Assembly (NCBI RefSeq): GCF_003970675.1
Contig: NZ_CP034562.1
Location: 1,302,001 to 1,366,000 of the forward strand
Origin: Flammeovirga pectinis
GTDB taxonomy: Bacteria > Bacteroidota > Bacteroidia > Cytophagales > Flammeovirgaceae
Direction: 5' to 3'
DNA: 64,000 nucleotides
In this document: positions 1 to 64,000 of the stretch, in pieces
Layout of the letters: every line of letters begins with the position of its first letter
Position numbering within the stretch: the stretch's first letter is position 1
Translations under genes and position numbers: made by a program
The notes under the pieces: generated by a model
The model's input: the letters and a program-made list of their open reading frames with translations, nothing else
Databases searched by the model: none
What the model was told of the DNA's origin: nothing

Positions 1-3000
1 TTTTATCTCTATATGCTGATAGAGATAACCTATCTATTTCTACTCCATTTAAATGAACATAATCATTAAAGAAATAATTCTTAAAATGGAATCCTCTAAG
101 TAAAAGATCATTAATGTTTAAGTCTATTCTATCGGTCTGATACTCGTTTGCTAAACCAAATAGTTTCTTTGAATATTGCGGAATTAACTTAAAGTTCTTG
201 AGGTAAACGTCTGAATAGTGGGAATTAAAATTTAGAGAATCAAAACCAAGTGCATACATATTATTGCTAAGTACATATACATTTTTACCAACATTTACAT
301 CTATAGATGCAACTTGAATATAGTTAGTATCAAGTTTGATTGTTTCTTTGTCAATCGCTATTTCTTGAATAACTACATTGATATCTCTAATTGTATTTTC
401 ATGATTTTCAGTCATGAATGAATAGTTGTGTTTTCTTAACATTGCAGAATCATCAACAACCTCAGTTAAGGTATATACATCAATTGGATTACCTTTTGTG
501 ATGTTTACAATGTCTTCAATCATTTTTGATTTTTCTTCTTTAGTATACCTTTTTCGATCATTTATTCTATTGATCTTTCGGCTATACTTATCCAATTGTT
601 TTGGACTAACTTTATCCTCATTTAAAGGAGTTCTGGTATTCTCTCTACGCATTAAGCGTGAAATATTATTTTTCTGAACTCCTTTGGCTGGGTCTCTTAG
701 GGTAACTTCACTCTTATCAATTTGAATATAATTGACATGAATGCCATTGAATTTAGTTAAAAGATCTTCTATTTTTTCTTTAGGAAATGTTTGTTCAGCA
801 AAAGTGCCTTTCTTGACTACTTTTTTCCTTTTTGATGCATTTACAAATTTAATTTCCTTCGCAATTAAACTGTCTATATCAATTTCTTTGTCTTCGATTA
901 ATTTTTTAAGTCCAGCTCCTTGAACTCTAAGGCTCTTTACGTTTAAAGAAATTAATGAGTCTAAAATATTCACAGCTTGATTTCCTAAAACTGGTGTTAT
1001 ACCTGTAGACAAGAGCAATAAACTATCTCCTTTAGTATCAAGAACAACTTTATTTGATCGTATTTTATAATGAGAATCGTCATTCTCTATTTCTAAACCT
1101 TTAAACTCAAGAAATATATCTTTAGGTAAAATTGTTTCAATTTCTTTATCTATACCAGGTTTTGAACGTAGATCATCAAGAACTAGACTACCTCCATAGA
1201 AAGTCATGTATGTTTCTTTACTATTTTTATCTGTATAAAGAAAGCCAAGATCATCAACCTTAATGTTTACTTTGTCAATACCTAAATAATTAAGAGGTAG
1301 GGTAGTTGCTGCCTTTTTCTTTTTCCTCTTTTTTACACTTTGATCGATAGAAATAACACCTCTTGCTCCGAATATATTGACAGAGTCAGCATCTATTTGC
1401 TTAAGATCTATCAGCATTCTAAGATCTAGCCCATAAATATCCATACTATTTACACCACTAAGAATGTGTTGATCTCTATATACCTTTTGCTCTGTAGGAG
1501 AAATTGTTAAACCATTGATTCCAAATTTCTGCTTTTCAACATTAAAATGAATATTACTAATAATTAATTGATGGTGAATTTTATCTAATGGAAGGTAAAT
1601 ATCGTCCATTAAGAAAGTGATGTTTTTCCAATCAACTTTTTTGTCTTCAAGTACAAGATTTTCAACATCAATACCCGTGCTTTCTGCTCTAACAATTAGC
1701 CCTTTTTCTTCTTGATATAGTGAAATTGGACCTTTTCTAAGATGGAAATCAGCAATTTCTAAGTATTTAAATGGTAACCCTTTAGGCTTTTTCTTTTGAA
1801 TTTCGTCTTTATCAGATAATTGATCTAACTGCTGTTTAGCTTCTTTTAAAGGAAGGTTAATTTCAGAACTAGGAATATCGACAAATATTTTACCGAGGAA
1901 TAAGGAGTCAGAATGAATGTATCTTCTCCATCCTATATCAGCAATTGATATGTTTTTAATATAAGTATCAATATCAACATGTTTTTTATTCTTATTGGTA
2001 GAGTTACTTAGATTAATTCCGTTTAAGTTCAGCGTACTATCAGTTGTTGAGAATGTAGTTTTTTCTAATAAAATATCATATCCACTAACATCTGGAACCC
2101 TAATGTCATTTACAGTTAAAAGTGCATTTTCTAATTTAAATTCTTTTGGGTTATGAAGAGGTAAAACCAATGAATCTAGATTTAAATTCAACTTTTCTAC
2201 GGCAATTTTATTTTGATATTTATGGTCTTTAGGGAGATGAATTTGAATTTTAGCATTGGTTATTTCACTTTGATTTAAAGCAAAATAAAGTGGTTTTGAA
2301 TTTTTCTGCTTCTTTACTTTCTCTTGTTTGTGTGTAGGAAGCCATATATCTACTTTAGGTTGATCTACTAATAAATGATCATAATTCATAATACTATCAA
2401 GTGGCTTTTTTAAAAAGTCTCGATAATCTATGTAGTCTAATGTTATGCGTTTAGCGCTAGCATCAATATATGTTGTCGAAGTAGAATCTGGTACTTCAAT
2501 AGAAGGTCTGAAGGCAGGAGAGTAGATGTAAAGTTTTTGCCATTTAGAATGATAAAATAACCCACCTACTTTAGCATATTGATGATTAGGAAAATACCAA
2601 CTCTGGTAACCTAATTTTATTGTAAAATTATCAAAAGCAACAGGGATTTTGTTCTTAAATGTAGTATTTGATATAGTTACATCTTTAACGTTTATAGTTA
2701 AATCATTTACCTTTCTTTTCCCAGTTTTAGCAGATTCAAATTTGGTTTCAGCATTTAAAACCTGTAAGCTATCAATAATTATCTCTTTTAAGAAAGGAGG
2801 TAATTGGGGTGTTTTTTTATTTTTCTTTTTAGCTGAATTCGAGAGAAATTGAAGATCGGTCTGAGGTTGTGTAATCTCTACTTTTTTAAGGTGTAAAATG
2901 CTATCACTTAATATTTCTTTAACATTAATTCCATCAACGTAAAATATTGGTATTGTAGCATTTACTAATGAAGATTTCTTTTTAGAATTGTTTATTTTAT

Positions 3001-3913
3001 AAAGGGAAGTACTATAAATTAGGAGTGAACTATCTAAAGTAGAGAAGCTTATTTTACCAAAAGATAGACCCAAAGGTGCATTCTCTAATTCTAATCGGAG
3101 ATCGTTTGTACTAAATTCTAAAGACCCAACATGTAATGGAAATAATTCTTGTTTTAAGGTAGTATTATCTAAGTAAATATCATTTATATCGCCAGAGATC
3201 TTACCTAGAGAAATTTGTTGTTTAATATTTTTTGTGTGATCAAAATACTGAACACTAGAATTTTTTATTTCTATGTTCCCAATTCGATATCTATGAAATT
3301 TATCAGCTTGTTTATTATAGAATTTTTTAATGTTTAAAAACTTATCGTGTTGAACCTCTTCTTGTGGTTTTTTCTTTTTTCCTTTCTGATATTTATGTAA
3401 ATCTGTAGTTACAGAATCAATAAGTATATTACCTACGTAAACTTCTTCTTGAAATAAAGCCCTTAAAAGTGAAATATTTTGAATTGAAATAGTTTTAGCT
3501 TTTACTTCAACAATATTTCTTTTTTTATCAACAGATGCATATTCGTTTTGTTCAATAAATAAACTGTCCGGTGTATATACGGCATTAGATATTGATATTG
3601 AGCCACTTGAAAGAAAATCGTGAATAGACCAGCCTGATATTAGTTGAACATTAATACTCTCGTATTCAAGGTTATACTGTTTATTAGTTGATGTTGAAAC
3701 TGTACGTTTTAATCCTTCTCCAATAAGTTCATCAGGGTAGTATTTTAGAGCAGTATGAATACCTATTACAAGTGTTAAAAGTAAAACAATTGTAGAAATA
3801 AAAAGGTACAGGCATATATTAGCTAGAATTCGTCCTATACTTTTTTGCCTACTTACCTTCTTTTTTTTAGGTTCTTCTTTTGGGGTGTTATTTTCTTGCT
3901 CTTCAGTACTCAT
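1..3913 (-). CDS. Large AsmA-like membrane-anchored protein, C-terminus cut by window edge
   Basis: The reading frame stays open from the ATG at 3913 to base 1, giving more than 1300 residues with no stop. The N-terminus is a charged cytoplasmic stretch rich in Lys and Glu, followed by one hydrophobic segment at about residues 28-52. The rest is a long series of short beta-strand-like units with recurring patterns such as I-x-I-x-x-L and 'SLxLxG', interrupted by Lys-rich turns. This is the look of AsmA/DUF748/TamB-type proteins, which in diderm bacteria span the periplasm and are linked to lipid transport or outer membrane assembly. The start lies 9 bp after the stop of the LolD-like gene, so it is the third gene of an operon with the ATPase and the sensor phosphatase. 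The family call is inferred from architecture; the exact role is unknown. Confidence 0.6.
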   Translation of the reverse strand, partial: MSTEEQENNTPKEEPKKKKVSRQKSIGRILANICLYLFISTIVLLLTLVIGIHTALKYYPDELIGEGLKRTVSTSTNKQYNLEYESINVQLISGWSIHDFLSSGSISISNAVYTPDSLFIEQNEYASVDKKRNIVEVKAKTISIQNISLLRALFQEEVYVGNILIDSVTTDLHKYQKGKKKKPQEEVQHDKFLNIKKFYNKQADKFHRYRIGNIEIKNSSVQYFDHTKNIKQQISLGKISGDINDIYLDNTTLKQELFPLHVGSLEFSTNDLRLELENAPLGLSFGKISFSTLDSSLLIYSTSLYKINNSKKKSSLVNATIPIFYVDGINVKEILSDSILHLKKVEITQPQTDLQFLSNSAKKKNKKTPQLPPFLKEIIIDSLQVLNAETKFESAKTGKRKVNDLTINVKDVTISNTTFKNKIPVAFDNFTIKLGYQSWYFPNHQYAKVGGLFYHSKWQKLYIYSPAFRPSIEVPDSTSTTYIDASAKRITLDYIDYRDFLKKPLDSIMNYDHLLVDQPKVDIWLPTHKQEKVKKQKNSKPLYFALNQSEITNAKIQIHLPKDHKYQNKIAVEKLNLNLDSLVLPLHNPKEFKLENALLTVNDIRVPDVSGYDILLEKTTFSTTDSTLNLNGINLSNSTNKNKKHVDIDTYIKNISIADIGWRRYIHSDSLFLGKIFVDIPSSEINLPLKEAKQQLDQLSDKDEIQKKKPKGLPFKYLEIADFHLRKGPISLYQEEKGLIVRAESTGIDVENLVLEDKKVDWKNITFLMDDIYLPLDKIHHQLIISNIHFNVEKQKFGINGLTISPTEQKVYRDQHILSGVNSMDIYGLDLRMLIDLKQIDADSVNIFGARGVISIDQSVKKRKKKKAATTLPLNYLGIDKVNIKVDDLGFLYTDKNSKETYMTFYGGSLVLDDLRSKPGIDKEIETILPKDIFLEFKGLEIENDDSHYKIRSNKVVLDTKGDSLLLLSTGITPVLGNQAVNILDSLISLNVKSLRVQGAGLKKLIEDKEIDIDSLIAKEIKFVNASKRKKVVKKGTFAEQTFPKEKIEDLLTKFNGIHVNYIQIDKSEVTLRDPAKGVQKNNISRLMRRENTRTPLNEDKVSPKQLDKYSRKINRINDRKRYTKEEKSKMIEDIVNITKGNPIDVYTLTEVVDDSAMLRKHNYSFMTENHENTIRDINVVIQEIAIDKETIKLDTNYIQVASIDVNVGKNVYVLSNNMYALGFDSLNFNSHYSDVYLKNFKLIPQYSKKLFGLANEYQTDRIDLNINDLLLRGFHFKNYFFNDYVHLNGVEIDRLSLSAYRDK

Positions 3914-3922
3914 TTATAAGAT

Positions 3923-4606
3923 CTAAGAATGAATATCGTCAGAAAGATCCATTTTTCCATCACTAATCCATAATTGTCTGTCAGCCATTTTAGCTAATTC
4001 ATGATTATGAGTAACAATTACAAAAGTTTGGTTCATTGTATCTCTAAGCTCAAGAAACAGGTTATGTAGCCCTTCTGCATTATTAGAATCTAGATTTCCA
4101 CTAGGTTCGTCTGCAAATATTATTAATGGGTCATTAATAAGTGCTCTTGCAATAGCACATCTTTGTTGTTCGCCTCCAGATAACTCTGTAGGTTTATGTT
4201 CAAATCGATCGCCCACATTTAGTAGTGTCATCAATTTTTTTCCTTTTTCTTCAACTTCGCTCATTTGTTTACCGGCAATTAAAGCAGGCATACAAACATT
4301 TTCTAAAGCAGTAAATTCGGGTAAAAGATTATGGAATTGAAAGACAAAGCCAATTTTTTCGTTTCTAAATTTAGCTAAATCGTCGCCAGATAGAGAGGTG
4401 ATCTCAGTATTATCTATCCACACTTGACCTCCATTAGGAAGGTCTAATGTGCCTAAAATTTGTAATAAAGTACTTTTTCCTGCTCCTGAAGCGCCCATTA
4501 TAGAAACGATTTCATTTGCTTTTATTTCTAGATCAATCCCTTTCAGTACGTTCAGTTTTCCGTATGATTTTATGATCCCCTGTGCTTTCAGCATAATTTG
4601 TTTCAT
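3923..4606 (-). CDS. LolD-type ABC transporter ATP-binding protein
   Basis: This is a 227-residue single ABC ATPase of the LolD/MacB/FtsE group, whose members drive lipoprotein release or extrusion of envelope substrates. Visible motifs are the Walker A GASGAGKST at residues 38-46, the Q-loop region FVFQFHNLLPEF, the signature LSGGEQQR at about 142-149, the Walker B IIFADEPSGNLDS and the switch His in VTHNHELA. The length is normal for LolD. Two starts are possible, ATG at 4606 or 4594; both lie inside the end of the upstream phosphatase gene, an overlap of 74 or 62 bp. No permease partner of the LolC/E type is seen in the window, so the transporter must pair with a protein encoded elsewhere, or possibly act with the AsmA-like neighbour (inference). 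Confidence 0.85.
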   Translation of the reverse strand: MKQIMLKAQGIIKSYGKLNVLKGIDLEIKANEIVSIMGASGAGKSTLLQILGTLDLPNGGQVWIDNTEITSLSGDDLAKFRNEKIGFVFQFHNLLPEFTALENVCMPALIAGKQMSEVEEKGKKLMTLLNVGDRFEHKPTELSGGEQQRCAIARALINDPLIIFADEPSGNLDSNNAEGLHNLFLELRDTMNQTFVIVTHNHELAKMADRQLWISDGKMDLSDDIHS

Positions 4607-7600
4607 ATTTGAATCCGACGACCATCATATCGTCACCTTGCTCTACGCCTTTTTTCCAATTATTAAAAGTGGAGTAGAGTTTACTACATTGCTCTGCAAA
4701 CGGAAGCGAAGATACTTCAAAAAGTAGTTTTTTAAAGTTTACTTTTTTAAATTTTTCGCCATCTATATTAAATTGGTTAGAAAAACCGTCCGAAAATAAA
4801 TAACAGATAGCATTTTCTCCTAATTGCATATCAAAGTTATCAAAACTTGGAGTAACATCATTAAAAACTATCCCGATACTGCAAAAATTACTTTTAATTG
4901 TTTTCAATTCATCATTTTCAACAATAATTAGTGGTCTTCTAGCACCAGCAAAGTTTAAATTCCTTGTTCCTTTTTCAAATCTGCAAACAGCTATATCCAT
5001 ACCGTCACTAATTACAGTGTTTTCAGAGATATTTAGTGCAGATTTTAAATTCATATCTAACTTAGATAAAAGTTCAGCTCCTTTAATATCTGGGTAGTCT
5101 AGAATTAATTGATCAAGTAATTGATTTCCAATAATAGAAATTAATGCAGCAGGAACACCATGGTTAGTACAATCAATTAATAAGAGATAAATGTATTTGT
5201 CATTTTCATGCAACCAAGTGAAATCCCCTGTTACTTCACTTTTAGTTATACTTAAATTAAATGATTTAGGAAATAGTCTTTCAAATTCTCCATCGCAACC
5301 TATTAAAGCATTTTGGATATTTGCAGCATATTTTATACTTCCTCTAACTCGTTCATTAATCTGTCGAAGTTTCTCATTAGTATCTTCTATAGTTTCTTTT
5401 GCTTTTTCTACTTTAACTCGAGCATTTTTAATTTCTCTGGTACGTTCCACTACTTTTTCTTGTAGAATATCTCTTTGAATACGTTCTTGTTTAATTGAAT
5501 AATAAAAGAAGTAACAAATAAGAGATACAAAAATTAATACACCGAGTGCTCTGATACTTCTTCTTTCAAAAAACCTTTTTTGTATTGTAAATTTAAAATC
5601 TTGACTGATTTTAGAAGCAATTCCTCTAGCGTTTAATGCTTGTAACTGGAAAATATAATCACCAGTTGGTAGGTTTGGGTAAAAGGCTTTTGAATTTGGA
5701 GTAAGGGGATGGAAGTTATCTTCGTAACCAATTAATCTCCATTTATATCTAATTTTTGAAGGTACATTCATTGATATGCCTACAAAATCAATAGATATAT
5801 TATTCTTGTCGTGTGGTAATTCTAAATCTATAGGTAAATGCGTACTTAAATCAATCCCGTTGCTGTAGTTTTCCCAATCAAATTTATCTGAAAACATTTC
5901 TAGTCCTTCATAAACGATAATAGGAGGGGTCATGCTATAAACTTCATGAGAAGGATTTATCTTAATAGCTCCTTTTTCACTTCCAAACCATAAATTTTGG
6001 TTGTGATCAACACTGCAACTACTCTTGTAATAGAGCAAAGAATTAAATCCTTCATCTTTGCCATATAGTTCAATTCTTACAAGGTCGTTTTCTAAAATTG
6101 TAATATGATTGATACCGTGATTACCTCCTGCCCAGATATTTCCGTTTTTATCAATACCTATTGTGTTGATAATATTTAAAGCTAATTTTTCGTCTTGAAA
6201 ACTGATTATTCTATCAGCTCCTTTGTGTAATTTACAGACACCACTATCAGAAGTAGAAATCCAAAGATTATCATTTTCATCCACAGCTAAATCTGTGATA
6301 TAATAACTAGGAGAGGTTAGATGCTTAGGATTGAATACAGAAACTACATTAAAATTTTGATCTATTTTTACTAGTCCTTTTCCACTAGTAGCAACCCAAA
6401 GAGTTTTTTTATCATTAGAATAGATAACTTTTGTAATTCTAGACCCTCCAATCTTTACATCAAAAGTTTTTATTAATTGTAATTGTTGGTCTTCAATTTT
6501 ATAAAGGGAATTACCAACAAAAGAATAAGTGTTCTTTCCTTTATTAAACAGGATACATGGTTTTCTAAAAACCTTATCTTTGTTAAGGTTTTTAGAGATA
6601 GTAACCCATTTATCTGTTATCAATTTATAAACACCATTGTTAGTACCAATTATAATATTATTTGTTGAGTCTTCAATTATATCGAGGTACCTGGTTTTTA
6701 ATGGTAGCTTAACTTTCTTTTTTAGTGTGTTATTTTCTATGAAAGTAAGCGCTGATTCTGAACCTAAAACAGTTAAGAAATCACGTGTTTGAAAAGTTTT
6801 TATTATCCTTTCATCAATATTAAATTTTTTTCCATAGAAAGTATATGCATCATTATTATATCTGAATATACCATTGTCTGTTGCTATCCAGATACCATCT
6901 TCATCATCTTCAACAATAGCTGTTACATTATTTTCTATACCATTACTTTTATTGATGTGCTGTGTTATTTTTCCATCTTTTGTAATGTAAACACCATCAG
7001 ACTTAGTACCAATCCAAAGGTTTTTATATTGATCTACGAGAAGTGATTGTACATGAAGGTTTCTTAAGAATTGATAAGGAGAAACATCACTGATATTATT
7101 TATTATTCTTACCCCTTTGTTAGTACCAATTATCGTTTTGGTTTTATCGAAATGTTTTATGACATTAATCTCTATATCATTATCAAATACTATTCGCTTG
7201 ATAACTGAATCTTTTTCAATAATGAAAATACCATGACTTCTTGTTCCAACCCATAATTTCCCTGTGTTATCACTTTTTAAGCAGGTAAAACGACTAATGT
7301 TTTTTGGTAAGTTGATGTTTTTAATTTTATCAAATTCCTGATTTAATTTAAAAACATGACCTTTTGAATTGATACCATACAATGTTTTATTTATAGAATC
7401 ATATTCTATATCTCTTACACTATATCTAGTTTTATTATTTACAAGATATTGTTTGATTTTTCTATTTACTATTCGATTAATACCGTTTGTAGTTGCAACC
7501 CAGAATTCGTTTTTTTCACCTTCAGCAAAGTCTAAAATTCTATTGTCTGATAAACCTAGGTGTGCATCTATTGTAATAAATGATTGGCTATTGTTAATAC

Positions 7601-7775
7601 TAATACCTCCTCTTTGAGTACCTGCCCATATACTACCATGCGGACCTTTAATTAAAGCCATACATGAGTTGTCACTTAATCCATTATGGATTGTGAAACT
7701 AGAAATATTGTATTGTTGCCCATAAGATAAGGGTGAACATAGAAATAGAAAAAATACTATTAAGTGTTTGGACAT
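4533..7775 (-). CDS. Sensor protein: Reg_prop beta-propeller, Y_Y_Y domain and SpoIIE-type phosphatase
   Basis: The 1080-residue product starts with a signal peptide (about 1-19, ending SYGQQ). It continues with many two-component-regulator propeller repeats of the type 'NxLWIGTxxxGV' over about residues 20-630. A Y_Y_Y domain follows around 640-740, then one transmembrane helix near 750-770 and a coiled coil (RDILQEKVVERTREIKNARV region). The C-terminal PP2C/SpoIIE phosphatase carries GDFTW and DCTNHGVPAA, matching the metal-binding positions of this family. The propeller should sit in the periplasm and sense a ligand, with Ser/Thr phosphatase output in the cytoplasm. Its partner, probably an anti-anti-sigma-type protein, is not in the window. 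About 25 residues extend beyond the usual end of the phosphatase domain and run into the LolD gene. Confidence 0.85.
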   Translation of the reverse strand: MSKHLIVFFLFLCSPLSYGQQYNISSFTIHNGLSDNSCMALIKGPHGSIWAGTQRGGISINNSQSFITIDAHLGLSDNRILDFAEGEKNEFWVATTNGINRIVNRKIKQYLVNNKTRYSVRDIEYDSINKTLYGINSKGHVFKLNQEFDKIKNINLPKNISRFTCLKSDNTGKLWVGTRSHGIFIIEKDSVIKRIVFDNDIEINVIKHFDKTKTIIGTNKGVRIINNISDVSPYQFLRNLHVQSLLVDQYKNLWIGTKSDGVYITKDGKITQHINKSNGIENNVTAIVEDDEDGIWIATDNGIFRYNNDAYTFYGKKFNIDERIIKTFQTRDFLTVLGSESALTFIENNTLKKKVKLPLKTRYLDIIEDSTNNIIIGTNNGVYKLITDKWVTISKNLNKDKVFRKPCILFNKGKNTYSFVGNSLYKIEDQQLQLIKTFDVKIGGSRITKVIYSNDKKTLWVATSGKGLVKIDQNFNVVSVFNPKHLTSPSYYITDLAVDENDNLWISTSDSGVCKLHKGADRIISFQDEKLALNIINTIGIDKNGNIWAGGNHGINHITILENDLVRIELYGKDEGFNSLLYYKSSCSVDHNQNLWFGSEKGAIKINPSHEVYSMTPPIIVYEGLEMFSDKFDWENYSNGIDLSTHLPIDLELPHDKNNISIDFVGISMNVPSKIRYKWRLIGYEDNFHPLTPNSKAFYPNLPTGDYIFQLQALNARGIASKISQDFKFTIQKRFFERRSIRALGVLIFVSLICYFFYYSIKQERIQRDILQEKVVERTREIKNARVKVEKAKETIEDTNEKLRQINERVRGSIKYAANIQNALIGCDGEFERLFPKSFNLSITKSEVTGDFTWLHENDKYIYLLLIDCTNHGVPAALISIIGNQLLDQLILDYPDIKGAELLSKLDMNLKSALNISENTVISDGMDIAVCRFEKGTRNLNFAGARRPLIIVENDELKTIKSNFCSIGIVFNDVTPSFDNFDMQLGENAICYLFSDGFSNQFNIDGEKFKKVNFKKLLFEVSSLPFAEQCSKLYSTFNNWKKGVEQGDDMMVVGFKYETNYAESTGDHKIIRKTERTERD

Positions 7776-7870
7776 AAGAGAATGTACAATGATGCTATCG
7801 AATATAAAGCAAGATAATAGATTTTAGAGAAATTTATAAAGAGTTTATTGTCATTTGTTGCCTAAATACA

Positions 7871-7901
7871 AAAAGCCACCTATTATAGAGGTGGCTTTTT
7901 A
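7871..7901 (-). terminator. Rho-independent terminator of the LacI-family gene
   Basis: A perfect 7-bp stem, GCCACCT at 7875-7881 and AGGTGGC at 7889-7895, encloses a 7-nt loop. Read on the minus strand it is followed by a T run (TTTTTG). It lies just after the stop of the regulator gene and before the phosphatase operon. Confidence 0.85.
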
Positions 7902-7927
7902 TAATGATACTTAAAATAAAATATTAT

Positions 7928-8959
7928 TTATCTCTGTGTACTAGATTCTCTTTTTATGAGTTTACTTTTAATAATCTCAGTTCTTGGTTTAAACTCTTTA
8001 TCTTTTTCTTCGGCTTTAATTTGCTCAAGAAGAAGAGTTGCAGCTTGTATTCCAATATCAATACCTGATTGCTCTATTGAAGTTAAAGGTGGTTCGAGTA
8101 ACTTAGACAAGCGCCAATCTCCAAAACCTACAATTGAGATGTCTTCGGGTATTTTTAGACCTTTATTTTTTACCGAAGTCATAGCACCAATTGCTGTAAC
8201 ATCATTATTTGCAAAAATGGCATCAAAACTTAAATCAGAATCTAAAAGTTGTTTGGTAACTTCTGTAGCTTCTTTTAAGTCTCCAAGCGGGCAAGGAATA
8301 ATTAAGTTGTCATCAACAGCTATTTTATAATCTCTAAGAGCAGCTTTGTAACCTTCTTTTCTATTAATTCCAATAGCAAGATTATTAGGACCACTTAAAT
8401 GGACTATTTTTTTACAACCTTGCTTAATTAAATGTTCTGTAGCCAAATAAGCACCATGGTGGTCGTCTGTAATTACTTTACTAACATCAAGTTCATCAGA
8501 AACTCTGTCAAACATTACCAAAGGAACACCTTTACGAACTAAGCTTTGAAGGTGAGATAAATCAGTAGTTTTCTTTGTAGTTGAAATTAATAAACCATCA
8601 ACTCTACTAGAATACATTGCTTTTGTATCTACTACCTCTTGTTCTATACTTTCATTAGAAATACAAATCATAACATTATAACCTTCATTATAAGCTACAG
8701 TTTGAACTCCTGAAATAACATTGGCAAAAAAGTCATGGACAATTTCTGGAACTATAATACCTAGCACAAAAGATTTATTGTGTCTTAAACTTAGAGCTAA
8801 TGAATTAGGTTGGTAGTCCTTTTCTTTAGCCAGTTTGTTGACAGCATTTTTAGTATCCTGGCTGATATCTGGATGATTTTTGAGAGCACGTGAAACGGTT
8901 GATTTAGAAATCCCCAATTCATTTGCAATATCTTGCATTGTGTATTGCTCTTTCCTCAT
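7928..8959 (-). CDS. LacI-family transcriptional regulator of the starch locus
   Basis: This 343-residue protein has the typical LacI layout. The N-terminal helix-turn-helix is MQDIANELGISKSTVSRAL (about residues 8-26) with the hinge helix region following. A periplasmic-binding-protein-like effector domain covers about 60-335 and shows VLGIIVPEIVHDFFANVISG, DGLLISTTK and DAIFANNDVTAIGAM. It is divergent from susC and is the only regulator gene in the locus. Sites with a central CG of the kind LacI proteins bind lie 107 bp upstream of its own start (9066-9075) and before two transcription units of the same locus, so autoregulation and control of the locus are likely. It resembles the MalR/SusR-like LacI regulators of Bacteroidota by position; the inducer, probably a maltodextrin, is inferred. 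The ATG at 8959 leaves the helix-turn-helix at the normal place. Confidence 0.88.
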   Translation of the reverse strand: MRKEQYTMQDIANELGISKSTVSRALKNHPDISQDTKNAVNKLAKEKDYQPNSLALSLRHNKSFVLGIIVPEIVHDFFANVISGVQTVAYNEGYNVMICISNESIEQEVVDTKAMYSSRVDGLLISTTKKTTDLSHLQSLVRKGVPLVMFDRVSDELDVSKVITDDHHGAYLATEHLIKQGCKKIVHLSGPNNLAIGINRKEGYKAALRDYKIAVDDNLIIPCPLGDLKEATEVTKQLLDSDLSFDAIFANNDVTAIGAMTSVKNKGLKIPEDISIVGFGDWRLSKLLEPPLTSIEQSGIDIGIQAATLLLEQIKAEEKDKEFKPRTEIIKSKLIKRESSTQR

Positions 8960-9062
8960 ACTATTAGATTGTAATAAATTAGTTCAAAATTGTATTGTAT
9001 TCCGAAAATATAGATAAATGGAATGAATAGACCTATTTAATCTACTAAAAATCAAAAAAATT

Positions 9063-9075
9063 GCGCAACCGATTG
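9063..9075. promoter_or_regulatory. LacI-type operator, copy 1
   Basis: The half-symmetric site CAACCGATTG (9066-9075, pattern CAA-N-CG-N-TTG with a central CG) is preceded by CG. The ten bases before that (AAAAAAATTG) end like the partner half of copies 2 and 3 but lack the central CG. It lies 107 bp upstream of the regulator start and about 540 bp upstream of susC. Confidence 0.6.
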
Positions 9076-9384
9076 AAAAATGAAATTTCATTTTTTTTGT
9101 GTTTTTCTCAGTAAAACTTCAATATTTTTTCATTGTGTTTTTACACCCCCTAAAATGTGTACAAACTACGTGTTTCTATAAGGTTGTGTAATAATCGTTA
9201 AATCTCTTAAATAGTCTTAAATAGAATTTTATATATGTAAAATGATATTTAGTAGTATTATTGTTCTGTTTTAATTTAATTTTTTAATTAAAAATATTGT
9301 GTTAAATTAAAGCTATGTTAAAGGCTATTAAAAAATTCAAAGTCTTTTAACTTAAAGTTTTTTAATAAAAGTGAAAAATAATTC

Positions 9385-9414
9385 TTTGTACTAAAAGAAT
9401 AAGTCACTATTTTG
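9385..9414 (+). promoter_or_regulatory. susC: Possible Bacteroidota-type promoter of susC
   Basis: TTTG at 9385-9388 and TATTTTG at 9408-9414 are separated by 19 bp. This resembles the -33 TTTG / -7 TAnnTTTG promoter of Bacteroidota, one base short in the -7 box. The same TATTTTG stands before several other genes of the window. Confidence 0.4.
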
Positions 9415-9614
9415 CATTAGCAACGAAGGAAAAACTGGATTTGCTAATTGTATTTTTTCAAGATTGGATTGGATTAACATACATGTGATCTTTAAATGGA
9501 AATGAAAAAAGATTCATCTAATTAAAAATATTACACTGATATGATCTATTGTAATTAATTCTATTCTAATCCTATTTTTAATAAATACCTGTCTATTTGT
9601 CTAATTGTTTAAGT

Positions 9615-12600
9615 ATGAAAATGAGCATTAACTCTACATGGCGTTTAGCTACAACGATGCTACTTTTATTGTTCTCTTTAGTGACATTCGCTCAAGATAG
9701 AACTGTACAAGGTACTGTTGTAGATGAAAATGGCGACCCACTACCGGGTGTGGCTGTTTTAGTTAAAGGTACTACTAAAGGTGGTACAACCGATTTTGAC
9801 GGTAAATTCAAAATTTCACTTGCAGATGGCGATGATGTATTAGTTGTAAGTTACATTGGTTACATGGCACAAGAGGTGCCTGTAGGAAATGCAGCAACAA
9901 TTGATGTGTTTATGGAAGTCGATGCAGAGCAACTTGAAGAAGTTGTAGTAATTGGTTATGGTAGCGTAAAGAAAGAAGATGCTACAGGGTCAGTCCAAGC
10001 TATTAAAGCTTCTGATTTTAACCAAGGTGCAATTACTTCTCCTCAAGAATTATTAAATGGTAAAGTAGCTGGTGTTCAAATGACGAACTCTGGTGGTGCT
10101 CCTGGTGCTGGATCAACAATCCGTATTCGTGGAGGGTCTTCTTTATCAGCTTCTAATGATCCTTTAATTGTAATTGATGGTGTACCAATTGATAACGAAG
10201 GTGTCACAGGTATGCAAAACCCTTTAAACACAGTTAACCCTAATGATATTGAAACATTTACAGTTTTAAAAGATGCATCTGCAACTGCAATTTACGGTTC
10301 AAGAGCATCAAATGGAGTAATTATTATTACAACTAAGAAAGGTTCAAGTGGTAAGTTAAAAATTGATTATTCGGGTAATGTATCTGTGGCTACAGTGCCA
10401 AAGAAAATCGATGTTTTAAATGCTAATGAATTTACTGAAGTATTAAAACAAAGATATCCTAACCAAGCTGCAGTTACAGACTTATTGGGTTCAAATAATA
10501 CAGACTGGCAAGATCAAGTATATTCAAATGCAATATCTACTGATCATAATGTTGCTGTTGGTGGTTCAATTGCAGATGTTGTTCCTTTTAGAGCGTCTGT
10601 TGGTTACACTTACAATGATGGTATCCTAGAGACTTCTCACATGGATAGAACTACTGTGGCATTAAACTTAACTCCTTCATTATTAGATGATCATTTAAAA
10701 GTAAATGTGAATGCTAAATATATGAATGTTCAAAATACATTTGCTGACAATGGTGCAATTGGTAGTGCTTTACGTTACGATCCTACTCAACAAGCTAAAG
10801 ATCCTTCAAGTGAATTTGATAGATTTGGAGGTTACCATTCATGGTTAGATGCAGGTACAGGTGATCCAATCACTATTGCAACTGCTAACCCAAGAGCTCT
10901 TTTAGATCAAAAGGCAAACACTTCTGGTGTAAATAGATTTGTAGGTAATGCACAGTTAGATTATAAATTTCACTTCTTACCTGAATTAAAAGCTAATTTG
11001 AATTTAGGTTACGATTACTCTAAATCTGATGGTAAAACATTGGTACCTACAAATGCAGCATTCATGTATGCTAGTGGTGGCCAGTATTCTCCTTATAAAC
11101 AAGAGAAAAAGAATGAATTATTAGACTTTACTTTACAGTATGTTAAAGATCTTGAGTCAATTGATTCTAGATTAGATGTGATGGTAGGTTATTCATGGCA
11201 ACATTTCTGGAGAGAGGAATATAGTTACACAAACAACTATAATAATGATCAAACTCCTCCTCAACAACCAGAAAAAATCTTCCGTACGGAATCTTACATT
11301 GTTTCATTCTTTGGACGTTTAAATTATACATTCAAAGATAGATATCTTTTGACTGCAACTGTTCGTCAAGATGGAACGTCAAGATTTTCTCCTGAAACAA
11401 GATTTGGTTTATTCCCAGCATTAGCTTTCGCTTGGAATATCAAGAAAGAAGGGTTCTTATCTACATCTGATGCAGTAAGTTCTTTAAAATTACGTTTAGG
11501 ATGGGGTATTACTGGACAACAAAATATCGGAAATGGAGATTATCCATATTTGAATACATATACTGCCTCTCAAAATACTGCAGATTATGAGTTTTATTTA
11601 CCTGATGGTTCTCCATATTATTCTACAACAATGCGTCCAGGTGGATACGATAAAAATATCAAATGGGAAGAAACTACTACTTATAACATTGGTTTAGATT
11701 ATGGTTTCTTAGATGATAAAATTACTGGTACACTTGATGTTTATCAACGTTATACTACAGATTTACTTAACGTGATTCCTGTACCAGCTGGATCTAATTT
11801 AACTAACCAATTATTAACTAATGTTGGTGATTTAGAAAATAAAGGTGTAGAATTCTCGATTAATTATAAGGCTATTTCTACTTCTGATTTCCATTGGGAT
11901 CTTGGATACAATGTAACTTATAACGAGAATAAAATTACGAAATTGACACAAGTAAATGATCCAAATTACAAAGGAGTATTTACAGGAGGTATTGCTGGTG
12001 GTACTGGTAATACAATTCAAATTCATTCAGAAGGGCATTCTGCAAGTTCTTTCTTTGTTTATGAACAAGTTTACAACAATGATGGAAAACCATTAGAAGG
12101 TGTTTACGTTGATCAAAATCAAGATGGTTTAATTAACGATGATGATAAAGTTAGAAAAGAAGACCCTGCTCCAACAGTATATATGGGTATTACTTCTAAA
12201 ATGACTTATAAGAATTGGGATTTCTCATTAGCAGGTCGTTGGAACTTTGGAAATTATGTATACAATAACGTAGCTTCTAATAGTGCATATTATGCAGGTA
12301 TGTACACAACAACAGGTGGTGGTTACTTAAGTAACTTAAATAGTGATATTAAAAATACAGAATTTGAAAACCCTCAGTATTTTTCTGATTACTACTTACA
12401 AAATGCTTCATTCTTCCGTCTTGATAACATCATGTTAGGTTACAATTTCAATAATATTAAAAATGGTGCAATCTCTATGAGAGTATATGGTACTGTAAAT
12501 AATGTTTTTGTTGTAACACCTTACAAAGGTCTTGACCCAGAAATCAGCGGAGGTATTGATAATGATGTATACCCTCGTCCAAGAACATTCTTGGTAGGTG

Positions 12601-12617
12601 TTAATGTTGGATTCTAA
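9615..12617 (+). CDS. susC: SusC/RagA-type TonB-linked outer membrane transporter
   Basis: The 1000-residue protein is the energised outer membrane channel that imports glycan oligomers bound by its SusD partner. After a signal peptide ending TFAQ it has a carboxypeptidase-regulatory-like domain (VQGTVVDENGDPLPGV, to about residue 110). The SusC plug follows, beginning EEVVVIGYGSVKKEDATG and including PLIVIDGVP and ASATAIYGSRASNGVIIITT. A large beta-barrel ends in the aromatic-terminated strand FLVGVNVGF. The frame can be extended to a TTG at 9597, but the ATG at 9615 leaves a normal signal peptide and is preferred. It is followed 14 bp later by susD, and the locus contains two amylases, so starch or maltodextrin is the likely cargo. 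Confidence 0.95.
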   Translation: MKMSINSTWRLATTMLLLLFSLVTFAQDRTVQGTVVDENGDPLPGVAVLVKGTTKGGTTDFDGKFKISLADGDDVLVVSYIGYMAQEVPVGNAATIDVFMEVDAEQLEEVVVIGYGSVKKEDATGSVQAIKASDFNQGAITSPQELLNGKVAGVQMTNSGGAPGAGSTIRIRGGSSLSASNDPLIVIDGVPIDNEGVTGMQNPLNTVNPNDIETFTVLKDASATAIYGSRASNGVIIITTKKGSSGKLKIDYSGNVSVATVPKKIDVLNANEFTEVLKQRYPNQAAVTDLLGSNNTDWQDQVYSNAISTDHNVAVGGSIADVVPFRASVGYTYNDGILETSHMDRTTVALNLTPSLLDDHLKVNVNAKYMNVQNTFADNGAIGSALRYDPTQQAKDPSSEFDRFGGYHSWLDAGTGDPITIATANPRALLDQKANTSGVNRFVGNAQLDYKFHFLPELKANLNLGYDYSKSDGKTLVPTNAAFMYASGGQYSPYKQEKKNELLDFTLQYVKDLESIDSRLDVMVGYSWQHFWREEYSYTNNYNNDQTPPQQPEKIFRTESYIVSFFGRLNYTFKDRYLLTATVRQDGTSRFSPETRFGLFPALAFAWNIKKEGFLSTSDAVSSLKLRLGWGITGQQNIGNGDYPYLNTYTASQNTADYEFYLPDGSPYYSTTMRPGGYDKNIKWEETTTYNIGLDYGFLDDKITGTLDVYQRYTTDLLNVIPVPAGSNLTNQLLTNVGDLENKGVEFSINYKAISTSDFHWDLGYNVTYNENKITKLTQVNDPNYKGVFTGGIAGGTGNTIQIHSEGHSASSFFVYEQVYNNDGKPLEGVYVDQNQDGLINDDDKVRKEDPAPTVYMGITSKMTYKNWDFSLAGRWNFGNYVYNNVASNSAYYAGMYTTTGGGYLSNLNSDIKNTEFENPQYFSDYYLQNASFFRLDNIMLGYNFNNIKNGAISMRVYGTVNNVFVVTPYKGLDPEISGGIDNDVYPRPRTFLVGVNVGF

Positions 12618-12631
12618 TTGAAGAAATAATA

Positions 12632-14257
12632 ATGAAATTAAATAATATAAAAAGAACGCTAGCTGTTGTTGCATCAGTTGCAGCACTATCGTTCACATCA
12701 TGTGTAGGTGATTTGGATACGACTCCAATTGATCCTAATACAATTTCGGGAGCAGATGTTTTCGATGACCCGTCAAATTATACAAAAGCCTTGGCTAAAT
12801 TATATTCAGGCTATGTTGTAACAGGTCAAGTAGGTCCTGCAGGTGATGCAGATATTGGAGGTATTGATGAAGGTGCTTCTCAATATATTCGTAGATACTG
12901 GGAGCTTCAACAATTTCCAACTGATGAAACAATCAATGGTTGGGCAGATGGTAACTTACCAAAATTAAGTTACATGTCTTGGGGTTCTAACAACGAGTTT
13001 ATATCTGCTTTGTATTCAAGAATTTTCTATCAAATATCTATTTGTAATGAATTTATACGTAATACAAAAGATACAGATATTGTAGTTGATGGTCTGTCAA
13101 CTAAAGAAATGTACAATGAGGCTCGTTTCTTAAGAGCATATTCTTATTGGCATGCCTTAGATTTATTCGGGAATGGTATACCATTTACAACAGAAGCTGA
13201 TGGTGTTGGTAAATTTTTACCAAACCCTGCTGGTAAATTAAATGGACCAGAATTGTTTAATTACATTTCTTCTGAATTAAGAGCTGTAGAAGCTGATTTA
13301 TCAGCACCTGCTCCTGGAGCAGAAACAGGTAGAGCAAACCAAGCTGCTGCATGGATGTTATTATCTAGGTTATATTTAAATGCAGAGTCTTACGGGCAAC
13401 CTGCTAAATATGATAGTGCATTACTTTATACAAATAAAGTATTGAATTCAGGTTATGCTTTGGTAACGAATAATCAAGGTTCTACATATTCTGCATATCA
13501 AACTTTATTTTTAGCAGATAATAATACTTCTGGAAGTGAAATTATTTGGTCGCATAACGAAAATGGTTTAAGATCTAAATCATATGGTGGTTCTGCATAT
13601 CTAATTCATGCTTCTATTGGAGGTACTATGGATGCTACAGAATTTGGTGTGAATGGTGGATGGGGCGGTAATCGTTCTATGAAAACATTAACTCAAACTT
13701 TACAATATAAGTCAGTTGATGATAGAAACTTAGTCCACACAGATGGTCAAAAAGAAGAGATTAATGATCCAACTCAGTTTACCGAAGGTTATGCAATCGC
13801 TAAATTCCGTAATAAAACAAGAGCTGGAGCTCAAGGTTCAGATCCTACAGGTGACTTTGTAGATACAGACTTTATTGTATTTCGTTTAGCTGAAGCATAT
13901 TTGAATTACGCTGAATTAGCGGCAAGAGGTGTTGCAGGAGCTTCTCAATCTCAAGCATTAAACTATGTAAATGCATTATATACTAGAGCAAATGTACCTG
14001 TAGCAGAACACCTTAAAGCTTCTGAAGTGAATGTTGAACAAATAATTAAATATGAACGTTCAAGAGAGCTTTATTGGGAAGGTTTAAGACGTACAGATTT
14101 GATAAGATTAGGTCAATTTACTGGAGGTGCTTATGTTTGGCAATTTAAAGGTGGCGTTAAAGATGGTGCTTCAACATCATCTATCTATAATGTTTGTCCA
14201 ATACCTTCATCTGATTTAGGAGCAAACCCTAATTTAGTTCAAAACCCTGGTTATTAA
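12632..14257 (+). CDS. susD: SusD/RagB-type glycan-binding outer membrane lipoprotein
   Basis: This is a 541-residue lipoprotein with a signal peptide and lipobox FTSC, with Cys at about residue 23. It has the alpha-helical TPR-like SusD fold, recognisable from YNEARFLRAYSYWHALDLFG near residue 165, from WMLLSRLYLNAESYG and from the C-terminal KYERSRELYWEGLRRTDLIR. It caps the SusC channel and binds the incoming oligosaccharide. The start ATG at 12632 is 14 bp after susC. The 3' flank carries a strong hairpin with no T run, which may separate the message of susCD from that of the next gene. Confidence 0.95.
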   Translation: MKLNNIKRTLAVVASVAALSFTSCVGDLDTTPIDPNTISGADVFDDPSNYTKALAKLYSGYVVTGQVGPAGDADIGGIDEGASQYIRRYWELQQFPTDETINGWADGNLPKLSYMSWGSNNEFISALYSRIFYQISICNEFIRNTKDTDIVVDGLSTKEMYNEARFLRAYSYWHALDLFGNGIPFTTEADGVGKFLPNPAGKLNGPELFNYISSELRAVEADLSAPAPGAETGRANQAAAWMLLSRLYLNAESYGQPAKYDSALLYTNKVLNSGYALVTNNQGSTYSAYQTLFLADNNTSGSEIIWSHNENGLRSKSYGGSAYLIHASIGGTMDATEFGVNGGWGGNRSMKTLTQTLQYKSVDDRNLVHTDGQKEEINDPTQFTEGYAIAKFRNKTRAGAQGSDPTGDFVDTDFIVFRLAEAYLNYAELAARGVAGASQSQALNYVNALYTRANVPVAEHLKASEVNVEQIIKYERSRELYWEGLRRTDLIRLGQFTGGAYVWQFKGGVKDGASTSSIYNVCPIPSSDLGANPNLVQNPGY

Positions 14258-14264
14258 TTCAATA

Positions 14265-14296
14265 CTTCCTACACTGTAACCATACAGTGTAGGAAG
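14265..14296 (+). other. Strong intercistronic hairpin between susD and the susE-like gene
   Basis: CTTCCTACACTGTA (14265-14278) and TACAGTGTAGGAAG (14283-14296) form a perfect 14-bp stem with a 4-nt loop. It is followed by AATAAATTTTTG rather than a clean T run. It could act as a partial terminator or as an mRNA-end stabiliser for susCD. Confidence 0.7.
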
Positions 14297-14319
14297 AATA
14301 AATTTTTGATAAGATACAA

Positions 14320-15468
14320 ATGAAAAATTTAAATAAATTTTGTGTAGGACTTTCGTTATTGGCTGCAATGACAGCCTGTAAAGAAAATACTACAGAACCA
14401 AAAATTTCTTCAGATACTTATGTATCTGCAGAACTTTTACCTGAATCTGTTGATTCAAATAACATTTATGTCATTACTGAAGAGGCAGTGAATAATGAAG
14501 ATTCAGTATTCTCTACTTTTATGTGGACTCCATCAGATTATTCTGGTGTTAATCTTCAAAGAAACTATGTTCTTGAACTATCAAATACAGAAGACTTTGC
14601 AGTTACACAAGCATTAGGTGCTACAGCGGCAGATGAAACTCCTGTAAATTACGCTACAATGAATAATGCTGTTTTGGCATTAGGTTTATCTGCGGGTAAT
14701 GCACACAAAGTATATTCAAGAGTTGTGACTACAGTTACACCTAATGTAGATACTTTATATTCAAGTAATTTAGCATTTACTGTTAATCCAGTTTTTATTG
14801 CAATTAATTACCCTAAAGTATATATGCCAGGAGATTTCTCTGGTTGGAACAATAATGCTCCAAATTATACATTAGCATCATTGAATTTTGATGGTAATTA
14901 TGAAGGATATATGCCTTTAACAGTTAAAGAAGATGGAACTCCTGCAAATGGTGAATTTAAATTTGTAACAATTGGTGGTGACTGGGAATCTCAATACGGT
15001 TTAACATCAGCGGGTCTTCCTGCAGATAATCCTGTAGACTTGATTTCTAAGTCAGCTAACGGAGGTTCAGATCCTGGAAACTGTAATATACCAACAGGTA
15101 TTTCAACAACAGCTCAACAATATAGAGTTGAAGCTACAATTTTTGATGGTGCAGATGAAGGTTCTTATACACTTACTCCTGTTGCTTGGGGTGTTATTGG
15201 TGACGCAACTGGAAGCTGGGATGCTGATCAAGATATGACATATGTTCGTGCTTCAAACACATGGACTATAGATATTGATTTAGTTGTTGGTGAAATGAAG
15301 TTTAGAGCTAATGATGATTGGGCAATAAACTTTGGTCAAGGTGATTCAGGAGATAATTCTTTAAAATTTAATGCGGGTAATATCAAAATTACTGAGGCAG
15401 GAAATTATACTGTGACAATGGATTTATCAACGGCTCCAAATTGGTCATATACTTTGCAAAAGAACTAA
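14320..15468 (+). CDS. SusE/SusF-like starch-binding outer membrane lipoprotein
   Basis: This 382-residue lipoprotein has the lipobox MTAC (Cys at about 20). The N-terminal SusE-type immunoglobulin-like domain covers about 30-165. A carbohydrate-binding-like module starting YMPGDFSGWN follows at about 170-285. The C-terminal module begins WGVIGDATGSWDADQD and is rich in aromatic residues, as expected for starch-binding SusE/F domains. It is the third gene after susC and susD and should sit on the cell surface holding starch near the SusCD pore. Its C-terminal ~90 residues are a close paralogue of the C-terminus of the next lipoprotein. Function is inferred from family and position. Confidence 0.85.
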   Translation: MKNLNKFCVGLSLLAAMTACKENTTEPKISSDTYVSAELLPESVDSNNIYVITEEAVNNEDSVFSTFMWTPSDYSGVNLQRNYVLELSNTEDFAVTQALGATAADETPVNYATMNNAVLALGLSAGNAHKVYSRVVTTVTPNVDTLYSSNLAFTVNPVFIAINYPKVYMPGDFSGWNNNAPNYTLASLNFDGNYEGYMPLTVKEDGTPANGEFKFVTIGGDWESQYGLTSAGLPADNPVDLISKSANGGSDPGNCNIPTGISTTAQQYRVEATIFDGADEGSYTLTPVAWGVIGDATGSWDADQDMTYVRASNTWTIDIDLVVGEMKFRANDDWAINFGQGDSGDNSLKFNAGNIKITEAGNYTVTMDLSTAPNWSYTLQKN

Positions 15469-15495
15469 TTTGTAAATAATATAAGTTTATTTTTT

Positions 15496-15533
15496 AAGGT
15501 CTTCTTCCTCATATGGAAGAAGACCTTTTTTTA
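15496..15533 (+). terminator. Terminator after the susE-like gene
   Basis: A 13-bp stem, AAGGTCTTCTTCC (15496-15508) with its complement at 15515-15527, has a 6-nt loop and runs into a T tract. It closes the susCDE transcription unit, so the next lipoprotein needs its own promoter. Confidence 0.9.
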
Positions 15534-15544
15534 TTTATAAAACT

Positions 15545-15571
15545 CAATCGGTAGCGCAATCGGTTTCGATT
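15545..15571. promoter_or_regulatory. Tandem LacI-type operator, copy 2
   Basis: CAATCGGTAG (15545-15554), then CG, then CAATCGGTTT (15557-15566), then CGATT. This is two ten-base sites with central CG separated by two bases. The reverse complement matches copy 3 (16630-16656) at 25 of 27 positions. It stands between the terminator and the start of the second lipoprotein gene. Confidence 0.75.
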
Positions 15572-15726
15572 AAATACTTGAAAATGAGGTGTTTAATTTT
15601 TTTATTGTTGTTTTAATTTACATATATTGACATATCAAAAAAAGAGAAAGTGTACCTCGTTGTGGTTTCAGCTTTCTAGTGCGCACAACTTTTTGAATAA
15701 CTTTTTACTATTAATTTTAATTGAAA

Positions 15727-16575
15727 ATGAAAATGAAAAAGCTAAACTTTTTATCAGCTTCACTACTATTTATTTTATCTGCATTTATATTTTCTTCTTG
15801 TTCAACTGATGAGCTAGAAGCAATTGTAGAAGATTTAATTCCAGAAAGTTCTCAGTTAACAGCTCCAACTAATACGGAAGCGGTTTTACAAGCTAGTGAA
15901 GTAGACAATGTCTTTGAAACATATACATGGACTGAAGCAAGTTTTGGTGATGAGAAAGCGAATAACTATGAACTTTCGATTTATTATGGTGGTGGTGTTG
16001 TAGTACTAAAAGAAACAACAGAACTATCTGCAGCCGTAACAGTAGGAGAAATGGATGCAGCAATAAAAGAAGCAGCAGGAAGTTTTGAAGACGCAGGTGA
16101 TGCTGTCTCATTCAAAATTGGTGTTGTAAGTCATTTCAATAATGAAGTTGTAACAGTTTCTGACCCTCATGATTTGACAGTTACAACAATTGCTGTTGTA
16201 GAAGATAACACAGAAGAACCTGCTGAAGAACCAGGAGAAGAAGATAACAGTGAAGAACCTACAGATAGAGTTGCTCATGAAAATGATGGCTTATGGGGTG
16301 TTATTGGTGACGCAACAGGAAGTTGGGATGCAGATCAAGATCTACTTTATAATGCTGAAACAGAAGTATATTCTATAACTTTAGATCTTGTTTTAGGTAA
16401 TATAAAATTTAGAAAAAGTGATGATTGGGCTGTAAATTTAGGTGGTACTACTGAAGCTTTAGTTCACGATGGAGATAACATTGCTATTACAGAAGCTGGT
16501 AATTATACTATTGAGTTAACAGTTGATGAATCTGGTGATTCTGCTGTTGGTACTTTTACAATGACCAAAAATTAA
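15727..16575 (+). CDS. Second SusE/F-like surface lipoprotein with acidic linker
   Basis: The product has 282 residues from the ATG at 15727; a TTG at 15721 and an ATG at 15733 are alternatives. The lipobox is FSSC. A SusE-type Ig-like domain covers about 35-155. It is followed by a Glu/Pro-rich acidic linker (about 157-185) and a starch-binding-like C-terminal module beginning WGVIGDATGSWDADQD. The module is nearly the same as in the preceding lipoprotein even at the DNA level, showing a duplication. It lies between two LacI-type operators and two terminators, so it is a transcription unit of its own under the same control. It probably adds starch-binding capacity at the cell surface (inference). 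Confidence 0.8.
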   Translation: MKMKKLNFLSASLLFILSAFIFSSCSTDELEAIVEDLIPESSQLTAPTNTEAVLQASEVDNVFETYTWTEASFGDEKANNYELSIYYGGGVVVLKETTELSAAVTVGEMDAAIKEAAGSFEDAGDAVSFKIGVVSHFNNEVVTVSDPHDLTVTTIAVVEDNTEEPAEEPGEEDNSEEPTDRVAHENDGLWGVIGDATGSWDADQDLLYNAETEVYSITLDLVLGNIKFRKSDDWAVNLGGTTEALVHDGDNIAITEAGNYTIELTVDESGDSAVGTFTMTKN

Positions 16576-16582
16576 TTAGACA

Positions 16583-16625
16583 AAAAGAGTAGAATAGGAT
16601 TTATCTTATTCTACTCTTTTTTTAT
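16583..16625 (+). terminator. Terminator after the second lipoprotein gene
   Basis: AAAAGAGTAGAATA (16583-16596) pairs with TATTCTACTCTTTT (16607-16620) and is followed by more T residues. Confidence 0.88.
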
Positions 16626-16629
16626 TTTT

Positions 16630-16656
16630 AATCGAAACCGATTGCGCTATCGGTTG
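16630..16656. promoter_or_regulatory. Tandem LacI-type operator, copy 3
   Basis: AATCG, then AAACCGATTG (16635-16644), then CG, then CTATCGGTTG (16647-16656). It has the same 10-2-10 layout as copy 2 but in the opposite orientation. It lies 107 bp before the amylase start; a TATTTTG box at 16688-16694 lies just downstream. Confidence 0.75.
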
Positions 16657-16762
16657 ATCGTAAATAACTGATAATTAATATTTTATATATTTTGATTCGT
16701 TAGGTGTTATTAATACCTTTATGATTGAAAATGAAAGAACTACTAACATTTAATACGAGTTT

Positions 16763-19700
16763 ATGAGAAAGTATTTACTTAATCTAATTTTCTTAGTGAC
16801 TTCAATTGCTGTATTATCATTACAGGCAAATGGACAAACTATTTCAACATCACCAACTAATGTAACTGCATTGACTGAAAATGTTAAGATTACATTTAGT
16901 GTTGCAGGTACTGACCTCGCAGGAGAAGATAATCTTTATATTTGGGGATGGAGTAATGTAGGAGATTTCCTTACAAATGGTACAGAATGGAATGCTTCTC
17001 AAGATGCAGCTAAACTTACCAAAGTAACAGATGAAACATATACTTACGAATTTCCAATAACTCATAATACTGCTTCATATAAAACATTTGCAGATATTGT
17101 TGGAGTATCAAATGATCCAACATCTTTAAAAACAATTGGTTGTTTAGTAAAAACAAAAGACGGTGAAAAGAAAACAGGTGATTTAAGTATTACATTAAGT
17201 GATTTATCTGTAGCTGTTAATGTATCTTCTCCTCTTAAAAATGATATCTTTAAACAAGGAGATAATGTAGTAATTTCAGCTACATCACCATCAAGTTCAA
17301 AGTTAATAATAAAAGTAAATTCTACTGTTGTAAAAGAATTAACAGGAACATCTATATCTCATACAATTCAAAGTGTATCAAGTGGAGACCTAAATATAGA
17401 GGTTTCAGCTAGTGCTGATGGTTTAACAGCAATAGAAAAATTAGATTATTTTGTAGGAGCTACTGTTGTGAAAGCAGATAGACCTTCGTATGCATCATTA
17501 TTAGGTCCAAACTACAATGGAACAGAAGTTACTGTTGTATTACAAGATCCTGCTAAATTAAAGCAATTTGTGAATGTTATAGGGAGTTTTAATAATTGGG
17601 GTGATACAGGTGCGTACTCTATGAAATTAGATGTTGAAACTGATGCTAATTATTGGTGGTATACATTCTCAAGTTTAGATGCTAATCAAGAATATATTTA
17701 TCAATTTCTTATAGATGGTAATTTGATAATTGCAGATCCTTATACTGAAAAGGTATCTGATGAACAAGATAAGTACATTAATGATGGTTATGAGAGATAT
17801 CCAAATTTAATAGCGTACCCTACTGAAGCAAGTGGTTTAAAGGCATCTATTTTACAAATAAATCAAACAGAGTATGTTTGGAAAAACACATCTTTTCAGC
17901 CTGTATCAATTGGTGAAGCCGTAGTATATGAAATGTTAATCAGAGATTTTTCTAAATCATCTACATATGAAGAAGCTATAGCTGAATTAGATAAAATACA
18001 AGCTCTAGGTGCTAATACAATTCACCTTATGCCTGTGAATGAATTCGATGGTAATAGTTCTTGGGGATATAATCCTTCTTTCTATTTTGCTCCTGATAAG
18101 TATTATGGATCAAAAAATAAATTAAAAGAATTTATAGATGAAGCACATGGAAAAGGAATGGCTGTTGTTTTAGATTTGGTTTTAAATCATTCAACTCAAT
18201 CTTCTCCATTCTGTCAAATGTATAATAATGGTGAAATTTATGATGCTCCAAATGCCAGTAATCCTTGGTATAATGAAGAATCAAATTTTGATAATGATGC
18301 TGTAAAAGGTTGGGGTCCTGATTTTAATCATGAAAGTGAATATACTCAAGCATTGGTTGATAGTATTAATGCACATTGGATGAAATATTACAATGTGGAT
18401 GGTTATCGCTTTGACTTTACGAAAGGTTTTGGTAATAATCCAAAAACAGGAAGCGATGATTGGGGTAGTAAATACGATCAAGATAGAATTGATTTATTAG
18501 TAAGAATGACTAATGAAATCAAAAAGAGAAACCCTAACGCTTATGTAATCTTTGAACACTTATCAGATCTTGATGAGGAACAAGCTTTAGCAAAAGAAGG
18601 AATTACACTTTGGGGAAATGCAAATCATGATTTTAGAGAAGTTGTAAAGGGTGGTAATGCAAATTTAGATTGGCAATCACCTAAAACTAGAGATATGCCT
18701 ATAACAGGAGTGATGTCTTATATGGAATCTCATGATGAAGAACGTTTAATTTATGATTCCGAAGCTAACGGACAAGTATCTCAATTGTATGATTTAACAG
18801 ATTTACAAAATGGTGTAGATAGAGAGAAGTTAGCAGCAGGATTTTTCTTTATGGTTCCTGGGCCAAAAATGATATGGCAATTTGGAGAGTCAGGCTATAA
18901 TGTATCAATAAATCAAAGCGAATATCAAGGTGAGGTTAATGATGGTAACAGAACAAGTGAAAAACCATTAATATCTGATTTTGATACTCAAAATGATGCT
19001 ATAAGAAAGCAATTATCAGATGTGTATACAGCTCTAATTAAACTAAGAAATGATTATGATTTAGGAGATCTAGCAGATGATCAATATACTTTTGATTTAA
19101 AAAGTGAGATGAAAACTATTTCTTTAGATAAAGGGGCAATTCATATTAGAATAGTAGGTAATTTTTCATTGAATGAAGAATCACATACCTATGATTATTC
19201 TGATGCTAGTTCAACATGGTATAGTTATTTTAATGATGGTGATGAAGTTAATGCATCTGGAACATTTACTCTAAAAGCATCAGAATTTAAAGTTCTTACT
19301 AATATTAGAGTAACAACTCCTGTGGATGGTTTAGTTACTGGATTTGAAAGAATTTTTGAGGTTAATCCTTATGGATTTAAACAAGATGAGGAAATTAAAA
19401 TATATTTTGATCCTAATGCATCAGATAAAACTTTTGGAACATCTATTACGCTAGAAGCAGGTGTTGTATTAGATAGCCATGGAAGTGGAAATATATCTAA
19501 TAAAAACACTATTTCAATGACTAAAGAAGGGAATAAATATGTGGCTTCATATGTACCTAATGACTTTTTTAGTTTATCATCGACAGATAAACCATTCCAA
19601 ATGTCTTTAAAAGTATCTGATACACAAGGTGTAACAGAAGGAGAGTATTTTGTTGACTTTGAAGAGAACAATAAAAAGTTATTTCTTGTAGGGGATATTT

Positions 19701-20230
19701 TAGGTAACGGTTGGGACCTTTCATCTGCTATAGAAATGAAAAGTGACGGAGAAGGAGGGTTTGTATTAGAATCTGTTCAATTGACTAAAGGAGAATTTTT
19801 TAAAATAATTGACGAAAAGTCTTGGAATGGTGGACAATGGGGACATGCAGGACCTAATAAGCTTAAAGCATCTACTTATGGAGATGATATAGAAGTAACG
19901 TCTACAGGTAACCAGACTATACGTGCTAATATTAATGATTTAACATATTCAATTGAAAATCCAAATGCAATTGAGGATAACAAAACCTCTCAATCCATAA
20001 AAGCATACCCAAACCCTACAAGTTCTCTTGTTCAATTTACAGGAACTGTTTTAGCAGGTCAAGTAGAGGTTTTAGTTAGAGATAATATGGGTAGAGTTAT
20101 TAGTACTTTTGAACAATTTGCTACAAATAACACTATAAATATTGATTTATCATCTTTTCCAGTAGGTATGTATTATGTCGAGCTGCTTACCGTTAATGAT
20201 AAGGCAATCAAGAAAATAATAAGGCAATAA
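16763..20230 (+). CDS. T9SS-secreted GH13 alpha-amylase with starch-binding modules
   Basis: The 1155-residue protein has a signal peptide ending QANGQ. N-terminal beta modules include a glycogen-binding-like domain (VIGSFNNWG region, about 270-350). The GH13 barrel shows region I VVLDLVLNHS (about 468), the nucleophile Asp551 in GYRFDF, the acid Glu598 in VIFEHLSD and Asp658 in ESHDEER. A beta domain follows, then a SusF-like module starting LFLVGDILGNGWD (about 972). The C-terminal T9SS sorting domain runs from AYPNPTSS to KKIIRQ. It cuts starch outside the cell and is exported by the type IX system. It has its own operator and terminator. It is much longer than classic amylases because of the added modules. 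Confidence 0.92.
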   Translation: MRKYLLNLIFLVTSIAVLSLQANGQTISTSPTNVTALTENVKITFSVAGTDLAGEDNLYIWGWSNVGDFLTNGTEWNASQDAAKLTKVTDETYTYEFPITHNTASYKTFADIVGVSNDPTSLKTIGCLVKTKDGEKKTGDLSITLSDLSVAVNVSSPLKNDIFKQGDNVVISATSPSSSKLIIKVNSTVVKELTGTSISHTIQSVSSGDLNIEVSASADGLTAIEKLDYFVGATVVKADRPSYASLLGPNYNGTEVTVVLQDPAKLKQFVNVIGSFNNWGDTGAYSMKLDVETDANYWWYTFSSLDANQEYIYQFLIDGNLIIADPYTEKVSDEQDKYINDGYERYPNLIAYPTEASGLKASILQINQTEYVWKNTSFQPVSIGEAVVYEMLIRDFSKSSTYEEAIAELDKIQALGANTIHLMPVNEFDGNSSWGYNPSFYFAPDKYYGSKNKLKEFIDEAHGKGMAVVLDLVLNHSTQSSPFCQMYNNGEIYDAPNASNPWYNEESNFDNDAVKGWGPDFNHESEYTQALVDSINAHWMKYYNVDGYRFDFTKGFGNNPKTGSDDWGSKYDQDRIDLLVRMTNEIKKRNPNAYVIFEHLSDLDEEQALAKEGITLWGNANHDFREVVKGGNANLDWQSPKTRDMPITGVMSYMESHDEERLIYDSEANGQVSQLYDLTDLQNGVDREKLAAGFFFMVPGPKMIWQFGESGYNVSINQSEYQGEVNDGNRTSEKPLISDFDTQNDAIRKQLSDVYTALIKLRNDYDLGDLADDQYTFDLKSEMKTISLDKGAIHIRIVGNFSLNEESHTYDYSDASSTWYSYFNDGDEVNASGTFTLKASEFKVLTNIRVTTPVDGLVTGFERIFEVNPYGFKQDEEIKIYFDPNASDKTFGTSITLEAGVVLDSHGSGNISNKNTISMTKEGNKYVASYVPNDFFSLSSTDKPFQMSLKVSDTQGVTEGEYFVDFEENNKKLFLVGDILGNGWDLSSAIEMKSDGEGGFVLESVQLTKGEFFKIIDEKSWNGGQWGHAGPNKLKASTYGDDIEVTSTGNQTIRANINDLTYSIENPNAIEDNKTSQSIKAYPNPTSSLVQFTGTVLAGQVEVLVRDNMGRVISTFEQFATNNTINIDLSSFPVGMYYVELLTVNDKAIKKIIRQ

Positions 20231-20250
20231 GATATTTTTAAGAATATATT

Positions 20251-20284
20251 AAGGCTAGCATGGAAATATGCTAGCCTTTTTTTA
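20251..20284 (+). terminator. Terminator after the large amylase
   Basis: AAGGCTAGCAT (20251-20261) pairs with ATGCTAGCCTT (20268-20278), with a 6-nt loop and a long T run. Confidence 0.9.
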
Positions 20285-20371
20285 TTTTAGAGAAAGACAA
20301 TATCAAAAAGTGTTTTATTTGGTATTGTATTAATTCTTAAGTAAGAAACCCATTGTATTAACTTAAAAACT

Positions 20372-22261
20372 ATGCGGATTAAATCACTAATTATCACCCT
20401 ATTGCTATCTATGCTATCGCTAACATTGTTTTCTAAATCAAAAATTACGGTAGATAAAGTTGAGCCCTCTTTTTGGTGGGTTGGTATGAAAAATTCGACT
20501 TTACAAGTAATGATTCATGGAGATAATATATCTTCAACTAAACCAAAAATTGAATATAAAGGTGTTGTATTAAAACAATCAATACAAGTTACGAGCCCTA
20601 ATTATTTAGTCTTATATCTTGAAATTACAGAAGAAACTCTCCCAGGTAAAGTACCCATTCAATTTCTAGCAAACGGAAAAGTTATTCATACGATAAACTA
20701 TGAGTTGAAGGCACGAGAAAGTATTGACAATAAAAATATTGGTTTCGATCCATCAGATGTAATTTACTTATTAATGCCTGATAGGTTTGCGAACGGGGAC
20801 CCAACAATAGATAATGTTGAGGGCATGACTCAAAAAATGAATAGAGAAGAACCTTACGGTCGTCATGGTGGAGATTTGAAGGGTATTGCAGATCATCTAA
20901 ACTATTTTACAGATCTTGGTGTAACAGCACTTTGGTTGAACCCGGTACAAGAAAACAATTCTTCAGAACAATCTTATCATGGGTATGGAATGACAGATCT
21001 ATATAAAGTTGATCCAAGATTTGGTACAAACGAAGAGTATAAAGCATTAGTAAAAGCCTGCCATGATAATGATTTAAAAGTAGTAATGGATTTGGTCTTT
21101 AATCATATTGGTTCTGACCATTGGTGGATGAATGATCTTCCAATGTCAGATTGGTTAAACCATCAATCTTATTGGGAAGATGGAAAAAAAGAAAGTGAAT
21201 ATTACGGCACAAATTATCAAGTAACAAAACAATTAGATCCTTATGCATCTAAAGAAGATTTTGATCAGAATGTTGAGGGGTGGTTTACACCAAAAATGCC
21301 CGATTTAAATCAAAATAACCCAATACTTGCAGATTATATTATTCAAAATACTATTTGGTGGATTGAATATGCTGGCTTAAATGGTATCAGAATGGATACT
21401 TTTGGATATGCTTATAAAGCTTTTGCATCCAGATGGACAAAAGAAATTATGGAGGAGTATCCTCAGTTTAATATCGTGGGAGAGATTTTAGTAAAAGAAA
21501 CTCCTGTGGCTTCTTACTTTGCAGGTGGGGCTAATAATTTAGATGGGTATGATTCTTATCTTCCTTCTGTAACTGATATGCCTTTATCTTTTGCTGCTAA
21601 TGCGGCTTTTAGCCCTGAAAATGATGCTCCTGATTGGAATAGCCCAATGCGTCAATTAGCCAATCACCTTACGCAAGATTATCTTTTCCCTGACCCTTAT
21701 AATTTGGTTACTTGCTTAGATAATCATGATGTAAACAGGGTGATGTCTAATTTAAAAGATCCAGAAAGAGTGAAGTTGGCGTTGACATTTTTATTAACGA
21801 CTAGAGGTATTCCTCAAATTTATTACGGTACTGAGTTATTGTATGAAGGTTTTGAGTCTGATCATGCTTCATTACGTTTAGATTTTCCTGGAGGATGGGA
21901 AGGAGACGAACGTAGTGCTTTTGAGCTAGAAGGTAGAACAGCTATTGAAAATGATGTTTACGATTACCTTAAAAATATATTGCAATGGCGAAAAAGTAAT
22001 TCAGCTATTCATAAAGGCAAACTAATTCATTATATACCAAATGATGATGTCTACGTTTATTTTAGAAAAACAGTAGAAGAAACTGTTATGATAATTATTA
22101 ATAATAACGAGGAAAAAGTAGTTACAATAGATACATCTAATTTTGAAAGTGCTATTAGTGGAGCAACAAAAGGAAAAGAAATAATATCTGGTATAGTATA
22201 TTCAGATATTAGTACTATCAAAATTAATGGTAAACAAGCAATGATTTTAGAATTACAATAA
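20372..22261 (+). CDS. susA: Periplasmic GH13 neopullulanase/cyclomaltodextrinase-type enzyme (SusA-like)
   Basis: The 629-residue protein has a signal peptide (about 1-22) and no sorting tail, so it should be periplasmic. The N-terminal beta domain starts VEPSFWWVGMKNSTLQVMIHG, typical of cyclomaltodextrinases. The catalytic barrel has VVMDLVFNHIG (Asp240), the nucleophile Asp342 in GIRMDTFGYA, the acid Glu371 in IVGEIL, and Asp453 in CLDNHDVNR. A small C-terminal beta domain ends the protein. It fits SusA, which breaks imported maltooligosaccharides. No LacI-type operator is seen in its short upstream region and a terminator precedes it, so its promoter must be separate or read-through must occur. 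Confidence 0.88.
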   Translation: MRIKSLIITLLLSMLSLTLFSKSKITVDKVEPSFWWVGMKNSTLQVMIHGDNISSTKPKIEYKGVVLKQSIQVTSPNYLVLYLEITEETLPGKVPIQFLANGKVIHTINYELKARESIDNKNIGFDPSDVIYLLMPDRFANGDPTIDNVEGMTQKMNREEPYGRHGGDLKGIADHLNYFTDLGVTALWLNPVQENNSSEQSYHGYGMTDLYKVDPRFGTNEEYKALVKACHDNDLKVVMDLVFNHIGSDHWWMNDLPMSDWLNHQSYWEDGKKESEYYGTNYQVTKQLDPYASKEDFDQNVEGWFTPKMPDLNQNNPILADYIIQNTIWWIEYAGLNGIRMDTFGYAYKAFASRWTKEIMEEYPQFNIVGEILVKETPVASYFAGGANNLDGYDSYLPSVTDMPLSFAANAAFSPENDAPDWNSPMRQLANHLTQDYLFPDPYNLVTCLDNHDVNRVMSNLKDPERVKLALTFLLTTRGIPQIYYGTELLYEGFESDHASLRLDFPGGWEGDERSAFELEGRTAIENDVYDYLKNILQWRKSNSAIHKGKLIHYIPNDDVYVYFRKTVEETVMIIINNNEEKVVTIDTSNFESAISGATKGKEIISGIVYSDISTIKINGKQAMILELQ

Positions 22262-22263
22262 TA

Positions 22264-22301
22264 AAAAGAGGCTTATATACAGCAATGTATATAAGCCTCT
22301 T
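22264..22301 (-). terminator. Hairpin terminator between convergent susA-like and epimerase genes
   Basis: A perfect 16-bp stem joins 22266-22281 (AAGAGGCTTATATACA) to 22286-22301 with a GCAA loop. The T run is on the minus strand side (TTTTTATTAT), so it serves chiefly the epimerase gene; on the plus strand it may still stop the susA-like transcript. Confidence 0.85.
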
Positions 22302-22319
22302 CCATTATAAAAACGATAC

Positions 22320-23291
22320 TTAGTATCTACTTTCTGATGAAAGGTAGTTTTTTACATAATCTTCAACACCTTCTTCTAAGCTAGTAAAAGGCTTTTTATA
22401 CCCAATACTTCTCATTTTAGTCATTGTAGCTTCAGTAAAATACTGATACTTGTCTCTTATATCTTCAGGAGTCGGTATATAAGAAATATCCTCTTTTTTA
22501 CCCATAGCCTTAAATGTTGACTTCGTCAAGTCTAGGAAAGTTCTAGCTTCACCAGTTCCAACATTATATATACCCGAATTTTTAGCTTTACGGTCATACA
22601 TTAAGAACATCATCATATCAACAACGTCTTTCACATACACAAAATCACGTTGTTGTTCTCCATCTTTATAATCAGGATTATGAGATTGGAATAATTTCAT
22701 TGCATCAGTCTTTCCAATTTGATTAAAAGCATGGAAAACTACAGATGCCATTCTACCTTTATGATACTCATTAGGACCGTAAACATTAAAGAATTTTAAG
22801 CCCGCCCAAAACATAGGTTTACGTTCTTGCTTTAATGCCCAAATATCAAATTCATTTTTTGATTCTCCATAAGGGTTTAAAGGTTTTAAATCAGGGATAA
22901 TAACCTCACTATCCTCATAACCTAATTCACCAAGACCATAAGTAGCAGCAGAAGAAGCATATACTAATGGGATAGCATACTTAATCGTTGCATTCCACAT
23001 TTTCTTAGTGTATTCTGTATTTAAATGAGCTAATATCTCTCTGTTAAATTCAGCTGTACTTGTTCTTGCTCCAAGGTGAAAAATAAATTCTACTTCTAAA
23101 TGATTTTTATCTAACCACTCAAAGAATTTTTCACGCTCAACTCTTTCTAGAATTTTCTTACCTTCAAGGTTTTTGTTTTTTTCTGGAAAAGAGAAGTCAT
23201 CTACTGCAATTATATGATTAAAATTATCCTCGTTTAAACGAGCAATCATACAGCTTCCGATAAAACCTGCTGCGCCTGTAACTACAATCAT
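22320..23291 (-). CDS. hldD: ADP-L-glycero-D-manno-heptose 6-epimerase
   Basis: This is a 323-residue short-chain-dehydrogenase-type epimerase of the last step of ADP-heptose synthesis for lipopolysaccharide core. The Rossmann motif GAAGFIGS is at residues 6-13. The segment DDFSFPEKNKNLEG, the SSAATYG motif and the catalytic Tyr-Lys pair in NPYGESKNEFD are all typical of HldD/RfaD. FFNVYGPNEYHKGRMAS and QQRDFVYVKDVV are strongly conserved family stretches. Length is normal. It is a single gene on the minus strand, 70 bp downstream of the OmpA-family gene's stop, with its own terminator. Heptose synthesis partners are not in the window. Confidence 0.88.
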   Translation of the reverse strand: MIVVTGAAGFIGSCMIARLNEDNFNHIIAVDDFSFPEKNKNLEGKKILERVEREKFFEWLDKNHLEVEFIFHLGARTSTAEFNREILAHLNTEYTKKMWNATIKYAIPLVYASSAATYGLGELGYEDSEVIIPDLKPLNPYGESKNEFDIWALKQERKPMFWAGLKFFNVYGPNEYHKGRMASVVFHAFNQIGKTDAMKLFQSHNPDYKDGEQQRDFVYVKDVVDMMMFLMYDRKAKNSGIYNVGTGEARTFLDLTKSTFKAMGKKEDISYIPTPEDIRDKYQYFTEATMTKMRSIGYKKPFTSLEEGVEDYVKNYLSSESRY

Positions 23292-23361
23292 TATTGTTAT
23301 TTTTTTATTTTGATATGCGAAGATACATTTTCAAAAATTAGCATCAATTAATTTAAGTCAA

Positions 23362-25356
23362 TTAGTTTTTAATGACTTTAAATTCTGTTCGTCTATTTTT
23401 TGCTTTTCCCTCTTCCGTATCATTTGATTCTAAAGGAACGGAAGCTCCATATCCTTTACTAGTTAATCTACTTGTATTAATATTATTTTTTTCTAAGAAT
23501 AGAGCAATAGCTTTAGCTCTTTTTTCAGAAAGCTTTTGATTATCCTTTTCATTTCCAGAAGTATCAGTATGCCCTCCAATTTCGATTTCTACATTTTTAT
23601 TTAATGATAAAAATTCTACTAAAGCATTTAGTTCACCTATTGATGAAGGTGAAAGTGTACTAGAATTTGTATCAAAGAATATATTTTGAAGTGTGATTTT
23701 TTGATCTACTTTTATTTTATTTAGTTCTATAATGTATTCTTTTTTAGTGGAGTCTACTGTAATATTTCTTGAAAGCATCTCATAACCCATACAATTTATA
23801 TTTATTGCAAGAGGAGTATTTTTAGGGATAGCTTCAATTTTAGAAAAGCCATTATTATCAGTTTTTAGCTTTCTGAGTAGAGTATTATTTTCAATATTAA
23901 AAATAGAAATATCAGCAGCTTTTAAAGCTTCTTTAGAGGTTTGATCTTTAATAATTACACTGGTGTTTAATAAGTGAAGTTTAAAAATTTCGTCTAATGA
24001 TTCTGACTCTGTAATTAATTTTGGTTTCTCAGCTATAAATGTAGGTTGGGCTTTATAGATATCGTAACCTCCTTTACCTCCTGTTCTATTTGATGAAAAA
24101 TAGATGATAGTACCATCAATTGATGTGGAAGGTGATTTGTCATCAAAAGGAGAGTTTATTCCTACTCCTAGATTTTTTGGTGTCGACCAATTGTTACCTT
24201 TTTTAGTAGCATACATAATGTCATAGCCTCCAATACTTTTTGGAGAATCAGAAGCAAAGAATAAGGTATCTCCATTTGTAGAAAAATAAGGATCAATCTC
24301 ATTAAAAGGAGTGTTTATAGAACTTAAATTCACAGGTTTATTCCAACCTTTTTTCTTTCGAGTAGAATAGTAGATGTCATATTCACCCCTAGTACCTTTC
24401 CTTTTAGATGAAAAATAGAATTCTTTTCCATTAGGAGTAAAAGTACCAGAAACTTCAGAAGATAAATAGGTGTTTATTGGACTTGGTAACTTTGTTTTTG
24501 AGTGAGGAATTTTTATTGAATCTTCTAAATTAAATCGACAATAATAAAGTTTACCTTTAAAGCCACCTAGAAACATAACCATAGTCTTTCCACTTTTGGA
24601 TATTGAACATATAGAACTGTTCCCTTCTGGATTTATTTTATAGTGCTTTACTAAACTTGGCTTCAGTAAAGTGTCGTCGTCTAGTATAGAATAATAAATG
24701 TTTTGGTAATAATTGCCGTCAATATCTTTTTGAATTGAATTTTCTGAAAAGCGATTTGAATTAAAATAAAGTTGATTAGAATTTGGTAGTAAATTTAAAT
24801 TTTCATCATCAGCAGTAGAATTAAGGATACCGAGGTTAATTATTTCTTTACCTGATTTTTCTATTAATTCCCCTTGTTCGGTTTGTTGTAATAAAAATTG
24901 AATCTCATCTAAAGTAGGGGATGAATAATTATCATATTTTGAAACATATTCATGGTATGCAGTTTGAGCTTTAATCCATTTTTGTTGTAAATGAAAAGAT
25001 CTTGCCTTTAAATAAATAGCAGGGAGATATTTTGAATTTAATGCAACAGAAACTTCCATTAATGAATCTGAAGTAGGGTAGTCTGTTAAGTTGAAATAAC
25101 TTAAACCCAACTTATAATTAAGAATTGAATTCTTTGAATTGAGTTGATTTGCTATTTTATAATATAAAATAGCACTATCATAATTTTGATAGTTAGATCT
25201 ATAGTTATCTCCTATTTCTATAGCTCTTAAAGCCTCTTTCAATGCTTTTACACTATCAGGAAAATTGTCTTTTGTGAAGTCAATATTTTGAGATTGTGCT
25301 GAGCTGTTAATGGTTAAAACCAAAAATAAAAAGAAAGTAATAATTTTAGGTTGCAT
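23362..25356 (-). CDS. PorE-like OmpA-family protein with TPR, PD40 propeller and regulatory-like domain
   Basis: The 664-residue protein has a signal peptide ending NSSAQ. TPR-like helices cover about 30-165. PD40/WD40-like repeats follow at about 180-440, with the repeated pattern 'GxxxIYFSSNRxGGxGGYDIY'. A carboxypeptidase-regulatory-like domain (about 460-550) precedes a C-terminal OmpA peptidoglycan-binding domain (FFDTNSSTLSPSS, GHTDTSGNEKDNQKLSEKRA, about 555-664). This order matches PorE, the periplasmic T9SS component that ties the secretion complex to peptidoglycan. Bacteroidota carry several paralogues, so PorE itself is not proven. T9SS cargo genes elsewhere in the window make the role plausible. 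It is divergent from the small gene at 25604. Confidence 0.8.
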   Translation of the reverse strand: MQPKIITFFLFLVLTINSSAQSQNIDFTKDNFPDSVKALKEALRAIEIGDNYRSNYQNYDSAILYYKIANQLNSKNSILNYKLGLSYFNLTDYPTSDSLMEVSVALNSKYLPAIYLKARSFHLQQKWIKAQTAYHEYVSKYDNYSSPTLDEIQFLLQQTEQGELIEKSGKEIINLGILNSTADDENLNLLPNSNQLYFNSNRFSENSIQKDIDGNYYQNIYYSILDDDTLLKPSLVKHYKINPEGNSSICSISKSGKTMVMFLGGFKGKLYYCRFNLEDSIKIPHSKTKLPSPINTYLSSEVSGTFTPNGKEFYFSSKRKGTRGEYDIYYSTRKKKGWNKPVNLSSINTPFNEIDPYFSTNGDTLFFASDSPKSIGGYDIMYATKKGNNWSTPKNLGVGINSPFDDKSPSTSIDGTIIYFSSNRTGGKGGYDIYKAQPTFIAEKPKLITESESLDEIFKLHLLNTSVIIKDQTSKEALKAADISIFNIENNTLLRKLKTDNNGFSKIEAIPKNTPLAININCMGYEMLSRNITVDSTKKEYIIELNKIKVDQKITLQNIFFDTNSSTLSPSSIGELNALVEFLSLNKNVEIEIGGHTDTSGNEKDNQKLSEKRAKAIALFLEKNNINTSRLTSKGYGASVPLESNDTEEGKAKNRRTEFKVIKN

Positions 25357-25603
25357 ACAGAATTAATGAATATACTTTTTTACTGAATTCAATTTACTTA
25401 TTTGTAATCTAATACTACTAATTCAGTTCCTATTTTATTTCAACTTTCTCATGAATAGAATTATGGGTAAAGAGCAAAATTGAATTATTTAAAGATGTTA
25501 TTATGTTTATATACTTATTTTGTTAAATTCATTCACTTTTATTGACAAGAGCTCGTAAACAATTGTATTAGTAACAAAGCATAATTATTTTATTGAACAT
25601 TCC

Positions 25604-25753
25604 ATGAAAGCATTAATTAAAATTTTAGCATTAATATTCTTGATAGGTTTATTTTCTATGCTTAATGCTATGCAGAGTGGAGAGGAGGGTACAGTAACTG
25701 TAAAAATTAAGACTTCAGGAATTAGAGCTACTCCAATTGTAAACTCAAAATAA
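25604..25753 (+). CDS. Small secreted or membrane peptide, 49 residues
   Basis: A short open frame begins ATG AAA GCA and reads MKALIKILALIFLIGLFSML, a classic signal peptide or single membrane helix. It is followed by a short polar tail with MQSGEEGTVTVKIKTSGIRA and ends PIVNSK. It is followed 20 bp later by a strong terminator, which supports a real transcript on this strand. No family is recognised. It stands alone between the divergent OmpA-family gene and the convergent giant gene. A 77-codon frame on the other strand covers it but crosses the hairpin and has no export signal. The start is assumed from the Lys-plus-hydrophobic N-terminus; no clear ribosome binding site is seen, as usual here. 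Confidence 0.5.
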   Translation: MKALIKILALIFLIGLFSMLNAMQSGEEGTVTVKIKTSGIRATPIVNSK

Positions 25754-25770
25754 TTATAAGTATTATTGAT

Positions 25771-25807
25771 AAAAAAAGCCCTTAGTTTCTTAAAACTAAG
25801 GGCTTTT
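25771..25807. terminator. Bidirectional terminator between the small peptide gene and the giant gene
   Basis: A perfect 14-bp stem (25775-25788 with 25793-25806, core GCCCTTAGTTT) has a 4-nt loop, with an A run on the left and T run on the right. It can end transcripts from both sides. Confidence 0.9.
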
Positions 25808-25825
25808 ATATTGATCACTTATTTA

Positions 25826-28800
25826 TTAGTTGATTAGAATCTTTTCATGATATGTTGTAGAGGTAGTGTTTACTTCTAACACATATAAACCAGACTGTAT
25901 TCCATTTACATTAACAGTGGTATTTTTACCAGAAGTGTTAAATGAAACCGGAAAAAGCTTACCAGATTGATCAAATATTCTAATTGTATTCACTTTACCA
26001 ATTGATGTAGATATATTCAATACATCAGTTGCCGGTTGAGGGAATATAGATATTGTAATTTGAGAGGCTAAATCATCAACACTATTAATTACATCACTCT
26101 GTATAGTATACTCTTCTGAGTACATTGTACAACCACTATTGTTAATAACTTCCACCATATAATCACCTGGAGCATTAGCAGAAATTTCTGTACCAGATTG
26201 ATCAATTAACTCTCCATCTAGATACCAGAAATAGTTATAAGAACTACCTGGGTTTTCAACAAATAAAGAATCTTGATTAACTACAATCTGTGGAGTTAAT
26301 AATTGGTTGGATTGTGCAACTATAATACTATCAGAAAAAGCAATACAACCATTTAGGTTTCTGATTTTAACAGAGTATGTACCTTGTTCATGTATTGTGA
26401 TTGCAGATGAAGTTAATAATGGCAATAATTCATCATTTTTATACCAAGAAAAAGTGAGATTACTAGCTGTACTATTGGCTTGTAATTGAGCCTCAATCTC
26501 TTCACCGAAACAGAATATAGTAGTTGTGTTTGCTTGTAAAGCAACATCTAAATCATCTCCACAGTCTATACCTATACCTATTTCTGCTACTTTAATAGAT
26601 AGGTTACTCCAATAAGTATGTGTGATAAAACAGCTATAAACTCCAACGTCATTATTTGACATATTTTCGAATACCAATGTTTTAGATCCTAACGAAGGTT
26701 GAATTACACCATCCTTATACCAAGTATATGTTAACCCATCTAATGAAATTGGAAGATTAAAAGTATAATCACCTCCAGAAATCATAGCAATAGATTCATA
26801 GTAAATAATATAATTTTGAGGAGAATAAGCCAAGTTTTGATCGTTGAAACCATCAAAATCGTCAAAGAATAAATAGTTGTCTGCTACATTAACCTCAATT
26901 GTAGAAGGTATGTTACTTAATGATGTTAAAAGATTACTGTAAAGTATTAATTCTTCCAAGCCACTTGGTAACATGTTATCCCAAACAGACAATTCATTCC
27001 TAGAGAAATTCAATTTCTTAAGGTTAATTAAATCGGAGAAGTCCATGGTAATTGTTGTAATACCATTACCGGCAATCGAGAAGTTTGTTAGACTTGTTAA
27101 CCCTGAAAGTTCTTCACTAATTGAAATTATTGAGTTATCGTCAATAATTAGATTTTGCAACTTAGAATTCCCTGTTAAGTTAGGCATTAAAGTTAAGTTG
27201 TTATTGCTTAACCAAAGAGTAGTAAGATTCGTGAAATCTTGAATTCCGCTAATGTTGTTATCATTAATATTATTATTAGACAAATCTAAATATTCAATTC
27301 CTGTCAATGTCCATAAACTATCAGAAAGAGTGGTAATACCACTGTTATATAGTTTTAATGATTTTAAATCTGTAAACCTACCAATTAAATCAGGAAGTTC
27401 ACCATTGGTTTCTAACTCATGAAGATTTAACCCAACAATCTTTCCGTTATCATCAAACTCCATTCTAGGCCACAAGACAATACGTTCTGAAGGATCAAAA
27501 TCAACATTCAAGTATGTATAAAGTTCAAATAATGCAGCAGAGTCTTCTTCACTAATTAAGCTTTGATAAACTAAGTTAATAGTAGAAGTTTCAATTGAAA
27601 GTCCTTCCCATAAAGATGGGTGTGATACTTTTAAACTATATGCACCTTCTTTAGAAATATTGAAGTCTACAACATTTAATTGAGGAGTATTTGCATTAGC
27701 AACAATTTCACCATTAAAATACCATTGATAAACTAAATCACCCTCATATCCTTCAATAGAGTAATTATTATCAAAATTATCATACTGAACTATATTATAT
27801 GTTTCTTCGACCTTGTTATAATTTTGAGGATTATAAGTTATAATCTCTGATAAATTTTTCACACCATCTAAATCGTCAAAGAACAAAAGATTGTTTTCTA
27901 ATTTAATTGACGTTAAGTAGTTAAATGATAATAACTGAGAGGGGAGTGAAGTTAATAAATTATCATTTCCATCAATATCAAAAGCAGATAAATCTATAGT
28001 GATTAATCTACCATAATTATCAATTTCTGTTCTTTCACCTAACCAAGTTCTAAATTCATCTTGGTTAGAATAGTTTGTATAGCCAATTTCATCTAATAGT
28101 TGCTTAACTAGAAGAGAATCTTCATTTCCTAAAGTATAGGTTAGGTTTAATTCTGCAATTTTAATATCTAAATTATCCACTTCAGAACTAGAAACAATTA
28201 ATCTTATTATTCCTGTACTATCACCTGTGGCAAAGTTGATATTATAAAGTGAATTGTTACCTATTTGAATATTTTCTGTATTGTACCAATTATATTCTAA
28301 AGACTCGAAACCTTCTAATTGTCCTTGGTAGGAATAACTATTTCCATACGAAATGGTATCGTAAAGACTGATGAAATTATAAGTTTGTTCTTCGTAAGAA
28401 ATATTATAATCTAAATATGGTTCGATGTCATCAAAGAAAAGTTTATTATTGCTGATATCTAAAACATCGAGATTAATGAAATTATTAATGTTAGAAGGTA
28501 GATTAGTTAAATCTCGCCCGCTAATATCAATACTTGTTACATAACCCGTCGAGTCAATAATTACAATATTTTCGTCTTCATCCCAAAGTCTCATATCGTC
28601 CGTAGACTCAGTATCGACTCCAATTTCAGTTAATAATGTTTTTAATTCGTCTTTATCTGCATTGCCTAATACGTGATTAATATCATATTGATGAATTTGA
28701 ATAGCTAACCCACTAACATTATCATGTTGTACAGATAGAATATAAGTATCAGCATCATTAATAGTCATAGGGTTGATAGCAAAGCTAGAAGTGTTAGAAA

Positions 28801-31800
28801 CAACATCACTATTACTTTGTCTTATCCATTGATATGTTAAGCTTTCATCGTTTTCAATTTGTCCATCAAAAGTGAAGTCTATACTGCCATGCTCAACGTC
28901 ATTACTGTTTTGAATTACGTTATACGATTGATCAAGATAATTAAACTGATTTAATCCAGAATAAGTAACTGCAAGAATTTGATCGAAATACAGATGGTTG
29001 TTACTGATATTTAATGTTTCAAGGTTAATGAAATTATTAATGTTAGAAGGTAGATTAGTTAAATCTCGCCCGCTAATATCAATACTTGTTACATAACCCG
29101 TCGAGTCAATAATTACAATATTTTCGTCTTCATCCCAAAGTCTCATGTCGTCCGTAGACTCAGTATCGACTCCAATTTCAGTTAATAATGTTTTTAATTC
29201 GTCTTTATCTGCATTACCTAATACGTGATTAACATCATATTGATGAATTTGAATAGCTAACCCACTAACATTATCATGTTGTACAGATAGAATATAAGTA
29301 TCAGCATCATTAATAGTCATAGGGTTGATAGCAAAGCTAGAAGTGTTAGAAACAACTTCACTATTACTTTGTTTTACCCATTGATATATTAAGCTTTCAT
29401 CGTTTTCAATTGTACCATCAAAAGTGAAGTCTATACTTCCATGCTCAACGTTATTACTGTTTTGAATTACGTTATACGATTGATTAAGGTAATTAAACTG
29501 ACTTAATTCAGAATAAGTAACCGTAAGAATTTGATCGAAATACAGATGGTTGTTACTGATATTTAATGTTTCAAGGTTAATGAAATTATTAATGTTAGAG
29601 GGTAGATTAGTTAAATCTCGCCCGCTAATATCAATACTTGTTACATAACCCGTCGAGTCAATAATTACAATATTTTCATCTTCACCCCAAAGTCTCATAT
29701 CGTCCGTAGACTCAGTATCGACTCCAATTTCAGTTAATAATGTTTTTAATTCGTCTTTATCTGCATTGCCTAATACGTGATTAATATCATATTGATGAAT
29801 TTGAATAGCTAACCCACTAACATTATCATGTTGTACAGATAGAATATAAGTATCAGCATCATTAATAGTCATAGGGTTGATAGCAAAGCTAGAAGTGTTA
29901 GAAACAACATCACTATTACTTTGTCTTACCCATTGATATATTAAGCTTTCATCGTTTTCAATTGTACCATCAAAAGTGAAGTCTATACTTCCATGCTCAA
30001 CGTTATTACTGTTTTGAATTACGTTATACGATTGATTAAGGTAATTAAACTGACTTAATTCAGAATAAGTAACTGCAAGAATTTGATCGAAATACAGATG
30101 GTTGTTACTGATATTTAATGTTTCAAGGTTAATGAAATTATTAATGTTAGAGGGTAGATTAGTTAAATCTCGCCCGCTAATATCAATACTTGTTACATAA
30201 CCCGTCGAGTCAATAATTACAATATTTTCATCTTCACCCCAAAGTCTCATATCGTCCGTAGACTCAGTATCGACTCCAATTTCAGTTAATAATGTTTTTA
30301 ATTCGTCTTTATCTGCATTGCCTAATACGTGATTAATATCATATTGATGAATTTGAATAGCTAACCCACTAACATTATCATGTTGTACAGATAGAATATA
30401 AGTATCAGCATCATTAATAGTCATAGGGTTGATAGCAAAGCTAGAAGTGTTAGAAACAACATCACTATTACTTTGTCTTACCCATTGATATGTTAAGCTT
30501 TCATCGTTTTCAATTGTACCATCAAAAGTGAAGTTTATACTGCCATGCTCAACGTTATTACTGTTTTGAATTACGTTATACGATTGATTAAGGTAATTAA
30601 ACTGACTTAATCCAGAATAAGTAACTGCAAGAATTTGATCGAAATACAGATGGTTGTTACTGATATTTAATGTTTCAAGGTTAATGAAATTATTAATGTT
30701 AGAGGGTAGAGTAGTTAATTCTCGCCCGCTAATATCAATACTTGTTACATAACCTGTCGAGTCAATAATTACAATATTTTCGTCTTCACCCCAAAGTCTC
30801 ATATCGTCCGTAGACTCAGTATCGACTCCAATTTCAGTTAATAATGTTTTTAATTCATCTTTATCTGCATTACCTAATACGTGATTAATATCATATTGAT
30901 GAATTTGAATAGCTAACCCACTAACATTATCATGTTGTACAGATAGAATATAAGTATCAGCATCATTAATAGTCATAGGGTTGATAGCAAAGCTAGAAGT
31001 GTTAGAAACAACATCACTATTACTTTGTCTTACCCATTGATATGTTAAGCTTTCATCGTTTTCAATTTGTCCATCAAAAGTGAAGTTTATACTGCCATGC
31101 TCAACGTTATCACTGTTTTGAATTACGTTATACGATTGATCAAGATAATTAAACTGACTTAATTCAGAATAAGTAACTGCAAGAATTTGATCGAAATACA
31201 GATGGTTGTTACTGATATTTAATGTTTCAAGGTTAATGAAATTATTAATGTTAGAGGGCAGAGTAGTTAAATCTCGCCCGCTAATATCAATACTTGTTAC
31301 ATATCCTTCATTATCAATTGTAAATATTTCAGGAGCCCAATCTCTAAAATCATCTTCAGTAGTTTCAATTTCTAATGATGACAAAATACTTGCGACTAAG
31401 TCTTTATCTTGAACACCTAGTTGCATACTTATATTAAATTCAATTTCGAGAGTGAAATCAGGTAAATAAGGATTATCTGAATTAATTAATTCAACAATAT
31501 ATTTTCCACTATCATCATATAAAGAGAATGGTTGAATACTTGTGTGATTTTCTAGATCAACTTTTACTCCATCCACTTCTTTATACCAGGTATAATCAGT
31601 TTGTCCATAATGTTGAATACCTTCACTTAGTAAGTCAATTGAATATGAGTTTCCTGCAACATAAGAACTGATATTGAATATATCTTGAGGATTTGCAGGC
31701 GTGTCGTATGTAATAGTATAACTCTCATAATCATAATCTCCAAAATCATTAAAATCTAGGAAGTTTCCATTTACAAAAATATCGCTTAAATAAGTAAGAG

Positions 31801-34800
31801 GGAATATTAGATTTTCTCCTTCATTTTCGAAAATAGGAATTTCAAACTCCCCTTCAGTTTCTTCAGGAGGGAATTCCCCTTTAGAATCATCGCCAGGAAA
31901 TTCAGAGTATAATGAAAGAGTGCTTAGATCCCAACCGTTTAAGTTAGTATTTTCAAAATTTATTGATTTTATATAACCAAACTCATTGATTGTAAAGTGA
32001 TTTTCACTATTTGATAATGAGCTAAAGTTACCATTCCAATTTTCTAAATCTTCAGAAGTCCACCCAAGTTCATCTTCAATAGTACTATTTTTGAATTCAA
32101 AACTAGTAACAAAATCTACTATAGAACTTAAATCGGTAGAATGAACAGTATTATAAGGAGTAATGGTGATATTTTCATAGCCAATAATATCAGAATTGAC
32201 AGCTGTAGGAACATGTACAACCGCCAATTGAATATTTATTGATTGTTCGATAGTACGATCAATAGATATTAAATCACTTAAAGCAATTATTACGGAGTCG
32301 CTACTAGAATAGTCTTGATAAGTTCTAAAAGTTGATATCGCTTGAATATTATTACCTACATCATCAGTTTGGATAAGAGCATAACTTTCATCTTCATGAA
32401 GAGTTCCCCCAATATAATCAACAGGTAATCGAACAGAATCTTCTAAAGTTGAAACTATAATTTCACCTTCATAATAATAAGGAGTACTTGCTAGAAAGCG
32501 TATATTTTGATTATTGGTGTAATTATCATCTTCACCAACAACAAAAAGAGAATCACCTGATACATTTAAATACTGAACATTAGTATTGATAGCATAAGGT
32601 TTGTTTTGATCAGCGGTATGTGTAACATCAAGAATACTTTGAGTGATATTATCACCCATAATATTTTGAACATTTGTAATACTTAAAGGAGATATTTCAA
32701 TTAGTGGATCATCATCTTCATTAATACCCTTGATCGTTAATGATGTTACTCCTGCAATATTAACATTTTCAATAGTATTCAATATTAATTGTTCTCTTAT
32801 TACAGTATTCGAATTTACATTAACAGTATTGACATTATTTATTGTCAAAGATTTGAAATTGTAATCATGTGAATTTGATTCAGAATCAATTGTATTAATT
32901 GTAAAGGTCTGATTTACTTCTGTATCTCCTTCAAGAACAACATATTCCATTGATTTAAAAATAGAAGTGTTATCATTAAACTCAATAGGTTGATAAAATG
33001 TAGTAATCATGCTTCCTTCAGCATCAATATATCCTCCTGAACCATCAATTTGTATTAAAGGATAAATAGATCTGTTTACCCAACTTCCTGAAGTTGTCTC
33101 TATATCTGTACTAAGAATTTCGAATCGATTTATGCTGATAGTACCAGTGCCACTTATTTCATTTCCGTAGAACTTTAAAAGAGAAGGAAGTTCAGAAACC
33201 GATCCTTCAACGATTGTACCATCAATAGCAATATTTCCAAGTGCTATAAGTTCTGTATCAGATAAATTAAATACAGCATCTTCTTTTACTGTAAGTCCAT
33301 TTGCAATTTTAAATTTAGCATTGTAACCATCTCCATTAACAGACAAAGCACCACTTTCTATATTAAGTCCTCTAACTTTAATACTATCGGGAAATTCTAC
33401 ATAATGAGTGTAACTCACATTGTGCTTTATAATTACACTATCACTTTCTGTTTGTGGAATTGCACCATTTTCCCATGTTGCATTATTGTACCAATCGCCA
33501 TCGTTTATACTACTAATTTCACGAAGTGAATTAGTAATTGGATGTATTAAGAAGAAGGAGTTATTCTCTATAGTATTTAATACTACTGTAGATGTAGAAG
33601 TTAAAACACTATCACTATAAACAGTGTTTTCATATATATTAAAAAACTCACCAATTAATGGAGCTTCTTGCTCATTATTGTAATATTCTGTTATATTATT
33701 TATTGCAAATTTTAAATTAGAATCATGCGGGAATGCATTTATTCTAGATAAATTTGTAGATACTGAATTGGTGAAGCTAGATAGACCTTCTGTTTGTACT
33801 ACCCACTGAGTTTCTGGAAATGAGTAGTATTTACTTTCATTGTAAGTAAATTCATAAAAATCAGATTTGTAGGGGAACACTTTTATTAACGGTGCATTAT
33901 CATAACCTACAGTTTTTGAGATGTTTGATAAATCAATATCTATATTCGTAGGCACTAAATAGAAATCTCCAGCATGGTTTCTACGACTTTGAACAATAGG
34001 AATACTAAGATTATTTGTTTTAGAAGGATCAATGTAGAACCCTAAATCAATTTCATCACCTTTAAGGTAACCTCCTCGATCTATTAATTGTCCACCTTCA
34101 CCTGTAATTTCATCTCCTAATCTAATTATACATTCGTCTTCATTGAAAGCCAATGTATCGTATAAAGTGAAGTTTTCAAGAATAGTGAAATGATGAGAAT
34201 TCCATTCACTACCAACAAGAGCATAGCTAGAAATTGTTAAATCTTTGAATGTAGTATGTAGGTCAGTATTAATAGCAATATTTATTGGGTTTCCTCCTCC
34301 AAAACCAAGTTCTACAGATGTAGTAGTGAAATCAAGATTGTTATTATTAATTGTCAAATCACTTTTAACATTTAATTGATTGTTAAAAGTGATTTTATTT
34401 GATCCATTAATAGTTAAATTTGGAATATAGCTCTCAATGTCAATACTAATATCTTTAGAAGGATTTAATACTACATTCGTATTTTCTGAATTAAAGTTAT
34501 AAGATCCACTTCCATTGTTAATTTCACCATCAATATATAAAGATGAATTACCATCAAAATTAATAAGAGATTGATTATTAAAATCACAATTTAATTCTAA
34601 AACAGAATTTTGATCAAGTTGGGTTCGAAGTGAGTTATTAAACTCATTATTGATTATAAGTTTAGCATCATTAATAATATTTAAAATACCATTATTTGTT
34701 ATTGAATTTACTGTTAACTCTACTCCAGAGCCATCTACATTCAGTGTTTTGTTATTAGCAATTTCAATAGTTCCAATTGTTTCAGTATAATCTAATGTTA

Positions 34801-37711
34801 CACTATGATTAATAATAGCAATTGAATTTATATCAGAAGGTGGTATTATACCATTTGACCACGTATTTGTATCAGACCACAGACCATCTTTAGCAGTTTC
34901 ATAGCTTTTTTGCAAACTAGTAGTTAGAACTTCTACAGAGTACAGATTATCACCATTAATATCCGAAAAATTTACATCAGGGAAACCACCAGTTACGGGT
35001 GTAACAACATCAGAAGGATCTCGTGATTCTGAATAAGAATATGCAACAAGGTCAGAAGCCTCTGATGTAAATGGGGCTGTTGAATTGACTTTGCCATTTA
35101 AATTAAATGCAAAACTATTGATTCCAACACCTTCTATTTCCCATGATTTTCCAGGTATTACACCATATTTTTTAGTATTGATGGTTTTTGTTTCATCAAC
35201 ATCAGCACTATTAATTACAGGGAAGATTACAAATAAATTAGTTCCTGAATTATAATCAATTGATGTGACTGTTATTTCAGATGAAGCATCTTGGAATTCC
35301 TCTGGTCCACCACCTTCGCCATAATCAATTTGAGATTGGAGAGGAGCTTTTAGAGTAAATGGGGGAGTAGGGTTAGAGGATAAATCATATAACAAAGCAT
35401 TATAGTACCCTGCTTTTGTATTGATGTAACCATCTCCAGTAATAATATCTCCTGAACTTTTATATGTAACAATAATATCAACTCCTTCTAATGTAATATC
35501 GTGTAATAAATTAAGATTATCGGTAATACTAAGGATGCCGTTACCAAAACCATCAATTAGAAGATCAGATTCTAATTTTAACCTATAAATACTAACATCA
35601 TGGTCTAAAAAGATATTTGGAACATTACTGTCATCAATATCCATTCCCATTGTTAGTGTTAAGCTGCTAAAATCTACAAGGTTTGTATTAATATTAAAAG
35701 AACCGTTTATACTTAGATTTCCTGAAAACGTAACTATTGAAGTTGCATCTCCTTCTTCAATAGTTAAGAAATTAGGTATTGAACTGTTAATAGCGACCGA
35801 TATATTTTTTCCATTAGTTTGAATAATATAGCCTGAGGTGTTATCATTATCTTCATGATATGATATTGTACCATTGTTAGTATAATCACCTTGAATAAGA
35901 ATACTATTTCCATTATAAAGACTAATACCATTATTATTAATGAAATCACCTTTTAATTCAATTAATGAGTATGTCTCTATTATTCCATTATTTAATCCAG
36001 CTTCTCTAATTTTAAATCCAGTATTCTCATTAATTTTTATTAATCCATTATTTGTGAAAATATCAGGCTCAATATACCCAGACCCTTCACCAGATTCATG
36101 TTCAATTAGTGTTAAAGAACCCGAGCCTTCAACTATAAGTTCTCTTGGACTCTCATGCTGACTTAAAGAAACGTTATGCTTAATATTTACAAGAGAATTA
36201 TCATCTTGATAGTTAGGTATTATACCATTACTCCATGTGTCACTGTCATGCCATTGACCATCTTGAACAGTAGTATAAGGAACTTGATTAATTGTCAACT
36301 CTACACCAATATCTCCAATTACAAAATTATTACTTATTGGATAAATACTTTCTCCAAATGTATTCCAATCATCTACCGATGAAAATGAAATAGATCCATC
36401 AACACTTAAGTCAGTATTATTGTATATAAAAACCTTATTACTTTGTCTTGATAGTAATCCAATTTTATTATTGTATTGAAAAAGTTTTAAATGACTACTT
36501 ACAGAAGTAGGATTTAAATTTTTAGAAACGCTTAATGTATAATTTGAAAAGTCTGTAGAAGGAGTATATAATTCTATTACTTCATTTCCACTTCTTTCAC
36601 CTGTTATAATAATGTTATCAGTGTTGGGGATATTAACAACATCATGAATTGAATTAAATGGGGTAATATTAACTAAAGTCTTGAAATATATATAATCAGA
36701 ATTGTTTAACATCGTTAAATATAAATTCTGAGTTTCTGGAGAATCTTCTGTTATTACAAAAGTACTAAAGTGGTCTTTTATAATTTCCGTATTCGGGTAT
36801 TGTTCAATTGAGTTTAATAAGTAAGAATCAGATTCATTAAAGATATTTGGAGTAGATGTAGGAGTTTTGATAATGTAAAGCTGATCTTTAGATTGTGAGA
36901 TCAATACATTTCTTGAAAAGCTATCTCCTGTTAGTGAAAGATTTCTTCCAAACTCACTAAAAAAAGTTGTGAAATTATAATCTATATTTTTTTCTGACTT
37001 TTTAGTCCAAATACCACTTTCAATTTGATACATTAAAATTCTACCTTGATATCCATTGTATTGTGGATCAGAAATGAAAATCTGATAATCAGAGTAGAAA
37101 ACAATATCATTGCCAAAAAGTTTATTAGGATCTTCAATTGGAGTCTCAACAGTAATTGTAGGATACTCTTCAAATCTACTACCATTAAATAAAACGCCAA
37201 AATCAATTTTATTACTAAATTCAACTACTTGTTTTGAAGTGCTTTTATAAGAACCTAATTCTTGTTCTTCGACTTCAATATAGTAAAGTATTTTATCGTC
37301 TTTTTGAGTTATCCATATTTCATGATTTTCATCTGAGGATGACAAAAATGAAACAGTACCCATACTGTCATTATTGTCATTGGTAATATAACCAAGAGTA
37401 GGAAGTAAGTAGAACGTGTATCTTGTTCCATCAACTTCAATATCTCTTTGCATATATGTATCCTCTGGTTGGATAGATATTTCATGAGATAGTGCATTAC
37501 CACTAAATTGAAATATATTCACTTCGTTATCCATATATGTTGCAAAATATGAATCGTCTGAAGTTGCTTTTATTTTCTCTCCAAAATTTAAAGTACTATT
37601 TGGACTTATAAATGAGTGGGTTTCAGTAGCTGTTTGAGCATTACTGTTTTGTATTAATAAAAATACAAAAGCATAAAATAAAGCAGTAATTTGATATAAC
37701 CTTTTTGCCAT
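25826..37711 (-). CDS. Giant T9SS-secreted surface protein with LRR/Ig-like repeats (3961 residues)
   Basis: The signal peptide ends NSNAQ. Residues about 30-470 look like a propeller-like region. Three modules of about 460 residues each begin with a Trp-rich motif (DGQWHDSDTWSNGIIP near 484, DGLWSDTNTWSNGIIP near 942, DGDWYNNATWENGAIP near 1404). Each continues with beta-helix-like strands rich in Asn and Ser. From about residue 2100 come LRR segments (LPSNINNFINLETLNISNN) alternating with Ig-like segments (YQWVRQSNSD), including five near-identical 184-residue units. More LRRs, Ig-like domains with YTWYKDG, and a T9SS sorting domain (ISIFPQPATDVLNIS to HEKILIN) close the protein. It is probably a cell-surface adhesin or gliding-type protein; no catalytic motif was recognised. 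It is monocistronic. Confidence 0.85.
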   Translation of the reverse strand: MAKRLYQITALFYAFVFLLIQNSNAQTATETHSFISPNSTLNFGEKIKATSDDSYFATYMDNEVNIFQFSGNALSHEISIQPEDTYMQRDIEVDGTRYTFYLLPTLGYITNDNNDSMGTVSFLSSSDENHEIWITQKDDKILYYIEVEEQELGSYKSTSKQVVEFSNKIDFGVLFNGSRFEEYPTITVETPIEDPNKLFGNDIVFYSDYQIFISDPQYNGYQGRILMYQIESGIWTKKSEKNIDYNFTTFFSEFGRNLSLTGDSFSRNVLISQSKDQLYIIKTPTSTPNIFNESDSYLLNSIEQYPNTEIIKDHFSTFVITEDSPETQNLYLTMLNNSDYIYFKTLVNITPFNSIHDVVNIPNTDNIIITGERSGNEVIELYTPSTDFSNYTLSVSKNLNPTSVSSHLKLFQYNNKIGLLSRQSNKVFIYNNTDLSVDGSISFSSVDDWNTFGESIYPISNNFVIGDIGVELTINQVPYTTVQDGQWHDSDTWSNGIIPNYQDDNSLVNIKHNVSLSQHESPRELIVEGSGSLTLIEHESGEGSGYIEPDIFTNNGLIKINENTGFKIREAGLNNGIIETYSLIELKGDFINNNGISLYNGNSILIQGDYTNNGTISYHEDNDNTSGYIIQTNGKNISVAINSSIPNFLTIEEGDATSIVTFSGNLSINGSFNINTNLVDFSSLTLTMGMDIDDSNVPNIFLDHDVSIYRLKLESDLLIDGFGNGILSITDNLNLLHDITLEGVDIIVTYKSSGDIITGDGYINTKAGYYNALLYDLSSNPTPPFTLKAPLQSQIDYGEGGGPEEFQDASSEITVTSIDYNSGTNLFVIFPVINSADVDETKTINTKKYGVIPGKSWEIEGVGINSFAFNLNGKVNSTAPFTSEASDLVAYSYSESRDPSDVVTPVTGGFPDVNFSDINGDNLYSVEVLTTSLQKSYETAKDGLWSDTNTWSNGIIPPSDINSIAIINHSVTLDYTETIGTIEIANNKTLNVDGSGVELTVNSITNNGILNIINDAKLIINNEFNNSLRTQLDQNSVLELNCDFNNQSLINFDGNSSLYIDGEINNGSGSYNFNSENTNVVLNPSKDISIDIESYIPNLTINGSNKITFNNQLNVKSDLTINNNNLDFTTTSVELGFGGGNPINIAINTDLHTTFKDLTISSYALVGSEWNSHHFTILENFTLYDTLAFNEDECIIRLGDEITGEGGQLIDRGGYLKGDEIDLGFYIDPSKTNNLSIPIVQSRRNHAGDFYLVPTNIDIDLSNISKTVGYDNAPLIKVFPYKSDFYEFTYNESKYYSFPETQWVVQTEGLSSFTNSVSTNLSRINAFPHDSNLKFAINNITEYYNNEQEAPLIGEFFNIYENTVYSDSVLTSTSTVVLNTIENNSFFLIHPITNSLREISSINDGDWYNNATWENGAIPQTESDSVIIKHNVSYTHYVEFPDSIKVRGLNIESGALSVNGDGYNAKFKIANGLTVKEDAVFNLSDTELIALGNIAIDGTIVEGSVSELPSLLKFYGNEISGTGTISINRFEILSTDIETTSGSWVNRSIYPLIQIDGSGGYIDAEGSMITTFYQPIEFNDNTSIFKSMEYVVLEGDTEVNQTFTINTIDSESNSHDYNFKSLTINNVNTVNVNSNTVIREQLILNTIENVNIAGVTSLTIKGINEDDDPLIEISPLSITNVQNIMGDNITQSILDVTHTADQNKPYAINTNVQYLNVSGDSLFVVGEDDNYTNNQNIRFLASTPYYYEGEIIVSTLEDSVRLPVDYIGGTLHEDESYALIQTDDVGNNIQAISTFRTYQDYSSSDSVIIALSDLISIDRTIEQSINIQLAVVHVPTAVNSDIIGYENITITPYNTVHSTDLSSIVDFVTSFEFKNSTIEDELGWTSEDLENWNGNFSSLSNSENHFTINEFGYIKSINFENTNLNGWDLSTLSLYSEFPGDDSKGEFPPEETEGEFEIPIFENEGENLIFPLTYLSDIFVNGNFLDFNDFGDYDYESYTITYDTPANPQDIFNISSYVAGNSYSIDLLSEGIQHYGQTDYTWYKEVDGVKVDLENHTSIQPFSLYDDSGKYIVELINSDNPYLPDFTLEIEFNISMQLGVQDKDLVASILSSLEIETTEDDFRDWAPEIFTIDNEGYVTSIDISGRDLTTLPSNINNFINLETLNISNNHLYFDQILAVTYSELSQFNYLDQSYNVIQNSDNVEHGSINFTFDGQIENDESLTYQWVRQSNSDVVSNTSSFAINPMTINDADTYILSVQHDNVSGLAIQIHQYDINHVLGNADKDELKTLLTEIGVDTESTDDMRLWGEDENIVIIDSTGYVTSIDISGRELTTLPSNINNFINLETLNISNNHLYFDQILAVTYSGLSQFNYLNQSYNVIQNSNNVEHGSINFTFDGTIENDESLTYQWVRQSNSDVVSNTSSFAINPMTINDADTYILSVQHDNVSGLAIQIHQYDINHVLGNADKDELKTLLTEIGVDTESTDDMRLWGEDENIVIIDSTGYVTSIDISGRDLTNLPSNINNFINLETLNISNNHLYFDQILAVTYSELSQFNYLNQSYNVIQNSNNVEHGSIDFTFDGTIENDESLIYQWVRQSNSDVVSNTSSFAINPMTINDADTYILSVQHDNVSGLAIQIHQYDINHVLGNADKDELKTLLTEIGVDTESTDDMRLWGEDENIVIIDSTGYVTSIDISGRDLTNLPSNINNFINLETLNISNNHLYFDQILTVTYSELSQFNYLNQSYNVIQNSNNVEHGSIDFTFDGTIENDESLIYQWVKQSNSEVVSNTSSFAINPMTINDADTYILSVQHDNVSGLAIQIHQYDVNHVLGNADKDELKTLLTEIGVDTESTDDMRLWDEDENIVIIDSTGYVTSIDISGRDLTNLPSNINNFINLETLNISNNHLYFDQILAVTYSGLNQFNYLDQSYNVIQNSNDVEHGSIDFTFDGQIENDESLTYQWIRQSNSDVVSNTSSFAINPMTINDADTYILSVQHDNVSGLAIQIHQYDINHVLGNADKDELKTLLTEIGVDTESTDDMRLWDEDENIVIIDSTGYVTSIDISGRDLTNLPSNINNFINLDVLDISNNKLFFDDIEPYLDYNISYEEQTYNFISLYDTISYGNSYSYQGQLEGFESLEYNWYNTENIQIGNNSLYNINFATGDSTGIIRLIVSSSEVDNLDIKIAELNLTYTLGNEDSLLVKQLLDEIGYTNYSNQDEFRTWLGERTEIDNYGRLITIDLSAFDIDGNDNLLTSLPSQLLSFNYLTSIKLENNLLFFDDLDGVKNLSEIITYNPQNYNKVEETYNIVQYDNFDNNYSIEGYEGDLVYQWYFNGEIVANANTPQLNVVDFNISKEGAYSLKVSHPSLWEGLSIETSTINLVYQSLISEEDSAALFELYTYLNVDFDPSERIVLWPRMEFDDNGKIVGLNLHELETNGELPDLIGRFTDLKSLKLYNSGITTLSDSLWTLTGIEYLDLSNNNINDNNISGIQDFTNLTTLWLSNNNLTLMPNLTGNSKLQNLIIDDNSIISISEELSGLTSLTNFSIAGNGITTITMDFSDLINLKKLNFSRNELSVWDNMLPSGLEELILYSNLLTSLSNIPSTIEVNVADNYLFFDDFDGFNDQNLAYSPQNYIIYYESIAMISGGDYTFNLPISLDGLTYTWYKDGVIQPSLGSKTLVFENMSNNDVGVYSCFITHTYWSNLSIKVAEIGIGIDCGDDLDVALQANTTTIFCFGEEIEAQLQANSTASNLTFSWYKNDELLPLLTSSAITIHEQGTYSVKIRNLNGCIAFSDSIIVAQSNQLLTPQIVVNQDSLFVENPGSSYNYFWYLDGELIDQSGTEISANAPGDYMVEVINNSGCTMYSEEYTIQSDVINSVDDLASQITISIFPQPATDVLNISTSIGKVNTIRIFDQSGKLFPVSFNTSGKNTTVNVNGIQSGLYVLEVNTTSTTYHEKILIN
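28460..31290 (-). repeat. Five tandem 552-bp repeats inside the giant gene
   Basis: The landmark CGCCCGCTAATATC recurs at 28515, 29067, 29619, 30171, 30723 and 31275, a spacing of exactly 552 bp each time. That equals 184 codons, so the frame is kept. Units differ by only scattered bases. The outermost copies diverge sharply beyond about 28460 on the left and 31290 on the right. Confidence 0.97.
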
Positions 37712-38054
37712 TGTTAGTTACAAAAGAATGAGTGATCGAATAATTTAGCTTTTCGTGTTAACGAATGTTATTAAATAAATGTTACGCAAAATAGTCCTAA
37801 TCTAGTTATTATCATATCATTTTAAGAGATAATTGTATTTTTGGAATGATATAGAACTAAAAAATGTTAATTATAAAAAAGTAAATGACAATTCTAAGAT
37901 GTTTTTTACTCTAATTGAGTTAGTATGGAAGATTAAGTCTTAACTATTAAACTAACTGATGATAATTTTTAACTATTCACATTTAGAAAGAATTATACTC
38001 TTGTAATCCCAACTATTTGCTGTAAATTTTGTAGGAATACAATAAATATTTGAT
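37712..38054. other. Intergenic region between divergent giant gene and 5'-nucleotidase pair
   Basis: These 343 bp hold no open frame worth calling. CAAAATA at 37787-37793 (TATTTTG on the minus strand) is a possible -7 box for the giant gene. Near 38025, TGTAAATTTTG is a weak candidate for the forward unit. The region is strongly AT-rich with no clear hairpin. Confidence 0.4.
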
Positions 38055-38780
38055 ATGAAAAAAATACCAATTTTATTACTCACTCTTTCAATTATTTACG
38101 GATGTGCACCATCTACTAATGTGTTAGATTCTTCTGTATATACATCAATATCAATTGATAATACTTTATCCGAAAGTACAGTTATGGATAGTGTTATTGC
38201 TCCTTATAAATCAAAACTTGATGGGCAAATGAACCAAGTGATCTCTTTTACTGCAGAAGATTTAATAATTAGTAACCCTGTAGGTACATTAGGTAATTTT
38301 GTTTGTGATTTATCTGTAGAAATGGCTGAAAAGGAAACGGGGGTTTCTATTGATATGTGTTTAATGAATAACGGAGGGTTACGTGCACCTATTTTTAAAG
38401 GAGAAATTACGAGACGACATGTATTTAAATTAATGCCGTTTGATAATGCACTTTACGTTGTTACTATGAAGGGGGAAGCAATGAATGAAATGCTGAATTA
38501 CATTGCAGAAAGACATGAGCCTACATCTGGTTTAAAAATGGGGATTAAAGATAATAAACCAGTAAAACCTATTATTAATGGATTGCCATTTGATAAAAAT
38601 AAAGAGTATAAAGTATTAACATCAGATTATTTATACCATGGGGGTGATAAAATGTATTTCTTCCAAAAATCTATTAAAGTAGACAATGTAGATATGCTAA
38701 TAAGAGATGCAATAATGGAATATACAGAAACTCATAATCCATTAGTTATCGATCAATCTACAAGATTATATTTTCTTTAA
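38055..38780 (+). CDS. 5'-nucleotidase C-terminal domain lipoprotein
   Basis: This is a 241-residue lipoprotein with lipobox IYGC (Cys at about 17). The mature part matches the substrate-binding C-terminal domain of UshA-type 5'-nucleotidases: NPVGTLGNFVCDLSVEMAE, CLMNNGGLRAPIFKGEITRR and LMPFDNALYVVTMKGEAM. In UshA this domain binds the nucleotide base. It lacks the metal-binding phosphatase domain, which is encoded separately by the next gene 6 bp downstream. The two products are expected to work together in the periplasm or at the membrane, releasing phosphate and nucleoside from nucleotides. The split is real: both halves have their own export signals. Confidence 0.85.
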   Translation: MKKIPILLLTLSIIYGCAPSTNVLDSSVYTSISIDNTLSESTVMDSVIAPYKSKLDGQMNQVISFTAEDLIISNPVGTLGNFVCDLSVEMAEKETGVSIDMCLMNNGGLRAPIFKGEITRRHVFKLMPFDNALYVVTMKGEAMNEMLNYIAERHEPTSGLKMGIKDNKPVKPIINGLPFDKNKEYKVLTSDYLYHGGDKMYFFQKSIKVDNVDMLIRDAIMEYTETHNPLVIDQSTRLYFL

Positions 38781-38786
38781 TATTTA

Positions 38787-39740
38787 ATGCATTACAAAAT
38801 GAAACATTCTAGAAGAGAATTTATCAAATATATGGCAAAAGGTAGTGCTTTGGCAAGTGCGGGTTTTTTATTACCTACTAACCTTTTATATGCTGAAAAT
38901 AAACCTGTTAAGTTGACTGTTTTACATACAAATGATACACATAGTCAGATTGATCCTTTTGGAGCATCACATAAAAAATACCCAAGTATGGGGGGAGTAT
39001 CTAAAAGAAAAGCCTTAATTGAAACGATTAGAGCTGAAGAAGAAAATGTACTTCTATTGGATGCCGGAGATATTTTTCAGGGAACGCCTTATTTTAATTT
39101 TTTTAAAGGGGAAATTGAATTTAAAGCAATGTCAGAAATGAAATATGATGCTGCAACAATGGGTAACCACGATTTTGATATTAAGGTAGATGGTTTTACA
39201 AATGCATTACCACATGCCAACTTCGACTTTGTTGTAAGTAATTACGATTTTAAGAATACATCTCTTGATGGTAGAACAAAACCTTATAAAATAATAAATA
39301 AGGGAGGTGTGAAAATTGGTATTTTCGGAATTTGTATTGCTTTAGATGGACTTGTTGCTAAATCTTGTTATCAAGAAACTGTTTATCAAGATGGAATTGA
39401 TGTGGCACAAGAATATACAAGAATTTTAAAGCAAGAAGAAAAATGCGATTTGGTAGTATGTCTCTCTCATTTAGGTTACACTGCCTTTACCCCAACAGAT
39501 TATGATGATAAAATTTTAGCAGCCAAAACAAAAGATATTGATATAATTATTGGAGGACATTCACATACGTTTTTGGATGAACCAGATGTTCGAAAAAATG
39601 CAGAAGGAAAAGATGTTTTAGTCACGCAAGTGGGGTATGCTGGTATTAAATTAGGTAGAGTAGATTTTTACTTTAATGCTTCAAAAAAGAATAAATTAGC
39701 ATGGTCAACAGATTCTTTTCAAAATTATGCATTAGATTAG
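38787..39740 (+). CDS. 5'-nucleotidase metallophosphatase domain protein with Tat-type signal
   Basis: The 317-residue protein carries a twin-arginine signal, SRREFIKYMAKGSALASAG, and mature metallophosphoesterase motifs. These are VLHTNDTHSQIDPF, LLDAGDIFQGTPYFN, TMGNHDFD and IIGGHSHTFL, which supply the Asp, His and Asn ligands of the two-metal centre. It corresponds to the N-terminal half of UshA-type nucleotidases. The first ATG (38787) and a second at 38799 are both possible; the latter gives a more typical Tat leader. It follows the C-domain lipoprotein by 6 bp and is probably translated from the same message. Tat export suggests folding with metal in the cytoplasm before export. Confidence 0.88.
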   Translation: MHYKMKHSRREFIKYMAKGSALASAGFLLPTNLLYAENKPVKLTVLHTNDTHSQIDPFGASHKKYPSMGGVSKRKALIETIRAEEENVLLLDAGDIFQGTPYFNFFKGEIEFKAMSEMKYDAATMGNHDFDIKVDGFTNALPHANFDFVVSNYDFKNTSLDGRTKPYKIINKGGVKIGIFGICIALDGLVAKSCYQETVYQDGIDVAQEYTRILKQEEKCDLVVCLSHLGYTAFTPTDYDDKILAAKTKDIDIIIGGHSHTFLDEPDVRKNAEGKDVLVTQVGYAGIKLGRVDFYFNASKKNKLAWSTDSFQNYALD

Positions 39741-39788
39741 GTCAGGAAAATTAGCTTTTGTATTTAATCTAGATTTGATAATTAGTCT

Positions 39789-41210
39789 ATGAAATTGTCT
39801 TTCAATCATTTATCATTAATTGTAAGTGTTATAGGTGCAGGTGTATTTATACTGTTTCCAACTATCACTACTGATGTTTTAAATGATATCATTAACTATC
39901 TTTTAACGACCTTTGATACGTTTTTTCTATGGACTATATCCCTTATTTTAATCATTTGTATAGGTCTTATTTTATCTCCATTTTCAAAAAATAAATTGGG
40001 TGGTGAGAACGCAAAAACTGAATTTTCTACATTCTCATGGATAGCAATGCTTTTTGCTGCAGGTATGGGAAGTGGGTTAATATTTTGGGGAGTAGCAGAG
40101 CCTATCTATCATTTAAATTCTCCTCTTAATACTTTACATGACGGTGTTTTTTCTTTGGCGATAACAGATTTCCATTGGGGGCTTCATGCATGGGCAATTT
40201 ATGCTTTTTCTGGTTTAGTAATAGGTTGGTTTTCTTATAATGAAGGTAGAGAAATGACAATTTCCGCCTCATTTACAAAAGAAAATTCATCTATATATCA
40301 ACTATTTGATGTGTTAGCTGTAGTTGCAATTCTATTTGGTGTAGCGGGTACTTTAGCCAACTCTATAGCATTAATAGAAACAGGCGTACAGAGTATTATA
40401 TCAGAAAACATTGGGGGGTTAACATTTCGTTTCTTACTTCTAGCTTTTATTTCATTAGTATTTATAGCCTCCTCACTAAGTGGATTAAATAAGGGGGTTA
40501 AATACCTAAGTAATTTTAATGTAGCGTTGGCCTTATTACTCCTACTAATAGTGGCATATTTAGTTGGTTTCGGCAATGTATTAAATTATTTTTTCGAGTC
40601 ATCTATTGCCTATATCAAGGCACTACCTACTTTATCTTTTGTAATAGCAGAAGGCTCTGAAAGTTGGTCGCATGGCTGGACAATAATCTATTTTCTTTGG
40701 TGGATATCTTGGGCTCCGTTTACAGGTTTGTTTATTGCAAGAATCTCTAAAGGAAGAACAATAAGAGAGTTTTTATTTGGAGTAATTCTGTACCCTACAA
40801 TTATTACAATAATATGGTTTGCAACCTTTGGAGGTGGAGGCTTTTTAGCAGAGAACTTTAAAGAAATACAAACAGCCACAAATACAAATTATACTTTAGG
40901 CTTATTTACCTTATTAAATAATTTTGGGATTGGAAATATCTTAGGTTTACTTTCTATAGGTCTGTTAACCACTTTTGTAATAACAAGTGCGGATTCTGCA
41001 ATTTATGTTACGGTTTTACTTACTAAAAAAACATCGATGACAAATAAACTAATTTGGAGTGCCGTACTCATTGGAATTAGTTCTGCTTTGTTGATTCGGA
41101 ACAATCTTGATCTAAATAAAGTTATTGCTATAACAGGTGCAATTCCTTTCGTTTTAATTTTAATTGCTCAAGGAATTAAGTTTTTAATAGTGATAAATAA
41201 AAAAAGATGA
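39789..41210 (+). CDS. BCCT-family betaine/choline/carnitine transporter
   Basis: This 473-residue integral membrane protein has about 12 hydrophobic helices. The BCCT signatures are clear: the glycine-rich stretch AAGMGSGLIFWGVAEPIYH in helix 3, and GWTIIYFLWWISWAPFTGLF with the Trp-rich helix used for betaine-type substrates. The C-terminal tail is very short and lacks the long osmosensing extension of BetP. It likely imports a trimethylammonium osmolyte driven by sodium or protons, useful to a marine organism; substrate is inferred from family only. It starts 48 bp after the nucleotidase pair on the same strand. Confidence 0.88.
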   Translation: MKLSFNHLSLIVSVIGAGVFILFPTITTDVLNDIINYLLTTFDTFFLWTISLILIICIGLILSPFSKNKLGGENAKTEFSTFSWIAMLFAAGMGSGLIFWGVAEPIYHLNSPLNTLHDGVFSLAITDFHWGLHAWAIYAFSGLVIGWFSYNEGREMTISASFTKENSSIYQLFDVLAVVAILFGVAGTLANSIALIETGVQSIISENIGGLTFRFLLLAFISLVFIASSLSGLNKGVKYLSNFNVALALLLLLIVAYLVGFGNVLNYFFESSIAYIKALPTLSFVIAEGSESWSHGWTIIYFLWWISWAPFTGLFIARISKGRTIREFLFGVILYPTIITIIWFATFGGGGFLAENFKEIQTATNTNYTLGLFTLLNNFGIGNILGLLSIGLLTTFVITSADSAIYVTVLLTKKTSMTNKLIWSAVLIGISSALLIRNNLDLNKVIAITGAIPFVLILIAQGIKFLIVINKKR

Positions 41211-41274
41211 CGAATATCACTAGTATTTAGAATTGTTAGGGTAGTAGTAAAGTACAAAACACCTTTTACCTATT

Positions 41275-41281
41275 TATTTTG
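41275..41281 (+). promoter_or_regulatory. Possible -7 promoter element of the flavoprotein gene
   Basis: TATTTTG lies 34 bp before the ATG at 41316. The same heptamer precedes susC, the large amylase, the DUF1761 gene and, on the other strand, the giant gene. Confidence 0.35.
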
Positions 41282-41315
41282 TAAGGCAGGATACGATTTA
41301 CACTTTAAGAAAATT

Positions 41316-42374
41316 ATGAAGATTTACGATGTTATTATTATTGGAAGTGGGCAGGCTGGTTTGTCGGTTGCTTATTTCTTAAATAAACATAATTTAGATT
41401 ATTTGATTTTAGATAATAATACTAAAGCAGGTGGATCTTGGTTAAAAGTTTGGGACTCTCTCAAATTATTTTCTCCTGGTATTTATTCTTCTTTATCAGG
41501 CTGGATGATCCGCCCTCCAAAAGAAGAGTATCCAAATAAAAATGAGTTCATTACGTATATGTCTAACTATGAGAAGAGATATGATTTTCCTATAAAAAGA
41601 CCCGTAAATGTAACCTCTGTAACTCATGACGGAGAATACTATCATATAGAAACAGATGGAGAAAAATATATTTCTAGAACTGTAATAGGAAGTACAGGAA
41701 CAGCTGCAAACCCTAAAATTCCAAAATTTGAAGGAGTAGAGAATTTTAAAGGAGAACAACTTCATTCTATAAATTATAGAAACCCAAAACAGTTAAAAGG
41801 TAAAAAGGTACTTATTATTGGAGGTGGTAATAGTGGGGCACAAATCGTATCAGAATTATCAAAGACAAATAAAGTGCAATGGGCAACTTTTACGCCGTTA
41901 ACATTTTTGCCAGACGATGTAGATGGTAGGTATTTGTTTAATAATGCAACTCAAAAATACAGATCGTTATTAAAAGGAGAACTAAAAAAAGAAGAATATT
42001 CTCTTGCTGATATAGTAATGATTGATTCTGTGAAAAATGCGAGAGCAAGAGGTGTTTTACATGCTCGACGTTCGACATTCACTTTCAAATCAGACGGTGT
42101 AGTTTGGGAAGATGGTACTTCAGAAACTTTTGATGCAGTAATATGGTGTACTGGGTTTAAGGCAAATTTAAGTTTTTTATCAGACTTAAATATTGTTGAA
42201 AACGGAGAAGTAAAAACAAATGGTACAAGAGTAGAGAACCTAAAAGGATTATGGCTAGTTGGTTATGGAAATTGGACAGGCTTTGCATCTGCTACCATTT
42301 ATGGAGTAGGGAAAACTGCAAAGAATACTGTTGAAGAAGTAATCGAATACCTAATCAATTTGAAATTTGGGTAG
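41316..42374 (+). CDS. ArsO-like NAD(P)/FAD-dependent monooxygenase
   Basis: This 352-residue two-dinucleotide-binding flavoprotein has an FAD Rossmann motif IIGSGQAGLSVAYFL at residues 7-21. A second NAD(P) Rossmann motif, IIGGGNSGAQIVSEL, lies near residue 170. The segments SLKLFSPGIYSSLSGW and FLPDDVDGRYLFNNAT are close to those I know from ArsO-type flavoproteins found in arsenic resistance clusters. No ars genes are near it, so the substrate is open. It may oxidise small organics like other flavin monooxygenases. It has its own promoter-like element and a weak terminator after it. Confidence 0.72.
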   Translation: MKIYDVIIIGSGQAGLSVAYFLNKHNLDYLILDNNTKAGGSWLKVWDSLKLFSPGIYSSLSGWMIRPPKEEYPNKNEFITYMSNYEKRYDFPIKRPVNVTSVTHDGEYYHIETDGEKYISRTVIGSTGTAANPKIPKFEGVENFKGEQLHSINYRNPKQLKGKKVLIIGGGNSGAQIVSELSKTNKVQWATFTPLTFLPDDVDGRYLFNNATQKYRSLLKGELKKEEYSLADIVMIDSVKNARARGVLHARRSTFTFKSDGVVWEDGTSETFDAVIWCTGFKANLSFLSDLNIVENGEVKTNGTRVENLKGLWLVGYGNWTGFASATIYGVGKTAKNTVEEVIEYLINLKFG

Positions 42375-42466
42375 AATTTACTGCTCAAGTTAGAACCTCA
42401 AAAGTATACAATAACAATAGAATAAATGGTTGCTTACCTAAAAAGTGATAGACAATAAAATAAACG

Positions 42467-42491
42467 CACAAAATAAACTTTGTGTTTTTTT
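42467..42491 (+). terminator. Weak terminator after the ArsO-like gene
   Basis: CACAAA (42467-42472) pairs with TTTGTG (42479-42484), followed by seven T residues. The stem is short, so efficiency is uncertain. Confidence 0.5.
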
Positions 42492-42522
42492 ATGCCCAAT
42501 TTTAGCATTTTGTAAAAATCAT

Positions 42523-42642
42523 GTACCCTTATAAAATGCTTTTTAATAGTGTTTAAGTGGGTTTTCGTACCCTTTTTAAAATGTATTTTGTACCCTTAAA
42601 AAGATGCTTGTACATAAATTGAGTACCCTAATTTGTATCCTT
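42523..42642 (+). repeat. Array of GTACCCTT direct repeats upstream of the chitinase
   Basis: GTACCCTT or a close variant starts at 42523, 42567, 42590, 42623 (GTACCCTA) and 42635 (GTATCCTT), with a half-match GTACAT at 42610. The first two copies share the extension ending AAAATG; the third ends AAAGATG. All face the same way. It looks like a binding array for an activator or repressor. Confidence 0.65.
42608..42635 (+). promoter_or_regulatory. Possible chitinase promoter inside the repeat array
   Basis: TTG at 42608-42610 and TAATTTG at 42629-42635 are spaced 18 bp, close to the Bacteroidota -33/-7 pattern. The last two GTACCC copies overlap it. Confidence 0.35.
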
Positions 42643-42767
42643 TAAGGGTTTGTTTTCTAGTGATTTAAAGAATTATGTTTGAGAAACAACCAGTAGCAGG
42701 GTAGTTCCCTTCAGTACTACTCACAGACATTTTGCTACTACATTTTATATTTCAAACTACCACTACG

Positions 42768-45700
42768 ATGAACAACATCAGAAAGAAGTTCTTAATAGGA
42801 CTTTCTGCATGGCTCATGTACATGATGCCAGCTATTGGAGTTTTCGGTCAGATCGACACGGGAAGTCCTTACTCTATTGCGGATCACGAAAAACAAGTAA
42901 TCGGCTATGTTCCTAACTGGGATTCATGGAAAGGTGCTGACTTTAATATTCCAAAAGGAGCATTAAATCACTACAACATTGATTACTCTCAGTACACAAT
43001 TCTTAATTTCTCTTTCTTTGGCGTTGCCGTTGATGGTTCGATGCACAGTGGAGATTTAAGAAACAAACAAATCTACCAAGACGGCCAAATTCAACAGCCT
43101 ACAGATTTGTTACATCCAGATAAGTACTCAAGTCACGATCAAGCAATGGTACTTGGCATACCTCAAGAATTTTGGGGATGGGACGATGTACTTACTGAAC
43201 TTGGGTATGAACCAAACCCAGGTGGAGGTTATTTAGGTTGGGTAAAAACAGCTACTGGCGAGACTGGTAATTGGCCACTTACAGAATATCCAACTCCGGG
43301 TATGGTAGCTATTGCACACCAATATGGTATTAAAGTTATGGCTTCTATTGGTGGATGGTCTATGTGTAAACATTTTCCTGAAATGGCCGCTGATCCTGTA
43401 AAGAAAGCACGTTTTATTCAAGACTGTATCACTTTAGTAGAAGATTACGGGTTTGATGGTATTGATATTGACTGGGAATACCCAGGTCCATTTGCAGGAA
43501 TGAATTTTATAGGTTCAGAAGATGATTATCACAACTATACTTTATTGATGCAAGACATCCGTGAAGCAATAGGACCAGACAGGTTAATTACTGCAGCATT
43601 TAGTGCAGCTCCAACTAAGTTAGAAAATTTAGAGTGGAGTGAATTAAATAAGGTAATGGATTACTATAACATGATGACGTATGATTTTCATGGTGGATGG
43701 TCTGGAATCGCAGGTCACAACTCTCCTTTATATCCTTATGATGGAGAAGAATGGGGAGCGTTTTCTTGGGATGAGACGTTTACTTACATGCGTGATCAAT
43801 TAGGAATTGATACAGAGAAAATTAATATGGGTATGGCCTTTTATGGTCGTGGTGTAGTAGTAGATGGAGCACCTGGCGTAAATGCACCTACCATCAAAAA
43901 AGATATTACATTTTCTGTAGACGGACCTGTTTCTTCTGCAGCAGATATGAACCACTGGGGAGCAACAGAAGGTTCGCCTTATTATTTCCAAGTAAAAGAA
44001 GCTATTGTAAATGGTGGATGGACAAAACATTGGGATGATCAAGCAAAAGTACCTTACTTAACAAAAACAGAAAGTGGCGTAAGTTATTTTACAAGTTATG
44101 ATGATGAGGAATCAATTAAGTTAAAGTCAGAATACATTACTAATAATAATATTGGTGGAGTAATTATCTGGCAAATGTTTACAGACTGGAATGTAGGTCC
44201 GGAAACAAGTAAAATAGGTACTTATCCAATCTGCCCTGACACAAAACCAGAATTAGTTCATGTAGTAAATAAAGTTTTTGCTGAAAATGCAGGTCCTGTT
44301 AATCCAGCACCAGTTATTGCTATTACTGCAGAAACGACAATCGAACAAACGGAATTATCGGCTATTTCTTTCTCTTTCACAGCTACTGATTATACTGGAA
44401 TTAGTGCAGTAGAAGCAACTGCAAATGGTGAAGTAGTTACGTTAACTTCATCAGAGGGAATTTACATGGGATCATTTGTTCCGACTGCATTTGGTGAGCA
44501 AGTGATTAGTGTTACAGCAACTGATGATCAAGGGAAAAGTGCTACAAGAACAGCGAAAGTTGTCGTTGTAAACCCATCGGTTCCAAATGTTGCTCCAACA
44601 ATTTCTATTACTGCTCCTGCAGCTGCTTCTGAGGTTGTACAAGCTTCATTATCAGCTATAGAAATTACTACAGAAGCTGCCGACGAAGATGGAACAATTG
44701 CAAGTGTAACTATTTCAGTAGATGGGCAATCATTTGATACAGCAACTGCATCATGGACACCTTCTGCTTTTGGTGAATATACAATTACAGCAACTGTAAC
44801 AGATAACGAAGGAGAGACTGCAACTGCAACAATATCAGTTACAATTACCGAAGAAACAACAACTGGAGGTGGATGTACTGCTGAAGAATACGCAGGTTAT
44901 CCATCAATCTATAATTCAGGAGATGTAGTTAGTTTTGAAGGAGTACTTTATGAAGCACAAGTAAATAATCTTTACAATGTAACTCCAGGATCAGCAGAAC
45001 ACTGGTGGAAAACTTTAGGCCCATGTGAGGTGGGACCGATTGCTCCTCAAGTAAGTTTTGTAACGCCAACAGCAGAGACAATTCAAACAACATCTTTCCC
45101 TGTAAGTATTAGTGTAGTAGCTAACGCAACAGATGAAGACGGTACAATTTCTACAGTTGAATATGCAGTAAATGGTACAACTATTTCAGAAGGTAATTAC
45201 GATATCACTGCTCTAGGGGAATACAACTTCACTGTAGTAGCCACTGATAATGATGGTCAAACAGCTATAGATCAAGTAAAAGTAACAGTAGTTGCACCTC
45301 AGCCTGTTGCACCAACTGTAAGTTTTGCTACGTTAAAAGATGAAAGTGTAATGGTTGAAACTTTACCATATACTTTAGATTTGACATCTAGTAGTGCAGA
45401 TGAAGACGGTAGTATAGTTTCTGTTGAAATTACAGTAAATGGCGAAGCAGTAAGTGAAACTACTTATGATGCAACTACATATGGTGAGTATATTATTGTA
45501 GCTACTGTTACAGATAACGATGGTCAAACAGGAACAGTTCAAGCAACAGTTAATGTTACAGAACCACAACCAATTGCACCAATAGTAGCTTTAACTACTC
45601 CAGTTGCGGGTAGTGTAGAAGTAGAAACATTGCCTTACTATATTTCTTTATCTTCAACTTCATCTGATGAAGATGGTGATATTACATCAATAGTATATAC

Positions 45701-47798
45701 TGTGAATGGAGTAGAAGTAGCAGAAGGAGATTATTCTGCAACAACATATGGAAGTTATGTAGTTGAAGTAACAGCTACTGATAACGATGGTTTAACAGCT
45801 TCAGCTCAAGCAACTGTAGTTCTTACAGAACCAGTTGATGTAGTAGATTGTCCTCATCCAACTTGGAATGCAGCTGATATTTATACAGGTGGAAATCAGG
45901 TTGTACATGAAGGTAAGATCTATAAAGCAAAATGGTGGACTCAAGGTAATAATCCAAATGGAGGAGACCCTTGGGAAGATACAGGAGATGTATGTGGCAA
46001 TGGAGGTCTTGGAGACATCGTTCCTACTATAACATTCCTTCACCCATCTGGAGATACATACACTGCTTTAACTACAATTGATATTGAAGTGGAAGCTACA
46101 GATGAGAATGGAGTAGTATCAAATGTTACTTTAGAAGTAGATGGAGTTACTGTTAATGGAAACTCTACATCATTTACTCCAGTATCTTTTGGAACTTATG
46201 TAATTACTGCAACAGCAATTGATGATCAAAGTAATACAACTGTAACGACAAAAACTGTAGAATTTACTTCATCAGCAGTAACAGATGTAAATGCAGACGG
46301 TACTATCAATATAACAGGTCCTTTTGCACCAGCACCATCTGGAGCGCAACGTATTATTGGTTATGTACCTACTTGGAAAGGAAGTCCAGGAGATTTAGAT
46401 TATTCTAAAGTAACTCATGTGAATGTTTCTTTCTTAGTGTACGATACAAAAGTTGGAGGTTCTTATACAGATGCTGACTTTGCTTCTGGAGAATATACGG
46501 CAGAATCTTTACATGTGTTAGATTCGTTACTACCAATTATTGTAACAAAAGCACATAGCCAAGGAGCAACAGTTTCTATTGCAGTAGGTGGAGCAGAAGA
46601 TTATGGTTTCCTTAAATTAATGGAAGTATATCAAACAAATCCAGCGTCTATTTCTACAGCAGCAGATAAATTATTAGCGTACGTAGATCAGTACAATTTA
46701 GATGGTATTGATTTAGATATGGAGTGCTGGTGGGCAGATCCTGCAATTCCTGGAACATCTGAACAAGGTGGTAGAAAACGTGGTACTGATAAGTGGAACG
46801 AAAATGTTGATCAAGGGGCACATCCTGCATCTTATGGTCTAACATTATTAGCAAAAAAGTTACGTGCTAAACGTCCCTCTTTATTATTATCGTCAGCAGT
46901 ATTTGCCACACCTTGGTATGGTAATAACTACGATGCTAACATGGTAGATTACTTAGATTGGTTAGGTTTAATGACGTATGATTTTACAGGTTCTTGGAAT
47001 GATTCTCCAGTAGGTCCTCATTCATCTTTATATGATGTAGACCAAAGTAAATACTCAAAAGCGTCTGCTGATAATCCTATTTATTCTGTTGAAACTTCGT
47101 TGAATTATTGGAGTGGAGATTGGGCTACATGGCAGGGTTCAGGTCATGAAGTTCATGAGAGTAAATTAGCAATTGGTGTTCCTTTCTATGGTTATGATTT
47201 ATCTCAAACTAAAGCTGAGGCAGGTCAGGGAGCTAATGGATTTTACTTTATTGGTTATGATGAAATTATTGATCAATATCCAAATGCAGCAACTTCTTAT
47301 GATCCAAACGATGCCAACCAGTTGAATGGATATATTGGTGAAGATGGAAGAGAAATCTATTATGAAACACCAAAAGGAGCAGGCGCTAAAGTAGCGTATG
47401 CAAGAGCAAATGGATTACAAGGAACAATTATTTGGGAGTTAACTTTTGATGTAACTGATACATCAAATAGCTTATTACAAGCAATGAACGATGAGTTATC
47501 TGGTAATTCAAGACAAGCAGCAAATCAACTTAACTTAGAAGAAGAGTTGTTTGATGTTGTGTCATATCCGAACCCTTTCACTCAATCAACTAAAATTATG
47601 TTGAATGTGAAAGAAGAAGGAGCAATGCAATTACAAATATTCAATTTGCAAGGAAGTATGTTACAGTCAATTATTCAAGATGTTCCAAGTGGAAAAACAG
47701 TACTTGAAATTGAAGGTGCAAGTTTATCTTCTGGAATCTACTTGGTTAAAGTTCAGGTAGGTGAACAACAAGTAGTAAAGAGAATAATTAAAAAATAG
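42768..47798 (+). CDS. chiA: T9SS-secreted chitinase with two GH18 domains and two chitin-binding modules
   Basis: Counting from the ATG at 42768 (a TTG at 42732 is less likely) the protein has 1676 residues and a signal peptide ending VFGQ. GH18 domain 1 (about 35-520) has the catalytic DGIDIDWEYPG with Glu237 and YYNMMTYDFHG. Then come about six Ig/PKD-like repeats ('PTISITAP...DEDGTI...FGEYTITATVTDN'). Two CBM5/12-type modules lie among them (GCTAEEYAGYPSIYNSGD and DCPHPTWNAADIYTGGN). GH18 domain 2 has DGIDLDMECWW with Glu1319 and LGLMTYDFTGSW. A T9SS sorting domain (YPNPFTQS to KRIIKK) ends it. The two-headed layout resembles ChiA of Flavobacterium johnsoniae, which degrades crystalline chitin outside the cell. 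Confidence 0.93.
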   Translation: MNNIRKKFLIGLSAWLMYMMPAIGVFGQIDTGSPYSIADHEKQVIGYVPNWDSWKGADFNIPKGALNHYNIDYSQYTILNFSFFGVAVDGSMHSGDLRNKQIYQDGQIQQPTDLLHPDKYSSHDQAMVLGIPQEFWGWDDVLTELGYEPNPGGGYLGWVKTATGETGNWPLTEYPTPGMVAIAHQYGIKVMASIGGWSMCKHFPEMAADPVKKARFIQDCITLVEDYGFDGIDIDWEYPGPFAGMNFIGSEDDYHNYTLLMQDIREAIGPDRLITAAFSAAPTKLENLEWSELNKVMDYYNMMTYDFHGGWSGIAGHNSPLYPYDGEEWGAFSWDETFTYMRDQLGIDTEKINMGMAFYGRGVVVDGAPGVNAPTIKKDITFSVDGPVSSAADMNHWGATEGSPYYFQVKEAIVNGGWTKHWDDQAKVPYLTKTESGVSYFTSYDDEESIKLKSEYITNNNIGGVIIWQMFTDWNVGPETSKIGTYPICPDTKPELVHVVNKVFAENAGPVNPAPVIAITAETTIEQTELSAISFSFTATDYTGISAVEATANGEVVTLTSSEGIYMGSFVPTAFGEQVISVTATDDQGKSATRTAKVVVVNPSVPNVAPTISITAPAAASEVVQASLSAIEITTEAADEDGTIASVTISVDGQSFDTATASWTPSAFGEYTITATVTDNEGETATATISVTITEETTTGGGCTAEEYAGYPSIYNSGDVVSFEGVLYEAQVNNLYNVTPGSAEHWWKTLGPCEVGPIAPQVSFVTPTAETIQTTSFPVSISVVANATDEDGTISTVEYAVNGTTISEGNYDITALGEYNFTVVATDNDGQTAIDQVKVTVVAPQPVAPTVSFATLKDESVMVETLPYTLDLTSSSADEDGSIVSVEITVNGEAVSETTYDATTYGEYIIVATVTDNDGQTGTVQATVNVTEPQPIAPIVALTTPVAGSVEVETLPYYISLSSTSSDEDGDITSIVYTVNGVEVAEGDYSATTYGSYVVEVTATDNDGLTASAQATVVLTEPVDVVDCPHPTWNAADIYTGGNQVVHEGKIYKAKWWTQGNNPNGGDPWEDTGDVCGNGGLGDIVPTITFLHPSGDTYTALTTIDIEVEATDENGVVSNVTLEVDGVTVNGNSTSFTPVSFGTYVITATAIDDQSNTTVTTKTVEFTSSAVTDVNADGTINITGPFAPAPSGAQRIIGYVPTWKGSPGDLDYSKVTHVNVSFLVYDTKVGGSYTDADFASGEYTAESLHVLDSLLPIIVTKAHSQGATVSIAVGGAEDYGFLKLMEVYQTNPASISTAADKLLAYVDQYNLDGIDLDMECWWADPAIPGTSEQGGRKRGTDKWNENVDQGAHPASYGLTLLAKKLRAKRPSLLLSSAVFATPWYGNNYDANMVDYLDWLGLMTYDFTGSWNDSPVGPHSSLYDVDQSKYSKASADNPIYSVETSLNYWSGDWATWQGSGHEVHESKLAIGVPFYGYDLSQTKAEAGQGANGFYFIGYDEIIDQYPNAATSYDPNDANQLNGYIGEDGREIYYETPKGAGAKVAYARANGLQGTIIWELTFDVTDTSNSLLQAMNDELSGNSRQAANQLNLEEELFDVVSYPNPFTQSTKIMLNVKEEGAMQLQIFNLQGSMLQSIIQDVPSGKTVLEIEGASLSSGIYLVKVQVGEQQVVKRIIKK

Positions 47799-47823
47799 TC
47801 TTAACACACTATAGTTCTTATGT

Positions 47824-47858
47824 AATTAGCCTGTCAATTTTATTGGCAGGCTAATTTT
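47824..47858. terminator. Terminator between chitinase and the convergent CDF gene
   Basis: A 15-bp stem with one mismatch (AATTAGCCTGTCAAT at 47824-47838 with ATTGGCAGGCTAATT at 47842-47856) is followed by T residues on the plus strand. Confidence 0.88.
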
Positions 47859-48770
47859 TTAATCATTTATAATGATTTCTATGTTATGTGTAGGGAATGA
47901 TGGAGCCAATGCAGCAGATATTTTAGTTCTTGTTTGCAATAGCTCATTAACATTAATATTTTTTTCTGATGTAGAAACATACAACGCTACAAAATAATTA
48001 CTGCCTAGTTTAGAAATGTAATTTTGATGTTCATTATAAATAGAAGGGAGATTTTCAGAAATAATCTTCTCAATTTTATCATATGATTTTTTATCTTGTA
48101 ATACTCCTCCACCTAATTCAATAAAAGCATCTTTAATAATCTTAATAGGAGTATTAATAAGAACAACCCCCATTATTAATACAATAATAGAGTCGCCAAT
48201 ATATTTTAGAAAACTAAGTACAGAATCTTCAGAAATTAAAGAAACTAAGAGTAAAGAAACACCAATGCCAACCGTTAAAAAGCCATCAATTACAGAAGAC
48301 TTTGTTTCTACGCTTAAAATTGGGCTGTTTAAACCAATTTTTTGATTCTGATTTTTATAATAGTAGGCTATACCAAAAGAGATAATAGCAATAACTACAG
48401 TGTAATAAAGTATAGAGTGTATAACTATAGGTGTAATCGCTTCTCCATTAAAGTAATTGATAATCTTAATACAACTTTGCACTACAGCAACAATTGTAAT
48501 TCCAAAGATTAATATACCTTTAAAGAACACAAAAAATGATTCGAATACATATTTACCAAAAGGAAAAAGACTAGTTCTTGTATGTTTTTTCTTTCCAATA
48601 ATTATTGCTCCAAAAGTGGCCAATGCAGAAATTAAAGAAAAATTTCCATCTAGAAGCATAGCATCTGAGTTAGAAAAATAATAGGTAACCCAACCTGCAA
48701 TAGCCATTAATAAGTTAGCTACAATACCAAATTTTAAAGCTTTTCTCTCAATAATATCTTCATTCATCAT
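47859..48770 (-). CDS. Cation-efflux (CDF) family transporter with atypical metal site
   Basis: This 303-residue protein has a CDF-like layout: about six membrane helices followed by a cytoplasmic ferredoxin-like domain (about 215-303). The helix-2 stretch AMLLDGNFSLISALATFGAI holds Asp41 but has Ser45 where the usual DxxxD motif has its second Asp. The helix-5 stretch SVETKSSVIDGFLTVG lacks the usual His of HxxxD. This matches a divergent CDF subgroup rather than classic zinc exporters, so metal export is not certain. It is a single gene facing the chitinase. A role in metal or other ion efflux is inferred from fold only. Confidence 0.75.
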   Translation of the reverse strand: MMNEDIIERKALKFGIVANLLMAIAGWVTYYFSNSDAMLLDGNFSLISALATFGAIIIGKKKHTRTSLFPFGKYVFESFFVFFKGILIFGITIVAVVQSCIKIINYFNGEAITPIVIHSILYYTVVIAIISFGIAYYYKNQNQKIGLNSPILSVETKSSVIDGFLTVGIGVSLLLVSLISEDSVLSFLKYIGDSIIVLIMGVVLINTPIKIIKDAFIELGGGVLQDKKSYDKIEKIISENLPSIYNEHQNYISKLGSNYFVALYVSTSEKNINVNELLQTRTKISAALAPSFPTHNIEIIIND

Positions 48771-49012
48771 TTAGATAAAAATTTATTTCAACCTTCATTT
48801 TTTATAGCTTAAGCACTCATTATTAATCAAAATTATTTTTTAGTGAAATAAAAAAATAATTCCCATAACATTACGTTTTTAAAAAAAATGTAATAATTTG
48901 AGTACAAATAAACTTTACACCTCTTTACTGAAATATATATAACCAAATCAGTAATGTGACAATCCTACGCATTAAAATTTGAATTGCATTACTTTTTTTA
49001 ATAATTATTACT

Positions 49013-49884
49013 ATGAAATTAAAAATCATTTTACTTTTAGCCTGTGTGTCTTTTTTAGTATGTAGCTGTTCATCTAACGATGACGATACTACCACGCCAA
49101 CTACATTACCAACAAATGATGATGACGATCAAGATGATGACGCTACTGGCAATACAGATTCGGATTCTACAAATGTAGATACAGATACTCCTGATACTGA
49201 TGCAGACGCAGATAGTGACGCTGACGATGAAGTAGATTTAACAGTGTATCAAAAAATATATGGAGCTTCAGATATATATGTAGACGGAGACTTTGTAGTG
49301 ATAGAAGTGAATGGTCTTCCAGATCATAATAGCCCTTATTATCAAGATACAGAGTGGTCTGATCGTTATGAGGATAACACAACTCAAGGATTCCACTTAA
49401 ACCCAAATAGAATTTCTTCTGCAGATAGAACAATGCGTATTCCATTGCATCCAGAAGAAGATCCTAACCATGAGGATACTGCTTTAGGGATTATGGAGTT
49501 GCCGTTAATGGTGTAGCATTATTTAACCAATATGCAGGTCCTAACGATCAACCGTTAACAAATGAAATTGTCTCTTTTGATCAATATAATGGTCACCCAC
49601 AAGGGCAGGGAGTTTATCATTACCATATAGAACCTACTTATTTAACAAGTAAAGATGATATCGGTAACGATGGATTAATAGGTTTCTTATTAGATGGTTT
49701 CCCTGTATATGGTCCTTTTGAAAACAATGCAGCTGTTATTAATACAGATCTGGATGATTACCACGGTCATTCTCATGCTACGGTAGATTACCCAGATGGT
49801 ATTTATCATTATCATATTACAGCAGATGCACCTTATATTAACGGAAATGGATTTTATGGAACGCCGGGTACATCTACTGAGTAA
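49013..49884 (+). pseudogene. YHYH-domain lipoprotein gene interrupted by a one-base frameshift
   Basis: The first frame (49013-49516) gives a lipoprotein with lipobox VCSC, a long Asp/Thr-rich linker (about 22-78), then DIYVDGDFVVIEVNGLPDHN. It runs out of frame after LGIM and stops at 49514. One frame over, the protein resumes as GVALFNQYAGPND and GVYHYHIEP, then FLLDGFPVYGPF and GIYHYHITAD, and stops at 49882. The two halves together form one YHYH-domain protein of about 290 residues. Adding one G at 49495-49496 restores the frame and gives LGIMGVAVNGVALFN. The break is a real mutation, a read error or, less likely, programmed slippage; there is no obvious slippery run. It leads a tight cluster with the MORN-repeat and SCO1 genes. 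Confidence 0.82.
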
Positions 49885-50455
49885 TTTATTTTTCACTTAT
49901 ATACTTTTGATTACAACCTTTTCTTGTCAGCAAATTGAACAAGAAGAGGTTGTAAACCTTAAAGTTGCAACTGTAGATGCTAAAGACGTTAAGTTCAAAT
50001 CTTCTAAGGGAGTTTTTTATGTAAATGGACAGGTATTCTCTGGAGAAATTTATTGGACGTACAGAAATGGTACGGATACTTTAAGAGTAAAAAGATATTG
50101 GAAAGGGTTAAAAGAGGGGCAATGGACTCGATATTATCCCGATAGAAGTATTCAAGAATACAGGTTCTTTCATAAAAATAAGAAAGAAGGAGAATATGTT
50201 GGGTTTTATCCGAATGGAGAAATGAAATTTGAATATCATCTTACACATGGTGTTTATGAAGGAAATAACCGAGCTTGGAATAAAGATGGAAGGTTAATTT
50301 CTGACATGAACTATGTGGTAGGGAGCGAAGAAGGTGCTCAGAAAGTTTGGTATGATAACGGAAAAATAAAATCCAACTATGTAATTAAAAATGGTAGACG
50401 CTACGGTTTGTTAGGAACTAAAAATTGTATAAATGTTACAGACTCAATTTTTTAA
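49856..50455 (+). CDS. MORN-repeat (YwqK-type) lipoprotein
   Basis: From the ATG at 49856 the product has 199 residues with a signal peptide and lipobox TFSC; an in-frame ATG at 49796 would give a 20-residue extension that does not look like a leader. The mature part has MORN-like beta-hairpin repeats ('KEGQWTRYYPDRSIQEYRF', 'KEGEYVGFYPNGEMKFEY', 'WYDNGKIKSNYVIKNG'). Annotation pipelines often name such proteins YwqK-family antitoxins, but no toxin is here. It overlaps the YHYH gene end by 29 bp and the SCO1 gene start by 23 bp, so the three genes are translated from one message. Function is unknown, likely envelope-associated. Confidence 0.75.
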   Translation: MERRVHLLSNLFFTYILLITTFSCQQIEQEEVVNLKVATVDAKDVKFKSSKGVFYVNGQVFSGEIYWTYRNGTDTLRVKRYWKGLKEGQWTRYYPDRSIQEYRFFHKNKKEGEYVGFYPNGEMKFEYHLTHGVYEGNNRAWNKDGRLISDMNYVVGSEEGAQKVWYDNGKIKSNYVIKNGRRYGLLGTKNCINVTDSIF

Positions 50456-51098
50456 ACTTCTTTTGATAGGAGTTCTATTTACAAATTTTTCTTGCACTAA
50501 AGAAAAGACAATTCCTTTTTACACAACCCCAGATTTTACACCTCATTTTATTTCTGATAATGATGAGGTCAATACAAAGATCTTACATAGAATCTCTGAT
50601 TTTTCATTCAAAAACCAGGACAATAAAACCATCACGCAAGAGGCCATTGAAGGAAAGATTCATGTTGCCAATTTTATTTTTACAAGTTGTGGTAGTATTT
50701 GCCCTGTAATGACGGATAACATGAAAATTGTTGAAAGTTATTACAAAAATGATGATGATGTAGCTTTACTTTCATATAGCGTAACACCTTGGATTGATAA
50801 TGTAGAAGTCCTTAAGGAGTATGCTGATATTAAGAATATTAAATCAGAAAATTGGCATTTACTAACGGGGAATAAATCTGCTATTTATACGTTAGCAAGA
50901 ACATCCTATTTTGCAGAAGAAGACCTAGGTTTTACAAAAGATAGTACAGACTTTTTGCATACAGAACATTTTATTTTAGTAGATGGCGATAAAAGAATCA
51001 GAGGAATCTATAATGGTACTCTAACACTTGAAATGAAACAATTAGTAAAGGATATAGAGGAATTAAAAGATGAAAAAAGCATTTTTGCAATGCTATAA
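50433..51098 (+). CDS. SCO1/SenC-family copper-binding thioredoxin-like protein
   Basis: This 221-residue protein has a lipobox-like leader (FTNFSC). It is a thioredoxin fold protein with the CxxxC metal-binding motif in FTSCGSICPVM (about residue 90) and the third ligand His in DFLHTEHFILVDGD (about 178). SCO1 proteins deliver copper to the CuA centre of cytochrome oxidase or act as thiol reductases. It overlaps the MORN gene, so it belongs to the YHYH/MORN cluster. No oxidase gene is in the window. The start ATG at 50433 is chosen because it gives a full export signal. Confidence 0.85.
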   Translation: MLQTQFFKLLLIGVLFTNFSCTKEKTIPFYTTPDFTPHFISDNDEVNTKILHRISDFSFKNQDNKTITQEAIEGKIHVANFIFTSCGSICPVMTDNMKIVESYYKNDDDVALLSYSVTPWIDNVEVLKEYADIKNIKSENWHLLTGNKSAIYTLARTSYFAEEDLGFTKDSTDFLHTEHFILVDGDKRIRGIYNGTLTLEMKQLVKDIEELKDEKSIFAML

Positions 51099-51135
51099 AT
51101 AGTATCCAATAAATGAAGTTTACAATAAAGATAAG

Positions 51136-51165
51136 TTGTAAGTGAATCTTAAATTATTTATTTTG
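51136..51165 (+). promoter_or_regulatory. Possible promoter of the DUF1761 gene
   Basis: TTG at 51136-51138 and TATTTTG at 51159-51165 are separated by 20 bp and lie 37 bp before the ATG. Confidence 0.4.
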
Positions 51166-51202
51166 ATAGTTTACTAACTATTGTATTACTAATAATTTAA
51201 TT

Positions 51203-51616
51203 ATGGACTTTTCTCAGATTAATATTTTAGCTGTAATATGTGCAGCTTTAGCCTCATTTGTTTTAGGAGCTGTTTGGTATAGCGCCATATTTGGAAAGGC
51301 TTGGCAAAAAGAATTAGGATTTACAGATGAGTATCTTCAGAACGGTAGTATGCCACTTATTTTTGGTAGTAGCTTTGTTTTAATGCTTATTATGTCTTTT
51401 GGAATGTCATTATTAATAAGCCATGGAGGTGGAGATGCAATAGATGCTTACACTGGTGGTTTACATGGTTTTGTGATAGGGTTAATGTTTATTGCTACAT
51501 CTATGGGAATAAATTATCTCTACCAACGCAGAAGCATAAAATTATGGTTAATTGATGCAGGATATCAAATAACCTTTTTAACAATACAAGGAGTAATACT
51601 TGGTGCGTGGCACTAA
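51203..51616 (+). CDS. DUF1761-family small membrane protein
   Basis: This 137-residue protein has four hydrophobic helices. The first helix and following loop read FVLGAVWYSAIFGKAWQKELG, the hallmark of DUF1761 proteins. The end, LIDAGYQITFLTIQGVILGAW, is also typical of the family. The function of the family is unknown. The gene stands alone between the SCO1 gene and a strong bidirectional terminator, with a promoter-like element just upstream. Confidence 0.78.
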   Translation: MDFSQINILAVICAALASFVLGAVWYSAIFGKAWQKELGFTDEYLQNGSMPLIFGSSFVLMLIMSFGMSLLISHGGGDAIDAYTGGLHGFVIGLMFIATSMGINYLYQRRSIKLWLIDAGYQITFLTIQGVILGAWH

Positions 51617-51658
51617 AAAATAGGGCTATCTCAGATAAAGAGATAGCCCTATTTTTTT
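51615..51658. terminator. Bidirectional terminator after the DUF1761 gene
   Basis: A stem of about 16 bp built on TAGGGCTATCT and AGATAGCCCTA is flanked by A and T runs on both sides, between convergent genes. Confidence 0.92.
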
Positions 51659-52070
51659 ATTGATATAATTGAGTGGGATTGGTTCTAATAGCATGGTTGA
51701 GTAAGCTATATCGAACTTGCATTAAATCCTCTTCAATTTTGCCGATAAGATTATTCCAATGGTTTTGAATTTCAGATAGGTAATTTAATTCCTCTGTTTT
51801 TTTAGTTTTGATTTGGTAACCAATTAACTTCAATAACTCATCTACACTATATCTAGTATCAAAATGATTTTCAACAAGTAATTGTGTTGTATTTACAGGT
51901 TCATCTTTATGTGCATTGATTATGTTTTCTAGTACTTTTTTAGCAAAATCATTTGCAGGGAAATTCATATAACCAATAATATCATGTAGAGATAGTGTCA
52001 TTTTCGTTGCTTCTGGAACAACAGAAAAATAACCAAGTTGGATTTCCTTCTTAAGAATTAAATGCTTCAT
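51657..52070 (-). CDS. Hypothetical cytoplasmic protein, 137 residues
   Basis: I do not recognise this gene. The product has no signal peptide or membrane helix and appears mostly helical, with an amphipathic C-terminal half (EELNYLSEIQNHWNNLIGKI) that could form a coiled coil. The start ATG at 52070 is followed by MKHLILKKEIQLGYFSV. It is a single gene facing the DUF1761 gene and divergent from the MOSC gene. Codon use and base composition resemble the neighbours. Confidence 0.65.
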   Translation of the reverse strand: MKHLILKKEIQLGYFSVVPEATKMTLSLHDIIGYMNFPANDFAKKVLENIINAHKDEPVNTTQLLVENHFDTRYSVDELLKLIGYQIKTKKTEELNYLSEIQNHWNNLIGKIEEDLMQVRYSLLNHAIRTNPTQLYQ

Positions 52071-52223
52071 GGTCTCAATTATTAGGTTTTAAATTGTATT
52101 TGAGTACTTCTTTTTATACGCATTTCAAAAATAATTGATTCAATAATAATGTTAAAGAACTAATTAATATTAGAAAACAATATACTATTTTTGATAATTA
52201 TCCATTTTCTAAGTCAAAACATC

Positions 52224-53003
52224 ATGAAAATCAATAAAATACAAGTATTTCCAATTAAATCTCTAGATCCGGTAGTTTTACAAGAAGTTGAGATCACTAA
52301 TGGAGGAACATTAAAATGGGATAGGCGTTTTGGTATTCACAGAAAAAGTGATGGAAGAACAGTAAACGGAAAGAAATACCCAAAAATTCATCAGTTAAGA
52401 AGTACTTTTGATTTAGAGAACATGATAGTAGAATTTTGGTCGGAGGATTTTCCTTTATCAAAATTTTCTTTAAAAAATGATCTTGTAAAAATTGGAGTAT
52501 ATTTATCAGAGTTTTTTGAAGAAGAAGTTTACCTTTTAGAAAATGAGAATACAGGTTTTCCAGATCATACCTCAGGCAATGTTGGTGCTTCTTTAATTTC
52601 TACACAAACGTTAGAAAAAGTAGGGCAGTGGTTTAATTTACCTGTAGAAGAAGTACTTAGAAGAATGAGAATGAACATTGTTATAGATGCTCCTTCTGCT
52701 TTTTATGAAGACAATTTATTAGGGGTTGATAAACTTCATCCTAAACCATTTAAAATTGGTGCAATACAATTAAATGGCTATAAACCTTGCGAACGTTGCC
52801 CAGTACCTACAAGAGATTCTTATACAGGTGAAGTAATAAAAGGGTTTCAGAAAGAATTTTTACAAAAAAGACTACAGTTAGATCCATCTATTAAGACCAA
52901 TATTTTGTATAAACATGCGTATATGTGTGGTATTGTGTTAACAATAGATCAAGCATCTTACGGTCAAGTATTAACCCTTAATGAAATAATAGAGAACGAA
53001 TAA
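52224..53003 (+). CDS. MOSC-domain protein with MOSC N-terminal beta-barrel
   Basis: The product has 259 residues from the ATG at 52224; an earlier TTG at 52191 would only add an unlikely leader. It starts with the MOSC_N barrel (INKIQVFPIKSLDPV). The MOSC domain follows, with RMRMNIVIDAPSAFYED and the Cys pair in CERCPVPTRDSYTGEV, typical of YcbX/mARC-like proteins. Those proteins bind molybdenum cofactor through a conserved Cys and reduce N-hydroxylated compounds. No molybdopterin genes are nearby. Length is near that of the stand-alone MOSC proteins, without the ferredoxin domain of YcbX. Confidence 0.82.
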   Translation: MKINKIQVFPIKSLDPVVLQEVEITNGGTLKWDRRFGIHRKSDGRTVNGKKYPKIHQLRSTFDLENMIVEFWSEDFPLSKFSLKNDLVKIGVYLSEFFEEEVYLLENENTGFPDHTSGNVGASLISTQTLEKVGQWFNLPVEEVLRRMRMNIVIDAPSAFYEDNLLGVDKLHPKPFKIGAIQLNGYKPCERCPVPTRDSYTGEVIKGFQKEFLQKRLQLDPSIKTNILYKHAYMCGIVLTIDQASYGQVLTLNEIIENE

Positions 53004-53223
53004 ACCTCTATTGAGAAACATTTATAAAAATGTTTACTTTTAGAAGTGATTTTTTTACACCACGATAAACTATTGACGTAGAACTATTTATTTTTTCTAC
53101 TGATTTAAATCTTCAAAATTCACGTAAATGAAGTGTAAACTGTATGTTTTTTAGCAGTTTAAGTTTCAGAATTTTAGTGTAATTTTATAAAAAATAATAA
53201 TTAAAGAAAAACGAGATCTTACT

Positions 53224-54234
53224 ATGAAAGTCGCTGTATTTGGAACAAAGTCATACGATAAAGAATTTTTTAAATTAGAAGGCGTTAATACAACTCATGA
53301 GCTTGTATTTTTCGAATCTCGTTTACGTGTTAAAACAGCTAGTTTAGCAAAAGGTTTTGATGCAGTATGTGTATTTGTAAACGATGTTGTGGATACAGAG
53401 TGTATTCAGATGCTTGCATCTTATGGTGTTAAAGTAATTGCATTACGTTGCGCAGGTTTTAATAATGTAGATTTAGAAGAAGCAGAAAAGCAAGGAATAG
53501 AAGTATTAAGAGTGCCTGCTTATTCTCCTTATGCAGTAGCAGAACATACATTGGCATTAATTCTTACTTTAAATAGAAAAACACATAAAGCATATAACAG
53601 AGTTAGAGAGGGTAATTTCTCTTTAGATCGTTTAACTGGTTTTGATATTCATGGTAAAACTGTAGGAATTATTGGTACAGGTAAAATTGGCCAAATCTTC
53701 GCAAATATCATGAAAGGTATGGGTTGTAAAGTAATTGGTTTTGATTTATACCCAAACAAGCAACTAGAAGAAGATGGTTTATTGGAATATATGTCTTTAA
53801 ACGACTTATTAGAGCAGTCTGATATTATATCATTACACTGTCCATTAACTCCTCAAACACATCATATAATAAATGATCATTCTATTTGGAGAATGAAAAA
53901 AGGAGCAATGCTTATCAATACATCAAGAGGTAGATTAATTGATACTGAGTCTGCTATTAGAGCATTATCAAAAGGTCATTTAGGATATCTTGGAATTGAT
54001 GTATATGAGCAAGAAGAAAAATTATTCTTCAGAGATTTATCAGAAACATTAATTAGAGATGAAAAGATGTTGAATTTAATGTCTTTCCCAAATGTATTAG
54101 TAACGGGGCATCAAGCTTTTTTTACAGATACAGCTCTATCTCAAATTGCTAAAGTTACTTTAGGTAATCTTACTTCTTTTGAAAATGGAGAAGAATTAGT
54201 AAATAAAGTAGGTACAGAAGCTATTAAAGCATAG
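53224..54234 (+). CDS. ldhA: D-lactate dehydrogenase (2-hydroxyacid dehydrogenase)
   Basis: This 336-residue NAD-dependent enzyme interconverts pyruvate and D-lactate. The dinucleotide motif GIIGTGKIGQIFA lies near residue 150. The catalytic trio falls at the standard family positions: Arg235 in TSRGRLID, Glu264 in DVYEQEE and His296 in VTGHQAFFT. Extended similarity to LdhA is seen in RCAGFNNVDLEEAEKQGIEV and VPAYSPYAVAEHTLAL. The gene is monocistronic with a strong terminator after it. It suggests fermentative capacity when oxygen is low. Confidence 0.92.
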   Translation: MKVAVFGTKSYDKEFFKLEGVNTTHELVFFESRLRVKTASLAKGFDAVCVFVNDVVDTECIQMLASYGVKVIALRCAGFNNVDLEEAEKQGIEVLRVPAYSPYAVAEHTLALILTLNRKTHKAYNRVREGNFSLDRLTGFDIHGKTVGIIGTGKIGQIFANIMKGMGCKVIGFDLYPNKQLEEDGLLEYMSLNDLLEQSDIISLHCPLTPQTHHIINDHSIWRMKKGAMLINTSRGRLIDTESAIRALSKGHLGYLGIDVYEQEEKLFFRDLSETLIRDEKMLNLMSFPNVLVTGHQAFFTDTALSQIAKVTLGNLTSFENGEELVNKVGTEAIKA

Positions 54235-54248
54235 TAGAACCTATACAT

Positions 54249-54290
54249 AAAAAAATCCACTGATTAAATATTAATCAGTGGATTTTTTTG
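54249..54290. terminator. Bidirectional terminator after ldhA
   Basis: A perfect stem built on ATCCACTGATTA and TAATCAGTGGAT (54255-54266 and 54272-54283) is flanked by A7 and T7, between convergent genes. Confidence 0.93.
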
Positions 54291-54304
54291 TAATACAATT
54301 TTAT

Positions 54305-55027
54305 TTATTTTTCATCAACACAAAGTTGATCATATACATAAACATGTTCAGCAAAATCTTTCCATTTAAATTTATCACCTTCGTAATATTTATTGAAGAT
54401 ATCTGGACATTTATCAAAAATTACTTTTCTAGCTTCTTTTTCGTATTTCTTTTTTTCAATTAAAATAGCTCGGTTAGATCCCACATTTGTAACCAAGTAA
54501 GACTTATCTATACCACCTGTTACTTTAATACCTCCAACATCTAAACCTCCAGTTTGTTTGGCATTAGGATCTTTGTAAACCTTAATAACATGGTCAAAAC
54601 CAGGGTTTAATAATTGCATAAGGGCAAATTTATTTTTCTTTCCCGGTAGAATCGCTTGTTCATAATAAGCATATTCTTGGTCTACTATATCATCAAAATT
54701 ACGACCAGAAAGTTCCTTAATAGAACCAGCATTAGCAGATTGTTCTAATTTAAATAAGTCTTTTGGTTTTACTGCAAACTCCTTAATTTGGTCTGCTTTA
54801 AATTTGTGTTTTGTACCATCAATATCTTTAATGGTCACACTTTTTAGAATGTTATTAGTAAGTGAAGCTGTACTTACCTTACCCGTAATCTTGGTGCCAT
54901 CGTTCAAAATTACATAAGCTTCTTTAGAAGAAACCATACCTTGTACGGATAATGCGGGTAAAAATGATTGTGCATAAATTGCTGTAGATAGAAATATGCA
55001 GACGATAAAAGAAATTAGATTTTTCAT
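54305..55027 (-). CDS. Secreted hypothetical protein, 240 residues
   Basis: The protein has a signal peptide (about 1-19, ending IYAQ). It is followed by a beta-rich segment 'AYVILNDGTKITGKVSTASL' and 'HKFKADQIKEFAVKP', which looks like an SH3-like or small barrel fold. The C-terminal half includes KYEKEARKVIFDKCPDIFNKYY with two Cys residues (KCPDIF and QLCVDEK). I do not recognise a named family, though such proteins are common in marine Bacteroidota. It probably works in the periplasm. It stands divergent from the small membrane protein at 55172. Confidence 0.7.
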   Translation of the reverse strand: MKNLISFIVCIFLSTAIYAQSFLPALSVQGMVSSKEAYVILNDGTKITGKVSTASLTNNILKSVTIKDIDGTKHKFKADQIKEFAVKPKDLFKLEQSANAGSIKELSGRNFDDIVDQEYAYYEQAILPGKKNKFALMQLLNPGFDHVIKVYKDPNAKQTGGLDVGGIKVTGGIDKSYLVTNVGSNRAILIEKKKYEKEARKVIFDKCPDIFNKYYEGDKFKWKDFAEHVYVYDQLCVDEK

Positions 55028-55171
55028 TATATTTTTTAATTGTTCATAGGGTTATTTAACGTATTTTAAGTTGATAACGGACACAAAAAGAAATTAATAA
55101 CTGCAAATATTGGAACTATTAATAATTTTCATCGTAACTTAATATTATAACAAGAACTATAATTAGAATTT

Positions 55172-55534
55172 ATGAAAAAAAGTCAAGCAACAACACTTGT
55201 AACTGCTATTGCTGCAGGCGCTGCATTAACTACTGGATTAGTAATTAAAACTAGAAAATATATGCAGAAGAAAAGATTAGATGAAGGAGATTACCTTTAT
55301 CCATATCTTGACTTTATTAAAAAGAAAATAAATAATGGTAAAAACTCTATCATTATTACTCCAGAAGATTCGCCTTTTAAATTTATTACGCTATCTGTAA
55401 GAGATGCTGGTAAGAAAAAATTAATCCTTGCAGATTATGAAGGTGCAGCTAAAGGACGTGGTCGTAAAGATCTATTAAAATATAAAAATGGTAAGCTTAC
55501 TTTTGTAAAGCCTATTATTGAATACGCAATGTAA
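55172..55534 (+). CDS. Small hypothetical membrane protein, 120 residues
   Basis: The product has one N-terminal membrane helix (about residues 7-26, ALTTGLVIKTRKYMQKK after it) and a soluble basic domain with a beta-strand-rich look (NSIIITPEDSPFKFITLSV, KLILADYEG). The positive residues after the helix suggest the soluble part is cytoplasmic. It is not recognised as a known family. It has its own terminator. The ATG at 55172 is the only sensible start. Confidence 0.65.
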   Translation: MKKSQATTLVTAIAAGAALTTGLVIKTRKYMQKKRLDEGDYLYPYLDFIKKKINNGKNSIIITPEDSPFKFITLSVRDAGKKKLILADYEGAAKGRGRKDLLKYKNGKLTFVKPIIEYAM

Positions 55535-55550
55535 TTACGGTTATTTGCTT

Positions 55551-55589
55551 AAAAATGCCTTCTCAGTACAACTGGGAAGGCATTTTTAT
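55551..55589. terminator. Bidirectional terminator
   Basis: A 17-bp stem with one mismatch (55551-55567 with 55571-55587, core TGCCTTC) has A and T runs at its ends, between convergent genes. Confidence 0.9.
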
Positions 55590-55619
55590 TTTAAAAATAC
55601 ATGTAGTATTCTAAAATGC

Positions 55620-56708
55620 TTACAGTGTGTATTTACCAATATGGGTAGTTAAATCACCGCCAATGTATAAAAAACCATTGTGCTCTTCTACAGAACTTGC
55701 TTCAGAAACTATAACTCCAGTGGTATCATAATAGGTTTTCATTATAGTACCTTCACTACTTAAATGCATCAACATACCAAATGCCTCTTGTTTTGGTTGT
55801 AGCCACATTGGTGTGCTGTAAATAATCTTTTTTAGTGTAGTATTTGGCTGTATTTTATCTAGAATATCGCTTCGTCTTGTACTAAATCCAACCCAAAAAG
55901 AACCATCTTTTCTTTTAGAAACTCCGTTAGGAATACCTGGTAAATTATCAATAAAAATATCTGTAGTTCCCTTATATTTTCCAGTAATCCAGTACCTCAT
56001 AATTCTATATTTTGTAAGATCAACCATCAAAACAAAATCATTATCTTTAGAGACGGCCACACCATTTCCAAAGTAGGCCCCATCAATTAATGTTTTTACT
56101 TTTTTTGTTGATGGATCATAACTGTATAAGCCACCATCTGCTTTCACTTCCATCAGTAGTTTTCTTGCATTTTTTTTACTGAATGTCATTTTAGAGGAGG
56201 TACTTGAAAAATAAATGATACTGTTCTCAGCAATATCTACATCATTGGGAATAAGAAAAGGTCTGCCATACTCATCTTTTGATGCTAGTACAGTAATTTT
56301 TCCTTTTGGGTTAACACTAATAATTCCTCTTTTTTGATCACATGCTATTAACTGCTGATTTTTATCAAAAACTAAACCTGTAACCCAAGCATCTGTATTG
56401 CAAAAAGTAGTGACTTCTCCATTTGTATCAATTTTTAAAATCCTTCCTTCATCAAAATTTGAACTAGATACATGAACACCACAATAAAGATTACCTTCTT
56501 TATCTATGGCAATATCTTCTGGTCCAACCCATCCTTGTAAATCAATCCATTCTGTAGATTGGAGTAAATTATTAACGGCCATATTCCCTTCTAATTTAGG
56601 TTTTTCGGGAGGTGTCCATGCAAGGGGTTTTAAAGAACAGGCTTGTAGAATAAAGCTAGTTATAAAAAGAAGAGATAGAGAGAAGAGAGTGTTTTTAAAT
56701 TGTTTCAT
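55620..56708 (-). CDS. Strictosidine-synthase/SMP-30-like beta-propeller lipoprotein
   Basis: This 362-residue lipoprotein has the lipobox LQAC (Cys at about 24). The mature part is a six-bladed propeller of the strictosidine synthase-like/SMP-30 type, shown by GPEDIAIDKEGNLYCGV, FGNGVAVSKDNDFVLMVD, RIMRYWITGKYKGTTDIF and LPGIPNGVSKRKDGSFWVG. Members hydrolyse lactones or other small esters; the substrate here is unknown. It is co-directional with the Crp-type regulator gene, whose stop is 62 bp upstream, so the two could share a message. Confidence 0.8.
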   Translation of the reverse strand: MKQFKNTLFSLSLLFITSFILQACSLKPLAWTPPEKPKLEGNMAVNNLLQSTEWIDLQGWVGPEDIAIDKEGNLYCGVHVSSSNFDEGRILKIDTNGEVTTFCNTDAWVTGLVFDKNQQLIACDQKRGIISVNPKGKITVLASKDEYGRPFLIPNDVDIAENSIIYFSSTSSKMTFSKKNARKLLMEVKADGGLYSYDPSTKKVKTLIDGAYFGNGVAVSKDNDFVLMVDLTKYRIMRYWITGKYKGTTDIFIDNLPGIPNGVSKRKDGSFWVGFSTRRSDILDKIQPNTTLKKIIYSTPMWLQPKQEAFGMLMHLSSEGTIMKTYYDTTGVIVSEASSVEEHNGFLYIGGDLTTHIGKYTL

Positions 56709-56770
56709 TCTGATTTATTTTAGTGATACTCAAATGTAAATCAGTCATAAAACTTCTCCATTGACTTTTG

Positions 56771-57346
56771 TTAAGAAGTGCTTAATTGCTTTCTGACTCT
56801 ACTCAAAGATTCTGGTGCTATACCCAGAAATGTAGCTATTTGGTGTTGAGGTACATTATTGATAATCTTAAAGTCATATTTATCTATAAATTCAAGATAT
56901 TTCTCTTTTGCTGTTTTTGTTTGCATGGATAACGTTCTATCTACAACACATAAGTAATTTTTTTCTGCTATAATTCGGCCTAACTTTTCTAGTTTGGGGT
57001 GTTGTTTATAAAGTGCGTTTAATTTCTCGTAAGGGATGGACAATACTTCTGTTTTTACTATCGCTTCTAATTGTTCTAAAGAAGGTTGTTGGGCTATAAA
57101 GCTTGCATAAGAAGAAATAAACTGATTATCGCAGGCAAAGTAGGTGTTTATTTCTTGCCCATTGAGTAGGTAAAAACTTCTGATTAGTCCTTTTTTAATG
57201 AAATAGATATTTTTAGCAATTTTCCCAACATCTAAAATTGTCTCTTTTGCATTAAAATATTCTTGAACGGTAACTTCTTTTATACTGTTCCATTCTATTT
57301 CTGATATATCAATAAGTTGGGAAATGTGATGCCTAAAGTTTTCCAT
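56771..57346 (-). CDS. Crp/Fnr-family transcriptional regulator
   Basis: The 191-residue protein has a cyclic-nucleotide-binding-like beta-roll (about 20-115; FIKKGLIRSFYLLNGQEINTYF, CDNQFISSYASFI). The C-terminal helix-turn-helix contains VPQHQIATFLGIAPESLSRVRKQL. The length and sequence style match the short Crp-family proteins common in Bacteroidota, which usually lack the residues needed for cAMP binding. It lies just upstream of the propeller lipoprotein gene on the same strand and may control it. It is divergent from the TonB-receptor-like gene, with 357 bp between. Confidence 0.87.
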   Translation of the reverse strand: MENFRHHISQLIDISEIEWNSIKEVTVQEYFNAKETILDVGKIAKNIYFIKKGLIRSFYLLNGQEINTYFACDNQFISSYASFIAQQPSLEQLEAIVKTEVLSIPYEKLNALYKQHPKLEKLGRIIAEKNYLCVVDRTLSMQTKTAKEKYLEFIDKYDFKIINNVPQHQIATFLGIAPESLSRVRKQLSTS

Positions 57347-57703
57347 TTAATTAGTTGTTAGTATTGGATGTTTTATCAATTAAATCAAAGTTAAAACAAA
57401 AAATAAGGAGGAACAAAATTGCTATTGATACTAATTAACAAATACTAAAAAAGTAAAAAATAAGTAGAAAAGAAATTAAGAAACACCTTGCTTATTTACG
57501 AATTTAGGGTTCTAGAGGATATTTATAAATGTGTACGAAATGTTGAGTGAATGTTTGCAGACTAGCAGATATTTGTTTTTTACTATCAGATACATTTTAT
57601 GCAATTTTGGTGTGCCGTTTTAAATACTAAATCTATTAACTTAGTGACTTGACGCTTATAAGAAAGATCAGGTAATAAGAATATTATCTACAACCATTCA
57701 GAA
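57347..57703. other. Intergenic region between crp-type gene and TonB-receptor-like gene
   Basis: These 357 bp show no gene; the longest frames are under 30 codons and have no leader features. No clear operator or hairpin was recognised. Confidence 0.4.
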
Positions 57704-60016
57704 ATGAAAAAATTACTAACAACAATTTGTGTATTAATAATAGCACAACTAACACTACAAGCTCAGGACCTAACTGGAGTTGTGTTAGATAATGATACAA
57801 AGGAGGCTCTCCCTTTTGTGAATATAGCTTGTGTAAAAAATGACAGTATTCAGTCGATCACTACAACAGATTTTGATGGGAAATTCACCTTTACTATTAA
57901 AGGACATGGAGATTATACAATCAAATTTCAGTTTACGGGTTACAAACCAAACCAAAGAATTGTTACCGTAAACGATGAATTGGACATGTCATTAGGACAA
58001 GTACTTTTAGTTTCTAATATCACAGAACTTGAAGGTGTTACTGTAACTGCAGAAAGAGAAAATGTAACGATGACTGCAGATGGTATGAGTTTTAATGTTG
58101 ATGATGATGGAGGAACAGATATGGAAGATATTATCTCTGGAATGCCCTCTATTACAGTTGATGAAAACGGAGAAGTAAGTTCTAACGGAGAAGAGGTAGT
58201 TATTCTGGTAAATGGAGAAGAATCTGATTTAGATAATCCATTAGAAGAAATTCCTATGCAGATGATAGAAAGGGTTGAATTACTTAATAACCCACCAGCT
58301 GAATATACTTCGGCAAGTTCTGCAATTAATATTGTACTTAAAGAGAATGTGAAACTGGGAAATCATGCACGTATTTTAGTAGAAGCAGGTTCACCAGAAC
58401 AATATAAAGGTAATGTAAGTGTTTCTAAATCGAACGACAGATGGGCAACCACTTTTAATTTTAATGTTAAGAACTCTACCATACCTTATGATAGAACTAG
58501 TGAACGACTAAATTATGGTCAGAATGCAAGGTCTACAACACAATCCGATAAGGTGATGGATACAAGATACAATGTAAATTGGACCACCTCTTATGCTGCA
58601 TCTGCCAACGATAAATTTAAATTATCGCTTAATTACCAAAGACTTGATCTTGAAAACACATCAGACCAAACTGAACTTGTACTTAATGTAGATCCAGATA
58701 ATCTTAATCCAAGGTACAACTATCGTGATATCTTAAATCAGAGAACTGTAGATAAATTCCAAGCTCAATTTAATTACGATAAGCATTTTTATACTGAAGG
58801 CCGTAAATTAATTACTCGTCTACGTTGGTCTATCGAATCATTTGATCAATATAATGCTAACCAAACAGATACAGAGTATTTATCTGATGGAAGGTACGTA
58901 GAGAATGAAGCGAGATTAACCTTAAGAGACCGCCCTACGCAGAACCTTTTTGCTTTAGTAAAATATGTACACCCTTTCAATGATAGAAGTACATTAACTA
59001 CAGGAATGAGAAATTCTACTAAGATTCAGAAAACAAATGAAAACTATTATTTTGTAGCAGATGATGGGAGTTATACACCAAGAGGAAACGAATATCAGAA
59101 TACAGATTATCTAAATCAGAAATTTTCTGGCTTTGCACAATGGAAATACAAATTTTACAACGATCTGACATTTTCAACAGGCGTAGTTGCAGAAAATTCT
59201 GTGATTACTTCTACCATAGATAATGTGGATGATAATTATAAGACTGACAATAACTTTTGGGTGTTTAATCCCAATGCAAGCTTAAATAAGAAATTTAATG
59301 AGAATTGGATGGGTAACATCAATTACTCGTTTAGAATGAATACGCCTTCTGATAGAGCTTTAAATCCTACTGTAAATGATAATAACCCTCTGTTTATTAC
59401 AATGGGTAATCCTGATTTGCAATTACAGAAATCACAGAAGCTAACATTAAGTGTTACCAATCAATCTGATAAAGTTTCTACGCGTATGGGTGCATTTTAC
59501 AGAAATACTTTAAATGGTGTAGAAAGAATATTTACTACAAAAGGTGATACCGTCTTTTCTACGTATGCAAATATTGTAGACAAGCATACTATGGGAGGTA
59601 ATTTTTACGTGCATTGGCATGTTGCAAAGAACCATTCAATTGTATTTTCAGGAAACCTTTATAATGATATTTACAATACAAGAATTAACGATTTACCATT
59701 GTCTGAATGGATGTACAATGGAAAAGTAACGTATAAAGCCAAATTCTTTAACCATTATAGAGTACGTTTAACAGGTTATTATAATTCGACAACTATTAGC
59801 TATAATGGAACAAGGAAACCAGCAAGTGGAGTAGATTTATCTGTTTCTAGATATGTAGCCAAGAAGAAAGGTAAAATATGGGTATCTGTGCAAGATGTAT
59901 TTGGTACAAGAGATTACTTTACTACTACATATTCTCAGAATTTTGAAAATGAGTTCTATACAGATTTACCTACGGTGATAAGAACAGGAATTTCTTGGTC
60001 GTTTTATTCAATTTAG
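57704..60016 (+). CDS. TonB-receptor-like outer membrane beta-barrel protein
   Basis: The 770-residue protein has a signal peptide ending LQAQ. A carboxypeptidase-regulatory-like domain (LTGVVLDNDTKEALPFVNI, DFDGKFTF; about 22-105) is followed by a plug-like domain (GVTVTAERENVTMTADGMSF, MIERVELLNNPPAEYTSAS) and a barrel of the OMP_b-brl_3 type ending GISWSFYSI. These proteins resemble TonB-dependent receptors but lack a SusD partner. The ligand is unknown and could be a metal complex, peptide or glycan. It is a single gene with its own terminator. Confidence 0.82.
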   Translation: MKKLLTTICVLIIAQLTLQAQDLTGVVLDNDTKEALPFVNIACVKNDSIQSITTTDFDGKFTFTIKGHGDYTIKFQFTGYKPNQRIVTVNDELDMSLGQVLLVSNITELEGVTVTAERENVTMTADGMSFNVDDDGGTDMEDIISGMPSITVDENGEVSSNGEEVVILVNGEESDLDNPLEEIPMQMIERVELLNNPPAEYTSASSAINIVLKENVKLGNHARILVEAGSPEQYKGNVSVSKSNDRWATTFNFNVKNSTIPYDRTSERLNYGQNARSTTQSDKVMDTRYNVNWTTSYAASANDKFKLSLNYQRLDLENTSDQTELVLNVDPDNLNPRYNYRDILNQRTVDKFQAQFNYDKHFYTEGRKLITRLRWSIESFDQYNANQTDTEYLSDGRYVENEARLTLRDRPTQNLFALVKYVHPFNDRSTLTTGMRNSTKIQKTNENYYFVADDGSYTPRGNEYQNTDYLNQKFSGFAQWKYKFYNDLTFSTGVVAENSVITSTIDNVDDNYKTDNNFWVFNPNASLNKKFNENWMGNINYSFRMNTPSDRALNPTVNDNNPLFITMGNPDLQLQKSQKLTLSVTNQSDKVSTRMGAFYRNTLNGVERIFTTKGDTVFSTYANIVDKHTMGGNFYVHWHVAKNHSIVFSGNLYNDIYNTRINDLPLSEWMYNGKVTYKAKFFNHYRVRLTGYYNSTTISYNGTRKPASGVDLSVSRYVAKKKGKIWVSVQDVFGTRDYFTTTYSQNFENEFYTDLPTVIRTGISWSFYSI

Positions 60017-60073
60017 AAATTGACATCTAATAGTATTGAATATTTAAAACGCATTTCAATTTTAAATATAACT

Positions 60074-60121
60074 ACCAAAAAAGGTGTATCTTCCTATTAA
60101 ATAGAATGATACACCTTTTTT
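60074..60121. terminator. Bidirectional terminator
   Basis: AAAAAGGTGTATC pairs with GATACACCTTTTT around a 17-nt loop, with A and T runs outside the stem, between convergent genes. Confidence 0.85.
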
Positions 60122-60142
60122 ATGTCAAGTGATTTAAATTAT

Positions 60143-61756
60143 TTATTTACTTTTCTCTATTTTTTTAGGACTTAACCTTACAACTCCCCATAAACCACCG
60201 TAAAGTATTCTACCATCTAAATCTAATGTAGGAGCTGAATAGAACCCGTTATATCTAGATCCACCAATTACATAATGGAATACAGACTCGCCAGTTTTAG
60301 CATTAATACCTTCAAAAGTAAATTTGTTATCTCTAGAACCTATTGTATAGAACATTTCGTTGCCAGTAGCTACAAAAGGAACACAAGTAGGATCAGAAAC
60401 ATCATGGTTTATCCAAGCAACTTCAATAGCTCTAGTTTTACTATTCCAAACCATTTTCTCAATACCTTTAGGAGCAAACATTTTGTTACCGTTCATGTAG
60501 CCCATAAACAACCACATTGCAACAGGTTTTTCTTTTGCAGCTTCTTTTATTTTTTTAGGTACATTTTTAGGTACATTGTTTACTACAATCATTCCATAAC
60601 CATCTATAGTAACACCTTGTTCTTGTTGAACATAGTCAACGTTTTCTTTACCGAAATTAACAGGAGCAGATGCTGCAATCCTTTTCGACTTCATTCCTTC
60701 AATGCCATTCCAGTCAGAAGGGATTTCGTTTCTCCAGAACAACGTCATATTCATTACACTATCACCATCTGTAATAACTACAAATTGATCTTCACCATCT
60801 TCAAAGCCCATTAGTGCAGGAGTAGAACCTGTACCTAAACCAAAACTATTAGGGTATTCAGCAACCCAAGCACCTTCTTTTTCATTATTAGATAAAGAGT
60901 TACCTGTCCAAATAATTTTGTGCATATGGTTTAAAGAAGCAATATAAATACCACCATTATCATCTACAGCTAAGCTATTTCTTACAAATTTAATCTGATC
61001 GTTGTTTATACCTTCATTTCTATATTTTAGTTCAAGAGTTGTAGAAGTAGTGAAATCACTATTTATTGCAACCACAAATCCATCATTCGTTACCACAACA
61101 ATATGTCCGTCATAAGTCATGTTCATACCTGTAATTTTACCTGTTGCTGCTTCTGGTAATGTAAATTCTTTAATCACTTTAATTCCAGAGTACATATCAC
61201 CTTCAACCACATCACCATACATTTTAATTGTTCTTGGTGTAGCAGCTAAGAAATGGTTTTCTTTATCAATTAGAATATATACAGAAGATAAACCGCTAAT
61301 TCCTGATTTAAATGAAGTCTGAATTTTTGTTTTTAGTGAAGCCTTACTATCTAATAAATCAATTAAAGCTTCATGCTGACCACTACTTTCTACTACATCA
61401 GTTATTCTGAGTGTAGAAATAATGTTATAATTATCATAGTCTATTTTGGCAACAAAGCTAGAGCCGTTACACCAAATTACTCGTTTTCCGTTTTCGTACT
61501 GACCAGAAATAACTTGTCCTAATTGAAATTGACCAAGATCTTGGTATTGTACCTCATCAGCAGTTAATTCTCTTGTAATATCTACAGGTCCATTTTGTGG
61601 AGTAGCATTAGTTTGTGCACTATTAGTATGTCCTATTGGCCAATTAGAATCGGATAAAAATGGGTTTTTATTTGGATGATTATTTTGAGCTTCAGCAGTA
61701 TAACTAACTAATAATGAAGTGCAAAAAATAATGAGTATGTTTTTTAAATGTTTCAT
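60143..61756 (-). CDS. Secreted propeller-like protein, 537 residues
   Basis: From the ATG at 61756 the protein has a signal peptide ending AEAQ. The open frame continues 68 codons further upstream but there it overlaps the AraC gene and has no leader, so the shorter start is chosen. The mature chain shows repeated 'GKITGMNMTYDGHIVVVTNDGFVVAI' and 'NSLAVDDNGGIYIASLNHMHKI' patterns. They end with SAPTLDLDGRILYGGLWGVVRL, which suggests a PQQ- or SMP-30-like beta-propeller. No catalytic residue was recognised. A TACTTTTG box (61778-61785 on the minus strand) stands 21 bp before the start. It is likely controlled by the adjacent AraC-type regulator (inference). Confidence 0.7.
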   Translation of the reverse strand: MKHLKNILIIFCTSLLVSYTAEAQNNHPNKNPFLSDSNWPIGHTNSAQTNATPQNGPVDITRELTADEVQYQDLGQFQLGQVISGQYENGKRVIWCNGSSFVAKIDYDNYNIISTLRITDVVESSGQHEALIDLLDSKASLKTKIQTSFKSGISGLSSVYILIDKENHFLAATPRTIKMYGDVVEGDMYSGIKVIKEFTLPEAATGKITGMNMTYDGHIVVVTNDGFVVAINSDFTTSTTLELKYRNEGINNDQIKFVRNSLAVDDNGGIYIASLNHMHKIIWTGNSLSNNEKEGAWVAEYPNSFGLGTGSTPALMGFEDGEDQFVVITDGDSVMNMTLFWRNEIPSDWNGIEGMKSKRIAASAPVNFGKENVDYVQQEQGVTIDGYGMIVVNNVPKNVPKKIKEAAKEKPVAMWLFMGYMNGNKMFAPKGIEKMVWNSKTRAIEVAWINHDVSDPTCVPFVATGNEMFYTIGSRDNKFTFEGINAKTGESVFHYVIGGSRYNGFYSAPTLDLDGRILYGGLWGVVRLSPKKIEKSK

Positions 61757-61777
61757 GATAATGTTTTTTTGTTTATG

Positions 61778-61785
61778 CAAAAGTA
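61778..61785 (-). promoter_or_regulatory. Possible -7 promoter element of the secreted propeller gene
   Basis: On the minus strand TACTTTTG matches the Bacteroidota -7 consensus TAnnTTTG exactly, 21 bp before the ATG. No matching -33 TTG was found. Confidence 0.35.
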
Positions 61786-61862
61786 GGCATGAAAAAAATG
61801 AATGCTTTGTGGTATTTCGACCGAAAGTATCGATTTTCCGCCAGAGGTGAATAAATTGAGAA

Positions 61863-62834
61863 TTAGACAATATTTTTGACATCACTTGGTATAAAACCGA
61901 AGTAGTTTTTGAAGGAATGTGTGAAATGACTGTTCGAATTATAGCCAACCTTAAAGACAATTTCTGATATGGTATATTTACCTTCTTTAATCATTGTATA
62001 GGCCTGTTCAAGGCGTTTCATCTTACGAAACTCCATCATTGAGCACCCCACAATAGTTTTGAAATCTCTCTGTAATTTTCTTTCAGAAATAGGAAATCGT
62101 TGGCAAATATCATTTAGGCTAGTATCAACTTCGTCTTGGCTTTGTAGAAGGTTCTTTAACTTGTAAATTATAATTAAATCACCATTTATAATTGGTTTTT
62201 TCGTTTCTTGTTGCCTCATATTATTTATCAATTCTTCTGTCGTTAAAAAAAATAAACGTTGAATTGTTAAATGGAAATAGGCAAGTTGAAAACCCTTATT
62301 TTCGTTATGATGGATAGTAGACACCAATTTTTGCATTTCTAAAGTAAAGGGACTGATAGTACTCCACCTTTCATTAAAAATTTTATCAAAATAGGTACTA
62401 TAATCAATTGCATATTTTGATAATGCTTCATTTATGTATTCTTCAGTAATAAGAATTTGCAAAAATTTAGACGGAGTATATGCAGGGATAAATATTTGAT
62501 AATCAAAAAGATGGTTGTAATAAATTACGTTGTTAGAAATCTTATCATTTTTAATCTTAATACGTGGAATAGGTAAAGATGTAATCTGAAAAATAGCATT
62601 TAAAAGGGGAGAAGGGCTAATGCTTTTGGCTTCGCGCTGAAATGAGACATCCATATTGAAATAGTAATCTCCATATAAAATTTTTAATCCCTTGGTAACT
62701 TCAATTTGTATAAATTTTCCTTCTCCTAAATAAGAGGGGATAATAAGACTGCCATTTGCTTGTAGCGGTAACTCCAAGTCTTTACTAATGTCTGCTAATG
62801 GGTTATTTAAATGAGAAACCTTTATGTTTTTCAT
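61863..62834 (-). CDS. AraC-family transcriptional regulator
   Basis: From the ATG at 62834 the product has 323 residues; the frame continues to a TTG at 62906 but that extension is unlikely. The N-terminal 220 residues form an effector or dimer domain without a clear family. The C-terminal double helix-turn-helix is typical: SLNDICQRFPISERKLQRDFKT, then GCSMMEFRKMKRLEQAYTMI and ISEIVFKVGYNSNSHFTHSFKNYFG. It is transcribed in the same direction as the secreted propeller gene, 106 bp upstream, and is the obvious candidate regulator for it. The style (KLQRDFK, YNSNSHFTHSFKNYFG) is that of Bacteroidota AraC proteins. Confidence 0.88.
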   Translation of the reverse strand: MKNIKVSHLNNPLADISKDLELPLQANGSLIIPSYLGEGKFIQIEVTKGLKILYGDYYFNMDVSFQREAKSISPSPLLNAIFQITSLPIPRIKIKNDKISNNVIYYNHLFDYQIFIPAYTPSKFLQILITEEYINEALSKYAIDYSTYFDKIFNERWSTISPFTLEMQKLVSTIHHNENKGFQLAYFHLTIQRLFFLTTEELINNMRQQETKKPIINGDLIIIYKLKNLLQSQDEVDTSLNDICQRFPISERKLQRDFKTIVGCSMMEFRKMKRLEQAYTMIKEGKYTISEIVFKVGYNSNSHFTHSFKNYFGFIPSDVKNIV

Positions 62835-62960
62835 GTTCAAAAGATTGATGAAGGAAATGTTAGAAGTAATATAATCATTTTGAGAGTGTAAGCAATAGGA
62901 TAACAATTGACTTTTACGCGATCACTTACACTCTTCCTTCTTCTTTAAAGGATGCTAATT

Positions 62961-64000
62961 TTATATTCTAGCTTGATATTTATAAAGTTGATGATAACGC
63001 CCTTCTTTTTCAAGTAATTCATCGTGAGTACCTCTCTCTATAATCGCTCCTTGATCCATTACGAGAATTTGATCAGCTTGCTGAATTGTACTTAATCTAT
63101 GGGCAATAACTATGGTAGTTCTGCCTTTCATAAGCTTTGCAAGTGACTCTTGAATTAAAGCTTCACTTTCTGTATCAAGGTTTGACGTTGCTTCATCAAG
63201 AATGATAATTTTAGGATCTGCAAGAATAGCTCTAGCAATAGCAATACGTTGTCTTTGTCCGCCAGATAATTTGACGCCTCTTTCACCAATAATTGTACCT
63301 AAACCTTTATCAAATCGGTTGGTAAACTCGCTAACATAGGCACTATTTACAGCTTCTTGAAGTGCTTCATCACTAGCAGAAGCGTTAGAGAACCTGATAT
63401 TATCTTCAATACTACCTTCAAATAAGAAGTCATCTTGTAAAACTACACCTAAATGCTTTCTATAACTGTTTAAAAATACTGTACTTAAGTCCTGTTCATC
63501 GATATGAATTTTTCCTGATGATGGATTTAAGAAGGAAGCGGCTAAACTTGCAATAGTCGTTTTACCAGATCCAGAAGAACCAACAAGTGCAGTAATACTT
63601 CCTGCTTTAGCCTCAAAAGAAATTCCATGTAGTACTTCTTTTTCATCTTCGTAGGCGAATTTTACATTATCAAAAGTGATATTACCGTTAATAGCAACAG
63701 GTACTTTATGTACACGGTTTTCGTCGGCATCTTCACTAGGTATATTCATAATCTCTTCGGTTCTATCCAAACCTGCAAAAGCTTCTGTCAGCTGACTACC
63801 AATATTGCTCATTTGTACAATAGGGGCAATCATAAAACCGAGATACAAAGTAAACGCTAAGAAATCACCAATGGTAAGTTCTCCTTGCATTATTTTATAT
63901 CCTCCAATACCCATAATACCAGTGGTAGCAATCCCTAAAAGAAATGTACTAGAACTTGTAATTATGGCGGTTGTTGTAAGGCTTTTCTTTACGTTCTTAA
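62961..64000 (-). CDS. MsbA-like ABC exporter, N-terminus cut by window edge
   Basis: The frame is open to the right edge (28 further codons before the first internal ATG at 63914), so the N-terminal membrane part is missing. What remains is the last helices of the exporter fold (GELTIGDFLAFTLYLGFMIAP) and the ATPase domain. The ATPase has Walker A GSSGSGKTT, a Q-loop near GVVLQDDFLF, signature LSGGQRQR, Walker B KIIILDEATSNLD and the switch AHRLSTI. This is a fused permease-ATPase half transporter of the MsbA/lipid exporter group, acting as a homodimer in the inner membrane. The substrate cannot be told from this half. Confidence 0.85.
   Translation of the reverse strand, partial: KNVKKSLTTTAIITSSSTFLLGIATTGIMGIGGYKIMQGELTIGDFLAFTLYLGFMIAPIVQMSNIGSQLTEAFAGLDRTEEIMNIPSEDADENRVHKVPVAINGNITFDNVKFAYEDEKEVLHGISFEAKAGSITALVGSSGSGKTTIASLAASFLNPSSGKIHIDEQDLSTVFLNSYRKHLGVVLQDDFLFEGSIEDNIRFSNASASDEALQEAVNSAYVSEFTNRFDKGLGTIIGERGVKLSGGQRQRIAIARAILADPKIIILDEATSNLDTESEALIQESLAKLMKGRTTIVIAHRLSTIQQADQILVMDQGAIIERGTHDELLEKEGRYHQLYKYQARI

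Follow-up and report, generated by a model that had tools for sequence, protein, structure and literature searches.

Single and overlapping candidate LacI-type operators at alpha-glucan genes of Flammeovirga

Introduction

Which protein controls the starch locus of Flammeovirga pectinis, through which DNA sites, and how far does that control reach beyond starch? We analysed a 64,000-nt stretch of this genome (the window; the whole genome has 6,680,108 bp) that carries a starch locus common to nine Flammeovirga genomes, the comparison set used throughout (Table 1). A sequence-only reading had proposed that tandem ten-base LacI-type sites define a starch regulon here. The matter is of wider interest because the textbook Bacteroides system places starch under SusR whereas here a LacI protein would take that part, and the sites outline a testable regulon that links the use of starch outside the cell to glycogen metabolism inside it, in a genus of marine Bacteroidetes.

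Table 1 Features of the starch locus (positions in the window)
Feature	Position	Strand	Basis or detail
lacI, LacI-family regulator gene, 343 aa, proposed reader of the sites	7928..8959	-	Pfam LacI HTH and Peripla_BP_1/3
Single operator	9063..9076	.	GCGC-AACCGATT-GA; core 9067-9074; 14/14 columns identical in 9/9 genomes
susC-like TonB-dependent receptor gene	9597..12617	+	Pfam
susD-like gene	12632..14257	+	Pfam; NCBIfam SusD match under cut-off
susE-like gene	14320..15468	+	Pfam
Terminator-like hairpin preceding first tandem operator	15496..15527	+	
Tandem operator before susE2	15545..15571	.	B core 15546-15553, shared GCGC 15554-15557, A core 15558-15565, outer CG 15567-15568
Second susE/susF-like gene (susE2)	15721..16575	+	SusE and SusF_SusE above Pfam cut-off
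Terminator-like hairpin preceding second tandem operator	16582..16621	+	
Tandem operator before secreted amylase gene	16630..16656	.	A core 16636-16643, shared GCGC 16644-16647, B core 16648-16655
Promoter-like block of amylase gene	16691..16721	+	TTTG 16691-16694, 19 bp, TACCTTTA 16714-16721
Secreted alpha-amylase gene, type 9 secretion tail	16763..20230	+	SusF_SusE and CBM_48 matches under Pfam cut-off
Cyclomaltodextrinase (susA-like) gene	20372..22261	+	Pfam; no exact operator core upstream in this genome

Results

The regulator gene and the two long elements

The lacI product combines an N-terminal helix-turn-helix (PF00356, 53.9 bits) with a C-terminal periplasmic-binding-type domain (PF00532, 116.5 bits), the domain pair by which LacI-family membership is judged. 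Orthologues with 73-96% identity occur in all eight other genomes of the genus, and the nearest solved chains are those of CcpA.

The sequence-only reading had described two 27-bp elements in inverted orientation with 25 of 27 matches, and this is what we find. They are the sole inverted pair in the window with at least 25/27 matches (seven overlapping registers of one element), and six dinucleotide shuffles of the window gave none. The genome scan that had been suggested as a check placed the 27-bp consensus, at up to three mismatches, at two places in the whole genome, both of them the starch-locus copies, and the reversed pattern at none. Over the nine genomes the tandem 20-mer was found with at most one mismatch at 10 places, all inside the starch locus. 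Also as described, each copy is preceded by a terminator-like stem, and the susA-like gene has no exact intergenic AAYCGRTT core before it. The further statement that each full copy precedes a gene with starch-binding modules holds for susE2 and only weakly for the amylase gene, as the Pfam matches of the two lie on opposite sides of the cut-off.

The operator unit

We rejected the ten-base site as the unit, because by itself it is not enriched (40 occurrences against 34.6 expected); the outer CG steps belong to the unit. In the comparison of the nine genomes the unit is a LacI-type palindrome roughly 16 bp long, which has the CG of AAYCGRTT at its centre and is usually flanked by an outer CG step on one side or both. 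In a profile built from 24 sequences (20 sites from nine genomes, both strands, duplicates removed) AA.CG.TT is invariant, and the unit has the form looked for in a LacI operator, an even palindrome of 16-22 bp with a central CG.

What had been taken for a half-degenerate third copy at 9063-9075 is an intact single operator, nearest to lacI. In 9/9 genomes the promoter of the LacI gene itself holds the unit, and the LacI-type interpretation of the sites was supported. GCGCAACCGATTGA, upstream of lacI, is identical in all nine, though most of that intergenic region diverges. The operator lies upstream of both genes, its centre about 111 bp from the lacI start and more than 500 bp from the susC open reading frame; susC has a conserved promoter-like block about 190 bp 5' of its start, distant from this operator, and in this genome no exact core lies near the susC promoter. 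According to the available text of a large survey (PMC4052901), LacI motifs are as a norm even palindromes with a central CG, 72% are autoregulated, and most sites fall in the range of 140-30 bp upstream of the start codon; the survey looked for palindromes of 14-24 bp, and one Bacteroides group was included.

As a genome-wide search the site profile gave a best E-value in any genome of only 0.24, and the strict palindrome CGNAAYCGRTTNCG occurred 24 times in the nine genomes (7 of these in the starch locus) against 29 for the reversed pattern. Since CGNAAYCGRTTNCG is not enriched genome-wide, we accepted targets only through conservation at orthologous promoters. The motif by itself is weak, and the case for these candidate operators rests on their conservation among related genomes. 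In the nine syntenic loci 23 exact cores are intergenic, and every one of them stands before lacI (9), the amylase gene (9), susE2 (2), about 240 bp before susC (2, in G004 and G008) or before a susE2-like gene (1, in G001); the proposed association of the sites with starch genes was supported.

Sites beyond the starch locus

A regulon confined to starch, as first proposed, does not agree with the genus-wide comparison. A conserved core stands before the glycogen synthase gene glgA, an alpha-glucan phosphorylase gene, bipA and a second susC/susD pair (susC2), each in 9/9 genomes. Many genome sites at unrelated genes had been named as evidence against the proposal, and these four cores are in part such sites; bipA has no obvious connection to alpha-glucans. 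At glgA the core lies directly after the -7 box in all nine genomes, with TATATTTG two or three bases ahead of CAATCGGTTGAA.

Targets were sought among the pattern matches that were looked up, a part of all matches. Matches within open reading frames were dropped, at seven places in this genome (4730094, 4740234, 4088386, 2276748, 2890166, 833596 and C2:1225309) and in relatives in L213, L214, L242 and L245, and intergenic sites near RecQ helicase, fucosidase, Omp85-domain, GH18 and GH38 genes, each seen in a single one of the genomes examined, were not counted. Possible targets, likewise not counted, are DUF4301/TPR intergenic sites (five genomes plus G005), a glycogen debranching enzyme in this genome and a pullulanase in G004. 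A recurring site was also seen before a short open reading frame whose neighbour was identified as MatE in G002, with a similar layout in G005 and G006, and another before a 366-aa open reading frame lacking a Pfam match in G004; G001 has one of equal length.

Which protein reads the sites

The starch LacI is likely the reader of the sites. G003 has just two LacI-HTH proteins and the promoter of the non-starch one carries a different motif, CGTTACCGG, which points to the starch LacI; elimination of this kind works only in G003, and the F. pectinis genome has a third LacI (C2:481537). We consider it unlikely that the starch LacI is a purely local starch repressor and that another factor reads the glgA, phosphorylase and bipA sites. 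Local regulators account for nearly 90% of the LacI proteins in the large survey, as far as its available text goes (PMC4052901), and the AATCGATT core is also carried by the promoter of a LacI paralogue present in six relatives, where TACAATCGATTGTA or a one-base variant stands before the paralogue's own gene in 6/6, in two or three copies. However this paralogue is missing from G000 and G003, yet both have the glgA, phosphorylase and bipA sites, and glgA and phosphorylase share a pathway with starch use. Two other LacI paralogue groups gave no clear motif by eye.

Architecture of the tandem operators

Because the outer CG steps are part of the unit, the long copies resolve into two operators, 12 bp apart, that overlap in a common GCGC half-site. 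A second operator-like half at this offset is found at the amylase, susE2 and phosphorylase genes, where secondary matching is best at 12 bp; this is not so at lacI, bipA or glgA, where the operator occurs singly. At susC2 the tandem is diverged, its central CG being absent in most genomes, and the second half at the phosphorylase gene matches at 6 or 7 of 8 positions. Before the amylase gene the A core is exact in 9/9 genomes and the B core has one mismatch in three and two in six, with the B half of G001 lacking the central CG; the susE2 tandem is kept in G003, the sole other genome with susE2 in that place.

About 75-90 bp separate the amylase tandem from the presumed start site downstream of it. 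We take the block between them to be the promoter, going by the Bacteroidetes promoter consensus. TACCTTTA is present in 8/9 genomes and replaced by TACTTTTA in G001, no indels separate the operator from TACCTTTA, and the TTG-like box moves by one base among genomes. A sigma-70 scan was uninformative (67 matches against 76.4 expected).

That a tandem is instead a single wide palindrome centred on GCGC, bound by one dimer, seems to us distinctly unlikely. The 20-bp element is quasi-palindromic around GCGC, and the susC2 sites keep GCGCAA more faithfully than the centres on either side of it. Against this, the lacI site has GCGC, but the sequence to the left of GCGC varies over the nine genomes while both AACCGATT flanks are fixed, the bipA sites are near-symmetric around AAYCGRTT and have no second half, and GCGC is absent from the glgA site in 9/9 genomes. 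We therefore rejected a GCGC-centred reading of all sites for lacI, bipA and glgA, and not for susC2.

The sequence-only reading had favoured cooperative binding of two dimers side by side on the tandem halves, which we regard as quite improbable. LacI-family dimers read both half-sites plus the centre in their structures. With centres 12 bp apart, A and B have one half-site in common (the right one of A, the left one of B), so two full dimers would need the same base pairs at once, and from known LacI-DNA geometry such an arrangement appears unlikely; B is moreover degenerate in most genomes. On the other side, 12 bp is near one helical turn and the second half, though degenerate, is kept before the amylase gene in 9/9 genomes.

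Discussion

We think it fairly probable that the product of the neighbouring lacI gene binds these elements as its operators, and that this protein is an alpha-glucan regulator that would repress glgA and act from upstream on breakdown genes. The link between protein and DNA is predicted from sequence comparison. We hold a regulator outside the LacI family very improbable, given an even, CG-centred palindrome in the promoter of the LacI gene itself in 9/9 genomes and the palindromic AATCGATT core upstream of more distant homologues at 14/30 loci examined. The exact core was found in the intergenic region 5' of lacI at only 4/10 same-family homologue loci.

With the starch LacI as reader, a single site would be bound by one dimer, and a tandem by one dimer at a time in either of two registers, which could raise occupancy or place the dimer at one of two angles. 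Bound over the glgA start, the protein would repress; bound upstream of the amylase promoter, it would more likely help the polymerase than block it. Binding would take place at low sugar, with glycogen synthesis off and alpha-glucan breakdown and scavenging on, and a putative maltose- or glucose-phosphate-type ligand may reverse the switch. Cra/FruR and CcpA work in such a dual mode, with sites over as well as upstream of promoters. In Flammeovirga the site directly follows the -7 box at glgA and lies upstream of the presumed promoter at the amylase gene, which may be a placement of this kind.

The regulator belongs to a known family and looks to be of the ordinary sugar-sensing LacI type; the one unusual part is the overlapping candidate operators 12 bp apart. 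It resembles the LacI-family local sugar regulators described in the available text of PMC4052901 in its HTH and sugar-binding domain, its even central-CG palindrome, its apparent autoregulation and the position of its site, and differs from them in that the operators are partly overlapping pairs. Like the global regulators Cra/FruR and CcpA treated there, it would couple sugar state to opposing pathways, whereas its regulon is small and centred on alpha-glucans. CytR of enterobacteria, also of the LacI family, has closely spaced direct-repeat octamer operators (PMC3454398, in the text available), but it works with CRP and repeats half-sites, while the Flammeovirga tandems would be two whole overlapping palindromes. 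SusR of Bacteroides thetaiotaomicron also governs a starch susCDE locus; in the available part of PMC3878776 it is a membrane protein, and its predicted direct repeats are spaced by 67 or 77 bp, unlike the LacI protein and palindromes here, where a scan of shorter spacings shows the elements to repeat at 12 bp. MdxR of Enterococcus faecium is a LacI-family activator of maltodextrin metabolism according to the title of PMC3737153; it comes from a Firmicute, and the available text lacks the words "operator", "binding site" and "promoter".

Among the papers listed (titles and abstract openings, mainly of open-access papers) none concerned this LacI, a Flammeovirga starch operator or overlapping LacI operators 12 bp apart. 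The available text of the Flammeovirga pacifica genome paper (PMC5385347) has neither "LacI" nor "operator", and PMC12125979, as far as its available text goes, is about an AraC-type xylose regulator of Vibrio.

The shared half-site raises the question of whether a LacI dimer uses two registers, and whether register or occupancy decides between activation and repression. Tentatively, and with more doubt than confidence, we hypothesize that 12-bp overlapping LacI operators are a distinct class in Flammeovirga that marks upstream-driven promoters of alpha-glucan breakdown and capture, that single sites serve repression or autoregulation, and that one LacI could so flip the cell between glycogen synthesis and breakdown. 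At a galactokinase-linked LacI paralogue the 12-bp architecture recurs with a different sequence.

Putative operator unit and starch locus

The sequence-only reading had described two inverted 27-bp copies, one before susE2 (the second susE/susF-like gene) and one before the amylase gene, and we recovered both with 25/27 matches. In an all-pairs search of the window for 27-bp inverted pairs with at least 25 matches, this pair was the sole element found, in seven overlapping registers, and six dinucleotide shuffles gave none. Across the whole genome (6,680,108 bp), the 27-mer consensus occurred at two places with up to three mismatches, and the reversed control pattern at none. The ten-base unit that had been taken as the building block is by itself at chance level (40 occurrences vs 34.6 expected).

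In the lacI-susC intergenic alignment of nine Flammeovirga genomes (G000, in which the window is C1:1302001-1366000, and G001-G008), GCGCAACCGATTGA is unchanged in all nine and the rest of the region has mostly diverged. In the same region AACCGATT has fixed bases on both of its flanks, and the bases left of GCGC vary, so the operator has its centre at the CG of AAYCGRTT, with the outer CG steps six bases away. In the amylase tandem, the first of the two AAYCGRTT-type halves (the A core), together with GCGC, is exact in 9/9 genomes, is followed by a second half at +12, and is separated from the promoter-like block by no indel. The nine starch loci hold 23 exact intergenic cores: nine at lacI, nine at the amylase gene, two at susE2, two about 240 bp before susC (G004 and G008) and one before a susE2-like gene (G001). 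Allowing at most one mismatch, the tandem 20-mer occurs at 10 places in the nine genomes, in every case at the starch locus; if three mismatches are allowed, the number in the G001 element, there are 22 matches vs 7 for the reversed pattern.

Beyond lacI, Pfam places susC, susD, susE, the second susE/susF-like gene, an alpha-amylase with a type 9 secretion tail and a cyclomaltodextrinase, in that order. An orthologue of lacI is present in all eight other genomes (73-96% identity), and susC, susD and the amylase gene adjoin it in 8/8 of their loci. The two susE-like genes have near-identical DNA in common (25-26/27 over overlapping registers), which suggests a recent domain duplication or conversion. 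A further feature of the window is an ORF of 3961 aa that contains direct repeats at a distance of about 552 bp.

Positions of features, in window coordinates unless a locus is named
Feature	Position	Strand	Basis
lacI (starch LacI)	7928-8959	minus	Pfam
27-bp copy before susE2	15545-15571		
27-bp copy before amylase gene	16630-16656		
Near-identical DNA of susE-like genes	15186 and 16293		
Amylase promoter-like block, TTTG	16691-16694		alignment
Amylase promoter-like block, TACCTTTA	16714-16721		alignment
ORF with direct repeats	25826-37711		
SAM riboswitch RF00162	L166 (G000:C1):9758-9865		
Paired cores	L166:16277 and 16328		
Paired cores	L167:3619 and 3670		
Paired cores	L249:2664 and 2716		
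Paired cores	L204:2944 and 2996		

Sites beyond the starch locus

We searched for further promoters by pattern scans and a sequence-only profile built from the starch-locus sites alone, followed by alignment. Before glgA (glycogen synthase), TATATTTG is followed in all nine genomes, after a gap of two or three bases, by CAATCGGTTGAA, and the core begins 47-64 bp upstream of the start codon. The core of the alpha-glucan phosphorylase gene begins 148-156 bp upstream of the start codon in 9/9 genomes, with a second half 12 bp upstream of it (6 or 7/8 matches). At bipA/typA, a near-palindromic LacI-like 16-mer is centred 131-155 bp upstream of the start codon in 9/9 genomes (L126, L134-L136, L200-L202, L217 and L219); this ribosome-associated GTPase would be an unexplained member of a sugar regulon. 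AAYCGRTT is likewise found in 9/9 genomes at a second susC/susD pair adjoining metH (37% and 28% identity, respectively, to the starch pair), together with a diverged 12-bp repeat related to AACMGRTT-GCGC-AACMGGTT about 50-60 bp from the core. Near this pair, G000, G003, G004 and G008 have paired cores separated by 51-52 bp, or roughly five helical turns, which in G003 and G008 precede an endonuclease/exonuclease/phosphatase-family gene. A SAM riboswitch (77 bits), oriented divergently to the second susC/susD pair, faces the metH-like gene, in a block conserved in the nine-genome alignment. Several genomes also have sites in the DUF4301/TPR intergenic region.

Hits before unrelated genes, which the sequence-only reading had named as speaking against a starch regulon, were thus found in part, in the form of the glgA, phosphorylase, bipA and second susC/susD sites. 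Together, the sites probably define an alpha-glucan regulon spanning starch capture, glycogen synthesis and breakdown.

Taken by itself, the motif is weak. Over the nine genomes, CGNAAYCGRTTNCG has 24 occurrences vs 29 for its reverse and a looser single pattern 122 vs 66, the best profile E-value was 0.24 among the 150 of 1054-2195 first-look candidates scored per genome, and sites also occur near unrelated genes. Support for the regulon comes from the conservation of sites at orthologous promoters, and the nine genomes compared, being related, are not independent cases.

The likely reader

LacI HTH proteins number three in G000, two in G003 and 7-10 in the remaining seven genomes. The two of G003 are the starch LacI and a galactokinase-linked LacI with a motif of its own, and we infer that the starch LacI reads the sites. 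Outside the genus, a palindromic AATCGATT core, often TGYAATCGATTRCA, lies in the 900 bp preceding the regulator gene in 14/30 loci encoding LacI proteins 35-52% identical (from 40 loci, minus four from Flammeovirga and six others), and in 4/10 family loci the lacI-upstream intergenic region holds an exact core. On the whole, we consider it probable that the elements are operators of the starch LacI, which may act as a dual switch in alpha-glucan metabolism.

A less likely possibility is that the starch LacI is a local repressor only and that the glgA, phosphorylase and bipA sites belong to another factor. Consistent with this, a LacI paralogue that six relatives have, and that G000 and G003 lack, carries TACAATCGATTGTA or a variant differing by one base in its own promoter in 6/6 cases, so the core could have two readers there and the elimination argument for the starch LacI is weaker outside G003. 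These six promoters (L033-L038) hold two or three such copies, mostly at intervals of about 107-111 bp, close to ten helical turns, which suggests looping. That a non-LacI regulator reads the sites seems very improbable.

The 12-bp period

We scored similarity to AAYCGRTT at each offset within 40 bp on either side of the main core, promoter by promoter; a random 8-mer of the window matches 6/8 at a frequency of 0.016 and 7/8 at 0.0016. The best secondary offset was 12 bp at the amylase gene (mean 6.33/8, nine genomes), at susE2 (7/8, two genomes) and, on the opposite side, at the phosphorylase gene (6.0/8 in six genomes, 6.11 in nine), and was not 12 bp at lacI, bipA or glgA. Some promoters thus have the period and others lack it. 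The promoter of the galactokinase-adjoining paralogue itself carries CGTTACCGG.AACGTT..CGG.AA in 9/9 genomes, which in G004 and G008 reads CGTTACCGGAAA CGTTACCGGTAA, likewise with a 12-bp period (L171-L179; related form in 9/9).

Overlapping whole operators with this period, seen at more than one promoter and for two paralogues, are an unusual variant, and the literature searched yielded no description of such an arrangement. The direct repeats described for CytR are of half-sites (PMC3454398), and differ from these repeats of whole operators. Nothing is out of the ordinary in the LacI family, the type of operator, the autoregulation or the link to starch (PMC4052901).

Proposed mechanism

At glgA, the operator comes directly after the -7 box, so a bound LacI dimer should block transcription. 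The amylase tandem is located some 75-90 bp before the presumed start, the promoter being assigned by the Bacteroidetes consensus. For sites that far upstream, activation or loop-based control is commoner than direct blocking. In Enterococcus faecium, a LacI-family protein is reported to activate maltodextrin metabolism (PMC3737153). We propose a dual switch as the simplest joint model for the glgA and amylase sites, in which LacI bound at low sugar would shut down glycogen synthesis and switch on alpha-glucan breakdown. Since the paired palindromes of a tandem have one half-site in common, the two cooperative dimers suggested earlier seem unlikely on LacI-DNA geometry; we would expect a single dimer on each tandem, which could take either of two registers.
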